64,000 nt of DNA from Alienimonas californiensis (GTDB lineage: Bacteria; Planctomycetota; Planctomycetia; Planctomycetales; Planctomycetaceae). A program made the translations under genes and the position numbers. The number at the start of each line of letters is the position of its first letter. The stretch's first letter is position 1. The notes under the pieces are model-generated. The model ran no database searches. It had not been told where the DNA came from and saw only the letters and a program-made list of their open reading frames with translations. The DNA is taken from contig NZ_CP036265.1 of NCBI RefSeq assembly GCF_007743815.1, forward strand, positions 3,862,823-3,926,822. The letters run 5' to 3'. Positions 1-64,000 of the stretch are shown here, one piece after another.

Positions 1-891
1 TTCACGATCAACTCCTCCCCGCTCGCCGGGCAGGACGGCAAGTACGTGACCAGCCGCAACCTGCGGGACCGCCTCCAGCGGGAACTGCAGTCCAACGTCG
101 CCCTGCGGGTCGAGGAAACCGGCGACAAGGACAGCTTCAGCGTCGCCGGCCGCGGCGTGCTGCACCTCGCCATCCTCATCGAAACGATGCGGCGGGAGGG
201 TTACGAACTCTCCGTCGGCGCCCCGCGGGTCATCGACAAGGAAGTCGACGGCAAGCGGCACGAACCCTACGAGCACCTCGTCATCGACGTCCCCGCCGAG
301 GGCGTCGGCGGGGTGATGACGCTGGTCGGCGACAAGCGCGGCCAGCTCTCGGAGATGTCCGCCGGCGCCGGCGGGCTGACCCACCTGGAGTTCCACATCC
401 CCGCCCGCGGCCTGATCGGCCTGCGGACGCGGCTGCTCAACGCCACCCGCGGCGAGGCCGTCATCCACCACCGCTTCGACGGCTACCGCCGCGCCGACGC
501 CGAGGTCCCCGGCCGCAAGAACGGGGTGCTGGTCAGCCAGATCGCCGGCAAGGCGGTCGGCTACGCCCTGTTCAAACTGCAGGAGCGGGCCGAGATGTTC
601 GTCTCCCCCGGCGAGCCCGTTTACGAGGGGATGATCATCGGGGAGAACAGCCGGGACAACGACCTGGTTGTGAACCCCATTAAGGAAAAGAAGTTGACGA
701 ACGTCCGCTCCAGCGGCACGGACGACGCGATTCTGCTCAAGCCGCCGCGTCAGATGACGCTCGAATCGGCGCTGGAGTACATCGCCCAGGACGAGCTGGT
801 CGAGGTGACCCCCAAGGCGATCCGCCTGCGGAAAAAGCACCTGACCGAGAACGCTCGCAAACGCGACAAGAGCCGCGCCGCCGGCGGGTGA
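1..891 (+). CDS. typA: GTP-binding protein TypA/BipA, C-terminal part (5' truncated by window edge)
   Basis: The frame is open from the first base; the GTPase domain lies outside the window. The visible 296 residues hold the EF-G-like domains III and V and the BipA-specific C-terminal domain. Recognisable family signatures are [16 protein letters not shown] at the start, [17 protein letters not shown], the segment [20 protein letters not shown] and, near the end, [20 protein letters not shown] followed by [20 protein letters not shown]. TypA is a ribosome-associated translational GTPase in the cytoplasm, linked to ribosome assembly and stress growth. A REP-like inverted repeat pair follows the stop codon, and the next gene (eboB) is convergent. 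No frameshift is seen. Confidence 0.96.
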
Positions 892-907
892 GGCGGCGTT
901 CAAGTCC

Positions 908-935
908 CCCCTCTCCCCCTTTTGGGGGAGAGGGG
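908..935. repeat. C/G-rich hairpin, left half of an inverted intergenic repeat pair
   Basis: Two 12-base arms (CCCCTCTCCCCC and its complement) around a TTTT loop, followed by a GGGGGTGAGGGGG tract at 938-950. The hairpin lies 17 bases after the typA stop. A second copy in inverted orientation sits at 1014-1060. It resembles the CTCTCCC..GGGAGAGG..GTGAGGG intergenic repeats known in many bacteria and may end typA transcription. Confidence 0.7.
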
Positions 936-1013
936 CCGGGGGTGAGGGGGCAGCGACGCCCGATGACTCAAAACCTGCCGCCGCTCACCCGGCCGTCGGA
1001 TGCGGGTAAGGGT

Positions 1014-1060
1014 GCCTCACCCTCACCCCCCAACTCCTCTCCCTCAAGGGAGAGGGGAGT
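1014..1060. repeat. Inverted partner of the 908-950 repeat, next to the eboB stop
   Basis: Contains CCTCACCCTCACCCCC and then an imperfect hairpin (ACTCCTCTCCCT against AGGGAGAGGGGAGT, two unpaired bases). It is the reverse complement of the element at 908-950, so the convergent typA and eboB genes each end in one copy. Confidence 0.65.
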
Positions 1061-1069
1061 ACGACGAGC

Positions 1070-1978
1070 TCACTCCACCACGTCCGGTTTCGTGATCTTC
1101 TCGATCCGCGGTTCCTGGCCGCCGCGGAGGACGCTGTTGCCCTCGAACAGCGTGCGCTGGTCGATCGGCAGCGGGTTGAGCCAGTCGTCGGCGCTCATCT
1201 GGCCGCTCTGGCCATAGGCGGCGAGGGCGTTTTCGTAGGTCGTCGCCGTGATGGCCGCGTCACTGATGCCGCGTTCCTTCATTAGCCGGGCCGTCTTCGG
1301 CACGGCCAGCGGGTCGCTGACGCCCCAGTCGGCGGCGCTGTCGATGATGATCCGCTCGCTGCCGTACTGCTCCACGACGGCGCACATGCGGGCGCTGCCC
1401 ATCTTGGTGTGCGGGTAGATCGTGAACGCCGCCCAGTAGCCGCGGTCCAGCACCTCGCGGACCGTCTCCTCGTTGTTGTGGTCGATGACCACCTTCTCCG
1501 GTGGGAAGCCGTGGTCTTCCAGCACGTCCATCGTGCGGGTCGTGCCCCGCTTTTTGTCGCGGTGGGGGGTGTGAATCATGATCGGCAGGTCGACCTCCTG
1601 CGCCATCTCGATCTGCTTGCGGAGGGCGTCCTCCTCCGCGGCGGACTGGTCGTCGAAGCCGATCTCGCCCACGGCGACCACGCCCTCTTTCGCCAGATAG
1701 AGCGGCATCAGGTCCAGCACCTCCTCGGCGAGTTCCGGCTTGTTGGCCTCCTTGCTGTTCAGACCGATGCAGCAGTAGTGCCGCACGCCGAACTGGGCCG
1801 CCCGGAACCGCTCGAAGCCCACGAGCATCGAGAAGTAATCCTTGAAGCTCCCGCTGTTCGTTCGCGGCTGGCCGAGCCAGAAGGCCGGCTCGATCACCGC
1901 CACCACCCCGGCGGCGGCGATCGCTTCGTAATCGTCCGTCGTGCGGGAGACGCAGTGGACGTGGGGGTCGATATACAT
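1070..1978 (-). CDS. eboB: TatD-family metal-dependent hydrolase, EboB-like
   Basis: 302 residues from the ATG at 1978. The frame is open further upstream, but that part overlaps eboA and looks like shadow sequence. The protein begins MYIDPHVHC with the HxH metal motif of the amidohydrolase/TatD superfamily. Further likely ligands are GEIGFD, IHTPH, the DHNNEETV segment and DSAADWG, in the order expected of a TIM-barrel hydrolase. It follows eboA by 50 bases in the same direction, which is the gene order of the ebo clusters, where a TatD-like enzyme accompanies EboA. Those clusters are linked to moving a cytoplasmic precursor to the periplasm. The real substrate is unknown. The remaining ebo genes (UbiA-like, dehydroquinate-synthase-like, EboE) are not adjacent. 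Confidence 0.8.
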   Translation of the reverse strand: MYIDPHVHCVSRTTDDYEAIAAAGVVAVIEPAFWLGQPRTNSGSFKDYFSMLVGFERFRAAQFGVRHYCCIGLNSKEANKPELAEEVLDLMPLYLAKEGVVAVGEIGFDDQSAAEEDALRKQIEMAQEVDLPIMIHTPHRDKKRGTTRTMDVLEDHGFPPEKVVIDHNNEETVREVLDRGYWAAFTIYPHTKMGSARMCAVVEQYGSERIIIDSAADWGVSDPLAVPKTARLMKERGISDAAITATTYENALAAYGQSGQMSADDWLNPLPIDQRTLFEGNSVLRGGQEPRIEKITKPDVVE

Positions 1979-2002
1979 GGGGTCGCCTCGGGTGCGCGTG
2001 GC

Positions 2003-2033
2003 GTTAGTCGCCCTCTTCAAGAGGGCGGCTAAC
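2003..2033. repeat. Hairpin overlapping the eboA stop codon
   Basis: Arms GTTAGTCGCCCTCTT and AAGAGGGCGGCTAAC, 15 bp with one mismatch (a G-U pair in RNA) and a one-base loop. It spans the eboA TAG stop (2029-2031) and lies before the eboB start. It could attenuate read-through from eboA to eboB or stabilise the eboA 3' end. Confidence 0.6.
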
Positions 2034-2649
2034 CGTTCAACAGGTCGATCAGGTCCGCCGGCACGTCCCGCCCCGCGGCCCGGCGTTCGTCGGCGTAGCC
2101 GTGCAGCATCACGGCGAGGTCCCGGTTCATCCGCTCCCGCAGGCCCACAATCGGCTGGACCGACGAGCCGATGAACAGCGCCTTGAGCACCATCTGGTTC
2201 CAGCGGGCGTCGTTGAAGTGATGCTGCGGGAAGGGGTTGTCGTGGGCGATCGCCTCGAACACGCCCTTCACGTTCGTCCGCAGCCCGTCCGCGGCCCGGT
2301 CGGCAAGTTCGTGCGGGAAGGGGAGCAGCGGCAGGGCCCGGTACAGTGCGATCTGTTCCCGCACCTCCGCGGCGTCGACCAGCTTGTCGTACGCCGTCAG
2401 CCAGCGATGTTCGTCCTCGGTCGGGAAGGCCTGCAACAGCACGATGCGGGCCGCCTGATCGACGGACCAGCCGGGGAAGCGGGCGTCGTTCAGCTCCGCC
2501 TTGCCCACCTTGCGGGGGGCGAGTCCGAAGCCGAGGAACAGCGCCCGCTCGTCGCCGGCGGCGACCTTTTCCTGTTGCGCATCCAGCCACGCCGCCGCAT
2601 CGGCGGACAGGTGCGGGGCGAGGGCGGCGGGGAGGTCGGGGACGGTCAC
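2029..2649 (-). CDS. eboA: EboA domain-containing protein
   Basis: 206 residues, predicted soluble and mostly helical with no signal peptide or membrane segment. The central segment (WSVDQAARIVLLQAFP, the EHRWLTAYDKLVDAAEV region, YRALPLLPFPHELADRAADG) and the later ADGLRTN, AHDNPFPQHHFNDARWNQMVLKA and FIGSSVQPI stretches match what I recall of the EboA family, first met in scytonemin and eustigmatophyte/bacterial ebo clusters. Biochemical role is unknown; the family goes with export of an isoprenoid- or sugar-phosphate-type metabolite. It starts 107 bases downstream of the thrS stop, past a long inverted repeat, and is followed by eboB. The assignment rests on recognised sequence plus the eboB neighbour. 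Confidence 0.8.
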   Translation of the reverse strand: MTVPDLPAALAPHLSADAAAWLDAQQEKVAAGDERALFLGFGLAPRKVGKAELNDARFPGWSVDQAARIVLLQAFPTEDEHRWLTAYDKLVDAAEVREQIALYRALPLLPFPHELADRAADGLRTNVKGVFEAIAHDNPFPQHHFNDARWNQMVLKALFIGSSVQPIVGLRERMNRDLAVMLHGYADERRAAGRDVPADLIDLLNG

Positions 2650-2670
2650 AACATCAGTTTAGACGGATGG

Positions 2671-2744
2671 AACCGCGACCGTCAGGGAGTCGGCTCTGGC
2701 GGGGTCCGGACGCGGAAAGAGCCGGCTTCCTGACGGTCGCGGTT
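2671..2744. repeat. Long inverted repeat between thrS and eboA
   Basis: Left arm 2671-2697 and right arm 2718-2744. The outer 16 bp (AACCGCGACCGTCAGG and complement) are perfect, and the inner part continues to 27 bp with two mismatches. The loop is 20 bases. No T-tract follows on either side, so it is either an unusual terminator for thrS or a dispersed repeat of the AACCGCGACCGTCAGG type that I recall from other planctomycete genomes. Confidence 0.75.
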
Positions 2745-2755
2745 CTCTCTGTGAG

Positions 2756-4954
2756 TCAATACGCCCCACCGACGTCGCTTTTCGCCTCGAAGCCTTCGAA
2801 GTCCGTCTTCTCCGCGACCTGGCGGATCGTGCGGGCGTCGGCTTCCTCCTTGAGCTTGGCGATCGCCTCCTCCAACGGCATCGCCCCGAGGTCGCCGTCG
2901 ATGCGGTCCCGCACGGCGACGGCCCCGGCCTCCGCCTCCTGCGGGCCGACGACGAACATGTACGGGATCAGATCGAGCTGCGCCTCGCGGATCTTCGCCT
3001 GCAACTTGGCGTCCTGCAGGTCGGTCGTCGCCCGGAAGCCGGCGGCCTTCAGTTTCTCCGTCACCTCGGCGGCGTAGTCGTTGCTCTTCTCCGACAGCGG
3101 CAGCACGCGGACCTGCTCCGGGGCGAGCCACAGCGGGAAGGCCCCGGCGAAGTGTTCGATCAGCACGCCGACGAACCGCTCCATCGAACCGAACGGCGCC
3201 CGGTGGATCATCACCGGGCGGTGAGGCTTGTTGTCGGAGCCGATATATTCGAGCTCGAACCGCTTCGGCAGGTTGTAGTCCAGTTGGACGGTGCCGAGCT
3301 GCCACTCGCGGCCGATCGCGTCCCGCACCTGGAAGTCCAGCTTGGGGCCGTAGAAGGCCGCTTCGCCGGGGCTTTCGACGTACTCCATGCCGGACTTCTG
3401 GAGCACCGACCGCAGCGTGGCCTCGGCGGCGTCCCAGTCTTCGTCGGAACCGATATATTTGTCGCTGCCGGGGTCGCGCAACGACAGTTCGACGCGGTAG
3501 TCGTTCAGGCCCACCGCTTCGAGGACTAATTTGACCAGGTCGACGGTCTCGGAGAACTCGTGCTCGACCTGCTCCGGCGTGCAGAAGATATGGGCGTCGT
3601 CCTGCGTGAGCCCGCGGACGCGGAGCAGGCCGTTCAATTCGCCGCTCTGCTCGTGCCGATAGACGGTGCCGAACTCGGCGAAGCGAATGGGCAGTTGTTT
3701 GTAGGACCGCGGCCGCGACTTATACATCATCGCGTGATGCGGGCAGTTCATCGGCTTGAGGAGGAAGCGATCGGTCTTCGCTTGCCACTCCTCCAGCATT
3801 TGCCGTTTATCGTTTGCCCCGGCTCCGATCTCATATTCCCCGTCGAAGCCGAGCTTCTGAGCCGCGTTTAGAAGTTCGTATTCCTGCATAAACGGGCCAT
3901 CTTCCGGCACGCCGGCCCTGAGTTGCTCAACCATCTTGTCGACGATCGGCCCCGCCGGATGCTCATAAAGCGGCGGGAACTGGCTCTCTCGATAGAACGG
4001 AAAGTGCCCGCTGGTCTCGTACAGCTTCACGCTGCCGATATGCGGGCTATACACCGGGTCGTAGCCGCGGCGGATCAGTTCGTCCCGGAGGAACGCTTCG
4101 AGCGTGTACCGCAGCGTGGCGCCCTTCGGCAGCCACATGACCAGGCCCTGGCCGACCTCGGGGCTGATGGTGAACAGGTCCATCCGCTTGCCGATGACGC
4201 GGTGGTCCCGCTTTTTCGCCTCCTCCACCTGCGACAGATAGGCCTTCAACGCCTTTTTATCGAAGAAGGCGGTGCCGTAGAGCCGTTGCAGCGGGCGGCC
4301 GGACTGGTCGCCCTTCCAGTGGGCGCCGGCGACGCTCATCAGCTTGAACGCCTTGAGCTTCCCGGTCGTCGGGATATGCGGACCGCGGCAGAGGTCCACG
4401 AACTCCCCCTGCCGATAAAAGCCCAGCGTGGGATGCTCGGCGAGGCCCGTGTTGATGTGCTCGACCTTCAACTCCTGATTCATCCCGCCGACCAGTTCGA
4501 CCGCTTCGTCGCGGGGCAGGTCGAAGCGTTCGAAGGCGAGTTTTTCGCCGGCGATCTTTTTCATCTCCGCCTCGATGGCGGGGAAGTCGGACTCGCTGAT
4601 CGGCTCCTTCAGGTCGAAGTCGTAATAGAACCCCGTCGCCGTGGTCGGGCCGAAGGCGAGGCCCACGCCGTCGTGCAGGCGCATCACCGCCTGGGCCATG
4701 ATGTGGGCGGCGCTGTGCCGGAGGACGGCGAGGCCCTCGGGGTCGCGGTCGGTGACCAGTCGCAGGTCGACGGGCTGGTCGCCGGTGGCGAAGTCGGCCA
4801 GCGGCCGGGCGGCGTCGACGAGGGCGCCGTTCACCTCCGCGACGACGACGGCCCGCATCAGGCCTTCGGAGATGCCGCCGGCGACGTCGAGGGCGGAGTC
4901 GGCGTCGCCGACGGAGAGGGTTTTGCCGTCGGGCAGGCGGACGGAGACGGTCAT
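2756..4954 (-). CDS. thrS: Threonine--tRNA ligase
   Basis: 732 residues; charges tRNA-Thr in the cytoplasm. In order: N-terminal TGS domain (about 1-60), editing domain with the [10 protein letters not shown] metal motif near residue 80, then the class II catalytic core with KPMNCPHH (zinc Cys), motif 2 ([15 protein letters not shown]), DDAHIF and motif 3 ([13 protein letters not shown]), and the anticodon-binding domain ([13 protein letters not shown]). The start at 4954 is chosen because AGGA lies 8 bases upstream; the in-frame ATG at 4963 has AGG immediately against it. Oddity: about 60 extra residues ([10 protein letters not shown] to EEWQA, roughly 3785-3980) separate catalytic motif 1 from the zinc Cys, where E. 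coli ThrRS has a short loop, so the protein is about 90 residues longer than usual. Confidence 0.97.
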
Positions 4955-5019
4955 CGGAAGCATCCTGTGGGAAAACGCTCGCCGAGACGGGGGGCGAGCC
5001 GCGGGAACGATACCCCTGC

Positions 5020-5083
5020 TTCGCCGTCGCCGGTAGGCGGGGCGGGCGCTCAGGGACGCGCGCCGCCGACCGGCGACGGCGAA
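5020..5083. repeat. Inverted repeat in the thrS-rpmB divergent region
   Basis: Perfect 15-bp arms TTCGCCGTCGCCGGT (5020-5034) and ACCGGCGACGGCGAA (5069-5083) with a 34-base loop. It lies between the divergent thrS and rpmB starts, upstream of the candidate rpmB promoter, so it could be a leader structure of thrS mRNA or an operator. No T-box features are visible. Confidence 0.5.
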
Positions 5084-5096
5084 CCTCTGCGGGGCT

Positions 5097-5124
5097 TTGC
5101 ACCGGGCGGGGGCGTCGCTACACT
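5097..5124 (+). promoter_or_regulatory. Candidate sigma70-type promoter of rpmB
   Basis: TTGCAC (5097-5102), a 16-base spacer, then TACACT (5119-5124). The predicted transcription start near 5131 leaves a leader of about 34 bases before the rpmB ATG at 5165. The match is moderate and position is the main support. Confidence 0.45.
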
Positions 5125-5164
5125 CCCCGACCCATTTTCCGCGATTCGGTTCTGCGCCCCGCCC

Positions 5165-5470
5165 ATGTCCACTTTGAAGAAAAACAAGCGGCTCAAGCGG
5201 GCCAAGCTCACGAAGCTGTACGGCGACCGGAAGCCCGGTCGCGGCAACTCGAAGGTCGAGTCCGGCAAGCCGAAGTACCTCGGCGGTAACGGCCGCAAGA
5301 CCCGCTCGATCACCCACCGCCTGTTCAAACAGAACCTGCAAACCGTGCGGGTGATGGAAGACGGCGCCGTCGTCAAGCGGAAGGTGCCCGTCGCCCTGAT
5401 CCGCAGCGGAGCGATCGAAAAGGCCGTCGTCCGCAAGGCCTTCTCCATCGACGAACACAACGTCGGCTGA
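5165..5470 (+). CDS. rpmB: Large-subunit ribosomal protein bL28
   Basis: 101 residues, strongly basic, as expected of an rRNA-binding protein. The core [30 protein letters not shown] and the C-terminal [13 protein letters not shown] fit the L28 fold. The N-terminal part has no Cys pair, so it is of the zinc-free type. The N-terminus [20 protein letters not shown] is longer and more basic than in E. coli L28. The frame extends far upstream, but that part is the shadow of thrS; the start at 5165 follows the candidate promoter at 5097. The gene stands alone, without rpmG beside it, and ends in a 38-bp perfect palindrome. Confidence 0.85.
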
Positions 5471-5492
5471 CGTTCGCTCGTCCCGTTCAAGC

Positions 5493-5530
5493 GCGTAACG
5501 CCGAGGCCCCGCGGGGCCTCGGCGTTACGC
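5493..5530. repeat. 38-bp perfect palindrome after rpmB (palindrome family A, copy 1)
   Basis: Arms GCGTAACGCCGAGGCCCCG and its exact complement with no spacer. It starts 22 bases after the rpmB stop. The inner part recurs at 13838-13871 (perfect) and 37973-38000 (one mismatch). In RNA it would be a very stable hairpin without a U-tract; probable terminator of rpmB or REP-like element. Confidence 0.8.
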
Positions 5531-5551
5531 ATGCGCCGATCGCTCTGAGCA

Positions 5552-5582
5552 GCGTCCCGGACCCTCGGAGGGTCCGGGACGC
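5552..5582. repeat. Second palindrome in the rpmB / S10 peptidase convergent gap
   Basis: 15-bp perfect arms (GCGTCCCGGACCCTC and complement) around a single G. It lies 15 bases past the S10 peptidase stop on the minus strand, so each of the two convergent genes ends in its own palindrome. The sequence differs from family A. Confidence 0.75.
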
Positions 5583-5597
5583 TTCGCTGCGCTGCGG

Positions 5598-7208
5598 CTA
5601 CTTCTCCAAGGCGTTCGCGTAGAACGCGACCAGGTCCTTGCGGAGCTGGTCCAGGCTGGGTTCGTGGACGTACATCATGTGGCCGCCGGGGTAGAACTTC
5701 GCGGTGACGCGGTCCTCGACGTTCCCGGTGAGTGTCAGCCGGTTCAGCGTGTACTCCGCAGCGGCCGGCGGGGTGGCGAGGTCGTAGTGGCCCATCGCGA
5801 AGAACAGGTGCAGGGCCGGGTTCATGACCAGCGCCTCCGCGAGCGTGTCGTCGCTGCGGACGTAGGCGTTGGTGAAGTCCTCGTAGTCCCAGGGGTGCAC
5901 CTTGCCGGTGAGGATTTCGTAGGGGGTGCCGCGTTCGACCTTCAGGTTCTCCCGCAGATGGCGGTAGAGGGCGCTGGTGAAGGGGGCGAACAGGGCGGCG
6001 CCGCTGGCGTCGAAGTCCCCGCGATCGCCCGCCGCTTCGCGGGCCGGGGCGGTGTAGCGGCTGTCGAACCGACCCACGGTGCGGTTCTCGTCCCGGAGCA
6101 GTTCCTTGCCGAACCGCTGCATGCCGACGCGCAGGTTGCTGTCGACGACGAACTCCTCGCTCAGCCCAGTCAGTTCCGCGATCCGTTTCGCGATCGCCCG
6201 GCCCTCGGGCGACTCCGGCCTCACCCCCTTCAGCAGGGCGGTGGCGTACTCGCCCAGGGCAAACTGCTTAGCGGCGTCGTAGACGGCCTGCACGTTTTGG
6301 TTCTGCCATTCCTCGCTCAGTTCGCCGTGGTAGTGGGCGGTCGTGGCGAGGGTCGGCAGGAACAGGACGTAGGGCAGATCGTTGTTGCTGTCTTCCAGCA
6401 GCGTGGCGAAGTCCAGCACGCTGCTGACGAACACGATCCCGTTCAGGGCCATGTTGTAGCGGTCCATCAACTGACCGGCCAAACCGGCGGCCCGTAGGGT
6501 GCCGTAGCTTTCGCCCAGCAGGAACTTCGGCGAGCCCCAGCGACCGTTCTCGGTGACGTAGCGGTGGATGAACTCCCCGACGGAGTTCAGATCCTTCTCA
6601 TACCCGCTGAACTCCGACTGCCGGCTGGCCTTGTCGTCGTCCCGGGCCGCCCGGCTGTAGCCGGTGCCGACGGGGTCGATGAACACTAAATCGGTCTTGT
6701 CGAGCAGACTGTGGGCGTTGTCCTCCAGCCCGTAGGGCGGGGCGGGGAAGGAGGCGTCGTCCGGGATCGGGACGATCTTCGGCCCCAGCATGCCCATGTG
6801 CAGCCAGACGCTGGAACTGCCCGGCCCGCCGTTAAAACAGAACGTCAGCGGCCGAGTCTCGCCCTCCTTCGGCTTGACCGTGTAGGCGACGTAGAAGACC
6901 TGCGCGTCTGGATCCGGCTGTTCGTCCTCGCCCACCAGCGGCAGGGTGCCGGCGGTCGCGGTGTAGGCGACCTCGGCCCCGGCGATCGTGACGGTGTGCT
7001 CCGTCGTGACCGGGGCGATCGCCGTCGCTGGCGTCTTGTCGTCCTCCGTCTTCTTCGCCGCCGCCTCGTCCTGGCCAAACAGCAACGAGGCTGTCAGCGA
7101 GGAACCGCCCAGCGACGGGCCGAGCAGCAGGAGGGAACAGAGAAACGCGGGACTCAGGGACGCGGTCAATCGCACGGTGGGGCTCCGGGGGTCGGGGCAA
7201 AAGGACAC
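5598..7208 (-). CDS. Secreted serine carboxypeptidase, family S10
   Basis: 536 residues from the ATG at 7208; a GTG at 7175 would place the signal peptide (VRLTASLSPAFLCSLLLLG) right at the N-terminus and is an alternative start. The mature part carries the S10 oxyanion motif FCFNGGPGSSS, the nucleophile in GESYG (Ser234), an Asp in GHYDLATP (Asp476) and His in GGHMMYVHE (His510), a complete catalytic triad in the order expected for the alpha/beta-hydrolase fold. It should remove C-terminal residues from peptides in the periplasm or outside the cell. It lies 38 bases downstream of the PilZ gene and may be cotranscribed with it. Confidence 0.92.
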   Translation of the reverse strand: MSFCPDPRSPTVRLTASLSPAFLCSLLLLGPSLGGSSLTASLLFGQDEAAAKKTEDDKTPATAIAPVTTEHTVTIAGAEVAYTATAGTLPLVGEDEQPDPDAQVFYVAYTVKPKEGETRPLTFCFNGGPGSSSVWLHMGMLGPKIVPIPDDASFPAPPYGLEDNAHSLLDKTDLVFIDPVGTGYSRAARDDDKASRQSEFSGYEKDLNSVGEFIHRYVTENGRWGSPKFLLGESYGTLRAAGLAGQLMDRYNMALNGIVFVSSVLDFATLLEDSNNDLPYVLFLPTLATTAHYHGELSEEWQNQNVQAVYDAAKQFALGEYATALLKGVRPESPEGRAIAKRIAELTGLSEEFVVDSNLRVGMQRFGKELLRDENRTVGRFDSRYTAPAREAAGDRGDFDASGAALFAPFTSALYRHLRENLKVERGTPYEILTGKVHPWDYEDFTNAYVRSDDTLAEALVMNPALHLFFAMGHYDLATPPAAAEYTLNRLTLTGNVEDRVTAKFYPGGHMMYVHEPSLDQLRKDLVAFYANALEK

Positions 7209-7246
7209 CCCAGACTACCGAGGCCGCAGCGATCGGACAGGCCGCG

Positions 7247-7612
7247 CTACTCGGCGGCGCCGGGCAGCACGTCCGTGACGAACCGGCCGCCGGACAGCCA
7301 CAGGCCGCTCTCGGTGGGGCGGGTCCATTCGATCTCGACCCGGTAATCGAACTCCCGGGTCTCGCTGGACATCTTCACGCGGCAGTAGCCGACGTTCAGG
7401 GCGCCGCAGGTGAGCAACCCCAGCCCGCCGCGGCTGATCTCGCGGGTCATCGCGGGCACGGTGTTGCCCCGCATCGTCCGGACCTCCGCCGGCACGCACA
7501 GCTCCAGGCGGGGGACGGACCGCTGATCGGCGGCGGGCGGATCCTTCTCGATGCTCTCGAGCACCTCGTGCAGGTCAGAGAGCGTCGGGCGGCTCCAAAC
7601 GTCGGCGGGCAT
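7247..7612 (-). CDS. PilZ-like domain protein
   Basis: 121 residues, soluble. The stretch RSVPRLELCVPAEVRTMRG, then MTREISRGGLGLLT and VKMSSETREFDYRVEIEWTRP, has the spacing of a small PilZ barrel: an N-terminal Arg region followed by a [D/E]-x-S-x-GG turn and a strand with charged residues. PilZ domains bind cyclic di-GMP through an RxxxR plus (D/N)xSxxG pattern. Here the second motif is EISRGG and the arginine motif is incomplete, so c-di-GMP binding is uncertain. A GGDEF enzyme lies elsewhere in the window at 18085. It is 92 bases downstream of the transglutaminase gene. Confidence 0.7.
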   Translation of the reverse strand: MPADVWSRPTLSDLHEVLESIEKDPPAADQRSVPRLELCVPAEVRTMRGNTVPAMTREISRGGLGLLTCGALNVGYCRVKMSSETREFDYRVEIEWTRPTESGLWLSGGRFVTDVLPGAAE

Positions 7613-7704
7613 CTCGGCGGCTTCGCAGGACAGGGTCGGGAACCGAATCTTAGGTCACGAATCCCGGCCGCGCGGGGTCGCTTCGCCGGCGGGCGGGGGA
7701 GCCG

Positions 7705-10110
7705 TCAGCGGCGATCGCGGAGGCGCTCCTCCAACCGATCCAGCCCCGCGGAGAGCTGCGCGACTCGCTCCGGCGGCAGAACGGAGGCGCCGAAGCGCAC
7801 GGCGTAGAACTCCGCGGCGGCAGCGGCGGGCAGCGCGGCGAGGTCCCCGTCCAGCCGATCCGCCCACGCCGCCGTCGCCCGGGCGGCGAACTCCGAGGGC
7901 GTCTCCGCGTCGCCCGGCGCCACGCCCCGGCGGGCCGCCACGCGGACGAACCGCCGCCAGAATCGCACCGCGCTCTCCCGGGCCCGCCGCTCCCGGCGGC
8001 CCTGCCAGCGCCGGGCCAACAACCCGCGGCCGGCCCACCCGAGTCCGGCCAGCGCCAGCAGCGCCGCCGCGACGACCGCCCCCGCCCGCCCGTCGAACCG
8101 CGGCCCGCTCCCGTCCTCCCCGCCGATCAACTCCCGGGCGGCGTTGCGGAAGCGATCCCAGGCGGCGGCGAACGGCTGGCCGAACGTCGCCCGTTGGCGA
8201 TCCAGGCTCATCCGCACCACGTATTCCGCCCAGACCGCTTCCACCTCGTTCATCGCCGCCATGAGTCCGGCGAACCGCGGGCCGCTGGCGGCGACGCTCT
8301 CCTGCCGGGCGGCCGCGGGCGTGGGGTCGAAGGTCGTCCAGCGACCGTTCACGTGCCCCTCCACCCAGGCGTGGGCGTGCCGCTGTTGCACTTCGAGTCG
8401 ACGGGTCGCCCCGTTGAGGTCCCCGCCCTTGAACCCCGTCACGACCCGGCTGGGGATGTCGCGGTCGCGGAGCATCAGGGCCAGAGCGGTGGCGAAGTAC
8501 TCGCAATGCCCCACGCGCTTATTGGCGAGGAAGTCCTCCACGGCGTCGATCGTCGGATCCTGCACGGACAGGTCCAGCGAGTAGCCGAACCGGCCGGAGT
8601 CCCGCAGGTAGCTGGTACATCGTTCGGCGGTCCGCAGTCGGCTGCCGTCCTCTGTCCCGGCGAGGGCGGCCTCCGCGGCGGCGGTGACGGCGGGCAGTTC
8701 TTCCGGCCATTGCAGATACCGCTGTCGAAGCGGCCCGGGCAGCGGCTCCCGCGGCCCGTACCGCTGCAGACGACGCAACTCCCCCGGGGACGCTGGGCCC
8801 GGCGGCGGGGGCGGCGGCTTTCGCATCCGGCCGTCCAGATACAGCGGCTCCGGCGCCTCCAGGGTCGGCTCCACCGAGTAGACCACATACTCCACCTCCG
8901 CGGAGTTCGCCAGCGACCGCGGGCGGAGCAGCAGACCGTCGAGCGCCCGTTGCTCCGCGCGCTCGTCGGGGCTCTGCGGGAACGTGACCGCCGCGGCCCG
9001 GCCGGCGTGGAACAGCACCTCATCGCCGATCGGACGCAGCCGATAGCGTTCGACGGCGGTCACCGTCGCCGAGGCCGGCGGTTTCCGCGGGATGGAATCG
9101 ATGCTCTCGCGGGCGCCCAGGCTGTCGGACCATCGGCCCTGGACGTATCGATCGAGCGCCCGGCCGCGGAACAGCGGCTCCTCCGTGCCGAACACCGCCA
9201 CGACGTCGTTCGTCTCAAGCGAATGGCCCTGCCGCGGGCGTTCGACCTCGACCTCGAAGGCCAGTTCGCGGCTTTCCAGAATCTCCCCCAGCGCCCCCAA
9301 CCGCACCTCGCCCGAGAAACCGGTGTAGGCCGCGGAGATCCCGGAACTGCGGGTCGGGTCCATCGGGGGCCGTCGGCTGAGCCACATACGGGGCATCAGC
9401 AGGAAGATCGCCAGCCCCAATGCCAGCGCGACGCCGCCCACCGCGGCCACGGTCCGGCCCGAGGCGCCGGCGTCGTCCACGCCGACGCGGCCCGCCCGCA
9501 CCACGGACGCCGTCCGCGGCGGCGCCGCCTCGCGGCCGGGCGCCCGCAGCCGGTCGGCGTCCGGCCAGCGGGCGGACAGGTTCGTCAACGCCCACAGCGT
9601 CAGGGCGAGGAATCCGGCCAGGGCGAGCCCGAACTGCACCCCCGCCGTCAGCACCGACGCCACCGCCACCTGCAACACGGCGAGGGCCACCAACGACCAG
9701 CAGACCTTGAAGGTCTTCTTTTGCAGCGAGATGATCCAGGTGAGGTAGACTAGCAGGTGGGCCCCGAACAGCAACCGGGCCTCGATCTCCCCGCTGGTCA
9801 GCTCCGTGACCGCCAGCGCCGCCGCGGCGAGGCCGAGCAGGTTCGCAATCAGCCCCGGCAGGTGGAACGCCCGCATCCGGTCGACGAGCAGATGGGCGCC
9901 CAGCACGATTCCCGGGGTGAGCGCCGCCGGCCAGGGGTCGCCCTCGCCCAGGGCCAGCATCGCCCCCGCCGCCGCCGCCGTCGCCACCGGGCCGACCGCC
10001 GCCTCCGCGGGCGCCACCGGCGTCCGCTGCCCGGTGCCCAGTAACCAAACCCGCCAGAGAGCCGGCGGCGCGGGGACTGGGGAGAGCGTTGCGGCCGGGG
10101 CGGAGGTCAT
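7705..10110 (-). CDS. Membrane-bound transglutaminase-like protein (DUF3488 + transglutaminase core)
   Basis: 801 residues. The start at 10110 overlaps the DUF58 stop by ATGA, indicating translational coupling. The N-terminal 260 residues contain about six to seven hydrophobic helices (for example LIANLLGLAAAALAVTEL, GLALAGFLALTLWAL, VGGVALALGLAIFLLMP). An extracytoplasmic transglutaminase/protease domain follows with a Cys in VGHCEYFATAL (Cys536), His in RHAHAWVEG and Asp in FDPTP, so the catalytic triad is intact. A further TM helix (AGAVVAAALLALAGLGWAG) and a DUF4129-like tail complete it. The DUF58-transglutaminase pair usually accompanies a MoxR ATPase, and none is in this window. Substrate unknown. 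Confidence 0.88.
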   Translation of the reverse strand: MTSAPAATLSPVPAPPALWRVWLLGTGQRTPVAPAEAAVGPVATAAAAGAMLALGEGDPWPAALTPGIVLGAHLLVDRMRAFHLPGLIANLLGLAAAALAVTELTSGEIEARLLFGAHLLVYLTWIISLQKKTFKVCWSLVALAVLQVAVASVLTAGVQFGLALAGFLALTLWALTNLSARWPDADRLRAPGREAAPPRTASVVRAGRVGVDDAGASGRTVAAVGGVALALGLAIFLLMPRMWLSRRPPMDPTRSSGISAAYTGFSGEVRLGALGEILESRELAFEVEVERPRQGHSLETNDVVAVFGTEEPLFRGRALDRYVQGRWSDSLGARESIDSIPRKPPASATVTAVERYRLRPIGDEVLFHAGRAAAVTFPQSPDERAEQRALDGLLLRPRSLANSAEVEYVVYSVEPTLEAPEPLYLDGRMRKPPPPPPGPASPGELRRLQRYGPREPLPGPLRQRYLQWPEELPAVTAAAEAALAGTEDGSRLRTAERCTSYLRDSGRFGYSLDLSVQDPTIDAVEDFLANKRVGHCEYFATALALMLRDRDIPSRVVTGFKGGDLNGATRRLEVQQRHAHAWVEGHVNGRWTTFDPTPAAARQESVAASGPRFAGLMAAMNEVEAVWAEYVVRMSLDRQRATFGQPFAAAWDRFRNAARELIGGEDGSGPRFDGRAGAVVAAALLALAGLGWAGRGLLARRWQGRRERRARESAVRFWRRFVRVAARRGVAPGDAETPSEFAARATAAWADRLDGDLAALPAAAAAEFYAVRFGASVLPPERVAQLSAGLDRLEERLRDRR

Positions 10111-11777
10111 CGGGGCGCTCCGTCGGTCGTCGGGCCGTCGGGGGAGGTGGACTCGAACCGCGGCGGGACGAACAGGTCGTCGTACTGACCGAGCCGGGCG
10201 CTGACGATTTCCCAACCGCCCCCCGGGCCGCGGCGGGAGCCGAGGCCGGCGGCGGCGAACGCGGGATCGTCGGGGGGGCGGGTGGTGATGAGGGCCCGCC
10301 GGGCCGCCGGGCCCGCGGCGGCGGCGGCAGCCGTCGCCGCCGCCGCGAGGTCCACCGCCGCCCCCGGCTCCGCGAGCGCCAACTCCGTCAGCGGCCCCGT
10401 CAGGTCGCCGCCGGCCCGGCCGACGTAAATTCGCTGCTCGGCCCCCGCGGTCCGCAGACTCAGCGTCGCCCCGCCGTGCCGCCGCAGGTGCTCCGTGACG
10501 ATCGTCGCCGCAAGGCTCGCCGCCCGCTCCTCGGTGTTCTCCGTTTCTAGCCCGGGCGGGCCGTCCGCGTGCAGATCGAGCAGCACGACCAGATCGCGGT
10601 CGCGGCTCTCGTGGTACTCCCGCACCATCAGTTCCCCCGCCTTGGCGCTGCTGCGCCAGTGGATCGCCCGGGACCCGTCCCCGGGGCGGTACTCGCGGAG
10701 CTGGTAGAACTCGTCCTCGAACAGCCCTTTCCGCGGACGGGCGTGGTGGGCCGGCTCGTCCGCACGGGCGCCGCGGCGGTCCCAGAGGTGCGTCATCGCT
10801 CCCAGCGGGGGGAGGACCAGCATTTCCGCCTCGTCGCGTGCCACGATCTCCCGCCGCACCAGCCCCATGGGAAAGGCGGTCGACAGGGTGACGGGACCGA
10901 GCGCGTGCGGCCCGCGGGTGCGGGGCTCGAATCGGTAGACGCCCGTCTGCCGCTCGCGGGGCGGCACCCGGGCGAAGACGACGGCCGCGGTCAGATCCTC
11001 CCGGCGATTGCGGACGCGGTCGTTCGCGGTGACCTGCCGCGCGTTCAGCCAGCGACCACGGTAGTTCAACGCCAGTTCGATCAGCGCCACCTCCCCCGCC
11101 GCGGCGACCGCCGGGGCCGAGCGGCGGACCTCGCAGCGGCGGAGGGCGCCGGCGGCGAACCAGCCGTCCGCGGCGATCGGCCCGAGCACCAGACAGCACA
11201 CCAGCAGCAGCATGTTGCTGGGGCCGAGGAACGCCCCCAGCAGGAGCACCCCGGCGATGCCCAGCGCGATCCAGCCGGGCAGGGTCAGCCGTGTGCGTTC
11301 CTCCCGACTGCGGAATCGGGCGGCTCCGGGTCGGGCCAGCCACGCCCGCCGGGCCGCCCCCGTCAGGCACCACACCCCGACCGCCGCCGCGGCCAGCGGC
11401 AGGAAGCCGTACAGCCCCGTCCAGGGGGTGAGCCGCCCTAGACTTGCGGCGAGCAGCAGGGCGCCCAGGCCAATCCACCCCCGGCGGCGGACCGGCCGCG
11501 GGTGTCCGAACCGATCCGGCCGCAGTCTCGCGTCCAGCCGGGCGATCAGATCCGCCAGCACCCAGACCGACAGGGCGCCCGCCGCCGCGGCGGAGAGCAG
11601 CGGGACGGCGGGATCGATCCGGTCCAGCCGTTCCCAGAACGTCGCCAGGAGGACCGCCGCCGCCGCGGAACCGAGCAGGGCGCCCGCCCGGATCAGCACG
11701 AACGTCCCGCGACGGCCGAAATCGGCCGGGGGCGGGCTGTGGGGAGAGACGGCGGGCGCCGGCGGGGCCTCAGTCAT
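10107..11777 (-). CDS. DUF58 domain protein (MoxR-associated type)
   Basis: 556 residues. Several N-terminal hydrophobic helices (about residues 27-50, 57-80, 100-140 and 165-210) precede a soluble region with the DUF58 signature YQLREYRPGDGSRAIHWR followed by SSAKAGELMVREY. A vWA-like C-terminal part begins DLVVLLDLHADG. DUF58 proteins pair with transglutaminase membrane proteins and MoxR AAA+ ATPases, probably in assembling or processing envelope proteins. The stop overlaps the start of the transglutaminase gene. The gene lies 76 bases downstream of the GGQ protein gene. The C-terminal quarter is Ala-rich, with a run of Ala residues around the AAATAAAAAAG segment. Confidence 0.88.
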   Translation of the reverse strand: MTEAPPAPAVSPHSPPPADFGRRGTFVLIRAGALLGSAAAAVLLATFWERLDRIDPAVPLLSAAAAGALSVWVLADLIARLDARLRPDRFGHPRPVRRRGWIGLGALLLAASLGRLTPWTGLYGFLPLAAAAVGVWCLTGAARRAWLARPGAARFRSREERTRLTLPGWIALGIAGVLLLGAFLGPSNMLLLVCCLVLGPIAADGWFAAGALRRCEVRRSAPAVAAAGEVALIELALNYRGRWLNARQVTANDRVRNRREDLTAAVVFARVPPRERQTGVYRFEPRTRGPHALGPVTLSTAFPMGLVRREIVARDEAEMLVLPPLGAMTHLWDRRGARADEPAHHARPRKGLFEDEFYQLREYRPGDGSRAIHWRSSAKAGELMVREYHESRDRDLVVLLDLHADGPPGLETENTEERAASLAATIVTEHLRRHGGATLSLRTAGAEQRIYVGRAGGDLTGPLTELALAEPGAAVDLAAAATAAAAAAGPAARRALITTRPPDDPAFAAAGLGSRRGPGGGWEIVSARLGQYDDLFVPPRFESTSPDGPTTDGAPR

Positions 11778-11853
11778 CCGGCGGGCGTCGGCATGCGGCG
11801 GGCGGGGGCGTCGACATGCGGAGGCGTCGGGGGAGCCGCGTGGCCGGGGACGA

Positions 11854-12396
11854 TCAGCGGAGCGGTCGGAGGCCGCGTTCGGCCCGCTCCTGGTTTAGCA
11901 GTGTGTGGGCGCGGGGCTCGGTCTTCAAGACCCGCACGACGCGGCTGGGGGAGACGCCCAACCGCTGGGCCGCCGCTTTCACGTCCCACCGCTCCAGGGC
12001 GCACTCGTCCAGCGTCGCGGCCAGCACCGCCGGCCAGTCGACGTGCTGATCGCTGACCTTCAACCCATTGGCGGCCCGGGCTTCGATCAGTTCCCGCACC
12101 CGCGGATCGGCGAGGCCGTCGCCGCGGAGGCTCAGCGCCAGGTTCACCCGCAACCGCTGCACGGCGGCGGCGTGGTTCCGTTTCTGACTGCGGCTTTCGG
12201 AGCCCTCGCCGATCGCCCCGGTCGGCCGGTGCGTGACGACGACCTTCGTCTCCACCTTGTTGCGGTGTTGCCCGCCCGGCCCGCTGGCCCTGCCGGTGGT
12301 CACCTCGCACTGTTCCAGTAAGACCTCCGGCCACAGCGTCGCCGGGTGCCGGCGGAACGGCTCGGGCGCGCCGAGGGGGATCGTCGGTTCGCTCAT
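11854..12396 (-). CDS. Peptide chain release factor-like (GGQ) protein with C-terminal HTH-like region
   Basis: 180 residues from the ATG at 12396, which overlaps the sulfatase stop by ATGA. The frame is open further upstream, but that is sulfatase shadow. The peptidyl-tRNA hydrolysis domain has the GGQ tripeptide at residues 41-43 in TTGRASGPGGQHRNKVET, then VVVTHRPTGAIGEG and the SRSQKRNHAAAVQRL helix seen in RF1/RF2 and ArfB. There is no codon-recognition domain. After the catalytic domain comes a helix-turn-helix-like stretch (DVKAAAQRLGVSPSRVVRVLK) and a short basic tail. Likely role is ribosome rescue or a related hydrolysis; the specific function is not known. Confidence 0.87.
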   Translation of the reverse strand: MSEPTIPLGAPEPFRRHPATLWPEVLLEQCEVTTGRASGPGGQHRNKVETKVVVTHRPTGAIGEGSESRSQKRNHAAAVQRLRVNLALSLRGDGLADPRVRELIEARAANGLKVSDQHVDWPAVLAATLDECALERWDVKAAAQRLGVSPSRVVRVLKTEPRAHTLLNQERAERGLRPLR

Positions 12397-13808
12397 TCGC
12401 CGGGCGAAGCGTCCGCGGCGGGGAACGGGCCGGCCGGCGGAGCGGTGAACGGGACGGCCCCGTCGCGGCGGATGCGGTCCTGCATCAGCCCGGCGAGTGC
12501 CCGGGCCTTGTCCTTCCGCTCTTCGAACAGGTCGTTCTGCTCGTGGGGATCTTCCGCGAGATGAAAGAGCCGCAGCGGGTCGTAGGGGCGGTTCTGCACG
12601 AGCTTCCAACCGTCGGCGACGACCGCGTCGCCGGCTTTGCCGCCCCAGATCAGCGGGCGGCCCTCCCGCCGGGTCCAGTGCATCACCTTCCGCAGCGGCG
12701 GTTGCTCCTCGCCCCGCAGCGTGGGGGCCAGCGAGACGGCGTCCACCCCCGGGGGAACCTCCGCCCCGGCGACGTCCAGCATGGTGGCGAACCAGTCCAT
12801 CGTCATCGCGGTCATGTCGGTCTGCGTGCCCGGTGCGATCCGCCCCGGCCAGCGAGCCCCGCAGGCGACGCGGTGGCCGCCTTCGTACAGGTCCTCCTTG
12901 CCGCCGCGGTAGGGGCCGTTATGCGCCCCCGGGCCAAGGTGCCCGCCGTTGTCGGAGGTGAACACGACCAGCGTGTTCTCCGCCTGTCCGCTCTCCTCCA
13001 ACGCCTTCAGCACACGGCCGACGCCGGCGTCCATGTGCTCGATCAGGGCGACGAGCTGCGCCCGCCGGTCGGTGATGCCCGCCTCCCGGGCCTTCACCTT
13101 CTCCACCCACTCCGCGGGCGGCTGGATCGGCGTGTGCGGGGCGTTGTAGGCGAGGTACAGGAAGAACGGGGCGTCCGTCGACGCGGCGTGGCTGATCCCC
13201 GCGGCGCTCCAGTCGCTGAACAGATCGGTGGCGTGGCCCTGCGGGTCGATCGTGTCCCAGTTCCGCCGCATCATGTTGCGGTCGGAGCCGTCCGGGAAGC
13301 GGCGGGTGTGCGTGACGTAATCGGACAGCATCCCTCCCAGGAAGCCCTCGAAGGTGTCGAACCCCCGTTTGAGCGGGTGGTTGCCCGCGCCGTTGTGCGG
13401 CTCTCCGCCGAGGTGCCACTTGCCGATCAGGGCCGTCTCGTATCCGGCCGGCTTGAGCAACTCCGGCAGGGCGGGGGCGTGGGGGGAGAGGTAGCCCCAG
13501 TTGTCCTCCGGCCACGGTCGGATCACCCCCGGCACGCCGACCGAGGAGGGGAACCGGCCGGTCATCAGCGCCGCCCGGGTCGGGCTGCACACCGTGCAGT
13601 TGGCGTAGAAGTTCCGGAAGGTCAGACCCTGCTGGAAGATCGAGTCGATGTGCGGGGTCCGCACGTCCTCCGCCCCGCCGAACTGGCGTTGGATCGACAG
13701 GTCTCCGAAGCCGAGATCGTCCGCGAGGATGAACAGCACGTTCGGCCGGGCCGGCTCCGCGTCAGCGGGCTGGGCGGCGAGGAGCGTGAGGGCGAGGGCG
13801 GCGAGCAT
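12393..13808 (-). CDS. Secreted type I sulfatase (first of three)
   Basis: 471 residues. A signal peptide (MLAALALTLLAAQPADA) is followed by the sulfatase/alkaline-phosphatase fold beginning RPNVLFILADDLG. The nucleophile Cys74 lies in CSPTR, the C-x-P-x-R motif converted to formylglycine, then LMTGR, GKWHLGG and FTSDNGGH, the last providing metal-binding Asp/Asn. It would hydrolyse sulfate esters on a polysaccharide or glycoside in the periplasm. No formylglycine-generating enzyme is present nearby. It is downstream of the hydroxypyruvate-isomerase-like gene, separated by a palindrome, and overlaps the GGQ gene by four bases. Confidence 0.93.
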   Translation of the reverse strand: MLAALALTLLAAQPADAEPARPNVLFILADDLGFGDLSIQRQFGGAEDVRTPHIDSIFQQGLTFRNFYANCTVCSPTRAALMTGRFPSSVGVPGVIRPWPEDNWGYLSPHAPALPELLKPAGYETALIGKWHLGGEPHNGAGNHPLKRGFDTFEGFLGGMLSDYVTHTRRFPDGSDRNMMRRNWDTIDPQGHATDLFSDWSAAGISHAASTDAPFFLYLAYNAPHTPIQPPAEWVEKVKAREAGITDRRAQLVALIEHMDAGVGRVLKALEESGQAENTLVVFTSDNGGHLGPGAHNGPYRGGKEDLYEGGHRVACGARWPGRIAPGTQTDMTAMTMDWFATMLDVAGAEVPPGVDAVSLAPTLRGEEQPPLRKVMHWTRREGRPLIWGGKAGDAVVADGWKLVQNRPYDPLRLFHLAEDPHEQNDLFEERKDKARALAGLMQDRIRRDGAVPFTAPPAGPFPAADASPGE

Positions 13809-13837
13809 CAGAGCGCTTCAAGGACGAGGAAAGCTCT

Positions 13838-13871
13838 GTAACGCCGAGGCCCCGCGGGGCCTCGGCGTTAC
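13838..13871. repeat. Palindrome family A, copy 2
   Basis: 34-bp perfect palindrome sharing its core (TAACGCCGAGGCCCCG and complement) with the one after rpmB. It sits between the stop of the isomerase-like gene (13877) and the sulfatase start (13808), both on the minus strand, so it may end the first transcript. Confidence 0.8.
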
Positions 13872-13876
13872 GGTCA

Positions 13877-14875
13877 TCACGCCGGATCGACGCTGCGATA
13901 GGCCGCGATCACCTTCTTCTCGCCCTCGGCGCCGCCCTCGGAGTTGCCGTGCTCCATGCCGCAGACGCCCTCGAAGCCCTTTTCCTTCACCCATTTGAAG
14001 ACGTTGGCGTAGTTGATCTCGCCGGTGGTCGGCTCCTTGCGGCCGGGGTTGTCGCCGATCTGCAGGTAGGCGATCTCGTCCCAGGCACGGTCCATGTTGG
14101 GGATCAGGTTCCCCTCGGTGATCTGCTGGTGATAGATGTCGAACAGGATCTTGCAGGAGGGCGAACCGACCGCCTTGCAGAGGGCGTAGGCCTGGTCGCT
14201 GCGCTGCAGGAAGGCGCCGCCGTGGTTGGCGTACCAGTTCAGCGGTTCGAGGACCATCACCAGGTCGTGCGGCTCCAACTCGGCGGCGCAGCGCTTGAGC
14301 AGTTCGATGACGTTGGCCGTCTGAAACCCCTCGGCCAAACGGGCGCCGCCGTAGCGGGTCCACTGACCGGTCGTTTCGTCCTTGGACTGCTGGTCGACGC
14401 TGCCGGGCACCACGGTGACCCACTTCGCCCCGACCCGTTTGGCGATCTCGACCGAGCCCTTCACCTGCTGGACGATCTGGTCCCAGGTCGCGTCGTCCCG
14501 GCGGGCGAAGGTGGGCGCGTTGAAGTTGGCGTAGGCCACGAACACGCCCATTCGCATGCCGAGGTCGGACAGCTTCTGGCCGATCTTCTCCTGCGTCTCC
14601 GGGCTGCGGTTCGGCAGGCCGTTGTCTTCGAGGCTGCGGAAGCCGGCGGCGTGCATGAACTCCAGCTCCGCCATCAGCCCGTCGTCGCCCTGTCCACCGC
14701 CGGCGAGGTTGCGGAACATGCCGAAGTGCGGGGCGTAGTCGAGGGCGAACGGCTCGCCCTTCGTCAGGTCCTTCTTCACGTCGCCGTCCTGAAGAACAGC
14801 GGCGGAGGCGGCCCCGGCCACGGAGGACCCGGCGGCGAGGGCGGCGGAGGCGGCGAGCAGGTCGCGACGGTGCAT
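13877..14875 (-). CDS. Secreted TIM-barrel isomerase, hydroxypyruvate isomerase-like
   Basis: 332 residues from the ATG at 14875. The N-terminus MHRRDLLAASAALAAGSSV looks like a twin-arginine (Tat) signal, so the enzyme would be exported already folded. The AP endonuclease 2-type TIM barrel has the Hyi-family segments VMVLEPLNWYANHGGAFL, ILFDIYHQQITEGNLI, AYLQIGDNPGRKEP and CGMEHGNSEGG, with the two acidic metal/catalytic residues and the DIYHQQ helix present. Classical Hyi interconverts hydroxypyruvate and tartronate semialdehyde in the cytoplasm. An exported version more likely acts on a sugar, so the substrate is uncertain. It precedes a sulfatase, suggesting a role in polysaccharide use. 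Confidence 0.85.
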   Translation of the reverse strand: MHRRDLLAASAALAAGSSVAGAASAAVLQDGDVKKDLTKGEPFALDYAPHFGMFRNLAGGGQGDDGLMAELEFMHAAGFRSLEDNGLPNRSPETQEKIGQKLSDLGMRMGVFVAYANFNAPTFARRDDATWDQIVQQVKGSVEIAKRVGAKWVTVVPGSVDQQSKDETTGQWTRYGGARLAEGFQTANVIELLKRCAAELEPHDLVMVLEPLNWYANHGGAFLQRSDQAYALCKAVGSPSCKILFDIYHQQITEGNLIPNMDRAWDEIAYLQIGDNPGRKEPTTGEINYANVFKWVKEKGFEGVCGMEHGNSEGGAEGEKKVIAAYRSVDPA

Positions 14876-15023
14876 CGGGGGGCGGTCCGGAAGGAGGGGC
14901 GAGCGGTCGCAGTGTGGGGCGGCGGCGGCGTCGTCCGCAACGAACGGCCGATCGCCGTTCGCCCCCGTCCCGCCGTTCCTCCCGCGGCACGGGGCGAAGC
15001 GGCCGACGGCGGGCGAAAGCGGG

Positions 15024-15029
15024 TAGGCT
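15024..15029 (+). promoter_or_regulatory. Candidate -10 box giving a leaderless transcript of the 15036 gene
   Basis: TAGGCT ends 6 bases before the GTG at 15036. There is no Shine-Dalgarno sequence and no clear -35 box. The spacing would put the transcription start at or very near the first base of the start codon. Confidence 0.3.
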
Positions 15030-15035
15030 GTCCCC

Positions 15036-16448
15036 GTGACCGACGCCGTCCCCGACCCGCCCCGCCCGCCGCTGACCTTCGAGCGGTCGCACCCGCTGCC
15101 GGCGTCCGCGGCGGAGGCGTTCGCCTGGCACGAGCGCCCCGGCGCCCTCGTCCGTCTGCTGCCCCCGTGGCAGGACGTATCGATCGAATCCGCCCCCGGC
15201 CACATCCGCGAGGGGGCGGAGGTCGTGTTGAAGCTGAAGGCCGGACCGGCGTTCGTCCGCTGGCACGCCCTGCACACCGCTTATGAGAACCGCGGCGCCG
15301 ACGGCGGCATGTTCCAGGACGTGCAAACAAAGGGGCCGTTCACGTTCTGGGAGCACACGCACCACGTCGATCCCGCCCCGGGCGGAGCCTCCCTGCTGCG
15401 GGACGTCGTCCGCTACCTCCCCCCCGGCGGCCCGCTGGGGCAGGCGTTGGGCAAGGGGTTCGCGGAACGGCAGCTGGACGCCATGTTCGACTACCGCCAC
15501 GCCGTCACGGCCGCGGACCTCGCCGCTCACGGCCGCTTTCGGAACCGGCCCCGGTTGAACGTGCTGATCTCCGGCGCCGGCGGGTTGATCGGCCGGCAAC
15601 TGGTCGCGTTCCTCACCGGCGGGGGGCACAGGGTCGCGGCTCTGTCCCGCTCAGGCGGCCCGGACACGATCCAGTGGGACCCCGAGAGCGGCGAACTCCC
15701 CGCGAAGAAGCTGGCGGGGTTCGACGCCGTGGTGCACCTCGCCGGGGAGCCGGTGCAGGGGCGCTGGACCGAGGAGAAGAAGCGCCGCATCCGCGATAGC
15801 CGCGTGAAAGGCACGCGATTGCTGGCGGAGACGCTGGCCTCGCTGGAGTCGCCGCCACGGGTGCTCGTCTGTGCCAGCGCGACCGGCCTCTACGGCGACC
15901 GCGGCGACGAGGCGCTGACGGAGCAGAGCCCCCCCGGCGAGGGCTTTCTGGCGGACGTCTGCCGCGAATGGGAGGCCGCCGCCGACCCGGCCCGGGAGGC
16001 GGGGATCCGCGTGGCCCACGCCCGGTTCGGCATCGTGCTGAGCCCGGAGGGCGGCGCTCTGGGGAAACAGTTGCCGATCTTCAAGGCCGGCGGCGGCGGG
16101 CCGGTCGGCGGGGGGGAGCAGTGGTGGAGTTGGGTCGGCCGGGACGACGTCGTCGGCGCTCTGCACCACGTGTTGATGACGGACGACCTGTCCGGTCCGA
16201 TCAACGTGACCGCCCCCGGCACGGTCACCAACGCCGCGTTCACCCAGACCCTCGCGGAGACGCTGAACCGGCCGGCGCTGGTGCCCGTGCCGGCGTTCGC
16301 GGTGCGGCTGGCCTTCGGGGAGATGGGCGAGGAACTGCTGCTCGCCAGCGCGCGGGTGAAGCCGACGGCACTGCTCGGCTCCGGTTACGCCTTCCGCGAG
16401 ACCGGCCTGAAGGCGGCGCTGCGGCGTCTGCTCGGCCGCACCGTCTGA
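15036..16448 (+). CDS. SRPBCC domain fused to TIGR01777-family NAD(P)-dependent epimerase
   Basis: 470 residues with a GTG start. Residues about 12-165 form an SRPBCC (START-like) ligand-binding domain beginning FERSHPLPASAAEAFAWHERPGA, with WHALHTAY and GPFTFWEHTH inside. From about 172 follows an SDR-type Rossmann domain: NVLISGAGGLIGRQL (nucleotide-binding glycines), VVHLAGEPV, RDSRVKGTRLL, SATGLYGDRG, and the C-terminal DUF1731-like region with ALVPVPAFAVRLAFGEM. This two-domain order is known from other bacteria for YfcH-like proteins. The reaction is not established. The gene is divergent from the isomerase-like gene with a 160-bp shared promoter region. Confidence 0.88.
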   Translation: MTDAVPDPPRPPLTFERSHPLPASAAEAFAWHERPGALVRLLPPWQDVSIESAPGHIREGAEVVLKLKAGPAFVRWHALHTAYENRGADGGMFQDVQTKGPFTFWEHTHHVDPAPGGASLLRDVVRYLPPGGPLGQALGKGFAERQLDAMFDYRHAVTAADLAAHGRFRNRPRLNVLISGAGGLIGRQLVAFLTGGGHRVAALSRSGGPDTIQWDPESGELPAKKLAGFDAVVHLAGEPVQGRWTEEKKRRIRDSRVKGTRLLAETLASLESPPRVLVCASATGLYGDRGDEALTEQSPPGEGFLADVCREWEAAADPAREAGIRVAHARFGIVLSPEGGALGKQLPIFKAGGGGPVGGGEQWWSWVGRDDVVGALHHVLMTDDLSGPINVTAPGTVTNAAFTQTLAETLNRPALVPVPAFAVRLAFGEMGEELLLASARVKPTALLGSGYAFRETGLKAALRRLLGRTV

Positions 16449-16506
16449 GCCCCCGCGCCGAAGATCCCGGTGGCGAGACGCCGCTCCCCCGACACAATCC
16501 CCCGTC

Positions 16507-16998
16507 ATGGCCCGGACCCCCGCCCGCCGCCGCCGCCTGCTGGCCCACAAGTCTGCCGGCCGCCCCACCGATTATCCCCGCTCCAGCCCGGCCTACGTTC
16601 CCGAGGGAGCGGAGGAGGAGACCGAAGCGGCAGACGACGAACGGGCGGAGGACGATTCGGCTGAATTGGATTCAGCTCAAGAGGAAGACGCGGACTTCGG
16701 CGAGCCGACCGCAGCGGACGAACCCGGGGCGTCGTCGTCCCTGCTGCCCGCGACGGTCGATGCAGGAGAACGCCCGCCGCGTCGGTTGCCGCTGGCGGGG
16801 GAGCGACCGCGGGCCCTGCCTTCGATCCGCTCAAATCCCGGCCCGCTGCCGGAGCCGCTGCCGCCGCGGTTGGACGAGGTCGTCCGCCGGCTCCGGGAGG
16901 ACCTGCTGACGCTCGGCGGCCCCGCGGCCGCCCTCGCCGACGAGATTTGCGCCCGCCACCGCGACCGCCTCCGCGAGGCCCTGGGGCTCTCGGAGTAG
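16507..16998 (+). CDS. Hypothetical protein with acidic low-complexity middle
   Basis: 163 residues that I cannot assign. The N-terminus is basic (MARTPARRRRLLAHKSAG), residues 30-70 are acidic and disordered-looking (repeated E/D/A), the middle is Pro/Arg-rich, and the last 45 residues (PPRLDEVVRRLREDLLTLGG to RHRDRLREALGL) look helical. A -10-like CACAAT at 16493-16498 lies 8 bases before the ATG. The gene follows the epimerase by 58 bases. Codon positions show the G/C-ending bias of real genes here. Function unknown; possibly a nucleic-acid-binding or regulatory protein by charge pattern only. Confidence 0.6.
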   Translation: MARTPARRRRLLAHKSAGRPTDYPRSSPAYVPEGAEEETEAADDERAEDDSAELDSAQEEDADFGEPTAADEPGASSSLLPATVDAGERPPRRLPLAGERPRALPSIRSNPGPLPEPLPPRLDEVVRRLREDLLTLGGPAAALADEICARHRDRLREALGLSE

Positions 16999-17096
16999 CG
17001 GGCGAAGTGAGCCCAAAGCGAGAGTTCCGGCCGTGCGTCGTCGCGGTTGCGCCGTAACCGGCCACCGACGCCCGCGTGTCGGGCTGGTCAGCGCCC

Positions 17097-17912
17097 TCAG
17101 TTCTTCTCGCCGAACTCGTTGACGGGCGGTTCGCCGCCGGTGGCGTCGAAGGGTTCGCAGGCCTTGTTCACGGCCTTCACCTCGGCCTCGGTCAGCGGTC
17201 GAATGCGGACGCCGCGGATCGCCCCGGTGGTGACGTACGTGGAGACGCCCAGCGGCTTCGACAGGTTCACCTCGCTGCGGGTGGAGACGATGCGGTCGCG
17301 GATGTCCGCCGCGAACAATTGCTCCCCGTCCAGCAGGGCCCGGACGCCGGCCTTGGTGACCTCCAGCCGCACCCGATACCACTGGTCGTTTTCAAAGGCG
17401 TGATAGGTGGTCGTTTCGTTCTCGCTGGCGTCGAAGCGGTCGATGGAACTGAGTCCCACCAGCCCGCCGCCCCAGCCGCCGAGGATCAGCGAGGCGTGCG
17501 AGGGCTTCTTCTCCGCGGGGCTCCACATCGGGACCGTCAGCCCGCAGAAGAAGTCGGTGCCGCTGACCCGCTTCGCCTCCAGTTCGAGCACGTAGTCGGC
17601 CGTCGGCAGGGTCTTGGCGACCTCCTTCGTCACGGTCACGCCGGTCAGATTGTTGCCGAAGGGCAGCAGGATTGCCCCGTCCTCGACGGCCACCTCGCCC
17701 TCCCCGCCGAAGGCCGTCACGTCCCAGCCGGTCAGCGTCTTGCCGTCGAACAGCGACCGCCACTTCGGCTTCCCGTCCGCGGCGCCCTCGGCCGGGTCGG
17801 CCTGCTGCGAGTTGGGTTGCTGGGGGGCGGCGTCGGGCGGGGGAGCAGCCGTCGGGGGAGCGGACGTCGGCGGGGCCAGCAAGACGACGGCGAGAAGCGA
17901 GGCGGCGACCAT
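17097..17912 (-). CDS. Secreted 3-keto-disaccharide hydrolase / DUF1080 family protein
   Basis: 271 residues. The signal peptide (MVAASLLAVVLLAPPTSA) is followed by a Pro/Ala-rich spacer and then the DUF1080 jelly-roll: KWRSLFDGKTLTGWDV at the start, DYVLELEAKRVSGTDFFCGL, HAFENDQWYRVRLEV and GVSTYVTTGAIRGVRIRPL. The family is concanavalin-like; some members hydrolyse 3-keto-glucosides, but many are untested. It is divergent from the GGDEF gene. A second, partial DUF1080 gene is at the right end of the window and, with the three sulfatases, fits a glycan-degrading lifestyle. Confidence 0.85.
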   Translation of the reverse strand: MVAASLLAVVLLAPPTSAPPTAAPPPDAAPQQPNSQQADPAEGAADGKPKWRSLFDGKTLTGWDVTAFGGEGEVAVEDGAILLPFGNNLTGVTVTKEVAKTLPTADYVLELEAKRVSGTDFFCGLTVPMWSPAEKKPSHASLILGGWGGGLVGLSSIDRFDASENETTTYHAFENDQWYRVRLEVTKAGVRALLDGEQLFAADIRDRIVSTRSEVNLSKPLGVSTYVTTGAIRGVRIRPLTEAEVKAVNKACEPFDATGGEPPVNEFGEKN

Positions 17913-18084
17913 TGGCGGGCGGCGGGGCGAACGGGGGCGGGGCGGGCGAAACTGACGCGAACCGGCGGACCCGTGCGACCGGACACGCGACGCGGCGCCC
18001 GCGGGACGCGGGGGCGGACCGGCCGTCCCCGCCCGCGGGGCGACCTAGTGTAACGGGATCGCCTGCTCGACCGAGTCCTTCCCC

Positions 18085-19656
18085 TTGACCCTCTCCGTGT
18101 CCGTCGCCGCTCCCGACTCGTCGGCCGCCGATTCGGCCGTTGCCGATCGTTCGGACTGGCCGGCTCAGCCCGTCGAGGTCAAGGCGTCCGCCCCGCCGGT
18201 CGATCCCCTCGCCGCGCTGGCGAAAGAAAACGAACTGCTGCGGGCGGTCGTCGGCATCGGCGGTCACCAGCGGCTCGTCAAGGCGCTGCACGACATCGCC
18301 GCCGGCGAGGACGGGCCGGGCTGCACGGCGTTGCTGGAACGCTCGCCGGGCGGGGCGTCGTGGTTGGAGCGGGGCTGCGGGGGGCGGGAAATGTCCTCCG
18401 CGGTCCTCCGCACGCTGCCGGACCCGATGAAGCTGTCGAAGCGGGCCGAACCGCTCCCCTCGCCCCCGCCGTCGCTGGCCGGGGCGTGGGCGGTGCCGCT
18501 GTCCGGCGGGGGGCGGACCGGGCTGTGGATCGCCCCGACGCCGCCGACCGGCGGGGACGAGGGCCGCGGTCGCCGCCTGTGGGAGCTGGTGGGCGACGCG
18601 CTCTGGAATCGATTCATCACTGCGGAGGCGCTGTCGGCGGCCCGCGGGGCGCTGGCGCTGCGCGACGCGCAGGTAGCCCTATACGCGGCCGCCGCACAGG
18701 AGGGCGAACCGCAGGCGGTACTCACCCGCCTGCTGGGCGCCCTGGCCGTCGCCTGCGGGGCGGAGCGGGCGGCGCTGTACACCGCCGGCCAGAACGGCCG
18801 CCGCATCGCCGCCGCCGGGGCCGAACTGCCCCGCCCGGTCGCCGCGGTCGCCGCCGAGCACGAGGCGAGGTTGGCCGTCGCCGTGCCGGAACGACTCGCC
18901 GCCGGCGAGGACGAGAACGGCATCGTCTCGTTCGATCAGGCGGCGTTGGCCCGCGTGGGCGTGCGGTCGCTGATCGGCCGGGCCGCCGCGGTCTCGATCG
19001 GCGGCGGGGCGACGGGGGCGTCGCTGCTGATTTTCAAATCGGACGCCGCCCCGCTCCCGCCGCACGCGGATCGGACGCTCGCCTGGGCTGGCGGGTTCTT
19101 CGCGGACGTGTTGCCCCGCTGCACCAAGGCGGCCGCCGCCAGTCGTCTCGCCCGCCGCGACGGACTGACGGGTCTGGCGAACCGCCGGACCTTCGACGAG
19201 CGTCTGACGACCCTGTTCGCCGGCGCCGTCGCGACCCAAGGCGACCTCGCGCTGCTGATGTGCGACCTGGATCACTTCAAGTCGGTGAACGACACCCACG
19301 GGCACGCCGTCGGCGACCGGGTGCTGAAGGAGGCCGCCGCGGCGATTCAGGAGGCGCTGGTCGACAGCCGCAGCGGGGACGTCGCCCTCGCCGCCCGCTA
19401 CGGCGGGGAGGAGTTGGTCGTGCTGCTGCCGGACTTCGGCGCCGCCGGCGCCGCCCGGATCGCGGAGCGAATCCGGGAGGCGATCGCGCGGATCGAACTG
19501 CCGGCCGGCGGCCCGCGGACGCACGTCACCACCAGCCTCGGCCTGGCCCTCTACCCGTACGACGCCCAAGACGCGGAGTCCCTGCTGCAAGCTGCCGACA
19601 AGGCGCTGTACGCGGCGAAGTCCGGCGGGCGGAACCGCATCGTTCGGGCCGGGTAA
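18085..19656 (+). CDS. GGDEF-domain diguanylate cyclase with GAF-like sensor
   Basis: 523 residues if translation begins at TTG 18085; a GTG at 18097 is an alternative, and neither has a good Shine-Dalgarno sequence. No membrane helix is seen. Residues about 200-345 look like a GAF domain (VACGAERAALYTAGQNG). The GGDEF domain starts at RRDGLTGLANRRTFDERL (about 357), has CDLDHFKSVND with the metal-binding Asp, and RYGGEELVVLL with GGEEL at 440-444, an active-type variant. An RSGD resembling the inhibitory RxxD site lies two residues further upstream than usual, so product inhibition is uncertain. It should make cyclic di-GMP from two GTP in the cytoplasm. Confidence 0.9.
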   Translation: MTLSVSVAAPDSSAADSAVADRSDWPAQPVEVKASAPPVDPLAALAKENELLRAVVGIGGHQRLVKALHDIAAGEDGPGCTALLERSPGGASWLERGCGGREMSSAVLRTLPDPMKLSKRAEPLPSPPPSLAGAWAVPLSGGGRTGLWIAPTPPTGGDEGRGRRLWELVGDALWNRFITAEALSAARGALALRDAQVALYAAAAQEGEPQAVLTRLLGALAVACGAERAALYTAGQNGRRIAAAGAELPRPVAAVAAEHEARLAVAVPERLAAGEDENGIVSFDQAALARVGVRSLIGRAAAVSIGGGATGASLLIFKSDAAPLPPHADRTLAWAGGFFADVLPRCTKAAAASRLARRDGLTGLANRRTFDERLTTLFAGAVATQGDLALLMCDLDHFKSVNDTHGHAVGDRVLKEAAAAIQEALVDSRSGDVALAARYGGEELVVLLPDFGAAGAARIAERIREAIARIELPAGGPRTHVTTSLGLALYPYDAQDAESLLQAADKALYAAKSGGRNRIVRAG

Positions 19657-19742
19657 GGGGAGGCGGCCGGCGTTCCGACGGCGCCGCGGTGAAGACGGCG
19701 CTGCGGTAAGGTGGGACGGCCCCGCCCCGCCCCCGAGCCGTG

Positions 19743-20108
19743 ATGACCGCCGCCCCGCCGCCCGCAACGAATCCGTCGCCCGTGACTCTGCCCCCGCCGG
19801 GGCAGGACGTTTCGCTCCGGAACGTGCAGGATCTGATCCGCAGCATGTTCGGCGAGAAGGACGCCGCCCGCGGCCCGGAGGCGACGTTCCTGTGGTTCAC
19901 CGAGGAGGTCGGCGAACTGGCCGGCGCCCTCCGCGGCGGTCCGAAGGAGGAGTTGGCCCTGGAGTTCGCGGACGTGCTCGCCTGGCTGGCCACGCTGGCG
20001 AATATCGCGGGCGTCGATCTGGAAGAGGCCGTGCGGGCGAAGTACGGCGGCGGCTGTCCCCGCTGCGGGGCGGCGGTTTGCGTCTGCGATCCTGCGAAGA
20101 AGCCGTGA
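19743..20108 (+). CDS. MazG-like nucleotide pyrophosphohydrolase
   Basis: 121 residues from the ATG at 19743; the GTG directly before it at 19740 is a possible alternative. The MazG fold is recognised from VSLRNVQDLIRSMFGE, FLWFTEEVGELAGALRG (ExxE metal site) and LALEFADVLAWLATLAN followed by AGVDLEEAVRAKYG (second acidic pair). Such enzymes hydrolyse NTPs or dNTPs to the monophosphate and pyrophosphate. The C-terminus CPRCGAAVCVCDP adds a short Cys cluster that may bind zinc and is not part of the standard domain. The gene is followed by the large operon starting at 20295, whose own promoter candidate lies in between. Confidence 0.85.
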   Translation: MTAAPPPATNPSPVTLPPPGQDVSLRNVQDLIRSMFGEKDAARGPEATFLWFTEEVGELAGALRGGPKEELALEFADVLAWLATLANIAGVDLEEAVRAKYGGGCPRCGAAVCVCDPAKKP

Positions 20109-20215
20109 ATCTCGCGACGCCCCCAGCCGTGTGGACGGTCCCGCGGTTGAACGAGGAACGCTGCCGGCGGGAGGTCGCGGCGATCGGGCCGGTCGGCGGG
20201 AATCCGGCGGGGAGT

Positions 20216-20245
20216 TTGACCGACGAACGCGACCGCCCGTAGCAT
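20216..20245 (+). promoter_or_regulatory. Candidate promoter of the 20295-33249 operon
   Basis: TTGACC (20216-20221), an 18-base spacer and TAGCAT (20240-20245). The predicted start near 20252 leaves a leader of about 43 bases before the ATG at 20295. It is the best -35/-10 pair seen in the 186-base gap between the MazG-like gene and the operon. Confidence 0.45.
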
Positions 20246-20294
20246 CCGGTTCGGTCGCGCTCTCGACCCCTGTTCCGTCCGCTCGGCCGGTTTC

Positions 20295-22136
20295 ATGATC
20301 GTCAATCCGTTCTCCCGCATCGCGGCGCTGCTGGCGTTGGGGGGAACCGTCCTGTTCGCGGCGCCGGCGCCGGCCGCCGATCCGGACAGCCCGCAGGTGA
20401 AGGCGGCGATCGAGAAGGGCGTCGAGTACCTCGCCCGGTCCAAACAGAGCGGCGCCGGGGACGGGCGCCACATCCTTGCGGCGCTGGGGATGGCCAAGGG
20501 CGGGGCCGACAAGAACCACCCGGTCATCGTCTCCGCCCTGGCGGCGATCGACAAACGCACCGCCGACGGCAAGTACCGGCCGGAGCGCGACCACCTCTAC
20601 ACCGCCGGGCTCGAGCTGATGTTGCTCGAAGCGGCCGGCGATCCGGCGACCAACGCCGCCCGCATGCGGCCGATCCTGGGCTACGTCCTCGCCCAGCAGC
20701 AGAACTACGGCGGCTGGTACTACCCGACCCAGGCCGCGGCCAACCCCGGCAACTACTACGGCGACACCAGCATCACCCAGTACGCCGTGCTGGGCCTGTG
20801 GACCGCCGAACGGGCCGGGTTGGACCTGGAAACCCGCGTCTGGAACTCCTTGGCCCAGTGGCAGGTCGCCACGAAGCGGAAGGGCGGCACGTTCGCCTAT
20901 CACCCGCGGCGGGACGGGACGGGGGAGATCAAGGACACGATGACCGCCGCCGGCGCCTGCAACACGCTGCTGAGCGCCCGCTACCTGCACGGCGTCGCCG
21001 CCCTGGACGCCCAGCGGGCGGAGGCCGAGGCCGCCGACCGGGCCGCCCGCGACGCCAAAAACGCCCTGATGAAGAAGTACGCCGCCCTCGACCGCCGGGT
21101 CGACTCCGAGGCGGCGGAAAAGGAACGGCAGCAGCAGGCCGGCGGGCCGGTGGTGCCGCTCTCGACCCTCGTCGGCACCGCCGACGACGCCATCGACGCC
21201 CTCGCCCGCGGCATGCAGTTCACCAAAGGCCCCCACCGCCTGTATTTGATGTACACCGTGGAGCGGCTCGGCGCCCTCTCCGGCCGTCGCCTGTTCGGCG
21301 ACGTGGATTGGTATGAGCAGGGGTCGGAGCTGTTGCTCCGCACGCAGAAGGGCGACGGCTCCTGGGACGGCGAGGGGCAGGGGGAAGTCGGCACCGCCTT
21401 CGCAGTAATGTTCCTCTCCCGGGCCACCGCCAAGGCCCTCGGCGAGCGCAGCCTGTACGGCGGCGGCATGCTCAAGGGCGGCCGCGGCCTGCCGGACGAC
21501 CTCACCCAGGCCCGCTTCACCGGCGACGAAATCACCTTCGACCGCCCCACCGGGGAACTGTCCGATCTGCTCTCCCAGTTGGAGGACCCCCGCGCCGCCA
21601 ACGTGCCCGCCGCCCGCGAGGCGGTGCTGGAGACCGTGCGGCTGGGCGACCGGGAGGCGTTGATTGGCCAGACGGCCCGGCTGCGGCGCCTCGTCGACGA
21701 CCCGCGGCCGGAGGTGCGGGCGGTCGTCGCCTGGGCACTGGCCCGCGGCGGCGGGGCGGAGGACGTGGAGGCGATCTTCCAGATGCTCGCCGAGGACCCG
21801 GACGCCGGCGTCGTGCAGGAGGCCCACAACGCCCTGTGCGTACTCGCCCGCCTGCCCCGCGGCCCCGCCATCCCCTTGGCGATGTTGCCGGAGCGCGAAG
21901 CGGCCCTGCGGCGGCTGGACGACCGGGATCTCCCGGCGACCTACGTGACGAACCGCCGCCTGCGCATCCTGCCGGGCGGTCCGTTCGAGGGCCTGCCGGC
22001 GGGCCTCAGCGACGAGGAGCGGGCGAAGGCCTTTCACGACTGGCGGGCCGTGGCGACCGCCGCCTGGGCCGACTGGCGCGACGCCGTGCGCCCCTACGAG
22101 CAACGCGACCTCGTCCCCGCCCCGAAGCGGCCCTGA
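20295..22136 (+). CDS. Secreted prenyltransferase/squalene-cyclase-like repeat protein with HEAT-like C-terminus
   Basis: 613 residues, first gene of the eight-gene operon. Signal peptide: MIVNPFSRIAALLALGGTV then FAAPAPA. The N-terminal half resembles the alpha/alpha-toroid repeats of squalene cyclases and terpenoid cyclases (IEKGVEYLARSKQS, LAQQQNYGGWYYPTQAA, TQKGDGSWDGEG) but lacks a DxDD-type catalytic motif, so a binding or scaffold role is likelier. A charged helix (about 235-275) follows, and the C-terminal 180 residues have HEAT-type pairs such as RLRRLVDDPRPEVRAVVAWAL and VEAIFQMLAEDPDAGVVQEA. It would act in the periplasm or at the cell surface. The next gene begins 3 bases after its stop. 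Confidence 0.8.
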   Translation: MIVNPFSRIAALLALGGTVLFAAPAPAADPDSPQVKAAIEKGVEYLARSKQSGAGDGRHILAALGMAKGGADKNHPVIVSALAAIDKRTADGKYRPERDHLYTAGLELMLLEAAGDPATNAARMRPILGYVLAQQQNYGGWYYPTQAAANPGNYYGDTSITQYAVLGLWTAERAGLDLETRVWNSLAQWQVATKRKGGTFAYHPRRDGTGEIKDTMTAAGACNTLLSARYLHGVAALDAQRAEAEAADRAARDAKNALMKKYAALDRRVDSEAAEKERQQQAGGPVVPLSTLVGTADDAIDALARGMQFTKGPHRLYLMYTVERLGALSGRRLFGDVDWYEQGSELLLRTQKGDGSWDGEGQGEVGTAFAVMFLSRATAKALGERSLYGGGMLKGGRGLPDDLTQARFTGDEITFDRPTGELSDLLSQLEDPRAANVPAAREAVLETVRLGDREALIGQTARLRRLVDDPRPEVRAVVAWALARGGGAEDVEAIFQMLAEDPDAGVVQEAHNALCVLARLPRGPAIPLAMLPEREAALRRLDDRDLPATYVTNRRLRILPGGPFEGLPAGLSDEERAKAFHDWRAVATAAWADWRDAVRPYEQRDLVPAPKRP

Positions 22137-22139
22137 CCG

Positions 22140-23084
22140 ATGAGCGCCGCGTCCCCCGTCCAGGCCCCCCGCTCGGTGGGCCCCGCAGACCGTCCCGCCG
22201 CGGGCCGTCCCGCCGCGGAGCCGGTGATGGGCGTGACCGGCTACGACCGCGTCAGCGCCGGGGTGATCGCCGCGGCGCTGGGGCTGATCGTGACGGTCGC
22301 CTATCTGTTCGTGCAGTGGTATATGCAGCACGAGTTCGCCGTCGACACCCTCCCGCCGATGGAGGTGATCCAGGTCGGCGGCGGCGATCTCGACGGCGCC
22401 CCGGACGACGCCCCGCTGTTGGAAAGCCTCGCCGAGGCGATCCCCGACCCCAGCCTGTCGGAGTTGCGGGAGGACGAGATGCAGGTGGAGGAACTGATGG
22501 AGACGGTCGTGGACGTTTCCGACCGGGCCGCGAACCCCTCGCCCACGGCGGTAAACTCCGACTCGACCGGCGGGAAGGTCGGCAGCGCCAGCGGGTCCGG
22601 CGGCCGGCCGTTGGGCTTCGGCCCCGGCGACGGCGGCGTCTCCGCGGAGCAGCGTTGGTTCATCTCCTTCAACGAGCAGGGCGGGCTGGAGGAATACGCC
22701 CGCCAACTGGATTTCTTCGGGATCGAACTGGGCGCCCTCGATACCCGCGGCGGGTCCCTGACCATCATCTCGAACCTCACCGCCCCCAAACCGACCGTCA
22801 CGGTGAAGCAGGGCGGCGGCGCCGACGAGCAGCGGCTCTACATGATCTGGCAGGGCGGGGGTCGCAAACAGGCGGACGTCAAGCTGTTCGCCAAGGCCGG
22901 CCTCGACGCCTCCGAACTGCCCATCCTGCACTTCTACCCCGCCCGTACGGAGCAGACGTTGCTCCGGCTCGAACAGCAGCACGCGAACCGTCCGCTGGCC
23001 GACGTGCGCCGCACCTACTTCGAGGTGCAGCCCGGTGGCGGCGGTTACACGTTCCGCGTCGCTCAGCAGTCCTACCTCCGCTGA
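22140..23084 (+). CDS. Single-pass membrane protein with periplasmic domain, TonB/TolA-like topology
   Basis: 314 residues, not matched to a named family. The N-terminal 35 residues are Pro/Ala-rich and cytoplasmic. A single hydrophobic helix (AGVIAAALGLIVTVAYLFV, about residues 40-58) follows, then an acidic extended linker (60-160, with ESLAEAIPDP and REDEMQVEELMETVVDV) and a Gly/Ser hinge. A folded C-terminal domain (165-314) begins EQRWFISFNEQGGLEEYARQ. That anchor-linker-domain design, directly upstream of ExbB and two ExbD genes, is what TonB and TolA look like, but there is no recognisable TonB C-terminal motif. It starts 3 bases after the previous stop. Confidence 0.75.
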   Translation: MSAASPVQAPRSVGPADRPAAGRPAAEPVMGVTGYDRVSAGVIAAALGLIVTVAYLFVQWYMQHEFAVDTLPPMEVIQVGGGDLDGAPDDAPLLESLAEAIPDPSLSELREDEMQVEELMETVVDVSDRAANPSPTAVNSDSTGGKVGSASGSGGRPLGFGPGDGGVSAEQRWFISFNEQGGLEEYARQLDFFGIELGALDTRGGSLTIISNLTAPKPTVTVKQGGGADEQRLYMIWQGGGRKQADVKLFAKAGLDASELPILHFYPARTEQTLLRLEQQHANRPLADVRRTYFEVQPGGGGYTFRVAQQSYLR

Positions 23085-23147
23085 CGCGGCCGCCCGCACG
23101 GCTTTCCCCGACGACCCGTCCCCCGACGAAGCTTCCCGACCCCCGCG

Positions 23148-23798
23148 ATGCCCATTCTCGATTTTGCCGGTCTGGCGATTTACGTCGCGCTGGGCCTCAC
23201 CGCGCTGGTGGGGTTGTTCATCACCGTGCTGCTGGTCCGCCGCGTCGCCCAGAAGCGGTTCAGCAACGCCAAAGCGGCGGACGAGTTCGTCGAGGAATGC
23301 CTCGCCCTGGTGGAGCGCCGCGACTACGCCGCGGTGACGGAGCTGTGCGATTCGCCGCCCTACTGGAGTAAGGCGACGCCGCAGCTCATTCAGACCGCCA
23401 CGGAGAACCGCCACCTGCCGCCCGCCCGGCTGCGGCGGACTGTTGCGGAGCGGTTCGAGCGGCACGTGCTGGCCGACCTGGAGTACCGCTCCAGCTGGGT
23501 GGCGACGATCGTGAAGACCGCCCCGATGCTCGGGCTGCTGGGCACGGTCGTGGGGATGATCGCCGCCTTCGCCAAGATCGCCGCCGCCGACCAGACGGGC
23601 ACGAACCCCTCGCTGCTGGCGAACGACATCGCGGTCGCCCTAAACACCACCGCCAGCGGCCTAGCGATTGCCATCCCAATGGTCATCGCCGGCAACCTGC
23701 TTCAGAACAAGATCTCGAAGTTGCAGGACGGCGTGGAGGAGCGGCTCGGCCGGTATCTCGACGGGCTGATCGAAGCCGAATCCGGGGCCGCCGGATGA
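23148..23798 (+). CDS. MotA/TolQ/ExbB family proton channel protein
   Basis: 216 residues. Three membrane segments: AGLAIYVALGLTALVGLFITVLLV near the N-terminus, a second around TAPMLGLLGTVVGMIAAFAKI and a third around ALNTTASGLAIAIPMVIAGNLL. The signatures TAPMLGLLGTVVGMI and NTTASGLAIAIP are the pore-lining motifs of ExbB/TolQ, including the conserved Thr residues. A cytoplasmic region (45-120) separates TM1 from TM2, as in ExbB. It should form a pentamer around the ExbD helices and pass protons to drive a partner. The stop overlaps the next start by ATGA. Confidence 0.93.
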   Translation: MPILDFAGLAIYVALGLTALVGLFITVLLVRRVAQKRFSNAKAADEFVEECLALVERRDYAAVTELCDSPPYWSKATPQLIQTATENRHLPPARLRRTVAERFERHVLADLEYRSSWVATIVKTAPMLGLLGTVVGMIAAFAKIAAADQTGTNPSLLANDIAVALNTTASGLAIAIPMVIAGNLLQNKISKLQDGVEERLGRYLDGLIEAESGAAG

Positions 23799-24292
23799 GC
23801 GAATCGCTCGACACGCCCCGCCGCCCGCCGCACGCGCACCTCGCGGAGGAGGAGTACGTCCACACGCCGCGGGAGAAGCGGAAGGAACTCGACTTCGACA
23901 TCACCCCGATGATCGACGTCGTGTTCCTCCTGCTAATTTTTTTCATGGTGAGTAGCACCATGCAGGAGCCCGCGAAGTCGGACGCCCCGCCGGCGGTGCA
24001 CGGGCGGGGGATCGACGCCGCCAGCACGATCAAGGTGATCCTGCTGCCGGAACGCGGCGGGGAGTACGAGGTGGAACTGCCTGACGGCGAGGTCGTCCCG
24101 TTGGCAGAGGCCCTCGAGACCGATCGCATCGCGCAGGCGGTCGCCGCCGCGAAGGCGAACTTCCCGAACAAGACCGAGGCCGTGCTGCTGGCCGACCGCG
24201 ACGCCACCGCGGAGCAGACGTTCCCGATCCTGCGGCAGATCGGCGAGGTGGAGGGCGTCTCGTTTCACACCGAAGTGCAGGACCCCCGCTGA
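23795..24292 (+). CDS. ExbD/TolR family protein (first copy)
   Basis: 165 residues. The cytoplasmic N-terminal tail (about 33 residues, charged, ending EKRKELDFDITPMID) runs into a single membrane helix VVFLLLIFFMVSSTM that carries the proton-accepting Asp in PMIDVVF. The periplasmic domain contains VILLPERGGEYEVELPDG, AVLLADRDATAEQTFPILRQ and the end of the ExbD/TolR fold. The tail is long for the family. It overlaps the ExbB stop (ATGA) and is followed 3 bases later by a second ExbD, so the two probably pair in one complex. Position next to the TonB-like gene supports a PMF-driven envelope function. Confidence 0.93.
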   Translation: MSESLDTPRRPPHAHLAEEEYVHTPREKRKELDFDITPMIDVVFLLLIFFMVSSTMQEPAKSDAPPAVHGRGIDAASTIKVILLPERGGEYEVELPDGEVVPLAEALETDRIAQAVAAAKANFPNKTEAVLLADRDATAEQTFPILRQIGEVEGVSFHTEVQDPR

Positions 24293-24294
24293 CC

Positions 24295-24951
24295 GTGCGG
24301 ATCGCCTTCCCCTGCCCGCATTGTGCCGCCCCGCTGGGGATCTCCGCCTCCCGCGCGGGGGCGGTCGTGCGGTGCCCCTCCTGCCGGGAGATGCTGACCG
24401 TCCCCGAGGAAGACCAGCCGCTGCCCGAGCCGGACCCCGCTGCCGTCTTCGCCCCTGCCCAGGCGCCCCCCGTCCAGGCCCCGCTGAGCGTGCAGTACGA
24501 GGAGGAGCCGTTCAAGTTCTCGCCGAAGCGGCGGGAGCAGGACGAGATGGACCTCACGCCGATGGTCGACGTGACCTTCCTCCTGCTAATTTTCTTTATG
24601 ATCACAGCGAGTTTTAGCATCCAGAAGACGCTCCCCACCCCGGTGCCGGAGCCGGACGAGGAGGGCGTTTCGCAACAACTCGTCACGATGGACGAACTGG
24701 AGCAGGAGGCCGTGGTCGTGCGCTTGGAGGGCGGGGACGAGGCGTACGTGGACGACAAGCCGGTCGCCTCGCTGGCCGACCTGCCGGACGCGCTCCGCGA
24801 CGCGATGAACGCCCCCGGGCAGGCCGGTCGGGGGGAGGTGGTAATCCAGGCGGCGGACGCCGCCCGTCACGAAGCGATCGTCGCCGCCTACGACGCCGCC
24901 GCGGGGCTGGGGGTGGAGCGCGTCCGCCTCGCCATCGCCGCCGAAGACTGA
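24295..24951 (+). CDS. ExbD/TolR family protein with N-terminal zinc ribbon (second copy)
   Basis: 218 residues with a GTG start 3 bases after the previous stop. Residues 1-40 form a Cys4 zinc ribbon (FPCPHCAAPLGI, then VVRCPSCREMLTVPEE), a type common in planctomycete proteins but unusual on ExbD. A Pro/Glu-rich cytoplasmic linker (about 42-80) leads to the ExbD core: DLTPMVDVTFLLLIFFMI with the conserved Asp, a single TM helix, and a periplasmic domain with VVVRLEGGDEAYVDDKPV, VVIQAADAARHEAIVAAYDA and GLGVERVRLAI. The two ExbDs differ mainly in the tails. The ribbon would lie in the cytoplasm and may dock a partner or sense metal. Confidence 0.9.
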   Translation: MRIAFPCPHCAAPLGISASRAGAVVRCPSCREMLTVPEEDQPLPEPDPAAVFAPAQAPPVQAPLSVQYEEEPFKFSPKRREQDEMDLTPMVDVTFLLLIFFMITASFSIQKTLPTPVPEPDEEGVSQQLVTMDELEQEAVVVRLEGGDEAYVDDKPVASLADLPDALRDAMNAPGQAGRGEVVIQAADAARHEAIVAAYDAAAGLGVERVRLAIAAED

Positions 24952-25007
24952 CCGCTCGACCGCTCCCGTCCTTTCGCCTCCTTTTCGCTCCCACAGTCCC
25001 CCGCCAC

Positions 25008-28000
25008 ATGGCCCGTTTGGAGATCACCAGTCCGTCCGGCAAGGTGCGGGAGACCCCGCTGCCGGACGCCGCGGGCCTCACGGTGGGGCGGCACGCCTCC
25101 TCCGACGTCCGGATCAACGCCGACGGCGTCCATCAGATGCACTGCCGGTTCCTGCCGGACGGCGACGGCTACCGCGTCTCCGCCGGCCCGGAGGGCGGCC
25201 TGCGGGTGAACGGCTCCGTCGTCACGGAGAAGCGGCTGGCGGAGGGCGACACGATGATCGTCGGCCCGGCGAAGGTCACCTTCCGCGCCGACCGGCCGCC
25301 CGAAACGATGGCGGAGAGTGACGAACTCACCCTCGTCGCCGCCTCCTCGGACGCACTGCCCGTCTGGGCCGACCCCGCCCGGGCGAAGGCCGCCGCGGCG
25401 GACCGCCAACGCCGCGACGCCCGTCCGGTTTCCCCGGCCCCCGAGAGCAACGAGAAGGCGGCGAAGCCCGCGGCGAAGCGGAAGAGCCGGCGGGCCACGA
25501 CCGCACGGGGCGAGGCCGACGATAACGTCGTGAACGCGGAGGCCCAGACGGCGATCTTCGAGGAGGTCGACGAGGACGACGACCCGTTTGACGACGGCGG
25601 CGACGACCCGAACCCGTTTGCGGTGGAGGAGGAGAACGACGCCGACGCCGCCGACGACGACGGGTTGGGGGCGCTCGCCGCCCTCGCCGCCGACGAAACG
25701 GGCGAAACGCCTGTCGCCGCGGACGGGGACGAAATCCCCGAACCGGCCGCCCCGGTTGCCGACCCGGACAGCGGCGAACAGCCCGTGCTGCTGCCCCCCG
25801 GCGGCCGCTTCGCCCCGCTGACGAAGCTCGCCGGCCCGCCGGCCCGGCCGGGGGAACAGTCGATCTTCAAGAGCCCGCTGGTGATCGGCCTGACCAGCGT
25901 CTCGGCGGCGCTGACGCTGGCGGCGTTCGCCTTCGCCCTCCTGACCGCTCGGGAACAGGCCCAGCGGTTATACGACTCCGCCACGGAACTCCGGGCGACC
26001 GGCAAATACTCCGCGGCGCTGGAGACCTATGACGAGTTCCTGCGGGAACACCCCGCCGACGCCCTCGTCCCTGCCGTGCGGCGGGAGCGGGGGATGACGA
26101 CGATCGAACGGGCGGTCGACGGCTCCGGCGGTAAATGGGCCGAGGGGGTCGCGGCGATCGAGACGTTCGTGCGGGAGAACCGCGACCGCGACGACTTCGC
26201 CGAGAGCCACCCCGAACTGGCGTCGCTCTCCCGCCGGGCGGCCCTCGGCGCCGCGAAGCAGGCGGCCAACGGCGGGCCGCGGGAGTTGCTGGCCACGGTG
26301 GAGGAGGCCCAGACGCTGCATCGCCGCTACGCCGATCCGGAGGCGGCCAGCACGACGGATCAATCGCGGGAGATCGCCGCCGCCCTTCGCACGGCCGAGG
26401 CGGCAGTGGTGAAGCGGGAAACGTTCGGCGACGCCCGGGCCACGGTGAACGCCGCCCTGGAACGGAACGACTTCGCCGCCGCCCACCGGGCGCGGGAGGA
26501 CCTGATCGCCCGCTACCGCGATCTGGCGAACGACCGCGACGTGCGCCGGCTGAAGGCCCAAACGCTTGCCGCGGAGCGGGACGCCGTCGTCACGATTCCC
26601 CCCGCCGACGCCCCGCCGCCGCCGCCCGCCCCGCCCGCGGTGCTCGCCCCGGCGATCGTCTCGCGGGCCAGCACGGGCGAGCGCTCCGACGGCCGGGTGG
26701 AACTCGTCCGGGCAGGATCGAGTCTGTTCGCGGTGGACGTCGTTACGGCCGAACCGCGGTGGCGGGCCGCCGTGGGCGGCGGCGGGGCCGCGGCGTTTCC
26801 GCCGGTCGACGCGGACGCCGCCGGCGCCAGCGTGCTGATCTGCGACGCGGTTCGGCCGGCGCTGCTTTCGGTGCGGCTGGAAAACGGCGCAGTCGACTGG
26901 CGCCTGCCCCTGCCGGCGCCGGCCACGGGGCCGCCCCGCAGCGCCGGGGGGCTCGTTCTGGTCGGCTGTGCGGACGGCTCGCTGCTGGCGGTCGATCCCG
27001 CCAGCGGGGCGATCGACGGCGGGCTGAAGTTCCCTCAAGCCGTGCTCTCCCCGCCGGTCGAGATCGGCGGCCGGGACGACGCGAACGCCGGCCGCCTGCT
27101 GCTCGCCGCGAGGCGGGACGTCGTCTACACGCTCGCCGGCAATCCGCCGGCGGTGGAGGCCGTCAGCTACACCGGCCACGGCGCCGGCGCTCTGGCGGCA
27201 CCGCTCCAGACGATCGGTCGCTACGTGCTGATCTGCGACAACGACCGGGCCGACTCCGCCCTGCTGCGGGCCTGGGCGGTCGACCCCGAGGACGGCGAGG
27301 CGACGGAGGTCGGCCGGGCCCGTGTGCCGGGGCGAATCGACGTGCCGCCGGAACTGCGGGCCGACGTGCTGTTCGTCTCCTCCTCGCCGGAACGCATGAC
27401 GGCCTACGCCGTCACGGATGAGGTCGACAAATCCGTCTTCTCCCGGCTCGCCGCCGCCCAACTGCCCGATCCGCGGCCGGTGCCGACCTACCTGGCCGCC
27501 GGGCCGGACGGGGCGTTGTGGGCGGCGGGCAGCGCCCTTCGCAAGTTGGAACTGACCGGCGACGGGCTGCAGGTCACGCCGGCCGTGCTGGCGGTCGGTC
27601 GGCACGTCGCCCCGCCGCAGACGAACGCGGACCGGCTGTTCACGACCCGCCTGACCCCCGCCGGCACGGCGACGATCTTCGCCGCCGCCGAGGCCGACGC
27701 GATGGTCGGCCTCAGTCGCACCGTCCTGGCGCCCGCCCTGCTGGCGGTAACCGGCGGCGCCCGGCCGGCGGCGCTGTCGGCGACCGGCGTTCTCACCCCC
27801 CTCGGCGACGGCTTCCCAAGCGGGGGGAACGACGGGGCGAACGGCGACGGCGGCACGATCTTCCTCACCAACGGCCGCGTGCTGCCCGATCTGGACGGCG
27901 AGGGCCGCGAATTGCTGCTCGCCCGCCGCCTGCCGGACGGCGGGGCGGCCGTCGGCGTGGGCGGCGAGAATCCCCGGGGCTGGCAGATCGACCCCGACGG

Positions 28001-28787
28001 CCGGGTCGGCCGGCCGATCGATCTGCCCGTCGCCCCGCAGCTCGCTCCGCTGCCGCTGGGGCCGGGCCTGCTGATCGCCGCCGCCCCGCGGCTGGAACTG
28101 GCGACCGGCCGGGGCGGCCCGACGGTCTCCGCCTACACCGCCCCGATCTCCGGCGGCGAAGCCCCGGCGTGGACGGCCTTGGTCGGGCTGTCCGAGACGA
28201 AGGCCGCCGTCACCGACGCCGCCGGCGCCATTCGGCTGATCCAGTTCAATGAGGGCGCTTCCCCGAGCCTCAGCCAGACCGCCGCAATCTCTCCCGAATG
28301 GTTCGCCGATCTGCCGCCCGCGGTCGCCGGGGACGCCCTGATCGTCGCCGGGTCCGACGGCCGTTTGCACCGGCTCAACGGGGCCACCCTGGGCGAGACG
28401 GCCGCCGTCGACCTGCCGGCCCGGGCGGCGTTCGGGCCGACGGCGATCGGCGACCGCGTGCTGGTGGCGCTGGAGAACGGCACGGTCGCCGGGTTCGCGG
28501 CGGCGGATCTGACCGCGGCGACGGTCACCCCGCTGCCGGAGCCGGCCGCCGGGCCGCCCGGGACGGTCGGGGCCGATGCGGCGGCGATCGTCACCGCCGG
28601 CGGCGTCGCGGTGCGGTTCGATCCGATGAGCGGCGAGGCGACCGGCCGGGTGGACACCGGGCAGCCATTGGTCGGGGCGCCATTCCTCGTGGGGGATCAG
28701 CCCGCCGCCGCCGCTGCGGACGGGGCCGTCGTCCGCCTGGACTTCGCCCCGATCGGCGCCGAGGTGGCCGACAGGAGCGAACCATGA
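25008..28787 (+). CDS. FHA domain, single TM, PQQ-type beta-propeller protein
   Basis: 1259 residues; a trans-envelope architecture. Residues about 1-90 are an FHA domain (LTVGRHASSDVRINADGV with GR and SS), a phosphothreonine reader in the cytoplasm. A disordered acidic linker (100-280) is followed by one TM helix (about 292-314, IGLTSVSAALTLAAFAFALL), a short TPR/coiled region (320-520, for example YDSATELRATGKYSAALETYDEFLREHP) and a long propeller (580-1259) with PQQ-like repeats such as RWRAAVGGG, VDWRLPLPAPA and GSLLAVDPASGAID, resembling BamB. The propeller would lie in the periplasm. Kinase partners are not in the window. The gene follows the second ExbD by 56 bases and overlaps the next start by 4. 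Confidence 0.85.
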   Translation: MARLEITSPSGKVRETPLPDAAGLTVGRHASSDVRINADGVHQMHCRFLPDGDGYRVSAGPEGGLRVNGSVVTEKRLAEGDTMIVGPAKVTFRADRPPETMAESDELTLVAASSDALPVWADPARAKAAAADRQRRDARPVSPAPESNEKAAKPAAKRKSRRATTARGEADDNVVNAEAQTAIFEEVDEDDDPFDDGGDDPNPFAVEEENDADAADDDGLGALAALAADETGETPVAADGDEIPEPAAPVADPDSGEQPVLLPPGGRFAPLTKLAGPPARPGEQSIFKSPLVIGLTSVSAALTLAAFAFALLTAREQAQRLYDSATELRATGKYSAALETYDEFLREHPADALVPAVRRERGMTTIERAVDGSGGKWAEGVAAIETFVRENRDRDDFAESHPELASLSRRAALGAAKQAANGGPRELLATVEEAQTLHRRYADPEAASTTDQSREIAAALRTAEAAVVKRETFGDARATVNAALERNDFAAAHRAREDLIARYRDLANDRDVRRLKAQTLAAERDAVVTIPPADAPPPPPAPPAVLAPAIVSRASTGERSDGRVELVRAGSSLFAVDVVTAEPRWRAAVGGGGAAAFPPVDADAAGASVLICDAVRPALLSVRLENGAVDWRLPLPAPATGPPRSAGGLVLVGCADGSLLAVDPASGAIDGGLKFPQAVLSPPVEIGGRDDANAGRLLLAARRDVVYTLAGNPPAVEAVSYTGHGAGALAAPLQTIGRYVLICDNDRADSALLRAWAVDPEDGEATEVGRARVPGRIDVPPELRADVLFVSSSPERMTAYAVTDEVDKSVFSRLAAAQLPDPRPVPTYLAAGPDGALWAAGSALRKLELTGDGLQVTPAVLAVGRHVAPPQTNADRLFTTRLTPAGTATIFAAAEADAMVGLSRTVLAPALLAVTGGARPAALSATGVLTPLGDGFPSGGNDGANGDGGTIFLTNGRVLPDLDGEGRELLLARRLPDGGAAVGVGGENPRGWQIDPDGRVGRPIDLPVAPQLAPLPLGPGLLIAAAPRLELATGRGGPTVSAYTAPISGGEAPAWTALVGLSETKAAVTDAAGAIRLIQFNEGASPSLSQTAAISPEWFADLPPAVAGDALIVAGSDGRLHRLNGATLGETAAVDLPARAAFGPTAIGDRVLVALENGTVAGFAAADLTAATVTPLPEPAAGPPGTVGADAAAIVTAGGVAVRFDPMSGEATGRVDTGQPLVGAPFLVGDQPAAAAADGAVVRLDFAPIGAEVADRSEP

Positions 28788-31519
28788 GCACTCGTTTCCC
28801 TCAACACACGCTCCGGCCGGCGCTGCGGCTGGCGGCGGGCGTGCTGCTCGTTCTCTGCGGCGTCCTGCCGGCGACGGGGCAGGACGGTCTGCCGACGCTG
28901 GAGGACCTGCCGCTACCCAGTGCCGCGGAGCTGCTGGCCCGGCGGCCGACGGACCGGGTGGTGCTGCGAACCGGCGGGGTGATCGAGGTGGCCTCCGTCA
29001 CGCCGCGGCCGGACACCCTCGCCCAGCTGGCCCGCCGTCACGACTTCGTGCAGCGGATGGCTCCCCGTGACGCCGCCAACCGTAAGGCGGAGATCGCCCG
29101 TTACCTCCGCGGCGAACCGGCCGACCCCAAGGTCGCCCTGCGGCCGCAGGCGATCAGTCGCCTCGCCGGCGAGTTCGACGCCCTGCCGGACGAGACGATC
29201 CGCCGGGCGGTGGAGGAACTGTTCGGCCGACAGGCCGCGGAGAAAACGGCCGAGCTGACCGGCGAGCGGCTGCGGTCCGAGGCGGTCGTGGGCAGTCGGG
29301 ACCAGTATCTGGCGATGGCCGAACGGCTCGAACGGCTGGACGTCCTTCTGCTCGACGAGGAACTGGAGGATCCGGAGTTCAGCATCGCCACGTTCAAGGT
29401 GGATCAGGTCATCCACCACGAGAACCTGATGCTGGAGCGGGCCGACGCGCTGCTCGGCGAGGGGGACATGCGCGGCGCCTACGAACTGTTGTTCGCCCTC
29501 GCCCGGATGAACAGCAGCGAGTCGCTGCCCGACGGCTGGCCCGGCCTGCGGGAACGGCTGGATCGGGCCGCCTTCATCGACGCCGGGGAGCTGCTCGAAC
29601 TGGGCCAGCTGGAGCAGGCGTTGGGCCGGATGGAGGTGCTGCTCGACCGGGCTCCGGAGTTTCCGGGCGGGCTGGACCGCCTGGCGGCGGCGGCGGACGG
29701 GCTGATCGAGGCGGCGAACGCCGCCGATGATCTGCGGCAGGCCCGGTTCTTCCTCGCTCGACTCCGCGCCCGCGGGCCGCAGCACCCGGTCACGCGGAAG
29801 TGGGACGCCCAGTTCTCCCAGCGGGCGCAGGCCCTGATGAGCGAGGCGGACGCCTCCGCCGCGAACGACCCGGCCCTCGCCGCGGAGCGCATCCGGGAGG
29901 CGGCCCGCGTCGACCCGACCGCCCCCGGCGTGGAGCGAGCCTTCGCCCGGCATACCCGCCGCTATCAGGTGTTGCGGGCCGGCGTGCTGGACCTGCCGCC
30001 GCCGGAGGCGTTGGGTTCCGGCGAACCGCCGCCGTTCCCCCCGACGGACGCCGCCGATCGCGGGCGGTTCCTCGTCGCCAGCCGGCTGTTCGAGATTGAT
30101 CGGGTCGACGAGGCACCGCACTACCGCAGCAATCTGCTGGAGGGCTGGGAGCCGACCGACCTGGGCCGCCGGGCGACGTTCACCCTGCGACCGCGGTTCC
30201 CGGACTGGCTCCCCCAGCCGCCGCTGGACGCCGCCGACGTGCTGGCCGGGTTGCAGGATCGGCTCGACCCGGCCTCGCCGCTGTTCGAGGAACGGCTCGC
30301 CGAGGAGATCGCCGGCGTGCGGCAGCTTTCGCCGCGGGAGTTCGAGGTGATCTTCGCCCGCGTCCCGCTGCGGACCGAGGCCACGCTGGCCGACCCCGTG
30401 CGGGTCCTGCCGCGGGACGCAGGGACTGAAGGGGGCGAGGCCGCCGCGACGCTGAGAACGCCGTTCTTCCCCCGGGCGCCGGACTCCGCGGAGCGGCCGG
30501 ACACGGCGATCTACCGCCGGGCCGTGCCGGAGCCGGCGGACGCGGTCCGATTCCACGTCGCGGAGGTGCGGGAGACGGCCTACCCCGACGGCCCGGCGCT
30601 GATGCAGGCGTTCCGCCGCGGGGAGTTCGACCTGCTCGTGCATCCCCGCCCATGGGACGTGCCAGGCCTGCTGCGGGACGAAAGCGTGCTGAGTTTCCGC
30701 TCCAGCGTGCCGGCCGCCCACGTGTTGCAGGTCAATCCGCGGTCGACGCGGATGAAGAACGCGGAGCTGCGCAAGGCGTTGCTGCTCGCCCCGGACCGGG
30801 AGACGATCCTGAACGACGCCGTCCTCCGCACCGCGGAGGCCCGGGCGGCGGGGCTGGGGCGGGTGATCTCCGCCCCATTTCCCAGCTTCAGCGAGGCGAC
30901 GAACCCGCTGCTGACGCCCCGTTCGCAGAACCTCACCCTCGCCTTCGCCCTCGCCCTGGCGGCCGGCAAGGCGCTGGGGGAGGAGACCGGCGGGCAGGTG
31001 CCGGAATTGACCGTCCTCGCCCCGGACGACGCCGTCGTCGCCGCCGTGCTGGACGAACTGGCGGCGACCTGGAAGCGGATCGGGCTGTCGATTCGGGTGG
31101 TCAGCGGTTCGGCCGCCGCGACGCTGGCCGCGGACGACCCGGACGGCTGGGACCTTGCCTACCGCACATTGCGGATGCGGGAGCCGGCCCGGGAAATCGC
31201 CCCGCTGCTGACCAACACCGACGACGTGACCCTCGAAAGCCTGCTGACCCTCTCGGACTGGCTGCGGCGGGACCTGATCGCCCTGGAGCGGGTCGGCAAC
31301 CGCAACGACGCCGTCGCCCTGCTGCACGATCTGCACCGCCACATGCGGAGCGAGGTGCGGGTGATCCCGTTGTTCGAGATCGACGAGTACGTCTTCGCCC
31401 GCACCGCGCTGCGGAACGTCGAGGGGCCGCTGGTGCACCCCTATCAGGGCGTCGAACGCTGGCAGGTGGACGCGATCCTGCCCACGGACGACTTCGACTT
31501 GCCGGAGGTCGGACAGTGA
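28784..31519 (+). CDS. Secreted family-5 extracellular solute-binding-like protein with N-terminal helical region
   Basis: 911 residues from the ATG at 28784, overlapping the FHA/PQQ stop (ATGA). The signal peptide (about 1-33, LRLAAGVLLVLCGVLPATGQ) is followed by helical/TPR-like sequence (40-390). The C-terminal half (about 395-911) matches the peptide/nickel-binding SBP family 5 fold, with LQDRLDPASPLFEERLAEEIAG-like helices, LLHPRPW-type loop equivalents, KNAELRKALLLAPDRETIL (a family hallmark) and PSFSEATNPLLTP. No ABC permease or ATPase is nearby, so it is an orphan binding protein, possibly feeding the ExbBD-powered machine. The TPR-SBP fusion is unusual. Ligand unknown. Confidence 0.82.
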   Translation: MSTRFPQHTLRPALRLAAGVLLVLCGVLPATGQDGLPTLEDLPLPSAAELLARRPTDRVVLRTGGVIEVASVTPRPDTLAQLARRHDFVQRMAPRDAANRKAEIARYLRGEPADPKVALRPQAISRLAGEFDALPDETIRRAVEELFGRQAAEKTAELTGERLRSEAVVGSRDQYLAMAERLERLDVLLLDEELEDPEFSIATFKVDQVIHHENLMLERADALLGEGDMRGAYELLFALARMNSSESLPDGWPGLRERLDRAAFIDAGELLELGQLEQALGRMEVLLDRAPEFPGGLDRLAAAADGLIEAANAADDLRQARFFLARLRARGPQHPVTRKWDAQFSQRAQALMSEADASAANDPALAAERIREAARVDPTAPGVERAFARHTRRYQVLRAGVLDLPPPEALGSGEPPPFPPTDAADRGRFLVASRLFEIDRVDEAPHYRSNLLEGWEPTDLGRRATFTLRPRFPDWLPQPPLDAADVLAGLQDRLDPASPLFEERLAEEIAGVRQLSPREFEVIFARVPLRTEATLADPVRVLPRDAGTEGGEAAATLRTPFFPRAPDSAERPDTAIYRRAVPEPADAVRFHVAEVRETAYPDGPALMQAFRRGEFDLLVHPRPWDVPGLLRDESVLSFRSSVPAAHVLQVNPRSTRMKNAELRKALLLAPDRETILNDAVLRTAEARAAGLGRVISAPFPSFSEATNPLLTPRSQNLTLAFALALAAGKALGEETGGQVPELTVLAPDDAVVAAVLDELAATWKRIGLSIRVVSGSAAATLAADDPDGWDLAYRTLRMREPAREIAPLLTNTDDVTLESLLTLSDWLRRDLIALERVGNRNDAVALLHDLHRHMRSEVRVIPLFEIDEYVFARTALRNVEGPLVHPYQGVERWQVDAILPTDDFDLPEVGQ

Positions 31520-33249
31520 GTGGCTCCTTCACCACTCCCGCTGCTCAGAAGCGCCCGCGAAACTGCAAGCGGGGGGTGGAACTGAGTTGGACCGTGCGTG
31601 CGGCCCTCGTGATGGCGGCGTTCGCTTGCGGTTTCGCGGGATCGAATCGCTCTGCCTGGGCTCAGGACGAGGGGCTGCCGGCGTGGGAGCGCCGGGCGTA
31701 CGAGGTGCGCGTGAGCCTCGCCGTGGACGCCGCCGCCGTGCCGCCGGGCCGTTTCGATGAAGTGCGAGACGAGCTGGGCGACCTGCTGTGGCGGACCTTC
31801 GGGGAGCATTGGAACCTGACGTTCGTCCCACCTCCCGCATCGCTGACCCGGGCGGACGCCGCCGGGCTGCGGCGCCTGCGGCCGGAGGATTTTCCGCCGC
31901 CGGCCGACCCGCCGACGGAGGAAGAACCCAACCCCGCCCGCCCGCCGGATCGCTGGTTCGTCGTCACGCTCGGCCCGGCCGCCGCGGTAGGCCGCCGCGT
32001 CGGCGATCCGCAGGCCCGGACGGTCGCCGCTCGGGAATGGGACGGTACGCGGCGGGTTCTCGGCCCGGTGCGGACTGCCGACGCAACCGGCCTGCCCGCC
32101 GCGGTGCAGGCCGCCGGTCGACTGGTTCGAGACCTGTTTCACCCGGAATACCGCGTGGCCCCCGTGCCGGACGCCGCCGTCGACTCGAACGAGGTGCGGC
32201 TGGCCGCCCGGGCCGCCGCCCTGCCGGTTCGCGATCCGGCGGTCGATCCGCTGGCGCCGGGGCGGTGGCTGAGCCTGTTCCTGCGGCTCTATCAGCGGGA
32301 CGGGGCGCTGCGGGACATCCGCGAGACGCCGTACACGTTCGTCCGCGTCGGCCCCGTGCTGGACGAGAACGACCCGGCCCGGGTGCAGTCCGGCGAGGTC
32401 GTCAGCGCCCTGCGGAGCGCCGTGGGGCGGACGCGGGGCCGCACGCAAACGCTGGCCCGACCGATTCATCAGCAGGAGGGCGGCACGACGCTGCGGCTGA
32501 TCGCCCGGGGCAGCGGCGCCGGCGGGGCGGCGGGGCGACCGCTGGTGGGGTATCGGGTGAAGCTCGCTGATCGCCGCACGCTGCCGTCGGAGCGGCCGCC
32601 GCCGGAGGGGGGCGAGGAGCGCCCGGAGCCGGAGCCGATCCCGGAACCGTTCGAGGAAGTCAGCGACCGCGGCGGCCGGATCACGGTTCCCGCCGCCCCG
32701 CCGACGCTGCCGGACGCGGAGCCGACCAAAGGGCTCGTCTGGCTGCACGTCTACAGCGGCAAGGCGAAGCTGGGGGCGTTGCCGTACGTCGCCGGGGCGG
32801 TTCCCGCCGACGTGCTGGAACTAGACGACGACGCCCTGCGACTGGGCCTGGAGGGCGAATATGCCCTGTTGTCCGGCGAGATGCTGGAGGTCGTCGCGCA
32901 CCGGGCGGTGCTGACGGCCCGGGCCAAGAAGAGCGCCAAGGAAAAGAGCTACGCCGAGGCCGAGGCCCGGCTGGAGGAGCTGTCCGGGCTGCCGCGGGCG
33001 GAGGCGTTCAAGCGCCGCATCGACGCCCTCGCCGCCGGGGTGCGGGCGGAGGCGCTGGAGTCCGGCGACCGCCTGACCGCCGCCCGGGTCGCGAAACTCG
33101 CGGAGAAGATGCGGGAGCTGGCGAATACGTACCTCTCCGCCGACCCTCTCGCCGCGGCGAAGTCGCAGGTCGCCGAGCTGAAAACGCTGGCGGAGGAGAT
33201 CGAGGAACGCGAACGCCGCGCCGCCGGCCGCCGGGCCCGGGAGCGTTGA
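31516..33249 (+). CDS. Secreted hypothetical protein, last gene of the ExbBD operon
   Basis: 577 residues; GTG start at 31516 overlapping the previous TGA (GTGA). A positively charged N-terminal stretch precedes a hydrophobic signal (AALVMAAFACGFAGSNRSAWA, cleavage near AWA-QDEG). I recognise no family. The middle (about 40-420) is beta-rich with many Pro and Arg residues (FVVTLGPAAAVGRR, RPIHQQEGGTTLRL). A Pro/Glu segment around 375 precedes a further domain (TKGLVWLHVYSGKAKLGALP). The last 130 residues are helical or coiled (AEARLEELSGLPRAEAFKRR, KLAEKMRELANTYLSADPL). The context says it belongs to the same envelope complex as the ExbB/ExbD genes. It is convergent with trpF, 21 bases away. 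Confidence 0.75.
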   Translation: MSGSFTTPAAQKRPRNCKRGVELSWTVRAALVMAAFACGFAGSNRSAWAQDEGLPAWERRAYEVRVSLAVDAAAVPPGRFDEVRDELGDLLWRTFGEHWNLTFVPPPASLTRADAAGLRRLRPEDFPPPADPPTEEEPNPARPPDRWFVVTLGPAAAVGRRVGDPQARTVAAREWDGTRRVLGPVRTADATGLPAAVQAAGRLVRDLFHPEYRVAPVPDAAVDSNEVRLAARAAALPVRDPAVDPLAPGRWLSLFLRLYQRDGALRDIRETPYTFVRVGPVLDENDPARVQSGEVVSALRSAVGRTRGRTQTLARPIHQQEGGTTLRLIARGSGAGGAAGRPLVGYRVKLADRRTLPSERPPPEGGEERPEPEPIPEPFEEVSDRGGRITVPAAPPTLPDAEPTKGLVWLHVYSGKAKLGALPYVAGAVPADVLELDDDALRLGLEGEYALLSGEMLEVVAHRAVLTARAKKSAKEKSYAEAEARLEELSGLPRAEAFKRRIDALAAGVRAEALESGDRLTAARVAKLAEKMRELANTYLSADPLAAAKSQVAELKTLAEEIEERERRAAGRRARER

Positions 33250-33250
33250 C

Positions 33251-33271
33251 GCCGGCGACGGGGCCGCCGGC
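33251..33271. terminator. Short hairpin in the convergent gap before trpF
   Basis: GCCGGC arms (33251-33256 and 33266-33271) around a 9-base loop, directly after the operon stop and abutting the trpF stop. A weak terminator at best, with no T-tract. Confidence 0.35.
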
Positions 33272-33948
33272 TACAGCGCCCCGCGGGCGGCGTCGCAGAA
33301 GGCGGCGACTTTCGCCGGGTCTTTGATCCCCGGGGCGCTCTCCACCCCGCCGGCGACATCGACGCCCCACGGTCGCACGATGCGGATTGCCTCCGCGACA
33401 TTCTCCGGCGTCAGTCCCCCGGCAAGGATCACCGGCGGCAGGGCGTCCCCCACGCGGTCCAGTTCCCCCCGCAGGGCGTGCCAGTCCAGCTTCGCCCCGG
33501 TCCCGCCGTAGGCTCCGGGGATGGCGGCGTCGAGGAGGATGCGGTCCGGCGTCGAACCGGCCTGCTTTGCGGCTTCCAAGTGCGAGACCAGCGGGTCGAG
33601 GGAGCCACGCACCCGCCACGCGCGGACCGCCTGTCCGTCCCGCAGGTACTTACGCACGTTCGCGGTCGCATGGGGGCTCTCGTCGCCGTGGAACTGCACG
33701 GCGTCCAACCCGGGGAGGTAGTCCGTGATCCACCGGACGCCCATGTTCACGAACACCCCCCAGACGCTCACGCCGTCCGGCAGCGCCGCTTTCATCGTCG
33801 GACCGGTGCCTAAGGCGCCGTCCTGACGGCCGACGAACCGTTTTGAGCCGTCCCAGAAGTTCAGCCCAATCGCGTCCGGCGGATCATCGCCGCCGCAGAC
33901 TGCCGCGACGTTCGCCGGGTCGGTGAAGCCGCAGATTTTGACGAACAT
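33271..33948 (-). CDS. trpF: Phosphoribosylanthranilate isomerase
   Basis: 225 residues, a TIM barrel of normal length. The catalytic Cys6 is in MFVKICGFTD and Asp140 in RILLDAAIPG; AIGLNFW, AVQFHGDES, the phosphate-binding GYGGTG-like turn (AYGGTGAKLDW) and LAGGLTPENVAEAIR are also present. The last loop reads GVDVAGGVES where many enzymes have DVSSGVE. It catalyses the Amadori rearrangement of N-(5-phosphoribosyl)anthranilate to CdRP in tryptophan synthesis. No other trp genes are adjacent. It follows mtfA on the minus strand after a 30-bp inverted repeat, and has its own start at 33948. Confidence 0.93.
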   Translation of the reverse strand: MFVKICGFTDPANVAAVCGGDDPPDAIGLNFWDGSKRFVGRQDGALGTGPTMKAALPDGVSVWGVFVNMGVRWITDYLPGLDAVQFHGDESPHATANVRKYLRDGQAVRAWRVRGSLDPLVSHLEAAKQAGSTPDRILLDAAIPGAYGGTGAKLDWHALRGELDRVGDALPPVILAGGLTPENVAEAIRIVRPWGVDVAGGVESAPGIKDPAKVAAFCDAARGAL

Positions 33949-33959
33949 CCATCCATCCT

Positions 33960-34037
33960 AGGCGAGCGGTGGGCGTCAGCCCTCCGTGTCCTCTTCGACG
34001 CACGAATACACGGAGGGCTGACGCCCACCGCTCGCCT
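33960..34037. repeat. Long perfect inverted repeat between mtfA and trpF
   Basis: Perfect 30-bp arms (33960-33989 and 34008-34037), left arm beginning AGGCGAGCGGTGGGCGTCAG, with an 18-base loop. It sits between the mtfA stop and the trpF start on the minus strand. A stable 30-bp hairpin without a T-tract is likely to end or process the mtfA transcript; the sequence also looks like a dispersed repeat. Confidence 0.8.
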
Positions 34038-34046
34038 CGACGAAAC

Positions 34047-34847
34047 TCACGCGAGGCTCCACTCGCCCGGGTCCAGATTGTAAAAGTCCCGCAGGATGCC
34101 GAACAGGTCCGGGAGCTTCATCCGCAGGGTGCGGGGCTTCTCGAAGAAGCACTCCGTGGCGACGGCGAAGAACTCCGCGGGGTCGGTGGCGCCGTAGGCG
34201 TCCAGCAGGCCGGGCAGGCCGCGGTCGACGTCGGCGGCGTGCTTCTGGAAGGCCGCCTCGGCGACGGCCTCCCAGCGGTGGCGGGCGGCGCCGGTCAGGC
34301 CGGGCACGCCGTCGGCGAAGCGGTCGGCGAGGTCCAGCACGTGGGCGAACTCGTGGAACACCAGGTTGCGGCCGTCGTCCGGGTTCTCCGCCCCGGCCAG
34401 CACGTCCGGCCAACTCAGGACCACGGCCCCGCCCATGTGGGCCTCGCCCAAGCGTCCCTCCGCCCCGCTGATCGTCGGCCCCCCGCCGAACGACGCGTCC
34501 CCCAGCAGGCGGCTGGCGGTCACGCGGTAGGCGGTCGGATAGACCAGCACGCTGGTCAGCGGGCCAAACCAGTCGGCCTTCTCCGGCGGGGTCGGATCGC
34601 CGGCCAGCAGCAACGCGGCTTGGGCGGCGACGACGGCCCGCATCTCGTCCGTCAGGTCCAGCCCATTGCAGCCCTCCCAGTTCTTCTCCGCGAGGAGAAT
34701 CCGCACGCCGGCCCGCACCCGCTCCGCGACGGGGCGGGGGAGCCGCTCGAAGGCGGCGAACTGATCACGGATCGCCCGCTCCCACGACTCGGGGAGCGGT
34801 TCGGACAGCAGCGCGCGACGCCGGCGGGTGCGGAAGAGGCCGAACAC
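34047..34847 (-). CDS. mtfA: Zinc-dependent peptidase of the MtfA family
   Basis: 266 residues, soluble, no signal peptide. Basic N-terminus (MFGLFRTRRRRALL), then the M90 fold with the zinc motif HEFAH at 165-169 in NLVFHEFAHVLDLADRFADG, and a third acidic ligand expected in the EFFAVATECFFEKP segment. MtfA in E. coli binds the Mlc repressor and cleaves peptides, linking it to glucose phosphotransferase control. No Mlc-like protein is in this window. It lies 4 bases downstream of the sulfatase stop on the same strand and is probably cotranscribed with it. Confidence 0.9.
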   Translation of the reverse strand: MFGLFRTRRRRALLSEPLPESWERAIRDQFAAFERLPRPVAERVRAGVRILLAEKNWEGCNGLDLTDEMRAVVAAQAALLLAGDPTPPEKADWFGPLTSVLVYPTAYRVTASRLLGDASFGGGPTISGAEGRLGEAHMGGAVVLSWPDVLAGAENPDDGRNLVFHEFAHVLDLADRFADGVPGLTGAARHRWEAVAEAAFQKHAADVDRGLPGLLDAYGATDPAEFFAVATECFFEKPRTLRMKLPDLFGILRDFYNLDPGEWSLA

Positions 34848-34850
34848 CGG

Positions 34851-36509
34851 CTACCGTGTCGGGGCGTCGCGTCGCGCTCGCCCTTCCGGCAGCGGCACGG
34901 CGGCGTCGACGTCTGCGGTGTCCACCGGCCCGGACGGGGCGGGGCCGGTCGTTGAATCCAGTACCGGCTTGGTTTTCCCGCGGAACCCGGGAGCGGGACG
35001 CCGCCACCACTCGTCGGCCCGCTCCGCGTCGTAGGCCGGGTTCGGGCGGGGCATCAGGGCGCCGGCATCCGCCCGGTAGGCGGCCAGTCGAGACCGCAGT
35101 TCCGAGGTGCGCTCCGGCAGGGCGGCGGCGAGGTTCTTCGTCTCGCCCAAGTCTTCGCGGAGGTCGTACAGTTCCGGCTCGCCCGTGCCGTCGGCGGTGT
35201 AGAACTCGATCAGCTTGTGGTGCCCGATCCGCACGGCGCCGGCGGGGCGGCTGTGGTGGTAGTGCGGGTAGTGCCAGAAGACCGCGTCGCGGGCGGCGTC
35301 GCACTCGCCGCGGAACACCGGCACGAGGCTCACCCCGTCCATCGTCACGCCCGCCGGCGGTTCGGAGCCGGCCAAATGGAGGATCGTGGGCGTCAGGTCG
35401 CTGGTCGTGACCGCGGCGTCGCAGGCCCGGCCGCCCTCCGTCACGCCGGGCCAGTGGACCAGCAGCGGCACGCGGATGCCGCCCTCGTACAGCGACCCCT
35501 TCTCGCCCCGCAGCGGGGCGTTGCTGCTGACCTGGTCGCCGCTCTGCCCGTGGATTGACGACGGATCGCCGTGGTAGACGGAGTGCAGACCGCCGTTGTC
35601 GGAGGTGAACAGGATCACCGTGTTTTCCGCCTGGCCTGTTTCCTGCAGCACCGTCCGCAGGCGGCCGACGGATTCGTCGACCATCTCCAGCATCGCGGCG
35701 AAGGCCGGGTCGCTGGGGTGACCCTCGGCTTTCGGTTTCGCCTCGTATTTGGCGATCAGGTCCGGCCGGGCGTGCACGGGGATGTGCACCGCGTAGTGCG
35801 ACAGCAGGCAGACCCAGGGTTTGTCGTCGTCCGCGTGCTCGCGGAGGAACGCTTCGGTGCGCTCCGTGAGCACGTCGGTGGTGTATTCGCCCTCACGCTT
35901 CTCGACGCCGTCCGGGGTGGTGAGGCTCGGGGAGACGTTGCGGACGGTCACGAGCCATTCGTCGAACCCGCGGCCGCCGGGGCCCTCCGTGTCGTTCGTG
36001 TCGCCGAGGTGCCACTTGCCGAAGCTTGCCGTGGTCGCGGCGTCGCCCAGCACCGTGGCGAAGGTGACTTCGTCCAGCGGCAGCCGGTCCGGGATCGGCG
36101 GCTCCAGCAGGGGGGCGAAGGGCCGGAAGTGGCCCGGGATGAAGTTCGTCAGCCCGGTGCGGGCCGGGTCGCGGCCGGTCATCAGGGCGGCCCGGCTGGG
36201 GCTGCACACCGGGCAACTGGCGTAGGCCGCCGTGAACTTCAGCCCGTCCGTGGCGAGCTGATCGATGTGCGGCGTTTCGTGGAACGCGTTTCCGTAGCAG
36301 CCGAGGTCCGCCCAGCCGAGGTCGTCCACGAACACGATCAGCACGTTCCGCGGCGGCTCCACGGCCGTGGCCGTCGGGGCGTCGGCCGGGACCGGCTGCA
36401 GCGGCGCGCCGCCGGGGACGACGGTGGGGCCGACCTGCGCAAAGAGCGCGACGGGGTAGGCCAGCAGCGCCGCCAACAGGGCGGCCGGTCGGACAGCGGT
36501 ACGGATCAT
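34851..36509 (-). CDS. Secreted type I sulfatase (second of three)
   Basis: 552 residues from the ATG at 36509, preceded by GGAG at 7 bases; another in-frame ATG at 36536 has no such signal. A signal peptide (MIRTAVRPAALLAALLAYPV, cleavage near LFAQ) precedes a Pro-rich spacer. Then come RNVLIVFVDDLGWADLGCYG, the formylglycine motif CSPSR with Cys102, ALMTGR, GKWHLGD and FTSDNGGLH. The long C-terminal stretch after the fold is Pro/Arg-rich. It should hydrolyse a sulfate ester outside the cytoplasm. It shares a divergent promoter region with the hypothetical at 36686 and runs into mtfA. Confidence 0.93.
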   Translation of the reverse strand: MIRTAVRPAALLAALLAYPVALFAQVGPTVVPGGAPLQPVPADAPTATAVEPPRNVLIVFVDDLGWADLGCYGNAFHETPHIDQLATDGLKFTAAYASCPVCSPSRAALMTGRDPARTGLTNFIPGHFRPFAPLLEPPIPDRLPLDEVTFATVLGDAATTASFGKWHLGDTNDTEGPGGRGFDEWLVTVRNVSPSLTTPDGVEKREGEYTTDVLTERTEAFLREHADDDKPWVCLLSHYAVHIPVHARPDLIAKYEAKPKAEGHPSDPAFAAMLEMVDESVGRLRTVLQETGQAENTVILFTSDNGGLHSVYHGDPSSIHGQSGDQVSSNAPLRGEKGSLYEGGIRVPLLVHWPGVTEGGRACDAAVTTSDLTPTILHLAGSEPPAGVTMDGVSLVPVFRGECDAARDAVFWHYPHYHHSRPAGAVRIGHHKLIEFYTADGTGEPELYDLREDLGETKNLAAALPERTSELRSRLAAYRADAGALMPRPNPAYDAERADEWWRRPAPGFRGKTKPVLDSTTGPAPSGPVDTADVDAAVPLPEGRARRDAPTR

Positions 36510-36685
36510 CTGCGAACTCCGGACGGGGCGCGGCATTGTGACGGGCGGCGCGTGAGGAAGGAAACGTATGCGGATCAGGCAAGCGGGTCAGACAAACCGT
36601 GAAGAACGCCCACGGTTCGAAACACCGCGGGCGGGCTCCGGGTATCGCCGTACGTCCCCGTCCCGCTCGCCCCCCGCCGCCTCCG

Positions 36686-37948
36686 ATGTTCTCGCCACTG
36701 GCCCTCTGCCTCGCCCTCCCGCTGGTCGCAGCCCCCGACGAACCGTCGCCCCCTGCCGCCGGCCTTGCCCCCGTCGCCGCCTTCCTCGCCGAGGGCAATC
36801 TGGCGGGGGCGGAGGCTGCCCTCAACAAGACGCTGAAGACAGACCCGGGCGACGACGACGCCCTGTTCTCGTTGGGCGTGGTGAAGTTCCTCGGCGGGAT
36901 CGAGGAGTTCGCCCAGTTCCTGTCGGCCCACGGCAGCGGCGATCGGCTGGGCGGGATGCTGCCGTTCGCCCGGCTGCCGGTGCCGGCGAACGCCGACCCG
37001 CAGCCCGTCAGTTACGAGCAGTGGCGAAAGGCCCGCATCGACCTGATCGCAGCGTTCGACGAGGCCGACGCGGTGCTGGCCAAGATCGACGGCCCGGTGG
37101 ACGTGAAGATCGACTTGGCGGCGTTGCGGCTCGATCTGAACGGCGACGGGACCGCGGGGGAGGCCGAGCGTGTCCTCAGCCTGTTGGGCGCCGGCGGACT
37201 GCGGCTGGAAGGAGATCGCTCCGGCGGACGGCGTCCCAGTGAGGCGCCGGCGATCGTCACGCACTTCGATCGGGCCGACGCCGAATGGCTCCGCGGGTAC
37301 TGCGATCTGCTGAGCGCGATCCTCGAAACGATGCTGGCCCACGACGCGGAGAACTGGTGGAACCACTGCGCCCACCTCCTCTTCGCCCAGCCGGAGGGCG
37401 TGCCGGGCTACCTCCTCACGGAGACCGGCGACGGCTTCAGCCCGGGGCGGCTGTCCGACATCATCGCCGCGATCCACCACGTCAACTTTCCGGTCCGCGA
37501 GCCGGAGCGGATGGGCAAGGCCCGCGAGCGGCTGCTGGGCATGATCGGCCACAGCCGGGCGATGTGGGACCTGATCCTCGCCGAGGAAGACGGCGAGCGC
37601 GAATGGATCCCGGGCCCTCACCAGACCTCCTCCACCGGCGTGACGATGTCGCAGGAACGCGTTGACGGCTGGCGGGAGTTCCTCGCCGAAGCGGAGGACC
37701 TGCTCAACGGGGAGAAGCTCGTCCCGTTCTGGCGGACTCAGCCCGCGGGTCTGGCGGACGCCCCCAACGGCGTGAACCTGCGGCGGGTCTTTGAGGAACC
37801 GCGGCGGTTCGATCTGGTCGAATGGGTCCAGGGGCCCGGGGCGGCGCCGTTCCTGGAACGCGGCGAGCTCACCAGCCCGGCAGTCTGGAACCGCCTTCAG
37901 CGCCTGTTCAACGGCAACTTCTTCGGCTTCGCGGTGCTCATCAACTGA
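36686..37948 (+). CDS. Secreted hypothetical protein with TPR-like start and EF-hand-like loop
   Basis: 420 residues from the ATG at 36686, chosen because it starts the signal peptide (MFSPLALCLALPLVAAPDE); the frame extends upstream without support. Residues about 30-80 resemble a TPR pair (VAAFLAEGNLAGAEAALNKTL, DPGDDDALFSLGVVKFL). Near 150 is DLNGDGTAGEAE, a loop with the D-x-N-x-D-G pattern of calcium-binding EF-hands. The rest is helical with conserved-looking motifs (DAENWWNHCAHLLFAQPEG, HHVNFPVREPERM). No function is known to me. It is divergent from the sulfatase and ends at a family-A palindrome. Confidence 0.7.
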   Translation: MFSPLALCLALPLVAAPDEPSPPAAGLAPVAAFLAEGNLAGAEAALNKTLKTDPGDDDALFSLGVVKFLGGIEEFAQFLSAHGSGDRLGGMLPFARLPVPANADPQPVSYEQWRKARIDLIAAFDEADAVLAKIDGPVDVKIDLAALRLDLNGDGTAGEAERVLSLLGAGGLRLEGDRSGGRRPSEAPAIVTHFDRADAEWLRGYCDLLSAILETMLAHDAENWWNHCAHLLFAQPEGVPGYLLTETGDGFSPGRLSDIIAAIHHVNFPVREPERMGKARERLLGMIGHSRAMWDLILAEEDGEREWIPGPHQTSSTGVTMSQERVDGWREFLAEAEDLLNGEKLVPFWRTQPAGLADAPNGVNLRRVFEEPRRFDLVEWVQGPGAAPFLERGELTSPAVWNRLQRLFNGNFFGFAVLIN

Positions 37949-37972
37949 GCGGACCGCGGTCGGCAGCACGGA

Positions 37973-38000
37973 ACGCCGAGGCCCCGCGGGGCATCGGCGT
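37973..38000. repeat. Palindrome family A, copy 3 (one mismatch)
   Basis: ACGCCGAGGCCCCG and CGGGGCATCGGCGT, 14-bp arms with one mismatch. It lies between two convergent genes (stops at 37948 and 38008), consistent with a bidirectional terminator. It is the degenerate member of the family at 5493 and 13838. Confidence 0.75.
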
Positions 38001-38007
38001 GACGGCC

Positions 38008-39198
38008 TCAGAACACCGAGTACAGCACGTCGCGGGCGCGTTCGACCAGTTCCGGGTCCTCCGCTTCGATCACCGCCAAGTGCTTGCGGGCGGCGGCGAC
38101 GTGCGGGGGTTCGGGGGCGTCGCTGGGGGCGTTTTCCGGCACGTCGCGTTCGGCTTCCAGCAGGTACTGGATGATCGCCCGCTTCACGGCCGGCACGTCG
38201 TAGGCCTCGTTGGTGTAGAGCCCGACGATCCGATCCATGGCCGCCCAGTCTTTCCAGCGGGAGAGGTCCGCGATGACGACCTCCGCGAGGTCGGAGTAGG
38301 CCAACTGGAGCCGCAGGGCCTCCTTCAGACGATCCTTGGGGATGCGTTCGCCGCCGTAGGTCCACATGAACCGGACCGCCTGCATCGCGGCGTAGACCTC
38401 GCTGAAGGGCACCGGGATCGGCTCGCCGGCCGCGTCCTTGAGCGGCTGGCCGTCCGGGCCGAGGATGTATTTCGGCCGCAGCTTGGCGTCTTCCAGTTCC
38501 TTCAGGCCCTGCTCGCCGGTGAGCAAAAGCAGGCCGCTCATCAGGCCGTCGACGCCGATGCGGAACTCGTCCGTGCCGGCGAAGATCCGTTTCCGCAGCA
38601 CCTCGGCGTCGGCGTCGGTCCCGCACAGGCCCAGCAGCATGCCGTAGAAGGCCAGGCGGGAGGGGTCGGTGTCCGGGTCGGCGACCCACTGCGCCAGCTT
38701 GGCGCGGGGCAGTTCGTCGGCGATCGCTTCGACCTCCTCGAACGGCACGTTGCCGAACTCGCCGTAGGCGTCGGAGGCGACCAGATCGTCCGGGTGTTCC
38801 AGGTGCGCCAGGTAGTACCGCAGCCGGTCGGCGGCGGGGGCGTCGGGGCCGGGGTTGTTGCGCAGGTACTCGAAGCCGGCCTCGCTGATCGGCACGGGCA
38901 GGTCCCACTCGAGGATCTCCCCTCCGCCGGCGGTCAGCAGCAACGTTTCGCCGGTCTCGCCGGACTGATAGCCCCGCAGTTTCAGCTTCTTGCCCTCAGC
39001 GTAGGGGCCCTTCAGCGACTTCTTCACGAGGAACCGCGTGTAGGCCGGGTTGTCTTTGGAGTCGCCCCCGCGGTCGGCTTCGAGCCATTCCGCCAGGACG
39101 ACGACGTCGCTTTCGGCCAACTGGTCCGAGAGCGTCAGCCCGGGCGCCTCGCAGAACGGACAGGCCAGCGCGGCGGAGAGGAGCAGGGCGGCGATCAT
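38008..39198 (-). CDS. Secreted hypothetical protein with N-terminal CPFC motif
   Basis: 396 residues. A very short signal-like segment (MIAALLLSAALA) is followed at once by CPFCEAPGLTLS, a thioredoxin-like CxxC but without a thioredoxin fold around it that I can see. Residues 20-90 look beta-rich (SDVVVLAEWLEADRGG, RFLVKKSLKG), as in domains that read metal-reduction or copper proteins, but this is speculation. The remaining 250 residues look helical, HEAT-like (AVKRAIIQYLLEAERDVPEN, HVAAARKHLAVIEAEDPE). No specific function is assigned. The CPFC may be a redox or metal site. Confidence 0.7.
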   Translation of the reverse strand: MIAALLLSAALACPFCEAPGLTLSDQLAESDVVVLAEWLEADRGGDSKDNPAYTRFLVKKSLKGPYAEGKKLKLRGYQSGETGETLLLTAGGGEILEWDLPVPISEAGFEYLRNNPGPDAPAADRLRYYLAHLEHPDDLVASDAYGEFGNVPFEEVEAIADELPRAKLAQWVADPDTDPSRLAFYGMLLGLCGTDADAEVLRKRIFAGTDEFRIGVDGLMSGLLLLTGEQGLKELEDAKLRPKYILGPDGQPLKDAAGEPIPVPFSEVYAAMQAVRFMWTYGGERIPKDRLKEALRLQLAYSDLAEVVIADLSRWKDWAAMDRIVGLYTNEAYDVPAVKRAIIQYLLEAERDVPENAPSDAPEPPHVAAARKHLAVIEAEDPELVERARDVLYSVF

Positions 39199-39260
39199 GC
39201 GAAGGGTCCTCCGGGGCGGCGGTCAATGGGCGAATGCAACGTCAGTCCGACTCCACAGTC

Positions 39261-40151
39261 CTACTCCACGACCCGCGCGCCGTCGATCCGGTACAGCCGA
39301 CGCCAGTCCTCCCCGTCCCGCTGCGGGTCGAGGCGAAAGGTACCCACCACGTCGAACGGCCGGTTCTGGATGTAGCGGCTCTCCGCCCCCTCGGCGAGTT
39401 TCACCGTCACCAGGTCGTACGGCTTCGGGTTGCGGCCGAAACAGCAGATCTGGTTGTCCCGGGCGAGGATGAACGCCCGCACGGGGTCGGCGTAGGTCGG
39501 GTACATGAACCCCCGCAGCGTGACCTTCTTCCCGTCGAGGTCGCGGAGCCAGCCGGGGAAATGGTCGACCACGTCCGCGGGCACCGGCTCGGCGTTGAGC
39601 ACCTTGAGCAGGTCCAGGTCGTCGAACGACACCCGCACCGTGCCGTTGCCGGCGGGGGAGAAGCTGTTGATCGGCACGAGCAGTTTCAGCTCCCGCGCCT
39701 CGACCGGCTCGCCCGCCGCGGCCTCGGCCATCGCGGCGAGGGCCGCCGGGGAACCGGGCGGCGGGCCGGCGACCGTCGGCTCCTCCGCCGCGGCAAACCC
39801 GCCGGCGAAGCCGTCGTCCTCTTCCTCGTCGTCCGCGGTGTTCGGTTGCGCGAAGCCGCCGTCGAAGCCCCCGTCAAACCCGTCATCCCCCGCCGCGGCG
39901 AGTTCAATCATCGGCTCCGCAGGCTCCTCCGCCCCCCCCGGTTCGCCGTCGCCGATAGGCGGCGCATCCCCGGGCACGTCCGCGAGCCGTTCCTCCGCCG
40001 CGAGAACCTGGGGCCCCTGGATCGTCTCCTCGTCCTCCATCGTCCCGGCGACTTCGCTGTAGGTCGCGCCCTGTTCGACGGAATCGCAGCCCGTCAGCAG
40101 CGAGAGCCCCAGCGCCGCGGCCGGAACGGAAGAGAGAAGGACGGTTCTCAA
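39261..40151 (-). CDS. Lipoprotein with DUF3299 domain
   Basis: 296 residues. The lipobox LSLLTGC places the lipidated Cys at 22. Residues 30-130 are acidic and low-complexity with repeats of the DDGF-GGF type (GDDGFDGGFDGGF, then DDGFAGGF). The C-terminal 130 residues are the DUF3299-type fold: VTLRGFMYPTYADPVRAFIL, NQICCFGRNPKPYDLVTVKL and DVVGTFRLDPQR. The family is widespread in envelope lipoproteins, function unknown. The start overlaps the upstream gene's stop by ATGA, and that gene is a second DUF3299 protein, so the two are probably one operon. Confidence 0.82.
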   Translation of the reverse strand: MRTVLLSSVPAAALGLSLLTGCDSVEQGATYSEVAGTMEDEETIQGPQVLAAEERLADVPGDAPPIGDGEPGGAEEPAEPMIELAAAGDDGFDGGFDGGFAQPNTADDEEEDDGFAGGFAAAEEPTVAGPPPGSPAALAAMAEAAAGEPVEARELKLLVPINSFSPAGNGTVRVSFDDLDLLKVLNAEPVPADVVDHFPGWLRDLDGKKVTLRGFMYPTYADPVRAFILARDNQICCFGRNPKPYDLVTVKLAEGAESRYIQNRPFDVVGTFRLDPQRDGEDWRRLYRIDGARVVE

Positions 40152-40861
40152 AACGAGGTGCTCGCGGGACCGCTCTGCGTGGCTTTGATGCGGAAGATCG
40201 GGTCGACGTCCTTCGTGCCGCCCTCCGGGCGCAGTTCGAAGGTGCCGGCGACGCTGACCAGTCCGGTGGTGAAATCCGTGGTGTCGCCGGTCATATCAAC
40301 GCGGATCATATCCGTCACCTTCGGTTTGCCGCCGAAGCAGCAGTCGCCGCTGTCCTTCACGAAGATGAAGGAGGTGATGTCCTCGGTCTTCGCCTCGGGG
40401 TACATGTAACCCTTCAGAAAGACCTTTTCGCCGTCCAGCCGCTTGATCGACTCGCTGTACGTGCCGGTGGGGGCGAGGGCCCGCTGGGCGATGTCGGCGG
40501 TGAAGTCCAGCCGGGTGTGGTCCGGGGGCAGCTCCGTGGCGTAGGCGACGGAGTGATAGGCCGCCCCGCCGGCCAGGCCGGTCAGGGAGAGCAGCCCGCC
40601 CAGCGCCGCCATCCACAGGCCGGCGCCGTCGTGCCGGCGGATCGTCCGCCAGGCGGTGACGGCCGTCACGAATCCCGCCGTCGCGATCAGAAACCCGATC
40701 ACCCCCACCGCCGGCAGGAAGGCCACCAGCGAGCACAGCCCGAGCACCATCGAGACCGGCGCGGAGACCGGAATCGGTTTGTAATCGAAGTCCACGCGCT
40801 CCGACTGCGGCAGCGAAGCGGCCGGCGGCGCGGCGATCGAGTCGAAGGTGGCGGCGCTCAT
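40148..40861 (-). CDS. Membrane protein with C-terminal DUF3299-like domain
   Basis: 237 residues from the ATG at 40861; a further in-frame ATG at 40897 is possible and neither has a clear Shine-Dalgarno sequence. Three hydrophobic segments occupy about residues 35-110 (APVSMVLGLCSLVAFLPAVG, VIGFLIATAGFVTAVTA and MAALGGLLSLTGLAGGAAYH), like a DUF4190-type domain. An extracytoplasmic DUF3299-like part follows: VFLKGYMYPEAKTEDITSFIF, SGDCCFGGKPKVTDMIRVDM and LVSVAGTFELRPE. It lies upstream of, and overlaps by 4 bases, the DUF3299 lipoprotein gene. Divergent from recJ. Ligand or partner unknown. Confidence 0.8.
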   Translation of the reverse strand: MSAATFDSIAAPPAASLPQSERVDFDYKPIPVSAPVSMVLGLCSLVAFLPAVGVIGFLIATAGFVTAVTAWRTIRRHDGAGLWMAALGGLLSLTGLAGGAAYHSVAYATELPPDHTRLDFTADIAQRALAPTGTYSESIKRLDGEKVFLKGYMYPEAKTEDITSFIFVKDSGDCCFGGKPKVTDMIRVDMTGDTTDFTTGLVSVAGTFELRPEGGTKDVDPIFRIKATQSGPASTSF

Positions 40862-41084
40862 GGGCAAAGGGGCGAGAACGGGGACGGCGCGCGGCATCCT
40901 ATCACGGCGCAGGGGACGATCTATGGGATTGTACGTCCGTCCGGCCGCGGGCGTGGGGCAGATTCGCCCGGTTCGGCCGACGAAGGCATGGTCAGATCGC
41001 CGACCCGGGACGTACTGTCACGACCCGGAACCTCCCCGTCGCCCGGCGGTTCCCCCTCCGCTTCCCCCCGCGAGACCCCCTGCC

Positions 41085-42821
41085 ATGTCCCTGCCGTGGC
41101 GGTTCGCCCCGCTGGACCCGACCCGCGTGCGGCGGCTGTCGGAGGCCCTGTCGATCGGTCCGCTGACGGCCCAGGTGCTCATCGCCCGGGGACTGGACGA
41201 ACCGGCGACCGCCAAGGCGTTTCTCACGCCCTCCCCCAACGACTTGCACGACCCGGAGACGCTGCCGGGCGTCTCCGAGGCCGCGGATCGCGTCGTCGCC
41301 GCGGTCCGGGCCGGGCGGCGCGTCACGATCTTCGGCGACTACGACGTGGACGGGATCACCTCCACGGCCCTTCTGGTCGACTGCCTGCGGCTGGCGGGGG
41401 CGAACGCCGATTACGTCATCCCCAACCGCAACGACGGCTACGGCCTGAACGTCGCCGCCATCGAGAAGCTGCACGCCGAGGACCCGAACCGCTTGGTCGT
41501 CACCGTGGACTGCGGCATCACCTCCGTCGCCGAGGCGGAACGGGCGAAGACCTTGGGACTCGAATTGATCGTCACCGATCACCACACCCCCGGCGACACG
41601 CTGCCGCCGGCCGCGGTCGTCGTGCATCCCCGCCGGCCGGACGCGGAAACGGCGTACGCCTACGGTGAACTCTGCGGCGCCGGCGTGGCCTTCAAACTGG
41701 CTTGGGCGGTGGCGAAGCGGCTGGGCGACGGGAACCGCGTCAACGAACGCTTCAAGGCCTGGCTGATCCGGGCGCTCGGCCTGACGGCCCTCGCCACGGT
41801 CGCGGACATGGTCCCGCTCACCGGCGAGAACCGCACCTTCGTCCACTGCGGTCTGCGGAGCCTCTACCACCACGCCCCGCCGGGCCTGCGGGCGCTGCTG
41901 GGCGTGTGCGGGATCGAAGAGGGCCGCCCGATCACAGCCGAGGACGTGGGCTACAAGGTCGGCCCCCGCATCAACGCCGCCGGCCGGTTGGAGCAGGCGA
42001 GCCTCGCCGTGGATCTGCTGCTCTCCCACGACGAAAAGCGGTGCGGGCAACTGGCGGACTACCTCGACACCCTCAACGAGACCCGCAAGAAGACCGAATC
42101 CGACGTGGTGAAGGCCGCCAAAAAGCAGGCCGTCGACCGCGGCTGGGCGGAGCGGCCGGGGCTGGCGCTCGCCTCCGACGACTGGCACGCCGGGGTGGTG
42201 GGCATCGCCGCCGGGCGGGTCGCGGAGCACTTCGACACGCCGGCGATCGTGATCGCCTTCGGCCACAGCGGCGACGCAAACCTCGGCGCCGGTTCGGCGC
42301 GCTCCCGGCCGGGGTTCGATCTGCACGCCTGCCTCGCCCGGTGCGCGGAGCATCTGGAAACGTTCGGCGGCCACACGATGGCCGCGGGGCTGAAGGTGCG
42401 GCGGGAGAACCTGGACGCCTTCCGCGAGGCGTTCGCGGCGGACGTCGCGGAGCATTTCCGGCCCGAAGCCGCCGACGCCCGGGTGGACGCGGAGGTCCGG
42501 CTCGCCGACTGCACCCTGCACGCCGTCAAGGAGCTAGACGAAAAACTCGGCCCGTTCGGCAAGTCGAACCGGCGGCCGGTGTTCGTCGCCACGCACGTCA
42601 CGCTGGAGGGCGAGCCGCGGACGATGGGGCGGGACAACGCCCACCTGTCGGCCCGCCTCGCCCAGACCGGGCGGGTGATGAAGGCTGTCGCCTGGGGCCG
42701 GGCCGCGGAGGCGGACACGCTGGCCGTCGGTCCGCTGGCGGTCTCGTTCACCGCGGAGGTGAACCGCTGGAAGAACGGCGAATCGGTGCAGCTTCAGCTC
42801 CGCCAGTGGCAACCGTGCTGA
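41085..42821 (+). CDS. recJ: Single-stranded-DNA-specific exonuclease RecJ
   Basis: 578 residues from the ATG at 41085, matching E. coli RecJ in length. DHH-phosphoesterase motifs are present: IFGDYDVDGITSTALL (85-92 carry the DYDVDG metal site), VTDHHTPGDTLPP (DHH at 165-167) and the DHHA1 motif FGGHTMAAGL. A C-terminal OB-like region (about 460-578) includes RRPVFVATHVTLEGEPR. It degrades single-stranded DNA 5' to 3' in recombination and mismatch repair. The frame is open 80 codons upstream, but the family start is here. The DUF368 gene follows it by 73 bases. Confidence 0.95.
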   Translation: MSLPWRFAPLDPTRVRRLSEALSIGPLTAQVLIARGLDEPATAKAFLTPSPNDLHDPETLPGVSEAADRVVAAVRAGRRVTIFGDYDVDGITSTALLVDCLRLAGANADYVIPNRNDGYGLNVAAIEKLHAEDPNRLVVTVDCGITSVAEAERAKTLGLELIVTDHHTPGDTLPPAAVVVHPRRPDAETAYAYGELCGAGVAFKLAWAVAKRLGDGNRVNERFKAWLIRALGLTALATVADMVPLTGENRTFVHCGLRSLYHHAPPGLRALLGVCGIEEGRPITAEDVGYKVGPRINAAGRLEQASLAVDLLLSHDEKRCGQLADYLDTLNETRKKTESDVVKAAKKQAVDRGWAERPGLALASDDWHAGVVGIAAGRVAEHFDTPAIVIAFGHSGDANLGAGSARSRPGFDLHACLARCAEHLETFGGHTMAAGLKVRRENLDAFREAFAADVAEHFRPEAADARVDAEVRLADCTLHAVKELDEKLGPFGKSNRRPVFVATHVTLEGEPRTMGRDNAHLSARLAQTGRVMKAVAWGRAAEADTLAVGPLAVSFTAEVNRWKNGESVQLQLRQWQPC

Positions 42822-42894
42822 GGGCGAATCGCCGCCGGGGGGCGTACGGGGATGTCCGGTGGCGACCGCGGCCGGCGGGGGGCAGGGTGGCCGC

Positions 42895-43974
42895 ATGGCT
42901 CAACCTCCCGATTCCTCTCCGGCCCCCGAGCCGCCCGGGGCGCCGGCGGACCCGACGCTGATCTCGGACGAGCAGCTCGAACGGGACTTCGACGCCGCTC
43001 CGCCGCTGGCGGAGCCGGGCTCGGCCCCCGTCGGTCGCACGCTGTTGGCGGGCGGGCTGATGGGGACGGCGAACCTCGTCCCCGGAGTCTCCGGCGGGAC
43101 GATGGTGTTGGTCTGCGGGCTCTACGCCCACTTCGTCGACGGGATGGCGGCCGTCTCGCAGGGGAAGCTCGTCGGGTCGGCGGGGCGGTTCCTCGCGCTG
43201 CTGTTCGCGGCGAAGTTCGCCGCGATGGGCCTACTGGGCGGGCCAGTGGCGGAGGCGGTCGAGGCGCATCAGGCGCTCGCCTATAGCCTGTTCATCGGAA
43301 TGACCCTCGCCGGCACACCGGTCGTCTGGGACATCTTTCGTGCGGCGTCCGCGGGGCCGGCGCCGCCGCGGTTCGACTGGTGGCTGATCCCGCTGGGGGC
43401 GGCGCTGATGGCCTCGTTGGCGCTGCTGCCCCCGCCGGAGAAGCACGCGCAAACTGGACCCGACTACCGACCGCCGCACGACATCCCGATGGACGCCGCC
43501 GCCGGGGCCGCGGCGTTCGGGGCGATGGCCTTGCCGGGCGTCTCCGGCGGGACGGTCAAGCTGGCGATGGGGCGGTACGAGCCGACCGTCTGGTCGCTGG
43601 GCCAGCCGTTGCCGTGGCTCGGCTCGCTGCTCGGCTGGAGCGAGGCGGCGCCGGTTTCCGCCTGGGGTCCGATCCTCGTGCCCTACACCCTGGGGGCGAT
43701 TGCGGGGCTGGCGCTGATCTCCAACCTGCTGAAATGGTTGCTGCAACGCTACGAGCGGGCGATGGCGGCCCTGTTGCTCGGCGTGCTGTGGGGCAGCGTC
43801 GTGCCGGTGGTGCGCGTCGGCTGGTTCGGCGAGACCCGCCCACCATCGACCAGCGGATCGGGCGACTGGCTCGCCTGGGCGGTCGCCTGCGTCGTCGGAT
43901 TCGCGGCGGTGTACGCCCTCACCGTCTGGCAGAAACGGGCGGAGGCGAAACGAATCCACCCAGCCGCCGACTGA
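42895..43974 (+). CDS. DUF368 family polyprenyl-phosphate transporter
   Basis: 359 residues from the ATG at 42895, which has AGGGTGG 4 bases upstream; a GTG at 42859 is a less likely alternative. A Pro-rich cytoplasmic N-terminus of about 50 residues leads to multiple membrane helices with two inverted-repeat motifs: GTANLVPGVSGGTMVLVCG and ALPGVSGGTVKLAMGRYE. These PGVSGGT motifs define DUF368, members of which were shown to recycle undecaprenyl phosphate across the inner membrane. Here it would return C55-P to the cytoplasmic face for glycan assembly. It is the last gene before a convergent inverted repeat. Confidence 0.9.
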   Translation: MAQPPDSSPAPEPPGAPADPTLISDEQLERDFDAAPPLAEPGSAPVGRTLLAGGLMGTANLVPGVSGGTMVLVCGLYAHFVDGMAAVSQGKLVGSAGRFLALLFAAKFAAMGLLGGPVAEAVEAHQALAYSLFIGMTLAGTPVVWDIFRAASAGPAPPRFDWWLIPLGAALMASLALLPPPEKHAQTGPDYRPPHDIPMDAAAGAAAFGAMALPGVSGGTVKLAMGRYEPTVWSLGQPLPWLGSLLGWSEAAPVSAWGPILVPYTLGAIAGLALISNLLKWLLQRYERAMAALLLGVLWGSVVPVVRVGWFGETRPPSTSGSGDWLAWAVACVVGFAAVYALTVWQKRAEAKRIHPAAD

Positions 43975-44005
43975 ACGTCTGACGGACGCATGCATCCGCA
44001 ATGAC

Positions 44006-44059
44006 CGCTTGCGGTTTCGCGGCACCCGAGGATTTCTAGTGGCCCCGAAACCGCGAGCG
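44006..44059. repeat. Inverted repeat between DUF368 and receiver-like genes
   Basis: Arms of 18 bp, left 44006-44023 (CGCTTGCGGTTTCGCGGC) and right 44042-44059, with two mismatches and an 18-base loop. It lies between convergent genes and is probably a bidirectional terminator or a dispersed repeat of the GCGGTTTCG type. Confidence 0.6.
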
Positions 44060-44104
44060 ACCGTCGCCGCGCCGAACGGGGGAGGGCCGATCCGCAGGGA
44101 GCGT

Positions 44105-44458
44105 CTATAGCGTCGCCAGCCAGGCCGGGAGGCCGTCGGCCAACTGGCTGCGGGTCAGGACCGGACCGCGGCCGGCGGCGCGGGCGGTCTTCAGCAATTC
44201 CGCATGCACGTGCGGACCGAACGAGAGCGTCGGCGGGCCGTCCGCCGGACGCTCGGACAACCACTCCAGGGCCCCGGGTAGGGAGAGATCGAGCACGACG
44301 CCGACCGCGTTCGCCGGATCGGCCTTCGCTCCGCTGAGGGCTCGCGTCGGCGTCAGGCCGGCCTGCCGGACGGCCTGCACCAGCGGACCGCCGGTCAGCA
44401 GGTCGCCGCAGACGATCAGCACGGATCGGGGCGCGGCGTCGGCAGGCTCCGCGGTCAC
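44105..44458 (-). CDS. Receiver-like small protein
   Basis: 117 residues. The N-terminal part SVLIVCGDLLTGGPLVQAVRQAG and then VGVVLDLSLPGALEWL, PPTLSFGPHVHAELLKTAR, resemble a response-regulator receiver fold: an aspartate-like VVLDL strand, a PG after it and a strand-helix pattern. The usual acidic pair at the start is missing (CGD rather than DD), so it is probably degenerate or phospho-independent. Its start overlaps the stop of the FHA gene by ATGA, pointing to a joint function with a phosphothreonine reader. Confidence 0.65.
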   Translation of the reverse strand: MTAEPADAAPRSVLIVCGDLLTGGPLVQAVRQAGLTPTRALSGAKADPANAVGVVLDLSLPGALEWLSERPADGPPTLSFGPHVHAELLKTARAAGRGPVLTRSQLADGLPAWLATL

Positions 44459-45450
44459 TTCGGGTCGTTCAGGAAGCCGAGGAGCGAACTGTCGACGTCG
44501 TCCTCGTCGTCGGCGTCGCCGAAGCCGGCGAAGGAGGACTCATCTTCGGCGTCGGCGCCGGGGAGGGCCTTCAATGCGGAGGAGTCGGCGTCGGCCTTGC
44601 CGCTGTCGTCGTCGTTCAGAAAGTCGAAGGCGGCATCTTCCTCGGTGATCGTCTCGCTGCCGTCATCCCCGCCGAAAGCCGACTCGCTCTCGGCCCCGGA
44701 GGCGCCGATCGTGACCCGGGACTCCGGCTCGTCGTCCTCGTCGAGGAGCATTTCGCCGGAGTCGTCCTCTTCTTCCGCCGACGCGAACTCTTCCTCGTCG
44801 AAGTTGAGGCCCTCCTCCGTCTCGACGGCGTCCTCGAACTCCGCGGCGGCGTCGTCGGCGGGGGCTTCGACGACGATGGGGTCCGGTTCGGCGACGGGCG
44901 GGGCGGCGACGCCCGGATGCCGGATCGGCGAGGGTCGGTCCGACCGGTCCCGGGCCTCACCGTGGTTCACCTGCTCAAAGCCCGTGCCGCTGTCGCTGAC
45001 CAGCACGGAGTCGTCGCTGAGTTCCTCCGCCGGCTCCTGTCCGACGACCACGCCGCTGGGCGAATCCTGCAGGTCACCGCCGGAAAGATCCGATTCGGAG
45101 ACGTGCGATTCGGCCTCCGCGAGCATCGCGGCGCCGTCGGGGCGATAGGAACGATCGCCGGCCCGCACCAACTTCATGGTCACCCCGCCGATGGACAGGG
45201 TGCCGCCCAGGGGGACGTCGATCTCCTCTTCGCCGACGCCTTCGCCGTTAACGAACGTGCCGTTGCGACTGCCGAGGTCTCGCACCCGCACCACGGAGCC
45301 GTCGACGCGCAGGTGGCAGTGCGACCGACTGACCCGGCGGGAGGAGATCCGCAGTCCCGCGTCCGTGCCGCGGCCGACCACCGCGTCCCGCTCCAGTCGC
45401 ACCGTCAGCGGGCGGCCTTCGCTGCGGGGGAGCAGGAACTCGGCGGCCAC
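44455..45450 (-). CDS. FHA domain protein with long acidic tail
   Basis: 331 residues. The FHA domain (about 1-95) has VGRGTDAGLRISSRRVSRSH, LGSRNGTFVNG and the GR/SRxH/NGT motifs that bind phosphothreonine, complete and well conserved. Residues 115-331 are low-complexity acidic (Glu/Asp/Ser) with a final SLLGFLNDPK. A kinase target or scaffold in the cytoplasm is likely. The other FHA in the window belongs to the ExbBD operon. It is downstream of clpX, past a strong terminator, and ends in a four-base overlap with the receiver-like gene. Confidence 0.85.
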   Translation of the reverse strand: MAAEFLLPRSEGRPLTVRLERDAVVGRGTDAGLRISSRRVSRSHCHLRVDGSVVRVRDLGSRNGTFVNGEGVGEEEIDVPLGGTLSIGGVTMKLVRAGDRSYRPDGAAMLAEAESHVSESDLSGGDLQDSPSGVVVGQEPAEELSDDSVLVSDSGTGFEQVNHGEARDRSDRPSPIRHPGVAAPPVAEPDPIVVEAPADDAAAEFEDAVETEEGLNFDEEEFASAEEEDDSGEMLLDEDDEPESRVTIGASGAESESAFGGDDGSETITEEDAAFDFLNDDDSGKADADSSALKALPGADAEDESSFAGFGDADDEDDVDSSLLGFLNDPK

Positions 45451-45533
45451 GGTCGGGGCTCTCGGGGGGCGGGGCGAACCGTCTCACCTTACCCACGGCG
45501 GCGGCGGCGTTCACGCAAGTTTCACCGGACGAC

Positions 45534-45588
45534 AAAAAGCCCCCCGGGAACGTCGGCACAGACCGTGCCATCGACATTCCCGGGGGGG
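45534..45588 (-). terminator. Rho-independent terminator of clpX
   Basis: On the minus strand a G/C-rich stem (CCCCCCGGGAA paired with TTCCCGGGGGG, then an inner GTGC/GCAC pair) is followed by TTTTT at 45538-45534. It lies 50 bases after the clpX stop and is the most convincing intrinsic terminator in the window. Confidence 0.8.
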
Positions 45589-45637
45589 ACAATTCGTTGA
45601 GGATCGCTCCGCCGACTCTCACCGCACGGCGGTCGGG

Positions 45638-46918
<1,281 letters not shown>

Positions 46919-47624
46919 CGGGCGGGGCGGTTCCGGGGGACGGTCCCGGGGGAGTTGACCCTCCCGAGGGAGATAGTCAATCCTGCCGGGGGATGCGAAG
47001 GGCGAAGGAAACGGGCGCCGCGGGCATCCTGCTCGCCGTGCCGCCCGCCCGACCGCCGGCGTCGCTGCCGGCGCCTCCTCGAGCCGCCGAAGCGGTCCGT
47101 GGGTGGGCGAACGATCCCGCTGGGGGAAAGTCAGCGCCGCCCGTCCCCTCCCGTACCGCGGGGGTACGTCAGGGAGAGCGGCCCTGAAGGTGTCGGCGCT
47201 CCGCCCCGTGCCGCCCAACTGTTGCCAATTCGCACCGAGCGAACAGCGCCAGCCGAACGACCCGCCGCGGGGTCGGGCGGGACGGGGTCATTTTACCCCG
47301 GACCGACCGAACCGGGTCGACACCGCCAAAACAGCGTTGCACGCCCCGTGCCGAAATCGCCCCCGCGGAGGGGCGTCACCGCGGCGGCCCTGCGCCCGTA
47401 GATGCAACCGCAGCAACCGCTCGGCGGGGCGCCCGCGGAGGCCGCGGACGGGCGCCCGCGGCGGTGTAAGAGCGACAGAACGGTTCTCGAAAAATCCGCA
47501 AACAGGTTCGCCCGCGGACGACTCGCCGACCGATACCACCGACACGACCGCTCCGGTTTGCGCCCCCGGCCCGCCCGGGCGGCGACGGCCGCAGCTCCCG
47601 CCTCGCTCCGGCTCCCCGGGTGTG
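46919..47624. other. 706-base divergent intergenic region between clpX and the Ig-like gene
   Basis: The longest gap in the window. It contains an imperfect palindrome at 46955-46980 (TTGACCCTCCC, GA, GGGAG, then AGTCAA) close to the clpX start, and several G/C-rich short repeats, but no convincing ORF with signal or family match (short open frames here are shadows), no tRNA and no intrinsic terminator. Both flanking genes start away from it, so it probably holds the two promoters. I could not pick out a clear -35/-10 pair. Confidence 0.6.
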
Positions 47625-49130
47625 ATGACTCGTCTGACCCCCCGTCGAATCCCGCTGGCCGCCGCGGCGGTTCTGTCCTCCCTCGGCGCCCTCGCGGCCC
47701 CGGCGGCGGGGCAGGACCGGGCGTCGGGCAACCCGGTGCACAGCAACCGGGAGACGTTCCGTATCCCGTTCGCCGCGAGCGCTGCCGACCTCGCCGCCGC
47801 CGGGGCCACCGAGGCGCGGCTGCTCGTCAGCACGGACGCCGGCCGACGGTGGGAAGAAGCCGGCAGCGCCGCCCCCGGGGCGGGCGGGTTCCAATACTCC
47901 GCCCCCGCCGACGGCGACTACTGGTTCAGCGTGCTGACCGTCGACGCCCAGGGGATGCCGGCCCCCGCGGACGTGGCGATCGTGCCGCAACTGCACGTGC
48001 GGATGGACCGCGTCGCCCCGACCGTGCAGGTCGGCGCCGCGCCCGCCGGCGACGGCACCGTCGCGGTGCGGTGGAACGTCGCCGATCCCGACGCCGACCC
48101 CGCCGCCCTGCGGGTGACGTTCACCCCCGAGGGCGGCGCCGGGCAGCGGGTGCCGGTCACGCCCGCCCTGTCCGGCTCCTTTCGCATCCCGGCCCAGCGG
48201 GCCGGCGGCTCCGTCACGATCTCCGTCGCCGACCGGGCCGGCAACGTCGGCACGGCGACCTGCCGCACGGGCGGCTCCGCGGCGCCGGTCTCCTACACGC
48301 AGCAGGCCGATTACGGCGCCGGGGCCGTCGAGCGCGCCTCCGGCAGCCTGTCCGCCCCGCATCGCCCCGCGGGGCTCTCGAACGAACCGCGGTCGCCGGC
48401 GCCCGTGCCCCCGTCCGTCTCGCCGCGGCTGCCGGCCGCCCCCTCCGCGGGGGCTCAGGCGCGTCGCCATGACGTCGGCTTCGGCGGCGCCAGCCCGTCC
48501 GCCGGCGCTTCGGCGTTGAAGAACCGTTCGTTCAAGATCGGCTACGCCGTCGACGCGGTCGGCAGCAGCGGAGTGGGGGCGGTGGACGTCTTCATCACCC
48601 CGGACGGCGGCCAGCACTGGTACAGCTACGGTCAGGACGTCGACCGCGTGAGCCCCGCGGAGATCTCCGTGCCCGGCGACGGCGACTACGGGTTCTGCGT
48701 GCGGGTCCGCAGCGGCGCTGGCCTGGCGCCCGCCCCGCCGCGGAACGGCGAGGCCCCGGACGTCCGCGTGACGGTCGACGGCACCCCGCCGACGGTCGAC
48801 CTGCTCTCCGCCGGGCAGGGCCGCGGGGCCGAAGCGAACACGCTCTCGCTGGAATGGCGGGCGGCCGACAACCGCCCCGGCGCCGTGCCGGTGCGGGTGG
48901 AACTGGCGGACTCCGCCGGCGGCCCGTGGGAGGTCGTGCAGGACTGGGGCCCGGATTCCGGCTCCGCAGTCGTGCCGCTCCGTCCGGGCCGGTCCGCGAA
49001 CGGCGGCCGCGTGTTCGTTCGCGTCAGCGCCCGGGACGACGCCGGCAATGAAGGCTCCGCCGTCACCCCGCACGGCGTGGCCGTGGATCTCGTGCGACCC
49101 TCCGCCCGCGTGCTGGGCGTCGTGCGGTAG
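47625..49130 (+). CDS. Secreted protein with Ig-like/FN3-like beta domains
   Basis: 501 residues from the ATG at 47625, the start of the signal peptide ([20 protein letters not shown], cleavage near AAG-QDR). The frame is open upstream without a signal. The mature part has two related beta-rich units: about 25-150 ([35 protein letters not shown]) and about 280-380 ([35 protein letters not shown]). Each is followed by a second Ig-like domain with [10 protein letters not shown] or [11 protein letters not shown] and [18 protein letters not shown] Ser/Pro linker (about 210-265) joins them. It looks like an extracellular or envelope protein; function unknown. No cell-wall anchor is seen. Confidence 0.75.
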
Positions 49131-49146
49131 ACGTTCCCCGTCGGCG

Positions 49147-49152
49147 TACAAT
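49147..49152 (+). promoter_or_regulatory. Candidate -10 box giving a leaderless transcript of sdaA
   Basis: TACAAT ends 6 bases before the ATG of sdaA at 49159. There is no Shine-Dalgarno sequence and no clear -35 box at the expected place. The same spacing is seen before the 15036 gene. Confidence 0.35.
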
Positions 49153-49158
49153 CCCGGC

Positions 49159-50622
49159 ATGTCCACTCCGCCGACCGCTGCGACCGCCTTCGTCAGCGCG
49201 TTCGATCTGTTCAAGATCGGCGTGGGGCCGAGCAGTTCCCACGCCGTCGGGCCGATGCGCGCCGGCGGGCGGTTCCTCGCTTCCCTCGACCGATGCGGCC
49301 TGCGGGCGGCGACGACCAGGGTGACGGTCGATCTGTACGGCTCCCTGGCCCTGACCGGCCGTGGGCACGGCACGCCGCAGGCCGTGCTGGCCGGGTTGGA
49401 GGGGGCCGACCCGGAGACAGTCGACTGCGACCGCCTCGGCAGGCTGCTGTCGATCGTGGAGGAGGCTGGCGCTCTGAACGTCCCCGGCGGGCCGCCGGTG
49501 GAGTTTGATCTGAACCGCGATCTGCGGTGGCATCGCCGGGAGACGTTGCCGGCCCACCCCAACGGCCTTCGCATCGCCGCGTTCGGGGCGGACGGGGGGG
49601 AATTGCTGAGCCGCGAGTACTACTCGATTGGCGGCGGGTTCGTGGTGACGGCGGGCGAGGCGGAGGAGGGCGCCGAACCGGCCTCCACCGCCGCGAACGT
49701 GCCGTTTCCCTTCGACTCCGCCGCCGAACTGCTGACGATGTGCGAATCCTCCGGCCGGTCGATCTCCGACGTGGTGCGGGCGAACGAGGAGGCCCTGCGC
49801 AGCCCCGCGGAGGTGGACGCCGGGCTCGACAGGCTCTGGGCGGCGATGGAGGCCTGCATCGCCGCGGGGCTGCGGACGCCCGGCATCCTGCCGGGTAAGC
49901 TTCAGGTCCCCCGCCGGGCCGCGGCGCTGTTCGAAAAGCTCAGTGCCGTGAAGGCCCCCGGCCCGCCCGACCCGCAGTCCGCGGCGGACTCGCAGTCCGC
50001 GGCGGACCCGCTGGCGGCGTTGGACTGGCTGAACCTGTGGGCGCTGGCGGTCAACGAGCAGAACGCGGCCGGCGGCCGGGTCGTCACCGCCCCGACCAAC
50101 GGCGCCGCGGGCATCGTGCCGGCGGTCATCAACTATTTCCGGCACTTCGCCCCCGCCGCCCAGCGCTCGCCGGAGGAGCGAACCGCGGGAACCCGCCGGT
50201 TCCTGCTGACCGCAGCGGCGATCGGCAGTCTGTACAAGAAGCACGCCTCCATCAGCGGGGCCGAGGTCGGCTGTCAGGGAGAGGTCGGCGTGGCCTGCAG
50301 CATGGCGGCGGGGGCGTTGGCGGAGGCCCTCGGCGGTTTCCCCCGACAGGTCGAACAGGCGGCCGAGATCGGCATGGAACACAATCTCGGCCTGACCTGC
50401 GATCCGGTGGGCGGCCTGGTGCAGGTCCCCTGCATCGAGCGCAATGCGATGGGGGCGGTGAAGGCCGTCAACGCGGCCCGGTTGGCCCTGTGCGGCGACG
50501 GCTCCCACCGGGTGAGCCTGGACCGGGTGATCCGGGTGATGCGCCGCACCGGCGCTGACATGAGCAGCAAATATAAGGAGACCAGCCGAGGCGGCCTCGC
50601 GGTGAACGTCACCGAGTGCTGA
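49159..50622 (+). CDS. sdaA: L-serine ammonia-lyase (single-chain, iron-sulfur type)
   Basis: 487 residues. The N-terminal beta domain begins [28 protein letters not shown], and the C-terminal alpha domain has [49 protein letters not shown] and, at the end, [20 protein letters not shown]. The Cys residues of these stretches would hold the [4Fe-4S] cluster. It converts serine to pyruvate and ammonia in the cytoplasm. A short insertion ([17 protein letters not shown]) at about 271-287 is encoded by a tandem 18-base repeat and is not part of the family. It follows the Ig-like gene with only 28 bases between. Confidence 0.95.
49969..50004 (+). repeat. Tandem 18-bp repeat inside sdaA
   Basis: Two copies of an 18-base unit (GACCCGCAGTCCGCGGCG, second with one C-to-T change) at 49969-49986 and 49987-50004, then a partial third (GACCCGCTGGCGGCG). 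In frame it encodes [17 protein letters not shown], a surface loop between the two domains. Confidence 0.8.
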
Positions 50623-50664
50623 CCCGGCCGCCGGACCGGCCTTGAATCTGGTCTCGCAGCGGGT

Positions 50665-50694
50665 TTGCGGCGGAGCGCAGGGCGCGGCCATACT
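50665..50694 (+). promoter_or_regulatory. Weak candidate promoter of the XRE-cupin gene
   Basis: TTGCGG (50665-50670), 18 bases, CATACT (50689-50694), about 77 bases upstream of the GTG at 50771. Support is only the spacing and position. Confidence 0.3.
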
Positions 50695-50770
50695 CAGCGG
50701 CCCTCCCTGATGCGTTCGGCCCCGACGCGATCCCCCGCGCGGGGCTCCGCCCTGCCCGGACCTCCCGCTC

Positions 50771-51331
50771 GTGAACCTCGTCGAACTGGCTCAGCGGATT
50801 CGCAGTCGCCGGCTGGATCGTCGGCTCACGCTTGAGGAAGTCGCCTCCCGCACCGGTCAGACGCGCAGCTGGCTCTCCAAGGTCGAAAACTTCCGGATCA
50901 CGCCCTCTCTGCCGGCGCTGGCGGAGATCGCCGCGGCGCTGGACGTGCCCCTCTCCGAACTGTTCGACGGCCTGGAGGAGCGGCCCGCGTTGGTCGTGGT
51001 GCGGCAGGACGAACGCAAACGGATCGACCGGGACCAGGCTGAGGGGAACGCCTCCGTTTACGAGTCGCTGGCTCACAAACGGGCGGCCCGTTCGATGGAC
51101 CCGTTCCTCGTGACGCTCCCGCCGGGCACGGCTCAGGAGGAGGCGCTCCCGCACCCCGGCGAGGAGTTCCTGTTCGTGCAGACCGGCACGGTCCGCTTCG
51201 AATACGACGGCGAGACGTTCCAGCTTTCCGCCGGCGACAGCCTCTATTTCGACGCGAATCACCCCCACCGGATCGTCAACCCGAGCAAGGATCAGGCCGT
51301 GGTTCTCTGCGTCTTCAACACGAAAACCTGA
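50771..51331 (+). CDS. XRE-family regulator with cupin domain
   Basis: 186 residues with a GTG start. Residues 1-60 form a helix-turn-helix of the Cro/CI type ([42 protein letters not shown]). Residues about 110-180 are a cupin_2 barrel ([60 protein letters not shown]), with His and Glu metal-ligand positions present. This is a DNA-binding regulator whose cupin senses a small molecule. Neighbouring sdaA may be its target, but the genes are not overlapping. A weak promoter (TTGCGG, 18 bases, CATACT) lies at 50665-50694. Confidence 0.9.
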
Positions 51332-51358
51332 CGGCCGCTGCGGTTTGCTCAGCTGAAC

Positions 51359-51432
51359 TACCCCCGGTGCGATTCGAACGCACGACCTTCGGATTAGGAA
51401 TCCGATGCTCTATCCTGCTGAGCTACGAGGGC
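51359..51432 (-). tRNA. tRNA-Arg, anticodon CCT
   Basis: 74 bases on the minus strand. The cloverleaf reads GCCCTCG (acceptor), GCTC-AGCAGGATA-GAGC (D arm), TCGGA-TTCCTAA-TCCGA (anticodon arm, anticodon CCT), GTGCG-TTCGAAT-CGCAC (T arm) and CGGGGGT with discriminator A. The acceptor stem has two G-U pairs. The 3' CCA is not encoded. It reads AGG codons, which are rare in this GC-rich genome. It lies alone, between the XRE-cupin gene and yjbQ. Confidence 0.96.
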
Positions 51433-51510
51433 GGGAGACCGTGCGGGCACGGTCGTCGACGATGGTAGCGGGCGGGCGGGGGGCGGTCACTCGCCGCCTC
51501 CGTCGCTGCG

Positions 51511-51939
51511 TCACTCGCCGCGGCGTTCGCCTTGGAGGGTGAGCACCAGCGTGCGGGAGGAGGCCCGGTCGCGGTGCTCGCAGAGGTAGAGGCCCTGCCA
51601 CGTGCCGAGGTTCGGCCGGCCGTCGGCAATCGGAATCGTCACCGACGCCCCCATCATCGAGGCCTTCACGTGGGCCGGCATGTCGTCCGGGCCCTCCACG
51701 GTGTGCTCGTAGGGCAGGTCCTCCGGCACCGCGTGGTTCATCGCGGTTTCGAAGTCGACCCGCACGTCGGGGTCCGCGTTTTCGTTCAGCGTGAGGGAGG
51801 CCGAGGTGTGCTGGATGAAGACGTGCAGCAAGCCGACCCGCAGTTCAGCGATCTGCGGGACCGCGTCCAGCACGCGGCGGGTGACGAGGTGGAACCCCCG
51901 CGGGTACGGCGGCAGGGCGAGCGTCGTCTGACTCCACAT
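51511..51939 (-). CDS. yjbQ: YjbQ family (UPF0047) protein
   Basis: 142 residues, the usual length. Conserved family segments are IAELRVGLLHVFIQHTSASLTL (with the His and Thr-Ser core), then NENADPDVRVDFETAMNHAVPE, SMMGASVTIPIADGRPNLGTWQGLYLCEHRDR. A weak secondary thiamine-phosphate synthase activity has been ascribed to E. coli YjbQ, but the true role is uncertain. Cytoplasmic. Divergence is not an issue: it lies 32 bases after the PEP-CTERM metallopeptidase on the same strand and may share its transcript. Confidence 0.93.
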   Translation of the reverse strand: MWSQTTLALPPYPRGFHLVTRRVLDAVPQIAELRVGLLHVFIQHTSASLTLNENADPDVRVDFETAMNHAVPEDLPYEHTVEGPDDMPAHVKASMMGASVTIPIADGRPNLGTWQGLYLCEHRDRASSRTLVLTLQGERRGE

Positions 51940-51971
51940 GCGGATTGCGGACCGGGCGGGGGCGGGGCGAA

Positions 51972-53204
51972 TCAGGGGGCCAGCCTACGGCGCCGGCGCC
52001 GCACCGCCACGCCACCGAGCAGGGCGAGGCCCGTCAGCAGCCAGGCGCCCGGCTCCGGCACGGCCGCGGGGCCGGCGGCAGCGTCGGCTGCAAAGCCGAT
52101 CAGCAGTTCGTAGTCGCCGACGCCGCCGTCGAACCCTTCGACCCGGGCGAAGTACCGGCCGGGTCCGTCGATCCGCAGGCCGTACAGCCGCGCATCCCGC
52201 GAGAGGTTGGACGTGCCGTCGCCGAACAGGTCGCCGGCGAACGTCGTGTCGTCGACCCGGCCGAGCACGGTTCCGGCCTCGTTCAGCACGGTGAGGACGG
52301 TGTCCGCGGCGTCGGCGAGGCCCGTGGTGATCGTCGCCGCCGACAGTTCGCCGGACGTGAACAGCTCGAAGACGAACAGGTCCTCCTGCAGCGCGGCCCC
52401 GATCGTGCCGATCACGTTCGCGGCGTCGAGACCGGAGATCGACTGGGCGACCAGCGCCACCTGTCGGGCGGAGCTCAGCGGGTCGGTCGGCAGCAGATCC
52501 TCGAACAGGCTTGGCGTCGGCCCGGTCGCAGTCAGGCCCTCGGCGAACTCCAGTTTCAGTTGGGAGAAGCGGGAGAAGGTGCGATCGACCTCCCGCTGCG
52601 CTTCGCTGAGGTTCGTCGGCCCGGTCGCCATCAGGCGGCCGTTCTGGGCGCCGCCGGAGTCGACCGGGCCCTCGAGGCCGGTGTAGGTGAAGCCGGGACT
52701 GCCGTAGCTATCCTCGTGGGTCAGGCCGAGGTTGTGCCCCAACTCGTGGGCCGCCGTGCCGGTGAGGGCGGCGGAGAGTTCGGCGATCTGTTGCGACCGC
52801 GGCTCGAAGTGCTCGATGAACCCGCCGAAGTTCCCCGTGTAGACCTCGGCGAGATCGCCGTCGAACTGGTTGCGGTAGTCCAGCCGTGTCGCCTCGCCGT
52901 ACACGACGTCGCCGCCGACGTACGGCCCGCCCAGCCAGACGCGTTCCGTGGCGCCGGGGGCGTTCGTCTGGAACGTGACGTCGAAGTCGGCGTAGGCCCG
53001 GCGGAGACCGCCCAGCACGTTCGCCTCGATTTGGGCCCGTTCCGCGGCGGTGAACTCGGCGACGCCCGCGGCGTCGGTCGCCTGCCGCAGCCGGATCGCG
53101 AAGTCGCTGTAGTCGACGTGCGTTACCAGTCCCGCCGGCGCGGACGACGCGACGCACCATGCCGCGGCGGTCAGCAGCGCAAGCGTGCAGCGGCGCGGGG
53201 ACAT
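51972..53204 (-). CDS. Secreted zinc metallopeptidase with PEP-CTERM anchor
   Basis: 410 residues from the ATG at about 53204; a TTG at 53261 in the same frame is an alternative. A signal peptide (MSPRRCTLALLTAAAWCVAS) is followed by the metzincin motif HELGHNLGLTH at 153-163 and a likely Met-turn in NGRLMATGP. Residues 165-380 have beta-rich repeats (VLTVLNEAGTVLGRVDD, LYGLRIDGPGRYFARVEG), as in pre-peptidase domains. The C-terminus is a PEP-CTERM sorting tag: VPEPGAWLLTGLALLGGVAV followed by basic residues. An exosortase is needed for anchoring and none is nearby. It lies 82 bases after aroC. Confidence 0.9.
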   Translation of the reverse strand: MSPRRCTLALLTAAAWCVASSAPAGLVTHVDYSDFAIRLRQATDAAGVAEFTAAERAQIEANVLGGLRRAYADFDVTFQTNAPGATERVWLGGPYVGGDVVYGEATRLDYRNQFDGDLAEVYTGNFGGFIEHFEPRSQQIAELSAALTGTAAHELGHNLGLTHEDSYGSPGFTYTGLEGPVDSGGAQNGRLMATGPTNLSEAQREVDRTFSRFSQLKLEFAEGLTATGPTPSLFEDLLPTDPLSSARQVALVAQSISGLDAANVIGTIGAALQEDLFVFELFTSGELSAATITTGLADAADTVLTVLNEAGTVLGRVDDTTFAGDLFGDGTSNLSRDARLYGLRIDGPGRYFARVEGFDGGVGDYELLIGFAADAAAGPAAVPEPGAWLLTGLALLGGVAVRRRRRRLAP

Positions 53205-53286
53205 GGGACAGTCCGGAGGAGCGGGCGGACGATGCTCCGCGAACGCGGTCCATTTCCGCAAGCGATCGGCGGTGCCGGCCGGGCGT

Positions 53287-54411
53287 TCAGCCGGCCGCGG
53301 CGCCGCACTGGCCCCGCCAGCGGAGGTAGTGGTCGGCGAGGGTCAGGGCGACCATCGCCTCGGCCATCGGGATGAACCGCGGCAGCAGGCAGGGGTCGTG
53401 GCGCCCCTTCGTGGAGATCGTCGCCGCCTCGCCGGCCCGGTTCACGGTGGCCTGCTCCCGGGGGAGGGAACTGGTCGGCTTGATCGCGCAGCGGAGTACG
53501 ATCGGCTGACCGCTGGTGATGCCTCCGAGCATCCCGCCGTGCCGGTTGCTGGCGGCGCCGATCTTTGGCGGACCGTCCGGGTGCGGCTGGAACAGGTCGT
53601 TGTGTTCGGATCCCCGCATGCGGGCGGCGGAGAAGCCGCTGCCGTATTCCACGCCGGTGACGGCCGGCAGGCTGAACAGGGCCTTGGCGAGGTCCGCCTT
53701 GATCTTGTCGAACACCGGCTCGCCCAGCCCCGCGGGCACGTTCGTAGCGACGATCTCGGCGGTCCCGCCGACGCTGTCCTGGTCCTTTCGCATCGAGTCG
53801 ATCAACTCCACCATCGCCGCGGCCGCCTCGGGGTCCGGGCAGCGGACGACGTTCGGCTCGCCGTCCGGCAGGGTTTCGACCTGCGCCAACGTGACCGCGG
53901 CGGGGTCCGGCACGTGGGCTTCGATCTCGCCGACGCTTTTGACGTAGGCGACGACCCGGGCGCCGAAGGCTTCGGCGAGGATCTTCTTCGCCACGACCCC
54001 GGCGGCGACGCGGACGTTCGTCTCCCGGGCGCTGCTGCGGCCGCCGCCGCGGTAGTCGCGGCCGCCGTATTTCGCGTCAAAAGAGTGATCCGCGTGGCCG
54101 GGGCGGTAGAGATCCTTGATCTCGGAATAATCCTTGCTCCGCTGGTCGGCGTTGCGGATCAGGATTGCCAGCGACGTGCCGGTCGTCTTGCCCTCGAACA
54201 CGCCGGAGAGGATCTCCGGTTCGTCCGGCTCCTTCCGCTGCGTGACGATTTTGGACTGCCCCGGCCGCCGGCGGGCGAGGTCTTCGAAAAAGTCCTCCAC
54301 CGTCAGCGGGATGCCGGGCGGCACGCCGTCGAGGATGCAAACGTTCCCCGGCCCGTGGCTCTCGCCGGCGGTGGTCAGACGGAGGGCGTGGCCGAAGGTG
54401 TTGCCGGGCAT
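53287..54411 (-). CDS. aroC: Chorismate synthase
   Basis: 374 residues, normal length. Family signatures: GHALRLTTAGESHGPG (start), LARRRPGQSKIVTQRKEPDE, RPGHADHSFDAKYGGRDYRG, GRSSARETNVRVAAGVVAKK and, near the C-terminus, RHDPCLLPRFIPMAEAMVAL. It converts EPSP to chorismate with reduced FMN in the shikimate pathway, giving the precursor of tryptophan (trpF is at 33271). It lies 46 bases downstream of the SMR gene and may be cotranscribed with it. Confidence 0.97.
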   Translation of the reverse strand: MPGNTFGHALRLTTAGESHGPGNVCILDGVPPGIPLTVEDFFEDLARRRPGQSKIVTQRKEPDEPEILSGVFEGKTTGTSLAILIRNADQRSKDYSEIKDLYRPGHADHSFDAKYGGRDYRGGGRSSARETNVRVAAGVVAKKILAEAFGARVVAYVKSVGEIEAHVPDPAAVTLAQVETLPDGEPNVVRCPDPEAAAAMVELIDSMRKDQDSVGGTAEIVATNVPAGLGEPVFDKIKADLAKALFSLPAVTGVEYGSGFSAARMRGSEHNDLFQPHPDGPPKIGAASNRHGGMLGGITSGQPIVLRCAIKPTSSLPREQATVNRAGEAATISTKGRHDPCLLPRFIPMAEAMVALTLADHYLRWRGQCGAAAG

Positions 54412-54457
54412 GCGGGGAGGATAGGGGGAACGCGAGATTTCGGAAGTCGGGGATCGC

Positions 54458-54835
54458 TCAATCGGCCTGGTCCTGCTCGGCGGCGGACCGAGCCGACGCG
54501 GGATCCGGGGCGTCCTGCAGCGGCGTGGAGAGCTTCAGCATCACGATCCCCGCGACGATCAGCGCCACGGCGGCCGCCCGCATCGGCCCGACCGTCTCGC
54601 CAAAGGCGAGCGTTCCGACAAGAAACGCTCCGACCGCACCGATGCCGGTCCAAACCGTGTAGGCCGTTCCCAGCGGGAGCGTCTTCATCGCGACGGAGAG
54701 CAGCGAGACACTCGCGGCCATCGTCAGGACCGTCGCCGTCGTGACGTACGGTCTGGTGAAGCCGTCCGACTGCTTCATCAACGACGCCCAGACGACCTCC
54801 AGGACGCCCGCGAGGGTCAGCAAAATCCAGGCCAT
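54458..54835 (-). CDS. gdx: SMR-family small exporter, Gdx/SugE-like
   Basis: 125 residues with four membrane helices: WILLTLAGVLEVVWASLM with the conserved membrane Glu (residue 13), then TTATVLTMAASVSLLSVAMK, GTAYTVWTGIGAVGAFLVG and AAVALIVAGIVMLKL. The first-helix motif VLEVVWASLMKQSDGFTRP fits the Gdx (guanidinium exporter) subgroup rather than EmrE. The last 20 residues are an extra Ala/Asp-rich tail. It probably antiports guanidinium or a related cation with protons. The SD GGAGG is 6 bases before the ATG, and a hairpin (54837-54866) can occlude it. Confidence 0.9.
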   Translation of the reverse strand: MAWILLTLAGVLEVVWASLMKQSDGFTRPYVTTATVLTMAASVSLLSVAMKTLPLGTAYTVWTGIGAVGAFLVGTLAFGETVGPMRAAAVALIVAGIVMLKLSTPLQDAPDPASARSAAEQDQAD

Positions 54836-54836
54836 T

Positions 54837-54866
54837 ACGGCCCTCCGTTCAAGAGAGCCGGGCCGT
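54837..54866 (-). promoter_or_regulatory. Hairpin that can mask the gdx ribosome-binding site
   Basis: Arms ACGGCCC (minus 54866-54860) and GGGCCGT (54843-54837), 7 bp, with a 16-base loop; the 3' arm ends one base before the ATG and takes in the end of the GGAGG Shine-Dalgarno. Such a structure could make translation switchable. A second hairpin with a CAACGA loop (CGAGG/CCTCG) lies about 35 bases further upstream. Confidence 0.4.
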
Positions 54867-55093
54867 CCCGGAAAGCGATCCCGTTCCTGGGCGAGGTCGT
54901 TGCCTCGAGGAAAGTCTAGGACCGTCGCGGAAACCGGGCAAACCCGCCCCGCCGACGCGGGGGACGACCCGGCGGCACGTCGTGCCGAGTCGGGAAGTGA
55001 ACCCGCCGGCTACCGATTCGGTCCGCAAACCGGCAAACTTGCCCCCGGAAGCCGACCTTCCGCCTTCCGTCCTCCCCAACTCGCCCTCAGGTC

Positions 55094-56296
55094 ATGCCGC
55101 AGTTCGTCCAGTCCGAGGCCCTCGCCCGGATCGCCCCCTCCGCCACGATGGCCGCCGCCGCCAAGGCGAAGGCCCTGAAGGCCAGCGGGGCGGACGTGCT
55201 GAACTTCACGCTCGGCGAACCGGACTTCGACACGCCGCAGCACATCCGCACCGCCGCGAAGGCCGCGATGGACAGCGGCAAGACCCACTACACCCCCGCC
55301 GGCGGCCTGCCGGAGGTGAAGGAGGCGATCGTCGCCGCCCACGCCCGGGACACCGGCGTGCAGTACGCCGCCGCCGAGTGCGTCATCTCCAACGGCGCCA
55401 AGCACACGATCCACAATGTCCTCGCGGCGCTGCTGAACCCCGGCGACGAGGTCGTCATTCCCACCCCCTACTGGGTCAGCTACGCGGACCTCGTCGCCCT
55501 GACCGGCGCCACGCCGGTGCTGCTGCCGACGACCCGGGAGGACGGCTGGGCCTGCTCCGCGGAGCAGTTGGACGGGGCGATCACCGACGCCACCAAGCTG
55601 GTGATGCTCAACTCGCCCTCGAACCCCACCGGGGCGGTTTATTCCCGGGAGCAGCTGGCGGCACTGGGCGAGGTGATCGTGAACCGGGACGTCTGGTGCC
55701 TGTCGGACGAGATCTATTCGAAGCTGCTGTACGACGGGGCGGAATTCACCTCCTTCGCGGCCCTGTCCGACGAGGTGAAGGCCCGGACGATTACGGTGAA
55801 CGGCGTCTCCAAGGCCTATGCGATGACCGGCTGGCGGATCGGCTGGATGCTGGGGCCGGAGCCGATCGCCAAGGCCTGCACGAAGCTGCAAAGCCAGGAG
55901 ACCAGCAACCCGTGCAGCGTGAGCCAGTACGCCGCGAAGGCCGCGGTGGAGAACTCGCAGGAGTGCGTTGAGGAGATGCGTAAGACCTTCGCCGAACGCC
56001 GCACGATGGCCCTGGAAGGGGTCAACGCTCTGCCGGGCGTGCCCCGCTGCGACCCGGGCGGGGCGTTCTACGCCTTCTTCGACGTCGGCTCCCACTTCGG
56101 CAAGCCGCTCGGCACGAGCGGCCGCACCTGCGAGACCAGCGACGAGTTCTGCGAGATCCTGCTGGAGGACGCCCACGTGGCGCTGGTCTCCGGCGACGCC
56201 TTCGGCGCCCCCGGCTTCGTCCGCATGAGCTACGCCACGGAAACCGCGACCATCGAGCGCGGCCTCGAACGGCTGCGGAGTTTCCTCGGCGGCTGA
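55094..56296 (+). CDS. aspC: Class I aminotransferase, aspartate type
   Basis: 400 residues. Fold-type I PLP enzyme: FTLGEPDFDTPQHIR (start of the conserved core), HYTPAGGLPEVKEAI, NSPSNPTGAVYS, SDEIYSKLLYDGAEF, PLP lysine in VNGVSKAYAMTGWRIGWMLG, and the C-terminal RMSYATETATIERGLERL. The pattern is that of the Ib-type AspAT family, so it should transfer the amino group between aspartate and 2-oxoglutarate in the cytoplasm. Substrate preference is not proven by sequence. The start at 55094 is preceded by a 258-base gap shared with the divergent SMR gene. Confidence 0.92.
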   Translation: MPQFVQSEALARIAPSATMAAAAKAKALKASGADVLNFTLGEPDFDTPQHIRTAAKAAMDSGKTHYTPAGGLPEVKEAIVAAHARDTGVQYAAAECVISNGAKHTIHNVLAALLNPGDEVVIPTPYWVSYADLVALTGATPVLLPTTREDGWACSAEQLDGAITDATKLVMLNSPSNPTGAVYSREQLAALGEVIVNRDVWCLSDEIYSKLLYDGAEFTSFAALSDEVKARTITVNGVSKAYAMTGWRIGWMLGPEPIAKACTKLQSQETSNPCSVSQYAAKAAVENSQECVEEMRKTFAERRTMALEGVNALPGVPRCDPGGAFYAFFDVGSHFGKPLGTSGRTCETSDEFCEILLEDAHVALVSGDAFGAPGFVRMSYATETATIERGLERLRSFLGG

Positions 56297-56417
56297 TCCG
56301 GTTCCGTGCCCAAGCCGGCCGCGTGGGTCTGGCTTGGGCGACGATCTATCTGGGAAGCTGTGCGGGTTCTCCCCATGCGCTTGAACGAGCGGGCGGGGGC
56401 GGGTCGATGCTGCCCTC

Positions 56418-56618
56418 GTGCCTGAGCCCCGCCCCGCCGCAGTGAACTTCGTGGGCGTGCGGACGTCCTGCTGCGGCCAGTACGCCCGCGCCTATCCGAC
56501 CGGCGACGGTCGGGCGGCGGGGGCCTGTCCGCGGTGCGGGCGGCGGTTCTCGGTCCGGGCACCGGTCAAACTTGGCGCGCCCGGTTCCGGGGTGTCCGCG
56601 TCCGCCGCGAACCGCTAA
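56418..56618 (+). CDS. Small zinc-ribbon-like hypothetical protein
   Basis: 66 residues from a GTG at 56418, or 58 from the GTG at 56442. A Cys pair CCG and a second pair CPRCG frame a short segment (SCCGQYARAYPTGDGRAAGACPR), which looks like a small zinc ribbon of a type common in planctomycetes. The rest is basic and short. It lies 122 bases after aspC and 19 bases before the 56637 gene on the same strand. The ORF is short, so it may be spurious; the Cys pattern and position argue for it. Confidence 0.45.
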   Translation: MPEPRPAAVNFVGVRTSCCGQYARAYPTGDGRAAGACPRCGRRFSVRAPVKLGAPGSGVSASAANR

Positions 56619-56636
56619 ACGACGGGGGTCCGCACC

Positions 56637-57137
56637 GTGGAGTATCACGTCCGTCCCATGGCGAAAGTCTGTGCCGCCACCGGCGAACCGTTCCCCCCCG
56701 GGGCCCGGGTGCGCAGCGCGTTGGTGGACCGGGACGGCGGACACGTGCGGCTGGATTTCCTCCAGGCCGTCTGGGACGGCCCGCCGCCGGGCACGATCGG
56801 GCATTGGGCCGTGCGAGCGCCGGACGCGGTGGAAACGCCGGACGCCGCCCCGCTGGACGCCGAGGAACTGCTCGCCCTGCTGGACTCCCTGGGCGACGCC
56901 GCGGACGCGAACAACGATCGGCAGGCCCGGGTGCGGTACACCCTCGCCCTGCTGCTGCTCTCCGAGGGCCGTGTGGAACTGACCGAGGCCCGCGATACGC
57001 CGGACGGCCGCCTGCTGATCCTCACCGGCAGCGGCGGGGAGGGGCCGTTCGAGGTGCCCGACCTCGCCCTGCCGGAGGAGGAAATCGGCGGGCTCGAAGC
57101 GGGCCTGCCCGCCCTGCTGAAGGAGCGGGCCGACTAG
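56637..57137 (+). CDS. Hypothetical protein with CATGEPF zinc-like N-terminus
   Basis: 166 residues with a GTG start. The N-terminus reads MEYHVRPMAKVCAATGEPFPPGARV, and the next stretch RSALVDRDGGHVRLDFLQAVW and DGPPPGTIGHWAVRAP match what I recall of a conserved planctomycete family of unknown function. The C-terminal half is acidic, with VRYTLALLLLSEGRVELTEA and PFEVPDLALPEEEI. It has one N-terminal Cys and no signal peptide. It lies between the zinc-ribbon ORF and the lipoprotein gene on the plus strand. No function is assigned. Confidence 0.75.
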   Translation: MEYHVRPMAKVCAATGEPFPPGARVRSALVDRDGGHVRLDFLQAVWDGPPPGTIGHWAVRAPDAVETPDAAPLDAEELLALLDSLGDAADANNDRQARVRYTLALLLLSEGRVELTEARDTPDGRLLILTGSGGEGPFEVPDLALPEEEIGGLEAGLPALLKERAD

Positions 57138-57182
57138 TCGCCGCCCGCCCCGCTCGCTCGCCGCTCCTCCTGCCGGTCACGG

Positions 57183-58112
57183 ATGACCCGCCGCCGCCTC
57201 CCGCCGCCGTCCCGTCGCCTCGCCCTGTTGGCGTGCGCGGCGCTGCTGTGCGCGGGGCCGGGATGCGCGTGGACCACGAAGAATCAGGGCCCGTGGCACG
57301 GCCGGCCGACGCTCCGGCCGGAAACGACCCGGGACGAACTCGTCCGCCACATCAACGAGCAGGCCGCCCGCACCGCCGGCTGGCAGTGCCGCACACTGAC
57401 GGTGCAGATGCCCGGCGCCCCCGCGGACGCCTCCGGCCTGATCGCCGTCGAGTACCCCCGCCGCCTGCGGCTGAAGGCGAAGGCGATGATGATCCCCGTC
57501 GCGGACGTCGGCTCCAACGCCGATCGCGTCTGGTGCTGGGTCAACCCGAAGGTCGGCGGCCCCGGGCCGGAGACGCTGACCTGCAAGCACGCCAGCTTCG
57601 ACGCCGTGCGGTGCGCCGCGGAGAACTCCGGCGGGATGCAAATTCCCTTCGACCCGGACTGGCTGATGGAGGTGCTGGGCGTCGTCCCCCTGGACCCGCG
57701 GGCGGTGTCGCTCCAGAAGTCGCCGAACGACGGGCCGATCTGGCATCTCGTGTCGCACCGGACCGACGCCTCCGGCCGCCGCGTGCTGCGGGTGATCGAC
57801 GTCGACCGGGAGCACGGGCAGATTCTCGCCCACGAACTCCGCGACGCCGCCACCGGCGCCCCGCTGGCCCGGGCGGAGTTGCAGGATCACCGCCGCTGTT
57901 TGGGCGCCGAAGTGGTCCTGCCGCACACGATCATCCTCTCCTGGCCGTCCGTGGGCCTGGCCGGCATGACGCTGCGGCTGAAGGACATCGAGGTCAACCC
58001 CCGGAATCTGCCGGACGACCTCTGGTCGCTCCCCGGCGGCCAGCAGGTCCGGCACCTGGACGACGGCGGCCGCATCACCACCGCCGCGGCCGTGCGGTCG
58101 CAGGACCGCTAA
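57183..58112 (+). CDS. Secreted protein or lipoprotein of unknown function
   Basis: 309 residues. An N-terminal signal (MTRRRLPPPSRRLALLACAA and LLCAGPGC) ends in Cys28, possibly lipidated, although GPGC is a weak lipobox. The mature domain (about 40-300) is beta-rich with WQCRTLTVQMPGAPADASGL, YPRRLRLKAKAMMIPVADVG, RVWCWVNPKVGGPG, GPIWHLVSHR and LRLKDIEVNPRNLPDDLW. This pattern recalls the LolA/LolB-type half-barrel that carries or senses lipids, but I would call that a guess. It lies 45 bases after the hypothetical at 56637 and is convergent with the third sulfatase, 7 bases from its stop. Confidence 0.75.
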   Translation: MTRRRLPPPSRRLALLACAALLCAGPGCAWTTKNQGPWHGRPTLRPETTRDELVRHINEQAARTAGWQCRTLTVQMPGAPADASGLIAVEYPRRLRLKAKAMMIPVADVGSNADRVWCWVNPKVGGPGPETLTCKHASFDAVRCAAENSGGMQIPFDPDWLMEVLGVVPLDPRAVSLQKSPNDGPIWHLVSHRTDASGRRVLRVIDVDREHGQILAHELRDAATGAPLARAELQDHRRCLGAEVVLPHTIILSWPSVGLAGMTLRLKDIEVNPRNLPDDLWSLPGGQQVRHLDDGGRITTAAAVRSQDR

Positions 58113-58119
58113 CCGGCAT

Positions 58120-59865
58120 TTATCGCGTCCTCTTCCGCTGCGGTTTGCCCTGCCAGCCGCCCAGCGGGAGGACGTCGTTCCCCGCGGCCCACTCGTCCCA
58201 GAGGGCGGACAGTTCCGCGACCTTCTCCGGCCTCTGCTTCGACAGGTCGTTCGCTTCGATCCGGTCGACGCTCAGGTCGTACAGCTCCCACGGCTTGCCG
58301 GCCCCGGCGACGAGTTTCCAGTCGCCCTCGCCGTCGGGTTGGCTGACGGCCCGGTTCCCTTCGTGTTCCCAGAACAGCGGGCGGGCGTCGAGAAGGGCGA
58401 TCTGCATCTCGCCGCGGAGGTCCGGCCCCAGCGACCGGCCCGGCAGCGGCTTCGTCTCGCCCCCGCCGAACGCCGCGGGGTACTCGGCGCCGGCCAGTTC
58501 CAAGACCGTCGGGGCGAGGTCCACGACGTGCGCGCGGTCCCGCACGAACCCGCCCCGCAGTTCCTCCCGCATGCCGGCCGGCCAGCGGACGATCAGCGGC
58601 GTGCTGATGCCGCCCTCGTGCACGTGGGATTTGTAGAGCCGGAACGGCGTATTTGAGACGTTCGCCCAACTCTCCCCGTAGGCGACGAACGTATCCGGCG
58701 GGCCGGGCATCACGTTCACCCCCCGCCGCAGCGGAAAGCCGTCGCGGGTCAGCTGGGTGCGTTTGGAACGCGGCGCCTCGGGCGGGGTCGGTTGGCCGGT
58801 CGGTTCGTCCTGTCGGGGGGTGAACGGACCGAAGCGGCCCTGATCCTCGGCGCTGCCGCCGTTGTCGCTGAGAAACATCACGACGGTGTTCTCGGCGGCG
58901 CCCGTGCGGTCCAGTTCCGCCAGCAGCCGGCCGATCCCGGCGTCCATCTGGGTGACCATCGCGGCATGAGTGGCCATGCAGGCGGCCTCCCATTCTCGCT
59001 GATCCTGCGGGACCTGCGACCACGGTTTGGGGACCGGCGCCAGCCCGATGTCCTCCGGCAGCAGTCCACTCTCCCGCTGACGGTTCCGGCGGGGCTTGCG
59101 GACCGCGTTGAACCCGCCGTCGTACAGGCCGTTGTACCGCTCGATCAGGTCCTGCGGAGCGTGCAGCGGCCAGTGGGGGGCGGTGAAGGCGACGTACAGC
59201 AGGAAGGGGGCGTCGGCGTGCTGTTGGGCGTGCTCGCCGACGAACCGCACGGCCTCGTCGGCGGTGGCGTCGGTGTAGTGGTAGCCGGAGCCGTCGGGCT
59301 TCCACTCCGCCGGCCGCAGCGGATCGTCGAAGGCGCTGATCGCCTCGTCGCCGCGGACCAGCGTGACCGGGTCCCAGTAATCGCCGGAGCCGGTCGTGGA
59401 GCCGTAGAAGCGGTCGAACCCGCGGGCCAGCGGCCAGTTGTCCTTCGGCCCCTGCGCCCCGGTGTGCGGGCTGACGTGCCATTTGCCGGTCATGTAGGCC
59501 CGGTAGCCGGCCGGTTTGACCAGTTCAGCAAGCGTCGGCCGGTCCTTCCGCAGACTGCCGGCGTAGCCGGGGGCGCCGCGGTCGGAGATCATCCAGCCCA
59601 TCCCGGCGGCGTGCGGGTAGTGGCCGGAGAGCAGCGAGGCCCGCGTCGGGCAGCAGCGCCCGGTGTTGTAGAACCTGCTGAACCGCAGTCCCTCGGCGGC
59701 GAGGGCGTCCAGGTGGGGCGTCTCGATCTCCCCGCCGTAACAGCCGGCGTCCGAGAACCCCATATCGTCCGCCATGATCACGACGACGTTCGGCCGCTCC
59801 GGGCCGCCGCCCGCCAGCGGCCCGGCGGCGAGTGCGAACAGCGTGCAGTACAGGCCGGCGTTCAC
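58120..59865 (-). CDS. Secreted type I sulfatase (third of three)
   Basis: 581 residues from a GTG at 59865, which overlaps the PhoD stop (GTGA). The signal peptide is MNAGLYCTLFALAAGPLAGG. The sulfatase fold begins RPNVVVIMADDMGFSDAGCYG, with the formylglycine motif CCPTR (Cys71) and, downstream, LLSGHYPHAAGMGWM, MTGKWHVSPHT, FLSDNGGSAED and RWPAGMREELRGGF. The GMGWM and long C-terminal region place it with arylsulfatase A-like enzymes. It should release sulfate from a polymer outside the cytoplasm. Coupling to a PhoD-like phosphatase suggests joint use of an ester-rich substrate. Confidence 0.93.
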   Translation of the reverse strand: MNAGLYCTLFALAAGPLAGGGPERPNVVVIMADDMGFSDAGCYGGEIETPHLDALAAEGLRFSRFYNTGRCCPTRASLLSGHYPHAAGMGWMISDRGAPGYAGSLRKDRPTLAELVKPAGYRAYMTGKWHVSPHTGAQGPKDNWPLARGFDRFYGSTTGSGDYWDPVTLVRGDEAISAFDDPLRPAEWKPDGSGYHYTDATADEAVRFVGEHAQQHADAPFLLYVAFTAPHWPLHAPQDLIERYNGLYDGGFNAVRKPRRNRQRESGLLPEDIGLAPVPKPWSQVPQDQREWEAACMATHAAMVTQMDAGIGRLLAELDRTGAAENTVVMFLSDNGGSAEDQGRFGPFTPRQDEPTGQPTPPEAPRSKRTQLTRDGFPLRRGVNVMPGPPDTFVAYGESWANVSNTPFRLYKSHVHEGGISTPLIVRWPAGMREELRGGFVRDRAHVVDLAPTVLELAGAEYPAAFGGGETKPLPGRSLGPDLRGEMQIALLDARPLFWEHEGNRAVSQPDGEGDWKLVAGAGKPWELYDLSVDRIEANDLSKQRPEKVAELSALWDEWAAGNDVLPLGGWQGKPQRKRTR

Positions 59866-61364
59866 GGTCCGTCCTTCCGAAACCAGTAGTACTCGTAGGC
59901 CCGGCTCTTCAGGCTCGATCGCTCCTCCGGCGGGACCGACTCGTTGCTGACGTTGAAGATCAGGTGCAGCCGCGGCTCCTCGTCGCCGCCCCGCCACTTG
60001 CCGCGTCCCGTGCGGACGAACAGGTAGCCGCCGCGGGGCGGGGCGCCGTACTGCTCCATCCCCTCGCCGTCGGCGGAGATGATCGATTTTCGGCCCATCA
60101 GATAATGCTGGACGATCTCGCCCTCCGGATCGGTGGACTGCGGATCGCCGGCCTTGCGGCCGGCGCGGCTGTTGCCGTCTTGAATCGCTCCGCTGCTGAA
60201 CTCGTGCACGCCGCTGGGGTCCTCGGCGTGGTACTGCCAGTGACGGTCGCCGCAGACGATCAGGAACTCGCCGCTGTCGATCATCCCCTCGGCCTCCAGG
60301 AAGCCGAAGAACCGATCGCGTTCGTGGCGGAAGCCCCCCACGTTGGTGTGATTGTCGCGCTTCCGTTGATCGTCCGGGCCGACCATCGGGGTGGGGGAGA
60401 CGAGGACCTTGAAGGTCGCGTCGCTCTCCTTGAGCGTGCGGGTGAGCCACTGGTATTGCTCCTCGCCCCAGATCGTTTTGTCCGGGCCGTCCTCCATCCT
60501 GTTCGGGCTGCGGTAGTCGCGGCCCTCGACGAACCAGAGTTGCAGGTCCTTGTTACAGCGGACGGTGCGATAGGTGGGCGACTTGTCGTCGCCCGGCGGC
60601 ACGACGGGGACCTGCTCCCGGAAGACGTCGATGCCCAGTTCCGGCGAGGGGGCGTAGTTGCCCGTGCGGTCGGCGTCGTCCTTGCGAAAATCGTGGTCGT
60701 CCTTCATGTGAAAAACCGGGACGTGCGCCAGAAACTCCCGGAACCGCGGCTGAACGAAGTTTTCGTGCCACTTCGCCCGCATCTCCTCCCGCGTTTCGGC
60801 CCGCCCCTCGACGGGAGTGTCGTAATAGACGGTGTCGCCGGTGAAGACGGCGAAGCTGGGGTTGAGTTGTTGGATCGCCTCCAGCATCGGGTAGCCGAGC
60901 TTCTTCTCCGCCTCGGTCGCGTCGCTGTCCCGCCAACGGGCGTAGTTCAACCCGGTGACAACGGCGAAAGACACCGGCTTCGTGGAGTCCGGCCCGGGCA
61001 GGGTGCGGAACGTGCCGATCCGGCCGGGCTCCGCCGTCTCGGGCCCCGGTCGACCAGAGTGCGGCTCCCAGCGAAACGACCACGACGAGCCGGGCGGCAG
61101 GCCCCCGAATGCTAAGCGGGCGATCCCGTCTGGTCCCGCGGTGGCAGGCTGCCCCCACGAGAGCATGTGTCCGGGACCCGGGTGACCCTCGGCCGGCATT
61201 GGCTCAGGCTCGTCCACTCGGGTGAGGACGAACGAACCATGATCGCCAGGCTTCACCCGTGTTTGCACGAGGGCCGACGTCGCTGTGACCTCGCCGCTCA
61301 TCGGCAGGTCGAGGGCCAAGGCCGGCGGCGCCAGCAGCGAACAGGTCAGCAGGGCGGCGAGCAT
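59862..61364 (-). CDS. Secreted PhoD-like alkaline phosphatase/phosphodiesterase
   Basis: 500 residues. The signal peptide is MLAALLTCSLLAPPALA. The beta-sandwich N-terminus (VTATSALVQTRVKPGDHGSFVL) precedes a metallophosphoesterase domain with FAVFTGDTVYYDTP (Asp metal ligand), VFHMKDDHDFRKDDADRTGN and FLIVCGDRHWQYHAED near the C-terminus. The order and motifs fit the PhoD/PhoD-like family that releases phosphate from mono- and diesters in the periplasm. Specificity is unknown. The stop overlaps the sulfatase start by four bases, so the two are translated together. Divergent from glpK, 71 bases apart. Confidence 0.9.
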   Translation of the reverse strand: MLAALLTCSLLAPPALALDLPMSGEVTATSALVQTRVKPGDHGSFVLTRVDEPEPMPAEGHPGPGHMLSWGQPATAGPDGIARLAFGGLPPGSSWSFRWEPHSGRPGPETAEPGRIGTFRTLPGPDSTKPVSFAVVTGLNYARWRDSDATEAEKKLGYPMLEAIQQLNPSFAVFTGDTVYYDTPVEGRAETREEMRAKWHENFVQPRFREFLAHVPVFHMKDDHDFRKDDADRTGNYAPSPELGIDVFREQVPVVPPGDDKSPTYRTVRCNKDLQLWFVEGRDYRSPNRMEDGPDKTIWGEEQYQWLTRTLKESDATFKVLVSPTPMVGPDDQRKRDNHTNVGGFRHERDRFFGFLEAEGMIDSGEFLIVCGDRHWQYHAEDPSGVHEFSSGAIQDGNSRAGRKAGDPQSTDPEGEIVQHYLMGRKSIISADGEGMEQYGAPPRGGYLFVRTGRGKWRGGDEEPRLHLIFNVSNESVPPEERSSLKSRAYEYYWFRKDGP

Positions 61365-61420
61365 GCCGCGAGCCTACGAATCGCCCGCGACCGATGCGAG
61401 CGGTTCCGAACCGGCGGCGG

Positions 61421-61426
61421 TAGAGT
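61421..61426 (+). promoter_or_regulatory. Candidate -10 box close to the glpK start
   Basis: TAGAGT ends 9 bases before the glpK ATG at 61436. No Shine-Dalgarno sequence and no strong -35 box are present. It could give a nearly leaderless transcript. Confidence 0.3.
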
Positions 61427-61435
61427 CGGACGGTC

Positions 61436-62935
61436 ATGACCGAACCGCTCGTTCTCGCCCTTGATCAGGGCACCACGTCCAGCCGCGCCCTGCTGTTCGC
61501 CGCCGACGGCCGGGTCGTCGCCGGGGCCCAGCGGGAGTTCCCCCAACTCTTCCCCCAACCGGGCGCCGTGGAGCACGACCCGGAGGCGATCTGGGACTCC
61601 CAATTGGCGACGGCGAAAGAAGCGTTAGCCGCCGGCTTCAAGCCGGCCGCCCTCGGCCTGACGAACCAGCGCGAAACCGTCGTGCTCTGGGACCGGACCA
61701 CCGGCCGGCCGGTGACGAACGCGATCGTCTGGCAGAGCCGCGTCTCCGCGCCCGTGTGCGAGCGGTTGAAGGGCGAGGGGTTAGAACCGCTGTTTCGCGA
61801 CCGCACCGGTCTGCTGCTCGACCCCTACTTCACCGGGACGAAGCTCACCCACCTGTTCGAGACCCACGCCGGCCTGCGGGCCCGTTGCGAACGCGGCGAC
61901 GTGCTGGCCGGGACGGTCGACAGCTTCCTGCTCTGGCGGCTGACCGGCGGGCGCCGACACGTCACGGACGCCAGCAACGCCTCCCGCACGCTGCTGTTCA
62001 ACCTCTCAACCGGCGACTGGGACGAGGAACTGTGCGGCCTCCTGAACGTCCCGCGGGCCTGCCTGCCGGAGATCGTGGACTCCGCCGGCCGGCTGACCGA
62101 GACCGACCCGGCCGTGCTGGGGGAACGGCTGCCGGTCTGCGGGTTGGCGGGCGATCAGCAGGCGGCGACCTTCGGGCAGGGCTGTCTGACGCCCGGCTCC
62201 GCCAAGAACACCTACGGCACCGGCTGTTTCCTGTTGATGAACACCGGCGGCACGCCTGTCCCGTCGGCGAACCGCCTGCTGACGACCGTCGGCTGGCGGA
62301 TCGGCGGGCGGACGACCTTCTGCCTGGAAGGGGCCGTGCTGGTCGCCGGGGCGGCGGTTCAATGGCTGCGGGACGGCCTGGGTCTTTTCGAGAACGCCGC
62401 GGAGGTCGAAGCGCTGGCCGAGACCGTGCCGGACGCCGGCGGGGTGACGTTCGTGCCGGCGTTCGTGGGCCTCGGCGCCCCCTACTGGCGACCGGACGCC
62501 CGAGGGACGATCGCCGGCATCACCCGCGGCACGACCCGCGGCCACATCGCCCGGGCGGCGCTGGAGGCAATCGCCCACCGCACCCGTGACGTGGTCGAGG
62601 CCATGAACGCAGACCTCTCCGAAATGGGGAAGGACGGCGCCGGGCTCCCCCCCCTGACTCGGCTGAACGCCGACGGCGGGGCGAGCCGCAACGACCTGCT
62701 GATGCAAACCCAGGCCGACCTGCTGGGCGTGCCGGTGCGGCGGACGGCCGTGGCAGAAATCACTGCCTTCGGAGCGGCCCGACTGGCCGGGCTCGGCACC
62801 GGCGTCTGGCCGGAGGAGCCGCCGACGGCGCTGTGCGATCGGGACTTCCTCCCCCGCATCGACCCCGCCGAGGCCGACCGCCGCCACGCCGCCTGGGGCC
62901 GGGCGGTGCGGGGGTGTTTGCCGACGGCCGAGTGA
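61436..62935 (+). CDS. glpK: Glycerol kinase
   Basis: 499 residues, the normal length. FGGY-type kinase: [15 protein letters not shown] with the phosphate-binding loop, [92 protein letters not shown] and [14 protein letters not shown]. It phosphorylates glycerol to glycerol-3-phosphate in the cytoplasm. No glpF or glpD is adjacent. The segment [16 protein letters not shown] replaces the corresponding loop of the E. coli enzyme. It is divergent from the PhoD-like gene and followed by a membrane protein gene. Confidence 0.96.
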
Positions 62936-63065
62936 CGCCGAGGGCGATCGCCGGGGCGACGGCCGTTCGTCGGCGCGACCCGCCGGTCGTGGACGACTTG
63001 AGCCGTGGGCGACGATTGTCGAATTGCCATTTCCGGCGGCGGGGCATTCGGCTAACCCCGCCTTC

Positions 63066-63782
63066 ATGAACGCTTCATCCGAGGAGGCAAGCCGCTGGCA
63101 GATCGTCCGGTTCTTTGCGTACGTCCTCGCGGCGGGTCTCGCCGTTCAGGCGCTCTATCAACTGGTCGTCGCCCGCGGCCCGTCGATCGCGGAGGAGAAC
63201 GGCCTGCTCGAACTGTCGCAGGTCGGCGTCGCGGTGATCGGCGGGGCGACGCTCGCGGCGGCGGCGGCGTTCGCCCGTCGGGGACGGACCGCGCTCGCCC
63301 TGTGCAGCGGGGCGCTGCTGTACGCGGCGGCCCGGGAATCGGACCTCTGGATCGAACGGGTCGCCTTTGAAGACGCTTATAAATACTTGGCCGGCGGGCC
63401 GATCGCCGCTGCGGTGGCGTTGGTCGCGTGGCGGGATCGGCGGTGGTGGGCGGAATCGTTCCAGTGGGCGAATCACCCGGCTGCGGGGCTGCTTTTGTGC
63501 GGCGGCCTGCAAATCCTCGTGGTCGCGGCCCTGTTCGATCGCTCGGATCTGTGGGATTCCGTCACCAACGTCCATCAGGCGGACCCGATGAAGCGATTGG
63601 TGGAAGAATCGATCGAACTGTCCGGCTACCTCGCCCTGGCGATCGGCGCCCTGGAACTGTTCGTCACCTGTCGACGCGAGTACGCCGCCGCGTTCGAGAC
63701 GGAACTCGCCGTGGAACGTGTTCCGGCGCGGCCTCTCGTGCTGCATGCCCCCTCCGGCGAACGGCGGCGCCTCGCGGCCTGA
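63066..63782 (+). CDS. Membrane protein of unknown function
   Basis: 238 residues from the ATG at 63066. About five to six hydrophobic segments: FFAYVLAAGLAVQALYQLVV, GVAVIGGATLAAAAAFARRG, TALALCSGALLYAAARE, GGPIAAAVALVAWRDR, AGLLLCGGLQILVVAALFD and YLALAIGALELFVTCRRE. A positively charged tail (about 200-238) follows. Sequence such as EESIELSGYLALAIGALE may be a helix at the membrane. I recognise no family. It starts 130 bases after the glpK stop and is not obviously linked to it. Confidence 0.75.
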   Translation: MNASSEEASRWQIVRFFAYVLAAGLAVQALYQLVVARGPSIAEENGLLELSQVGVAVIGGATLAAAAAFARRGRTALALCSGALLYAAARESDLWIERVAFEDAYKYLAGGPIAAAVALVAWRDRRWWAESFQWANHPAAGLLLCGGLQILVVAALFDRSDLWDSVTNVHQADPMKRLVEESIELSGYLALAIGALELFVTCRREYAAAFETELAVERVPARPLVLHAPSGERRRLAA

Positions 63783-63810
63783 CGCGCCGGTCCCCCGGAG
63801 GGCGACGCCG

Positions 63811-64000
63811 TTACGGCAGCTTACGAATCTTCACCTCGCGGAACTCGATCGGGGAACCTTCCGCCTCGAAGCAGAGATAGCCCTCGGCCGGTTGGCAGTT
63901 CGTGCCGCCGGAGACCTCCTTGCCGTTCACCCACAGCCGGACTTCGCCGTTGATCGCGCGGACGTAGTAGTGGTTCCACTCGCCCACGCCTTTGCTGCGG
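63811..64000 (-). CDS. DUF1080 / 3-keto-disaccharide hydrolase family, C-terminal fragment (cut by window end)
   Basis: 63 residues up to the stop at 63811, the rest lies beyond the window. The visible end reads GVGEWNHYYVRAINGEVRLW, VNGKEVSGGTNCQPAEGYLC and FEAEGSPIEFREVKIRKLP, which is the typical DUF1080 jelly-roll C-terminus. It is the second DUF1080 gene in the window (the first at 17097) and is convergent with the membrane protein gene. The rest of the gene, including any signal peptide, cannot be seen. Confidence 0.85.
   Translation of the reverse strand, partial: RSKGVGEWNHYYVRAINGEVRLWVNGKEVSGGTNCQPAEGYLCFEAEGSPIEFREVKIRKLP

Follow-up and report, generated by a model that had tools for sequence, protein, structure and literature searches.

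Motors of the ExbB/ExbD family depend on an Asp in the membrane segment of ExbD and on a pair of Thr residues in the ExbB channel. Within the Tol-Pal system (TolQ-TolR-TolA-TolB-Pal-CpoB), TolB is a propeller and CpoB consists of helical repeats. Phosphothreonine-binding FHA domains carry conserved Arg, Ser and His residues. Transducers of the TonB/TolA type bear an SHLS histidine motif in their transmembrane (TM) helix, according to a study of vWA force transducers (PMC12204202). The AglR-AglQ-AglS proteins of Myxococcus comprise one ExbB and two ExbD subunits, and GltG is described as an FHA-TM-periplasmic protein (PMC3169522).

The locus analysed here consists of eight co-oriented genes (g1 to g8) on the + strand, at positions 20295-33249 of a 64,000-nucleotide window from Alienimonas californiensis. 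It probably encodes a PMF-driven, TolQR-type trans-envelope force machine specific to the class Planctomycetia, in which a novel candidate transducer would act together with partners in the periplasm. Among the papers listed in literature searches, none was recognisable as describing this operon.

Organisation of the operon

An earlier sequence-only reading had listed eight genes in a tight operon, and all of them were found on one strand and in that order. Five of the seven junctions measure 4 bases or less, with gaps of 3 bases (g1-g2) and 2 bases (g4-g5) and 4-base overlaps at g3-g4, g6-g7 (ATGA) and g7-g8 (GTGA); the remaining two are gaps of 63 (g2-g3) and 56 bases (g5-g6). The starts of g7 and g8 in the ORF list lay too far upstream and were corrected to 28784 and about 31516, respectively, and codon-usage gene calling gave later starts for several of the eight genes.

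The promoter candidate proposed previously, TTGACC-18-TAGCAT (20216-20245, + strand), held up as the only sigma-70-like site within the 14 kb from 19700 to 33700, where 0.2 were expected. Both of its hexamers are identical in the sister species A. chondri, with the spacer between them partly diverged. GGDEF and MazG genes on the same strand upstream, and a PRAI gene on the opposite strand downstream, indicate the limits of the eight-gene unit. Moreover, the gene order is kept in other genomes, which argues for an operon arrangement beyond chance.

The predicted motor

The g3 product (23148-23798, + strand) is an ExbB/TolQ-type proton channel (MotA_ExbB, PF01618, E 2e-26), and g4 (23795-24292, + strand) and g5 (24295-24951, + strand) encode two ExbD/TolR-type proteins (PF02472); all three domains score above the Pfam cut-offs, which places them in the motor family. 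As had been claimed, both ExbD proteins keep the membrane Asp. This residue was present in every ExbD row inspected and both channel threonines of g3 were kept in 23/23, so that the working residues of the motor are intact. The g5 protein starts with a CxxC...CxxC zinc-ribbon-like stretch (MJ0042 match below cut-off), which was seen in 24 of the 33 g5-bearing loci and not in the seven loci of family f2, L046 or L050. Comparison of g3 with HMMs yielded 68.9 bits for TolQ versus 51.2 for ExbB, both far below cut-off, and among solved structures TolQ matched best (1e-17, versus 5e-14 for ExbB). By these scores, the predicted motor comes nearest to TolQ/TolR.

g1 and the transducer candidate g2

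The 613-residue g1 protein (20295-22136, + strand) has an N-terminal signal-like segment by hydropathy, followed by squalene-cyclase-like SQHop repeats, matched below cut-off, and HEAT_2. It adjoins g2 in 20 of 36 loci and is the loosest part of the set.

The g2 protein (22140-23084, + strand; 314 aa) presents a single membrane segment (residues 36-62), an acidic/glycine linker and a conserved C-terminal domain, and is our transducer candidate. No Pfam family was found in the window protein, and none was common to more than one of 37 members. The TonB/TolA-like layout formerly described for g2 extends no further than its overall plan: the TM stretch has no His in 35 of the 37 members (one of the two His-bearing members being the distant L053), and sequence comparison gave no match to TolA. 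The absence of a TonB C-terminal motif, also noted previously, was corroborated by a profile probability of 0.5% against E. coli TonB and by the lack of TonB_C in all 37 members. Neither sequence nor profile comparison of these members produced a vWA match; an AlphaFold2 model of g2 from a two-row alignment reached pLDDT 34 and pTM 0.18 and was set aside. Against solved structures, the g2 profile gave no hit better than E 0.47. Since g2 is devoid of the motor-contacting TM His of TonB/TolA-type transducers, the coupling step from motor to g2 is a guess.

The g6, g7 and g8 proteins

The g6 protein (25008-28787, + strand) combines an FHA-like domain, a single membrane segment (289-314), helical repeats and a BamB-like propeller (PQQ_2). 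Its FHA domain had been taken as a sensor of phosphorylation, a role that we reject as a general one. At the phospho-binding positions of 18 orthologues in alignment A5, Ser/Thr occurred in 0, Arg in 6 and His in 17, and the L060 orthologue, inspected by eye, has neither Ser nor Arg; the binding Ser is thus missing in 19/19 orthologues, and 6 of 25 g6 proteins are without any FHA domain. The FHA-like part is read as a putative docking domain with a structural role on the inner membrane rather than as a phosphothreonine reader.

The g7 gene (28784-31519, + strand) encodes a 911-residue protein with an N-terminal signal-like segment by hydropathy, a helical N-terminal part and an SBP_bac_5 domain (PF00496, E 1e-21), whose family profile matches structures of NikA, DppA and MppA. 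The g8 product (from about 31516 to 33249, + strand; 577 aa, GTG start) is probably exported, as judged by eye from the protein start, and shows no membrane segment above the hydropathy threshold. It has no Pfam family, and its profile gave no hit better than E 0.47 against solved structures. The binding of ligands or partners outside by the propeller and the SBP, as suggested in the earlier reading, is a candidate role based on domain names only.

Conservation across genomes

A g2 match was detected in 52 of 59 related genomes, A. californiensis included. In a survey of 236 genomes of the phylum, in which Phycisphaerae were not told apart, no strong g2 or g8 match appeared outside the class. 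A genome-contig search with a single g2 sequence retrieved one locus, that of A. chondri, and plasmids gave no g2 match.

Flanks were compared at 36 g2 loci. The motor follows g2 in 22 of them, across several families, and 17 of these are continuous from g2 to g8. At 7 loci g2 is joined straight to g6 and the motor is located elsewhere, which means that g6-g8 could use another motor; at 5 loci g2, with or without g1, is separate from a g3-g4-g5-g6 block found at another site of that genome; and 2 loci hold distant g2 copies standing alone. Contiguous or split, three modules are kept, namely g1-g2, ExbB-ExbD-ExbD and g6-g7-g8. The synteny anticipated beyond this strain was thus observed, and a single-strain oddity is rejected. 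In most genomes whose loci were compared, g2, g6, g7 and g8 recur alongside the motor, either adjacent to it or as fixed modules, which favours one machine. The conserved neighbourhood shows shared function and not physical assembly.

The system is not universal in the class, since a well-assembled member (G039) had no g2 match; in the tree its ExbB is placed with other paralogues, and for g6 the best match there covers just a short stretch of propeller. When the other ORFs at g2 loci were grouped, none of the 25 largest groups proved to be a general extra neighbour, many neighbour-ORF groups being antisense shadows of g1-g8. A kinase-like family was met at 12 loci, and 5 of the 7 f2 motors have a response regulator next to them; neither is general.

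Ton and Tol components in the genome

Pfam searches of the A. californiensis genome revealed no TonB_C, TonB-dependent receptor, TolA (PF06519) or TolB_N, in agreement with the prior claim that TonB motif, Tol-Pal genes and receptor are missing. The TolA and TolB_N searches were positive in only 1 (E. coli) and 3 of 14 control genomes, respectively, and their negative outcome is therefore weak evidence. The operon contains no Pal-type peptidoglycan-binding domain, no TolB beside the motor and no outer-membrane partner gene; the three OmpA-domain matches of the genome all lie outside it, and one of the three has a MotA-type gene as its neighbour. Judged by this domain content, neither a classical Ton nor a classical Tol role suits the operon. 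A separate locus of the same genome, L126, looks like a vWA system, with vWA and TPR matches below the Pfam cut-offs.

Rival readings and proposed working

Two unrelated units might share one locus, one being the motor triad and the other a complex of g1-g2-g6-g7-g8, as the 7 of 36 loci with motor and rest apart would allow. We regard this as quite unlikely, because 22 loci from several families have the two joined and because the relocated f2 motors group with g3 in the ExbB tree (SH-aLRT 93; 7 of 61 rows removed beforehand, five being copies of retained rows), apart from the genome's two other triads. A classical Ton system serving TonB-dependent receptors would account for ExbB/ExbD together with a single-pass periplasmic protein, and receptors above cut-off do occur in 20 of the 59 genomes and 19 of the 52 bearing g2. 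However, the A. californiensis genome has neither TonB_C nor receptor, 33 of the 52 g2-bearing genomes, including all 7 of family f2, have no receptor above cut-off (two with a sub-cut-off match), and g2 is unlike TonB; this reading is extremely improbable and was rejected.

Three further uses are each compatible with the force-machine reading. A Tol-Pal replacement drawing the outer membrane inward in budding and growth is possible, if somewhat doubtful: the motor is closest to TolQ/TolR, the genome is without TolA or TolB_N match, and the g6 propeller and helical repeats recall TolB and CpoB, but the operon has no Pal-type domain, g2 does not match TolA, and the weak control searches limit what those absences can tell. 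The outer membrane does matter in P. limnophila, where bamA and the majority of lipid A genes are reported as essential (PMC10632474). Alternatively, the motor could power the passage of polymers through the outer membrane, at the crateriform structures described as press-stud-like contacts between both membranes, with g7 as periplasmic binder. CCCP stops the uptake of dextran and GFP by Gemmata obscuriglobus, whose mechanism is termed unclear, and the material gathers in the periplasm (PMC5394234). Phycisphaeraceae are reported as lacking or not showing these structures, one strain being not determined (PMC8882080, PMC7783415), which parallels the confinement of strong g2 and g8 matches to the class in the 236-genome survey, and the SBP gene has no ABC permease gene beside it in the operon. 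Yet a class-level match is one evolutionary event, which budding, also a class trait, fits equally (PMC8882080); the operon has neither pore nor pilus gene; and crateriform structures are given as not observed in Caulifigura coniformis, a class member (PMC7717036). Import thus seems unlikely, and less likely still is its stronger form, in which g2-g8 would build or power the press-stud-like links and the CCCP-sensitive uptake into an enlarged periplasm, replacing TonB and receptors. Movement of envelope cargo for surface motion or surface-polymer export would agree with the one-ExbB, two-ExbD composition of AglR-AglQ-AglS and with the GltG-like layout of g6, which matches the GltG model across the FHA end (E 4e-5). 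This use is a long shot, as the match amounts to 22.4 bits against a cut-off of 650, g6 has no TonB end, Glt TPR and barrel partners are missing from the operon, and the SBP of g7 has no counterpart in the Glt component table consulted.

In the preferred reading, a trans-envelope force machine, the g3 pentamer would turn a heterodimeric g4-g5 axle, and g2, perhaps with the likewise single-pass g6, would take up the motion and relay it across the periplasm. The working end would comprise the g2 C-terminal domain and the g6 propeller, with g7 and g8, and its target would be a partner situated at the outer membrane or close to it. Such a machine would add a further kind of PMF-driven transducer to TonB, TolA and the vWA family, and the operon is a reasonable candidate behind several puzzling traits of these cells, in a group noted for energy-dependent uptake of macromolecules, for crateriform structures and for an unusual mode of budding. 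The target is compact: its motor is of a known type, two proteins of its proposed working end (g2 and g8) belong to no known family, and most sampled class members carry it. Gene deletion has been described in P. limnophila (PMC5394234). In Rhodopirellula baltica, exbB (RB12053) and exbD (RB12055) are listed as up under salt stress (PMC2754498), which does not imply orthology to g3-g5.

Comparison with known systems

With Ton (ExbB-ExbD-TonB) the operon shares the motor fold, whereas the A. californiensis genome has no TonB_C or receptor match. The vWA force transducers (Mol Biol Evol 2025, PMC12204202), as presented there, resemble it in occurring in PVC bacteria, in pairing a TolQ-like gene with two unlike TolR-like genes, and in a TM-linker-globular protein such as g2; they differ in that g2 has no vWA match and mostly lacks the TM His, and the apparent vWA system of this genome sits apart, at L126. 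Agl-Glt/Nfs of Myxococcus likewise has one ExbB, two ExbD and an FHA-TM protein, but g6 is without a TonB end and a propeller and an SBP take the place of the Glt partners. Tol-Pal offers a TolQ/TolR-type motor, a single-pass transducer and periplasmic propeller and helical repeats as parallels; in contrast, the operon has two different ExbD subunits, a g2 without TolA similarity, a BamB-like, membrane-anchored propeller without TolB_N match, an SBP and no Pal. Overall, the machine would work like Tol-Pal or Agl-Glt, as a 5:2 motor plus tether, with a transducer and a working end of its own.

Organization of the operon

The eight genes g1-g8 are located on the + strand at positions 20295-33249, within a single-contig genome of 5.48 Mb. 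Five of the seven junctions between them measure at most 4 bases, the exceptions being g2-g3 (63 bases) and g5-g6 (56 bases). Upstream, a sigma-70-like site at positions 20216-20245 was the sole such match in the 14 kb searched (0.2 expected). Its hexamers are the same in Alienimonas chondri (class Planctomycetia at NCBI), the nearest named relative with a g2 identity of 82-84%, and the spacer between them has partly diverged. These data support the tight operon with a promoter candidate proposed by the sequence-only reading. The flanking genes, GGDEF and MazG upstream and PRAI downstream on the opposite strand, look unrelated to the operon.

Conservation and limits of the gene set

A match to g2, the transducer candidate, was present in 52 of the 59 genomes searched, including its own. 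Flanks were read for 35 of the 51 other g2-positive genomes, yielding 36 g2 loci; G041 contributes two, L056 is uncounted as the same stretch as the A. chondri locus L038, and L055, a weak second g2 place in G055, gave no match. The motor genes (g3-g4-g5) follow g2 in 22 of the 36 loci, 17 of which carry the complete g2-to-g8 run (L060, with its interrupted g6 and g7, is counted among them); in the other five the run is cut by contig ends (L038, L046 and L054) or split (L050 and L071). Conserved synteny extends beyond this strain, and the refuting condition set by the sequence-only reading, a lack of it, fails. Elsewhere, g2 is joined to the propeller gene g6 with g3-g5 at another place (7/36), stands apart with or without g1 (5/36), or is a distant copy standing alone (2/36); g1 adjoins g2 in 20 loci. 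The five genomes with g2 apart hold g3-g4-g5-g6 together elsewhere, accompanied by g7-g8 in four. Three modules recur in most of the g2-bearing genomes whose loci were read, with g6 lacking adjoining g7-g8 in G052 (L040) and G034 (L107). A CheY-like response regulator adjoins g3 in five of the seven unlinked motors of family f2 (L114, L115, L117, L118, L119). G041, an f6 genome, contains two g2-g5 sets (L046 and L054), the second diverged, and in L060 (G020) g6 and g7 are each broken by one in-frame TAA in the assembly, either an error or real.

Among 236 sampled genomes of the phylum, strong g2 and g8 matches occurred in the same 15, all of this family or class, a count that takes in the non-matching genomes only in part and leaves class members without a match uncounted. 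In this sample, 8 further genomes gave weak partial g2 matches that lie in the N-terminus and linker and reach E 4e-7 at best, and 3 gave partial g8 matches (best E 1e-9; positions 9-208 of 465). The seven genomes among the 59 without a g2 match comprise two family members that are 78-88% complete, four f3 genomes (G038, G047, G051, G053) whose g3-group ExbB is diverged and whose g6-like proteins are distant, and one f4 genome (G039), in which no g3-group ExbB was detected, its ExbB falling with other paralogues, and the best g6 match was a short propeller stretch. At the search sensitivity used, the system, as tracked by g2 and g8, is restricted to the class in this sample.

The motor and its paralogues

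The g3 product scored above the MotA_ExbB cut-off, and g4 and g5 above that for ExbD; TolQ outscored ExbB with both models and structures. The membrane Asp is conserved in all ExbD rows inspected, and 23/23 ExbB sequences keep both threonines that correspond to T148 and T181 of E. coli. Judged by its residues, the motor is shown to be competent, in agreement with the working motor expected by the sequence-only reading. An ExbB tree was built by a quick method from 54 rows (7 of 61 dropped, five of which were copies) and has several long branches. It joins g3 in one group with the motors that are relocated in f2 and with the triads, each a single ExbB and two ExbD, of f3 (SH-aLRT 93, under the program's star mark); the genome's two other triads fell outside this group. 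One of these, an orphan-vWA-TPR-ExbB-ExbD-ExbD set (L126, about 6889-11779; G000:C1, about 2846.9-2851.8 kb; vWA and TPR matches below the Pfam cut-off), resembles the vWA transducer sets of 2025 and leads directly into the complex I (nuo) genes. The other, orphan-TPR-ExbB-ExbD-ExbD (L127:6671-13699), includes a 1311-aa protein without a Pfam family. Since the one-ExbB-two-ExbD pattern occurs three times in the genome, it is by itself no sign of novelty.

A classical Ton or Tol-Pal role does not fit, as the sequence-only reading had argued. A search of the genome returned no match for TonB_C, a receptor barrel, TolB_N or TolA, and its three OmpA domains all lie away from the operon. TonB-dependent receptors exceeded the cut-off in 20 of the 59 genomes; among the 52 bearing g2, 19 had such a receptor and 33 had none over the cut-off.

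The transducer candidate g2

The g2 protein begins with a short cytoplasmic segment followed by a single TM; an acidic linker rich in glycine then leads to a conserved final stretch of ~145 residues. Ten residues are invariant among 37 members (G152, G163, R172, W173, Y186, L190, E278, T292, F294 and V307), and no Pfam family was common to more than one of them. Comparison of its profile with E. coli TonB and TolA and the genome's vWA-like protein gave probabilities of 0.4-1.1%, each target being a single sequence, so that very distant kinship could escape detection. A TM histidine is absent in 35 of the 37 members. The distant f3 copy L053 (L053:6516-7442) has one, in the TolA-like helix LLHVIVF, a tentative hint of descent; this homologue sits downstream of an Hsp70 gene.

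The FHA-like domain and the putative periplasmic proteins

Of 25 g6 sequences, 22 were aligned (A5; L060, L061 and L062 left out), and the FHA count covers the g6 proteins themselves, without the copies at L106-L110 and L112. Pfam FHA was found in 18 of the 22. At the position corresponding to the phosphate-binding serine of the FHA motif, Ser or Thr occurred in 0/18; the motif Arg is kept in 6/18 and the His in 17/18, and an Asn-Gly pair is visible in many rows. Read directly, L060 has an FHA-like start without the Ser and Arg. FHA is missing outright in L061 and L062 (f1), and another helical stretch takes its place in L047, L048, L049 and L051 (f5, f7). Because the serine is absent in 19/19 g6 proteins with FHA, and FHA itself in 6/25, phosphorylation sensing, the role first assigned to this domain, appears unlikely as a general function. 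Yop-YscD_cpl, an FHA-fold domain of type III secretion, matches 18/22 g6 proteins and falls below the cut-off for the window protein.

Against solved proteins at E 0.01, the propeller of the window's g6 retrieved two BamB entries only (best E 1e-7). The SBP domain of g7 could be aligned with proteins that bind nickel, dipeptides, heme or murein peptides, so its candidate ligands span a wide range. No relative of g8 was found in Pfam or solved structures.

Possible outputs and comparison with known systems

In the proposed mechanism, g2 and g6 would draw force from the motor, and g6-g8 would act at the outer membrane. Of two leading readings of the output, Tol-like upkeep is put forward tentatively. 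The other, macromolecule import at crateriform contacts, seems more doubtful still. It rests on literature: dextran and GFP uptake is CCCP-sensitive and press-stud contacts are described (PMC5394234), and crateriform structures are reported as lacking or not observed in Phycisphaeraceae (PMC8882080, PMC7783415). The match in distribution between these structures and the operon amounts to a single event, which budding fits equally.

The motor is of a known kind. In the literature searched, we found no description of the transducer candidate, the partner set or their wide conservation within the class. The nearest published account, PMC12204202, concerns another set, one that bears a vWA.
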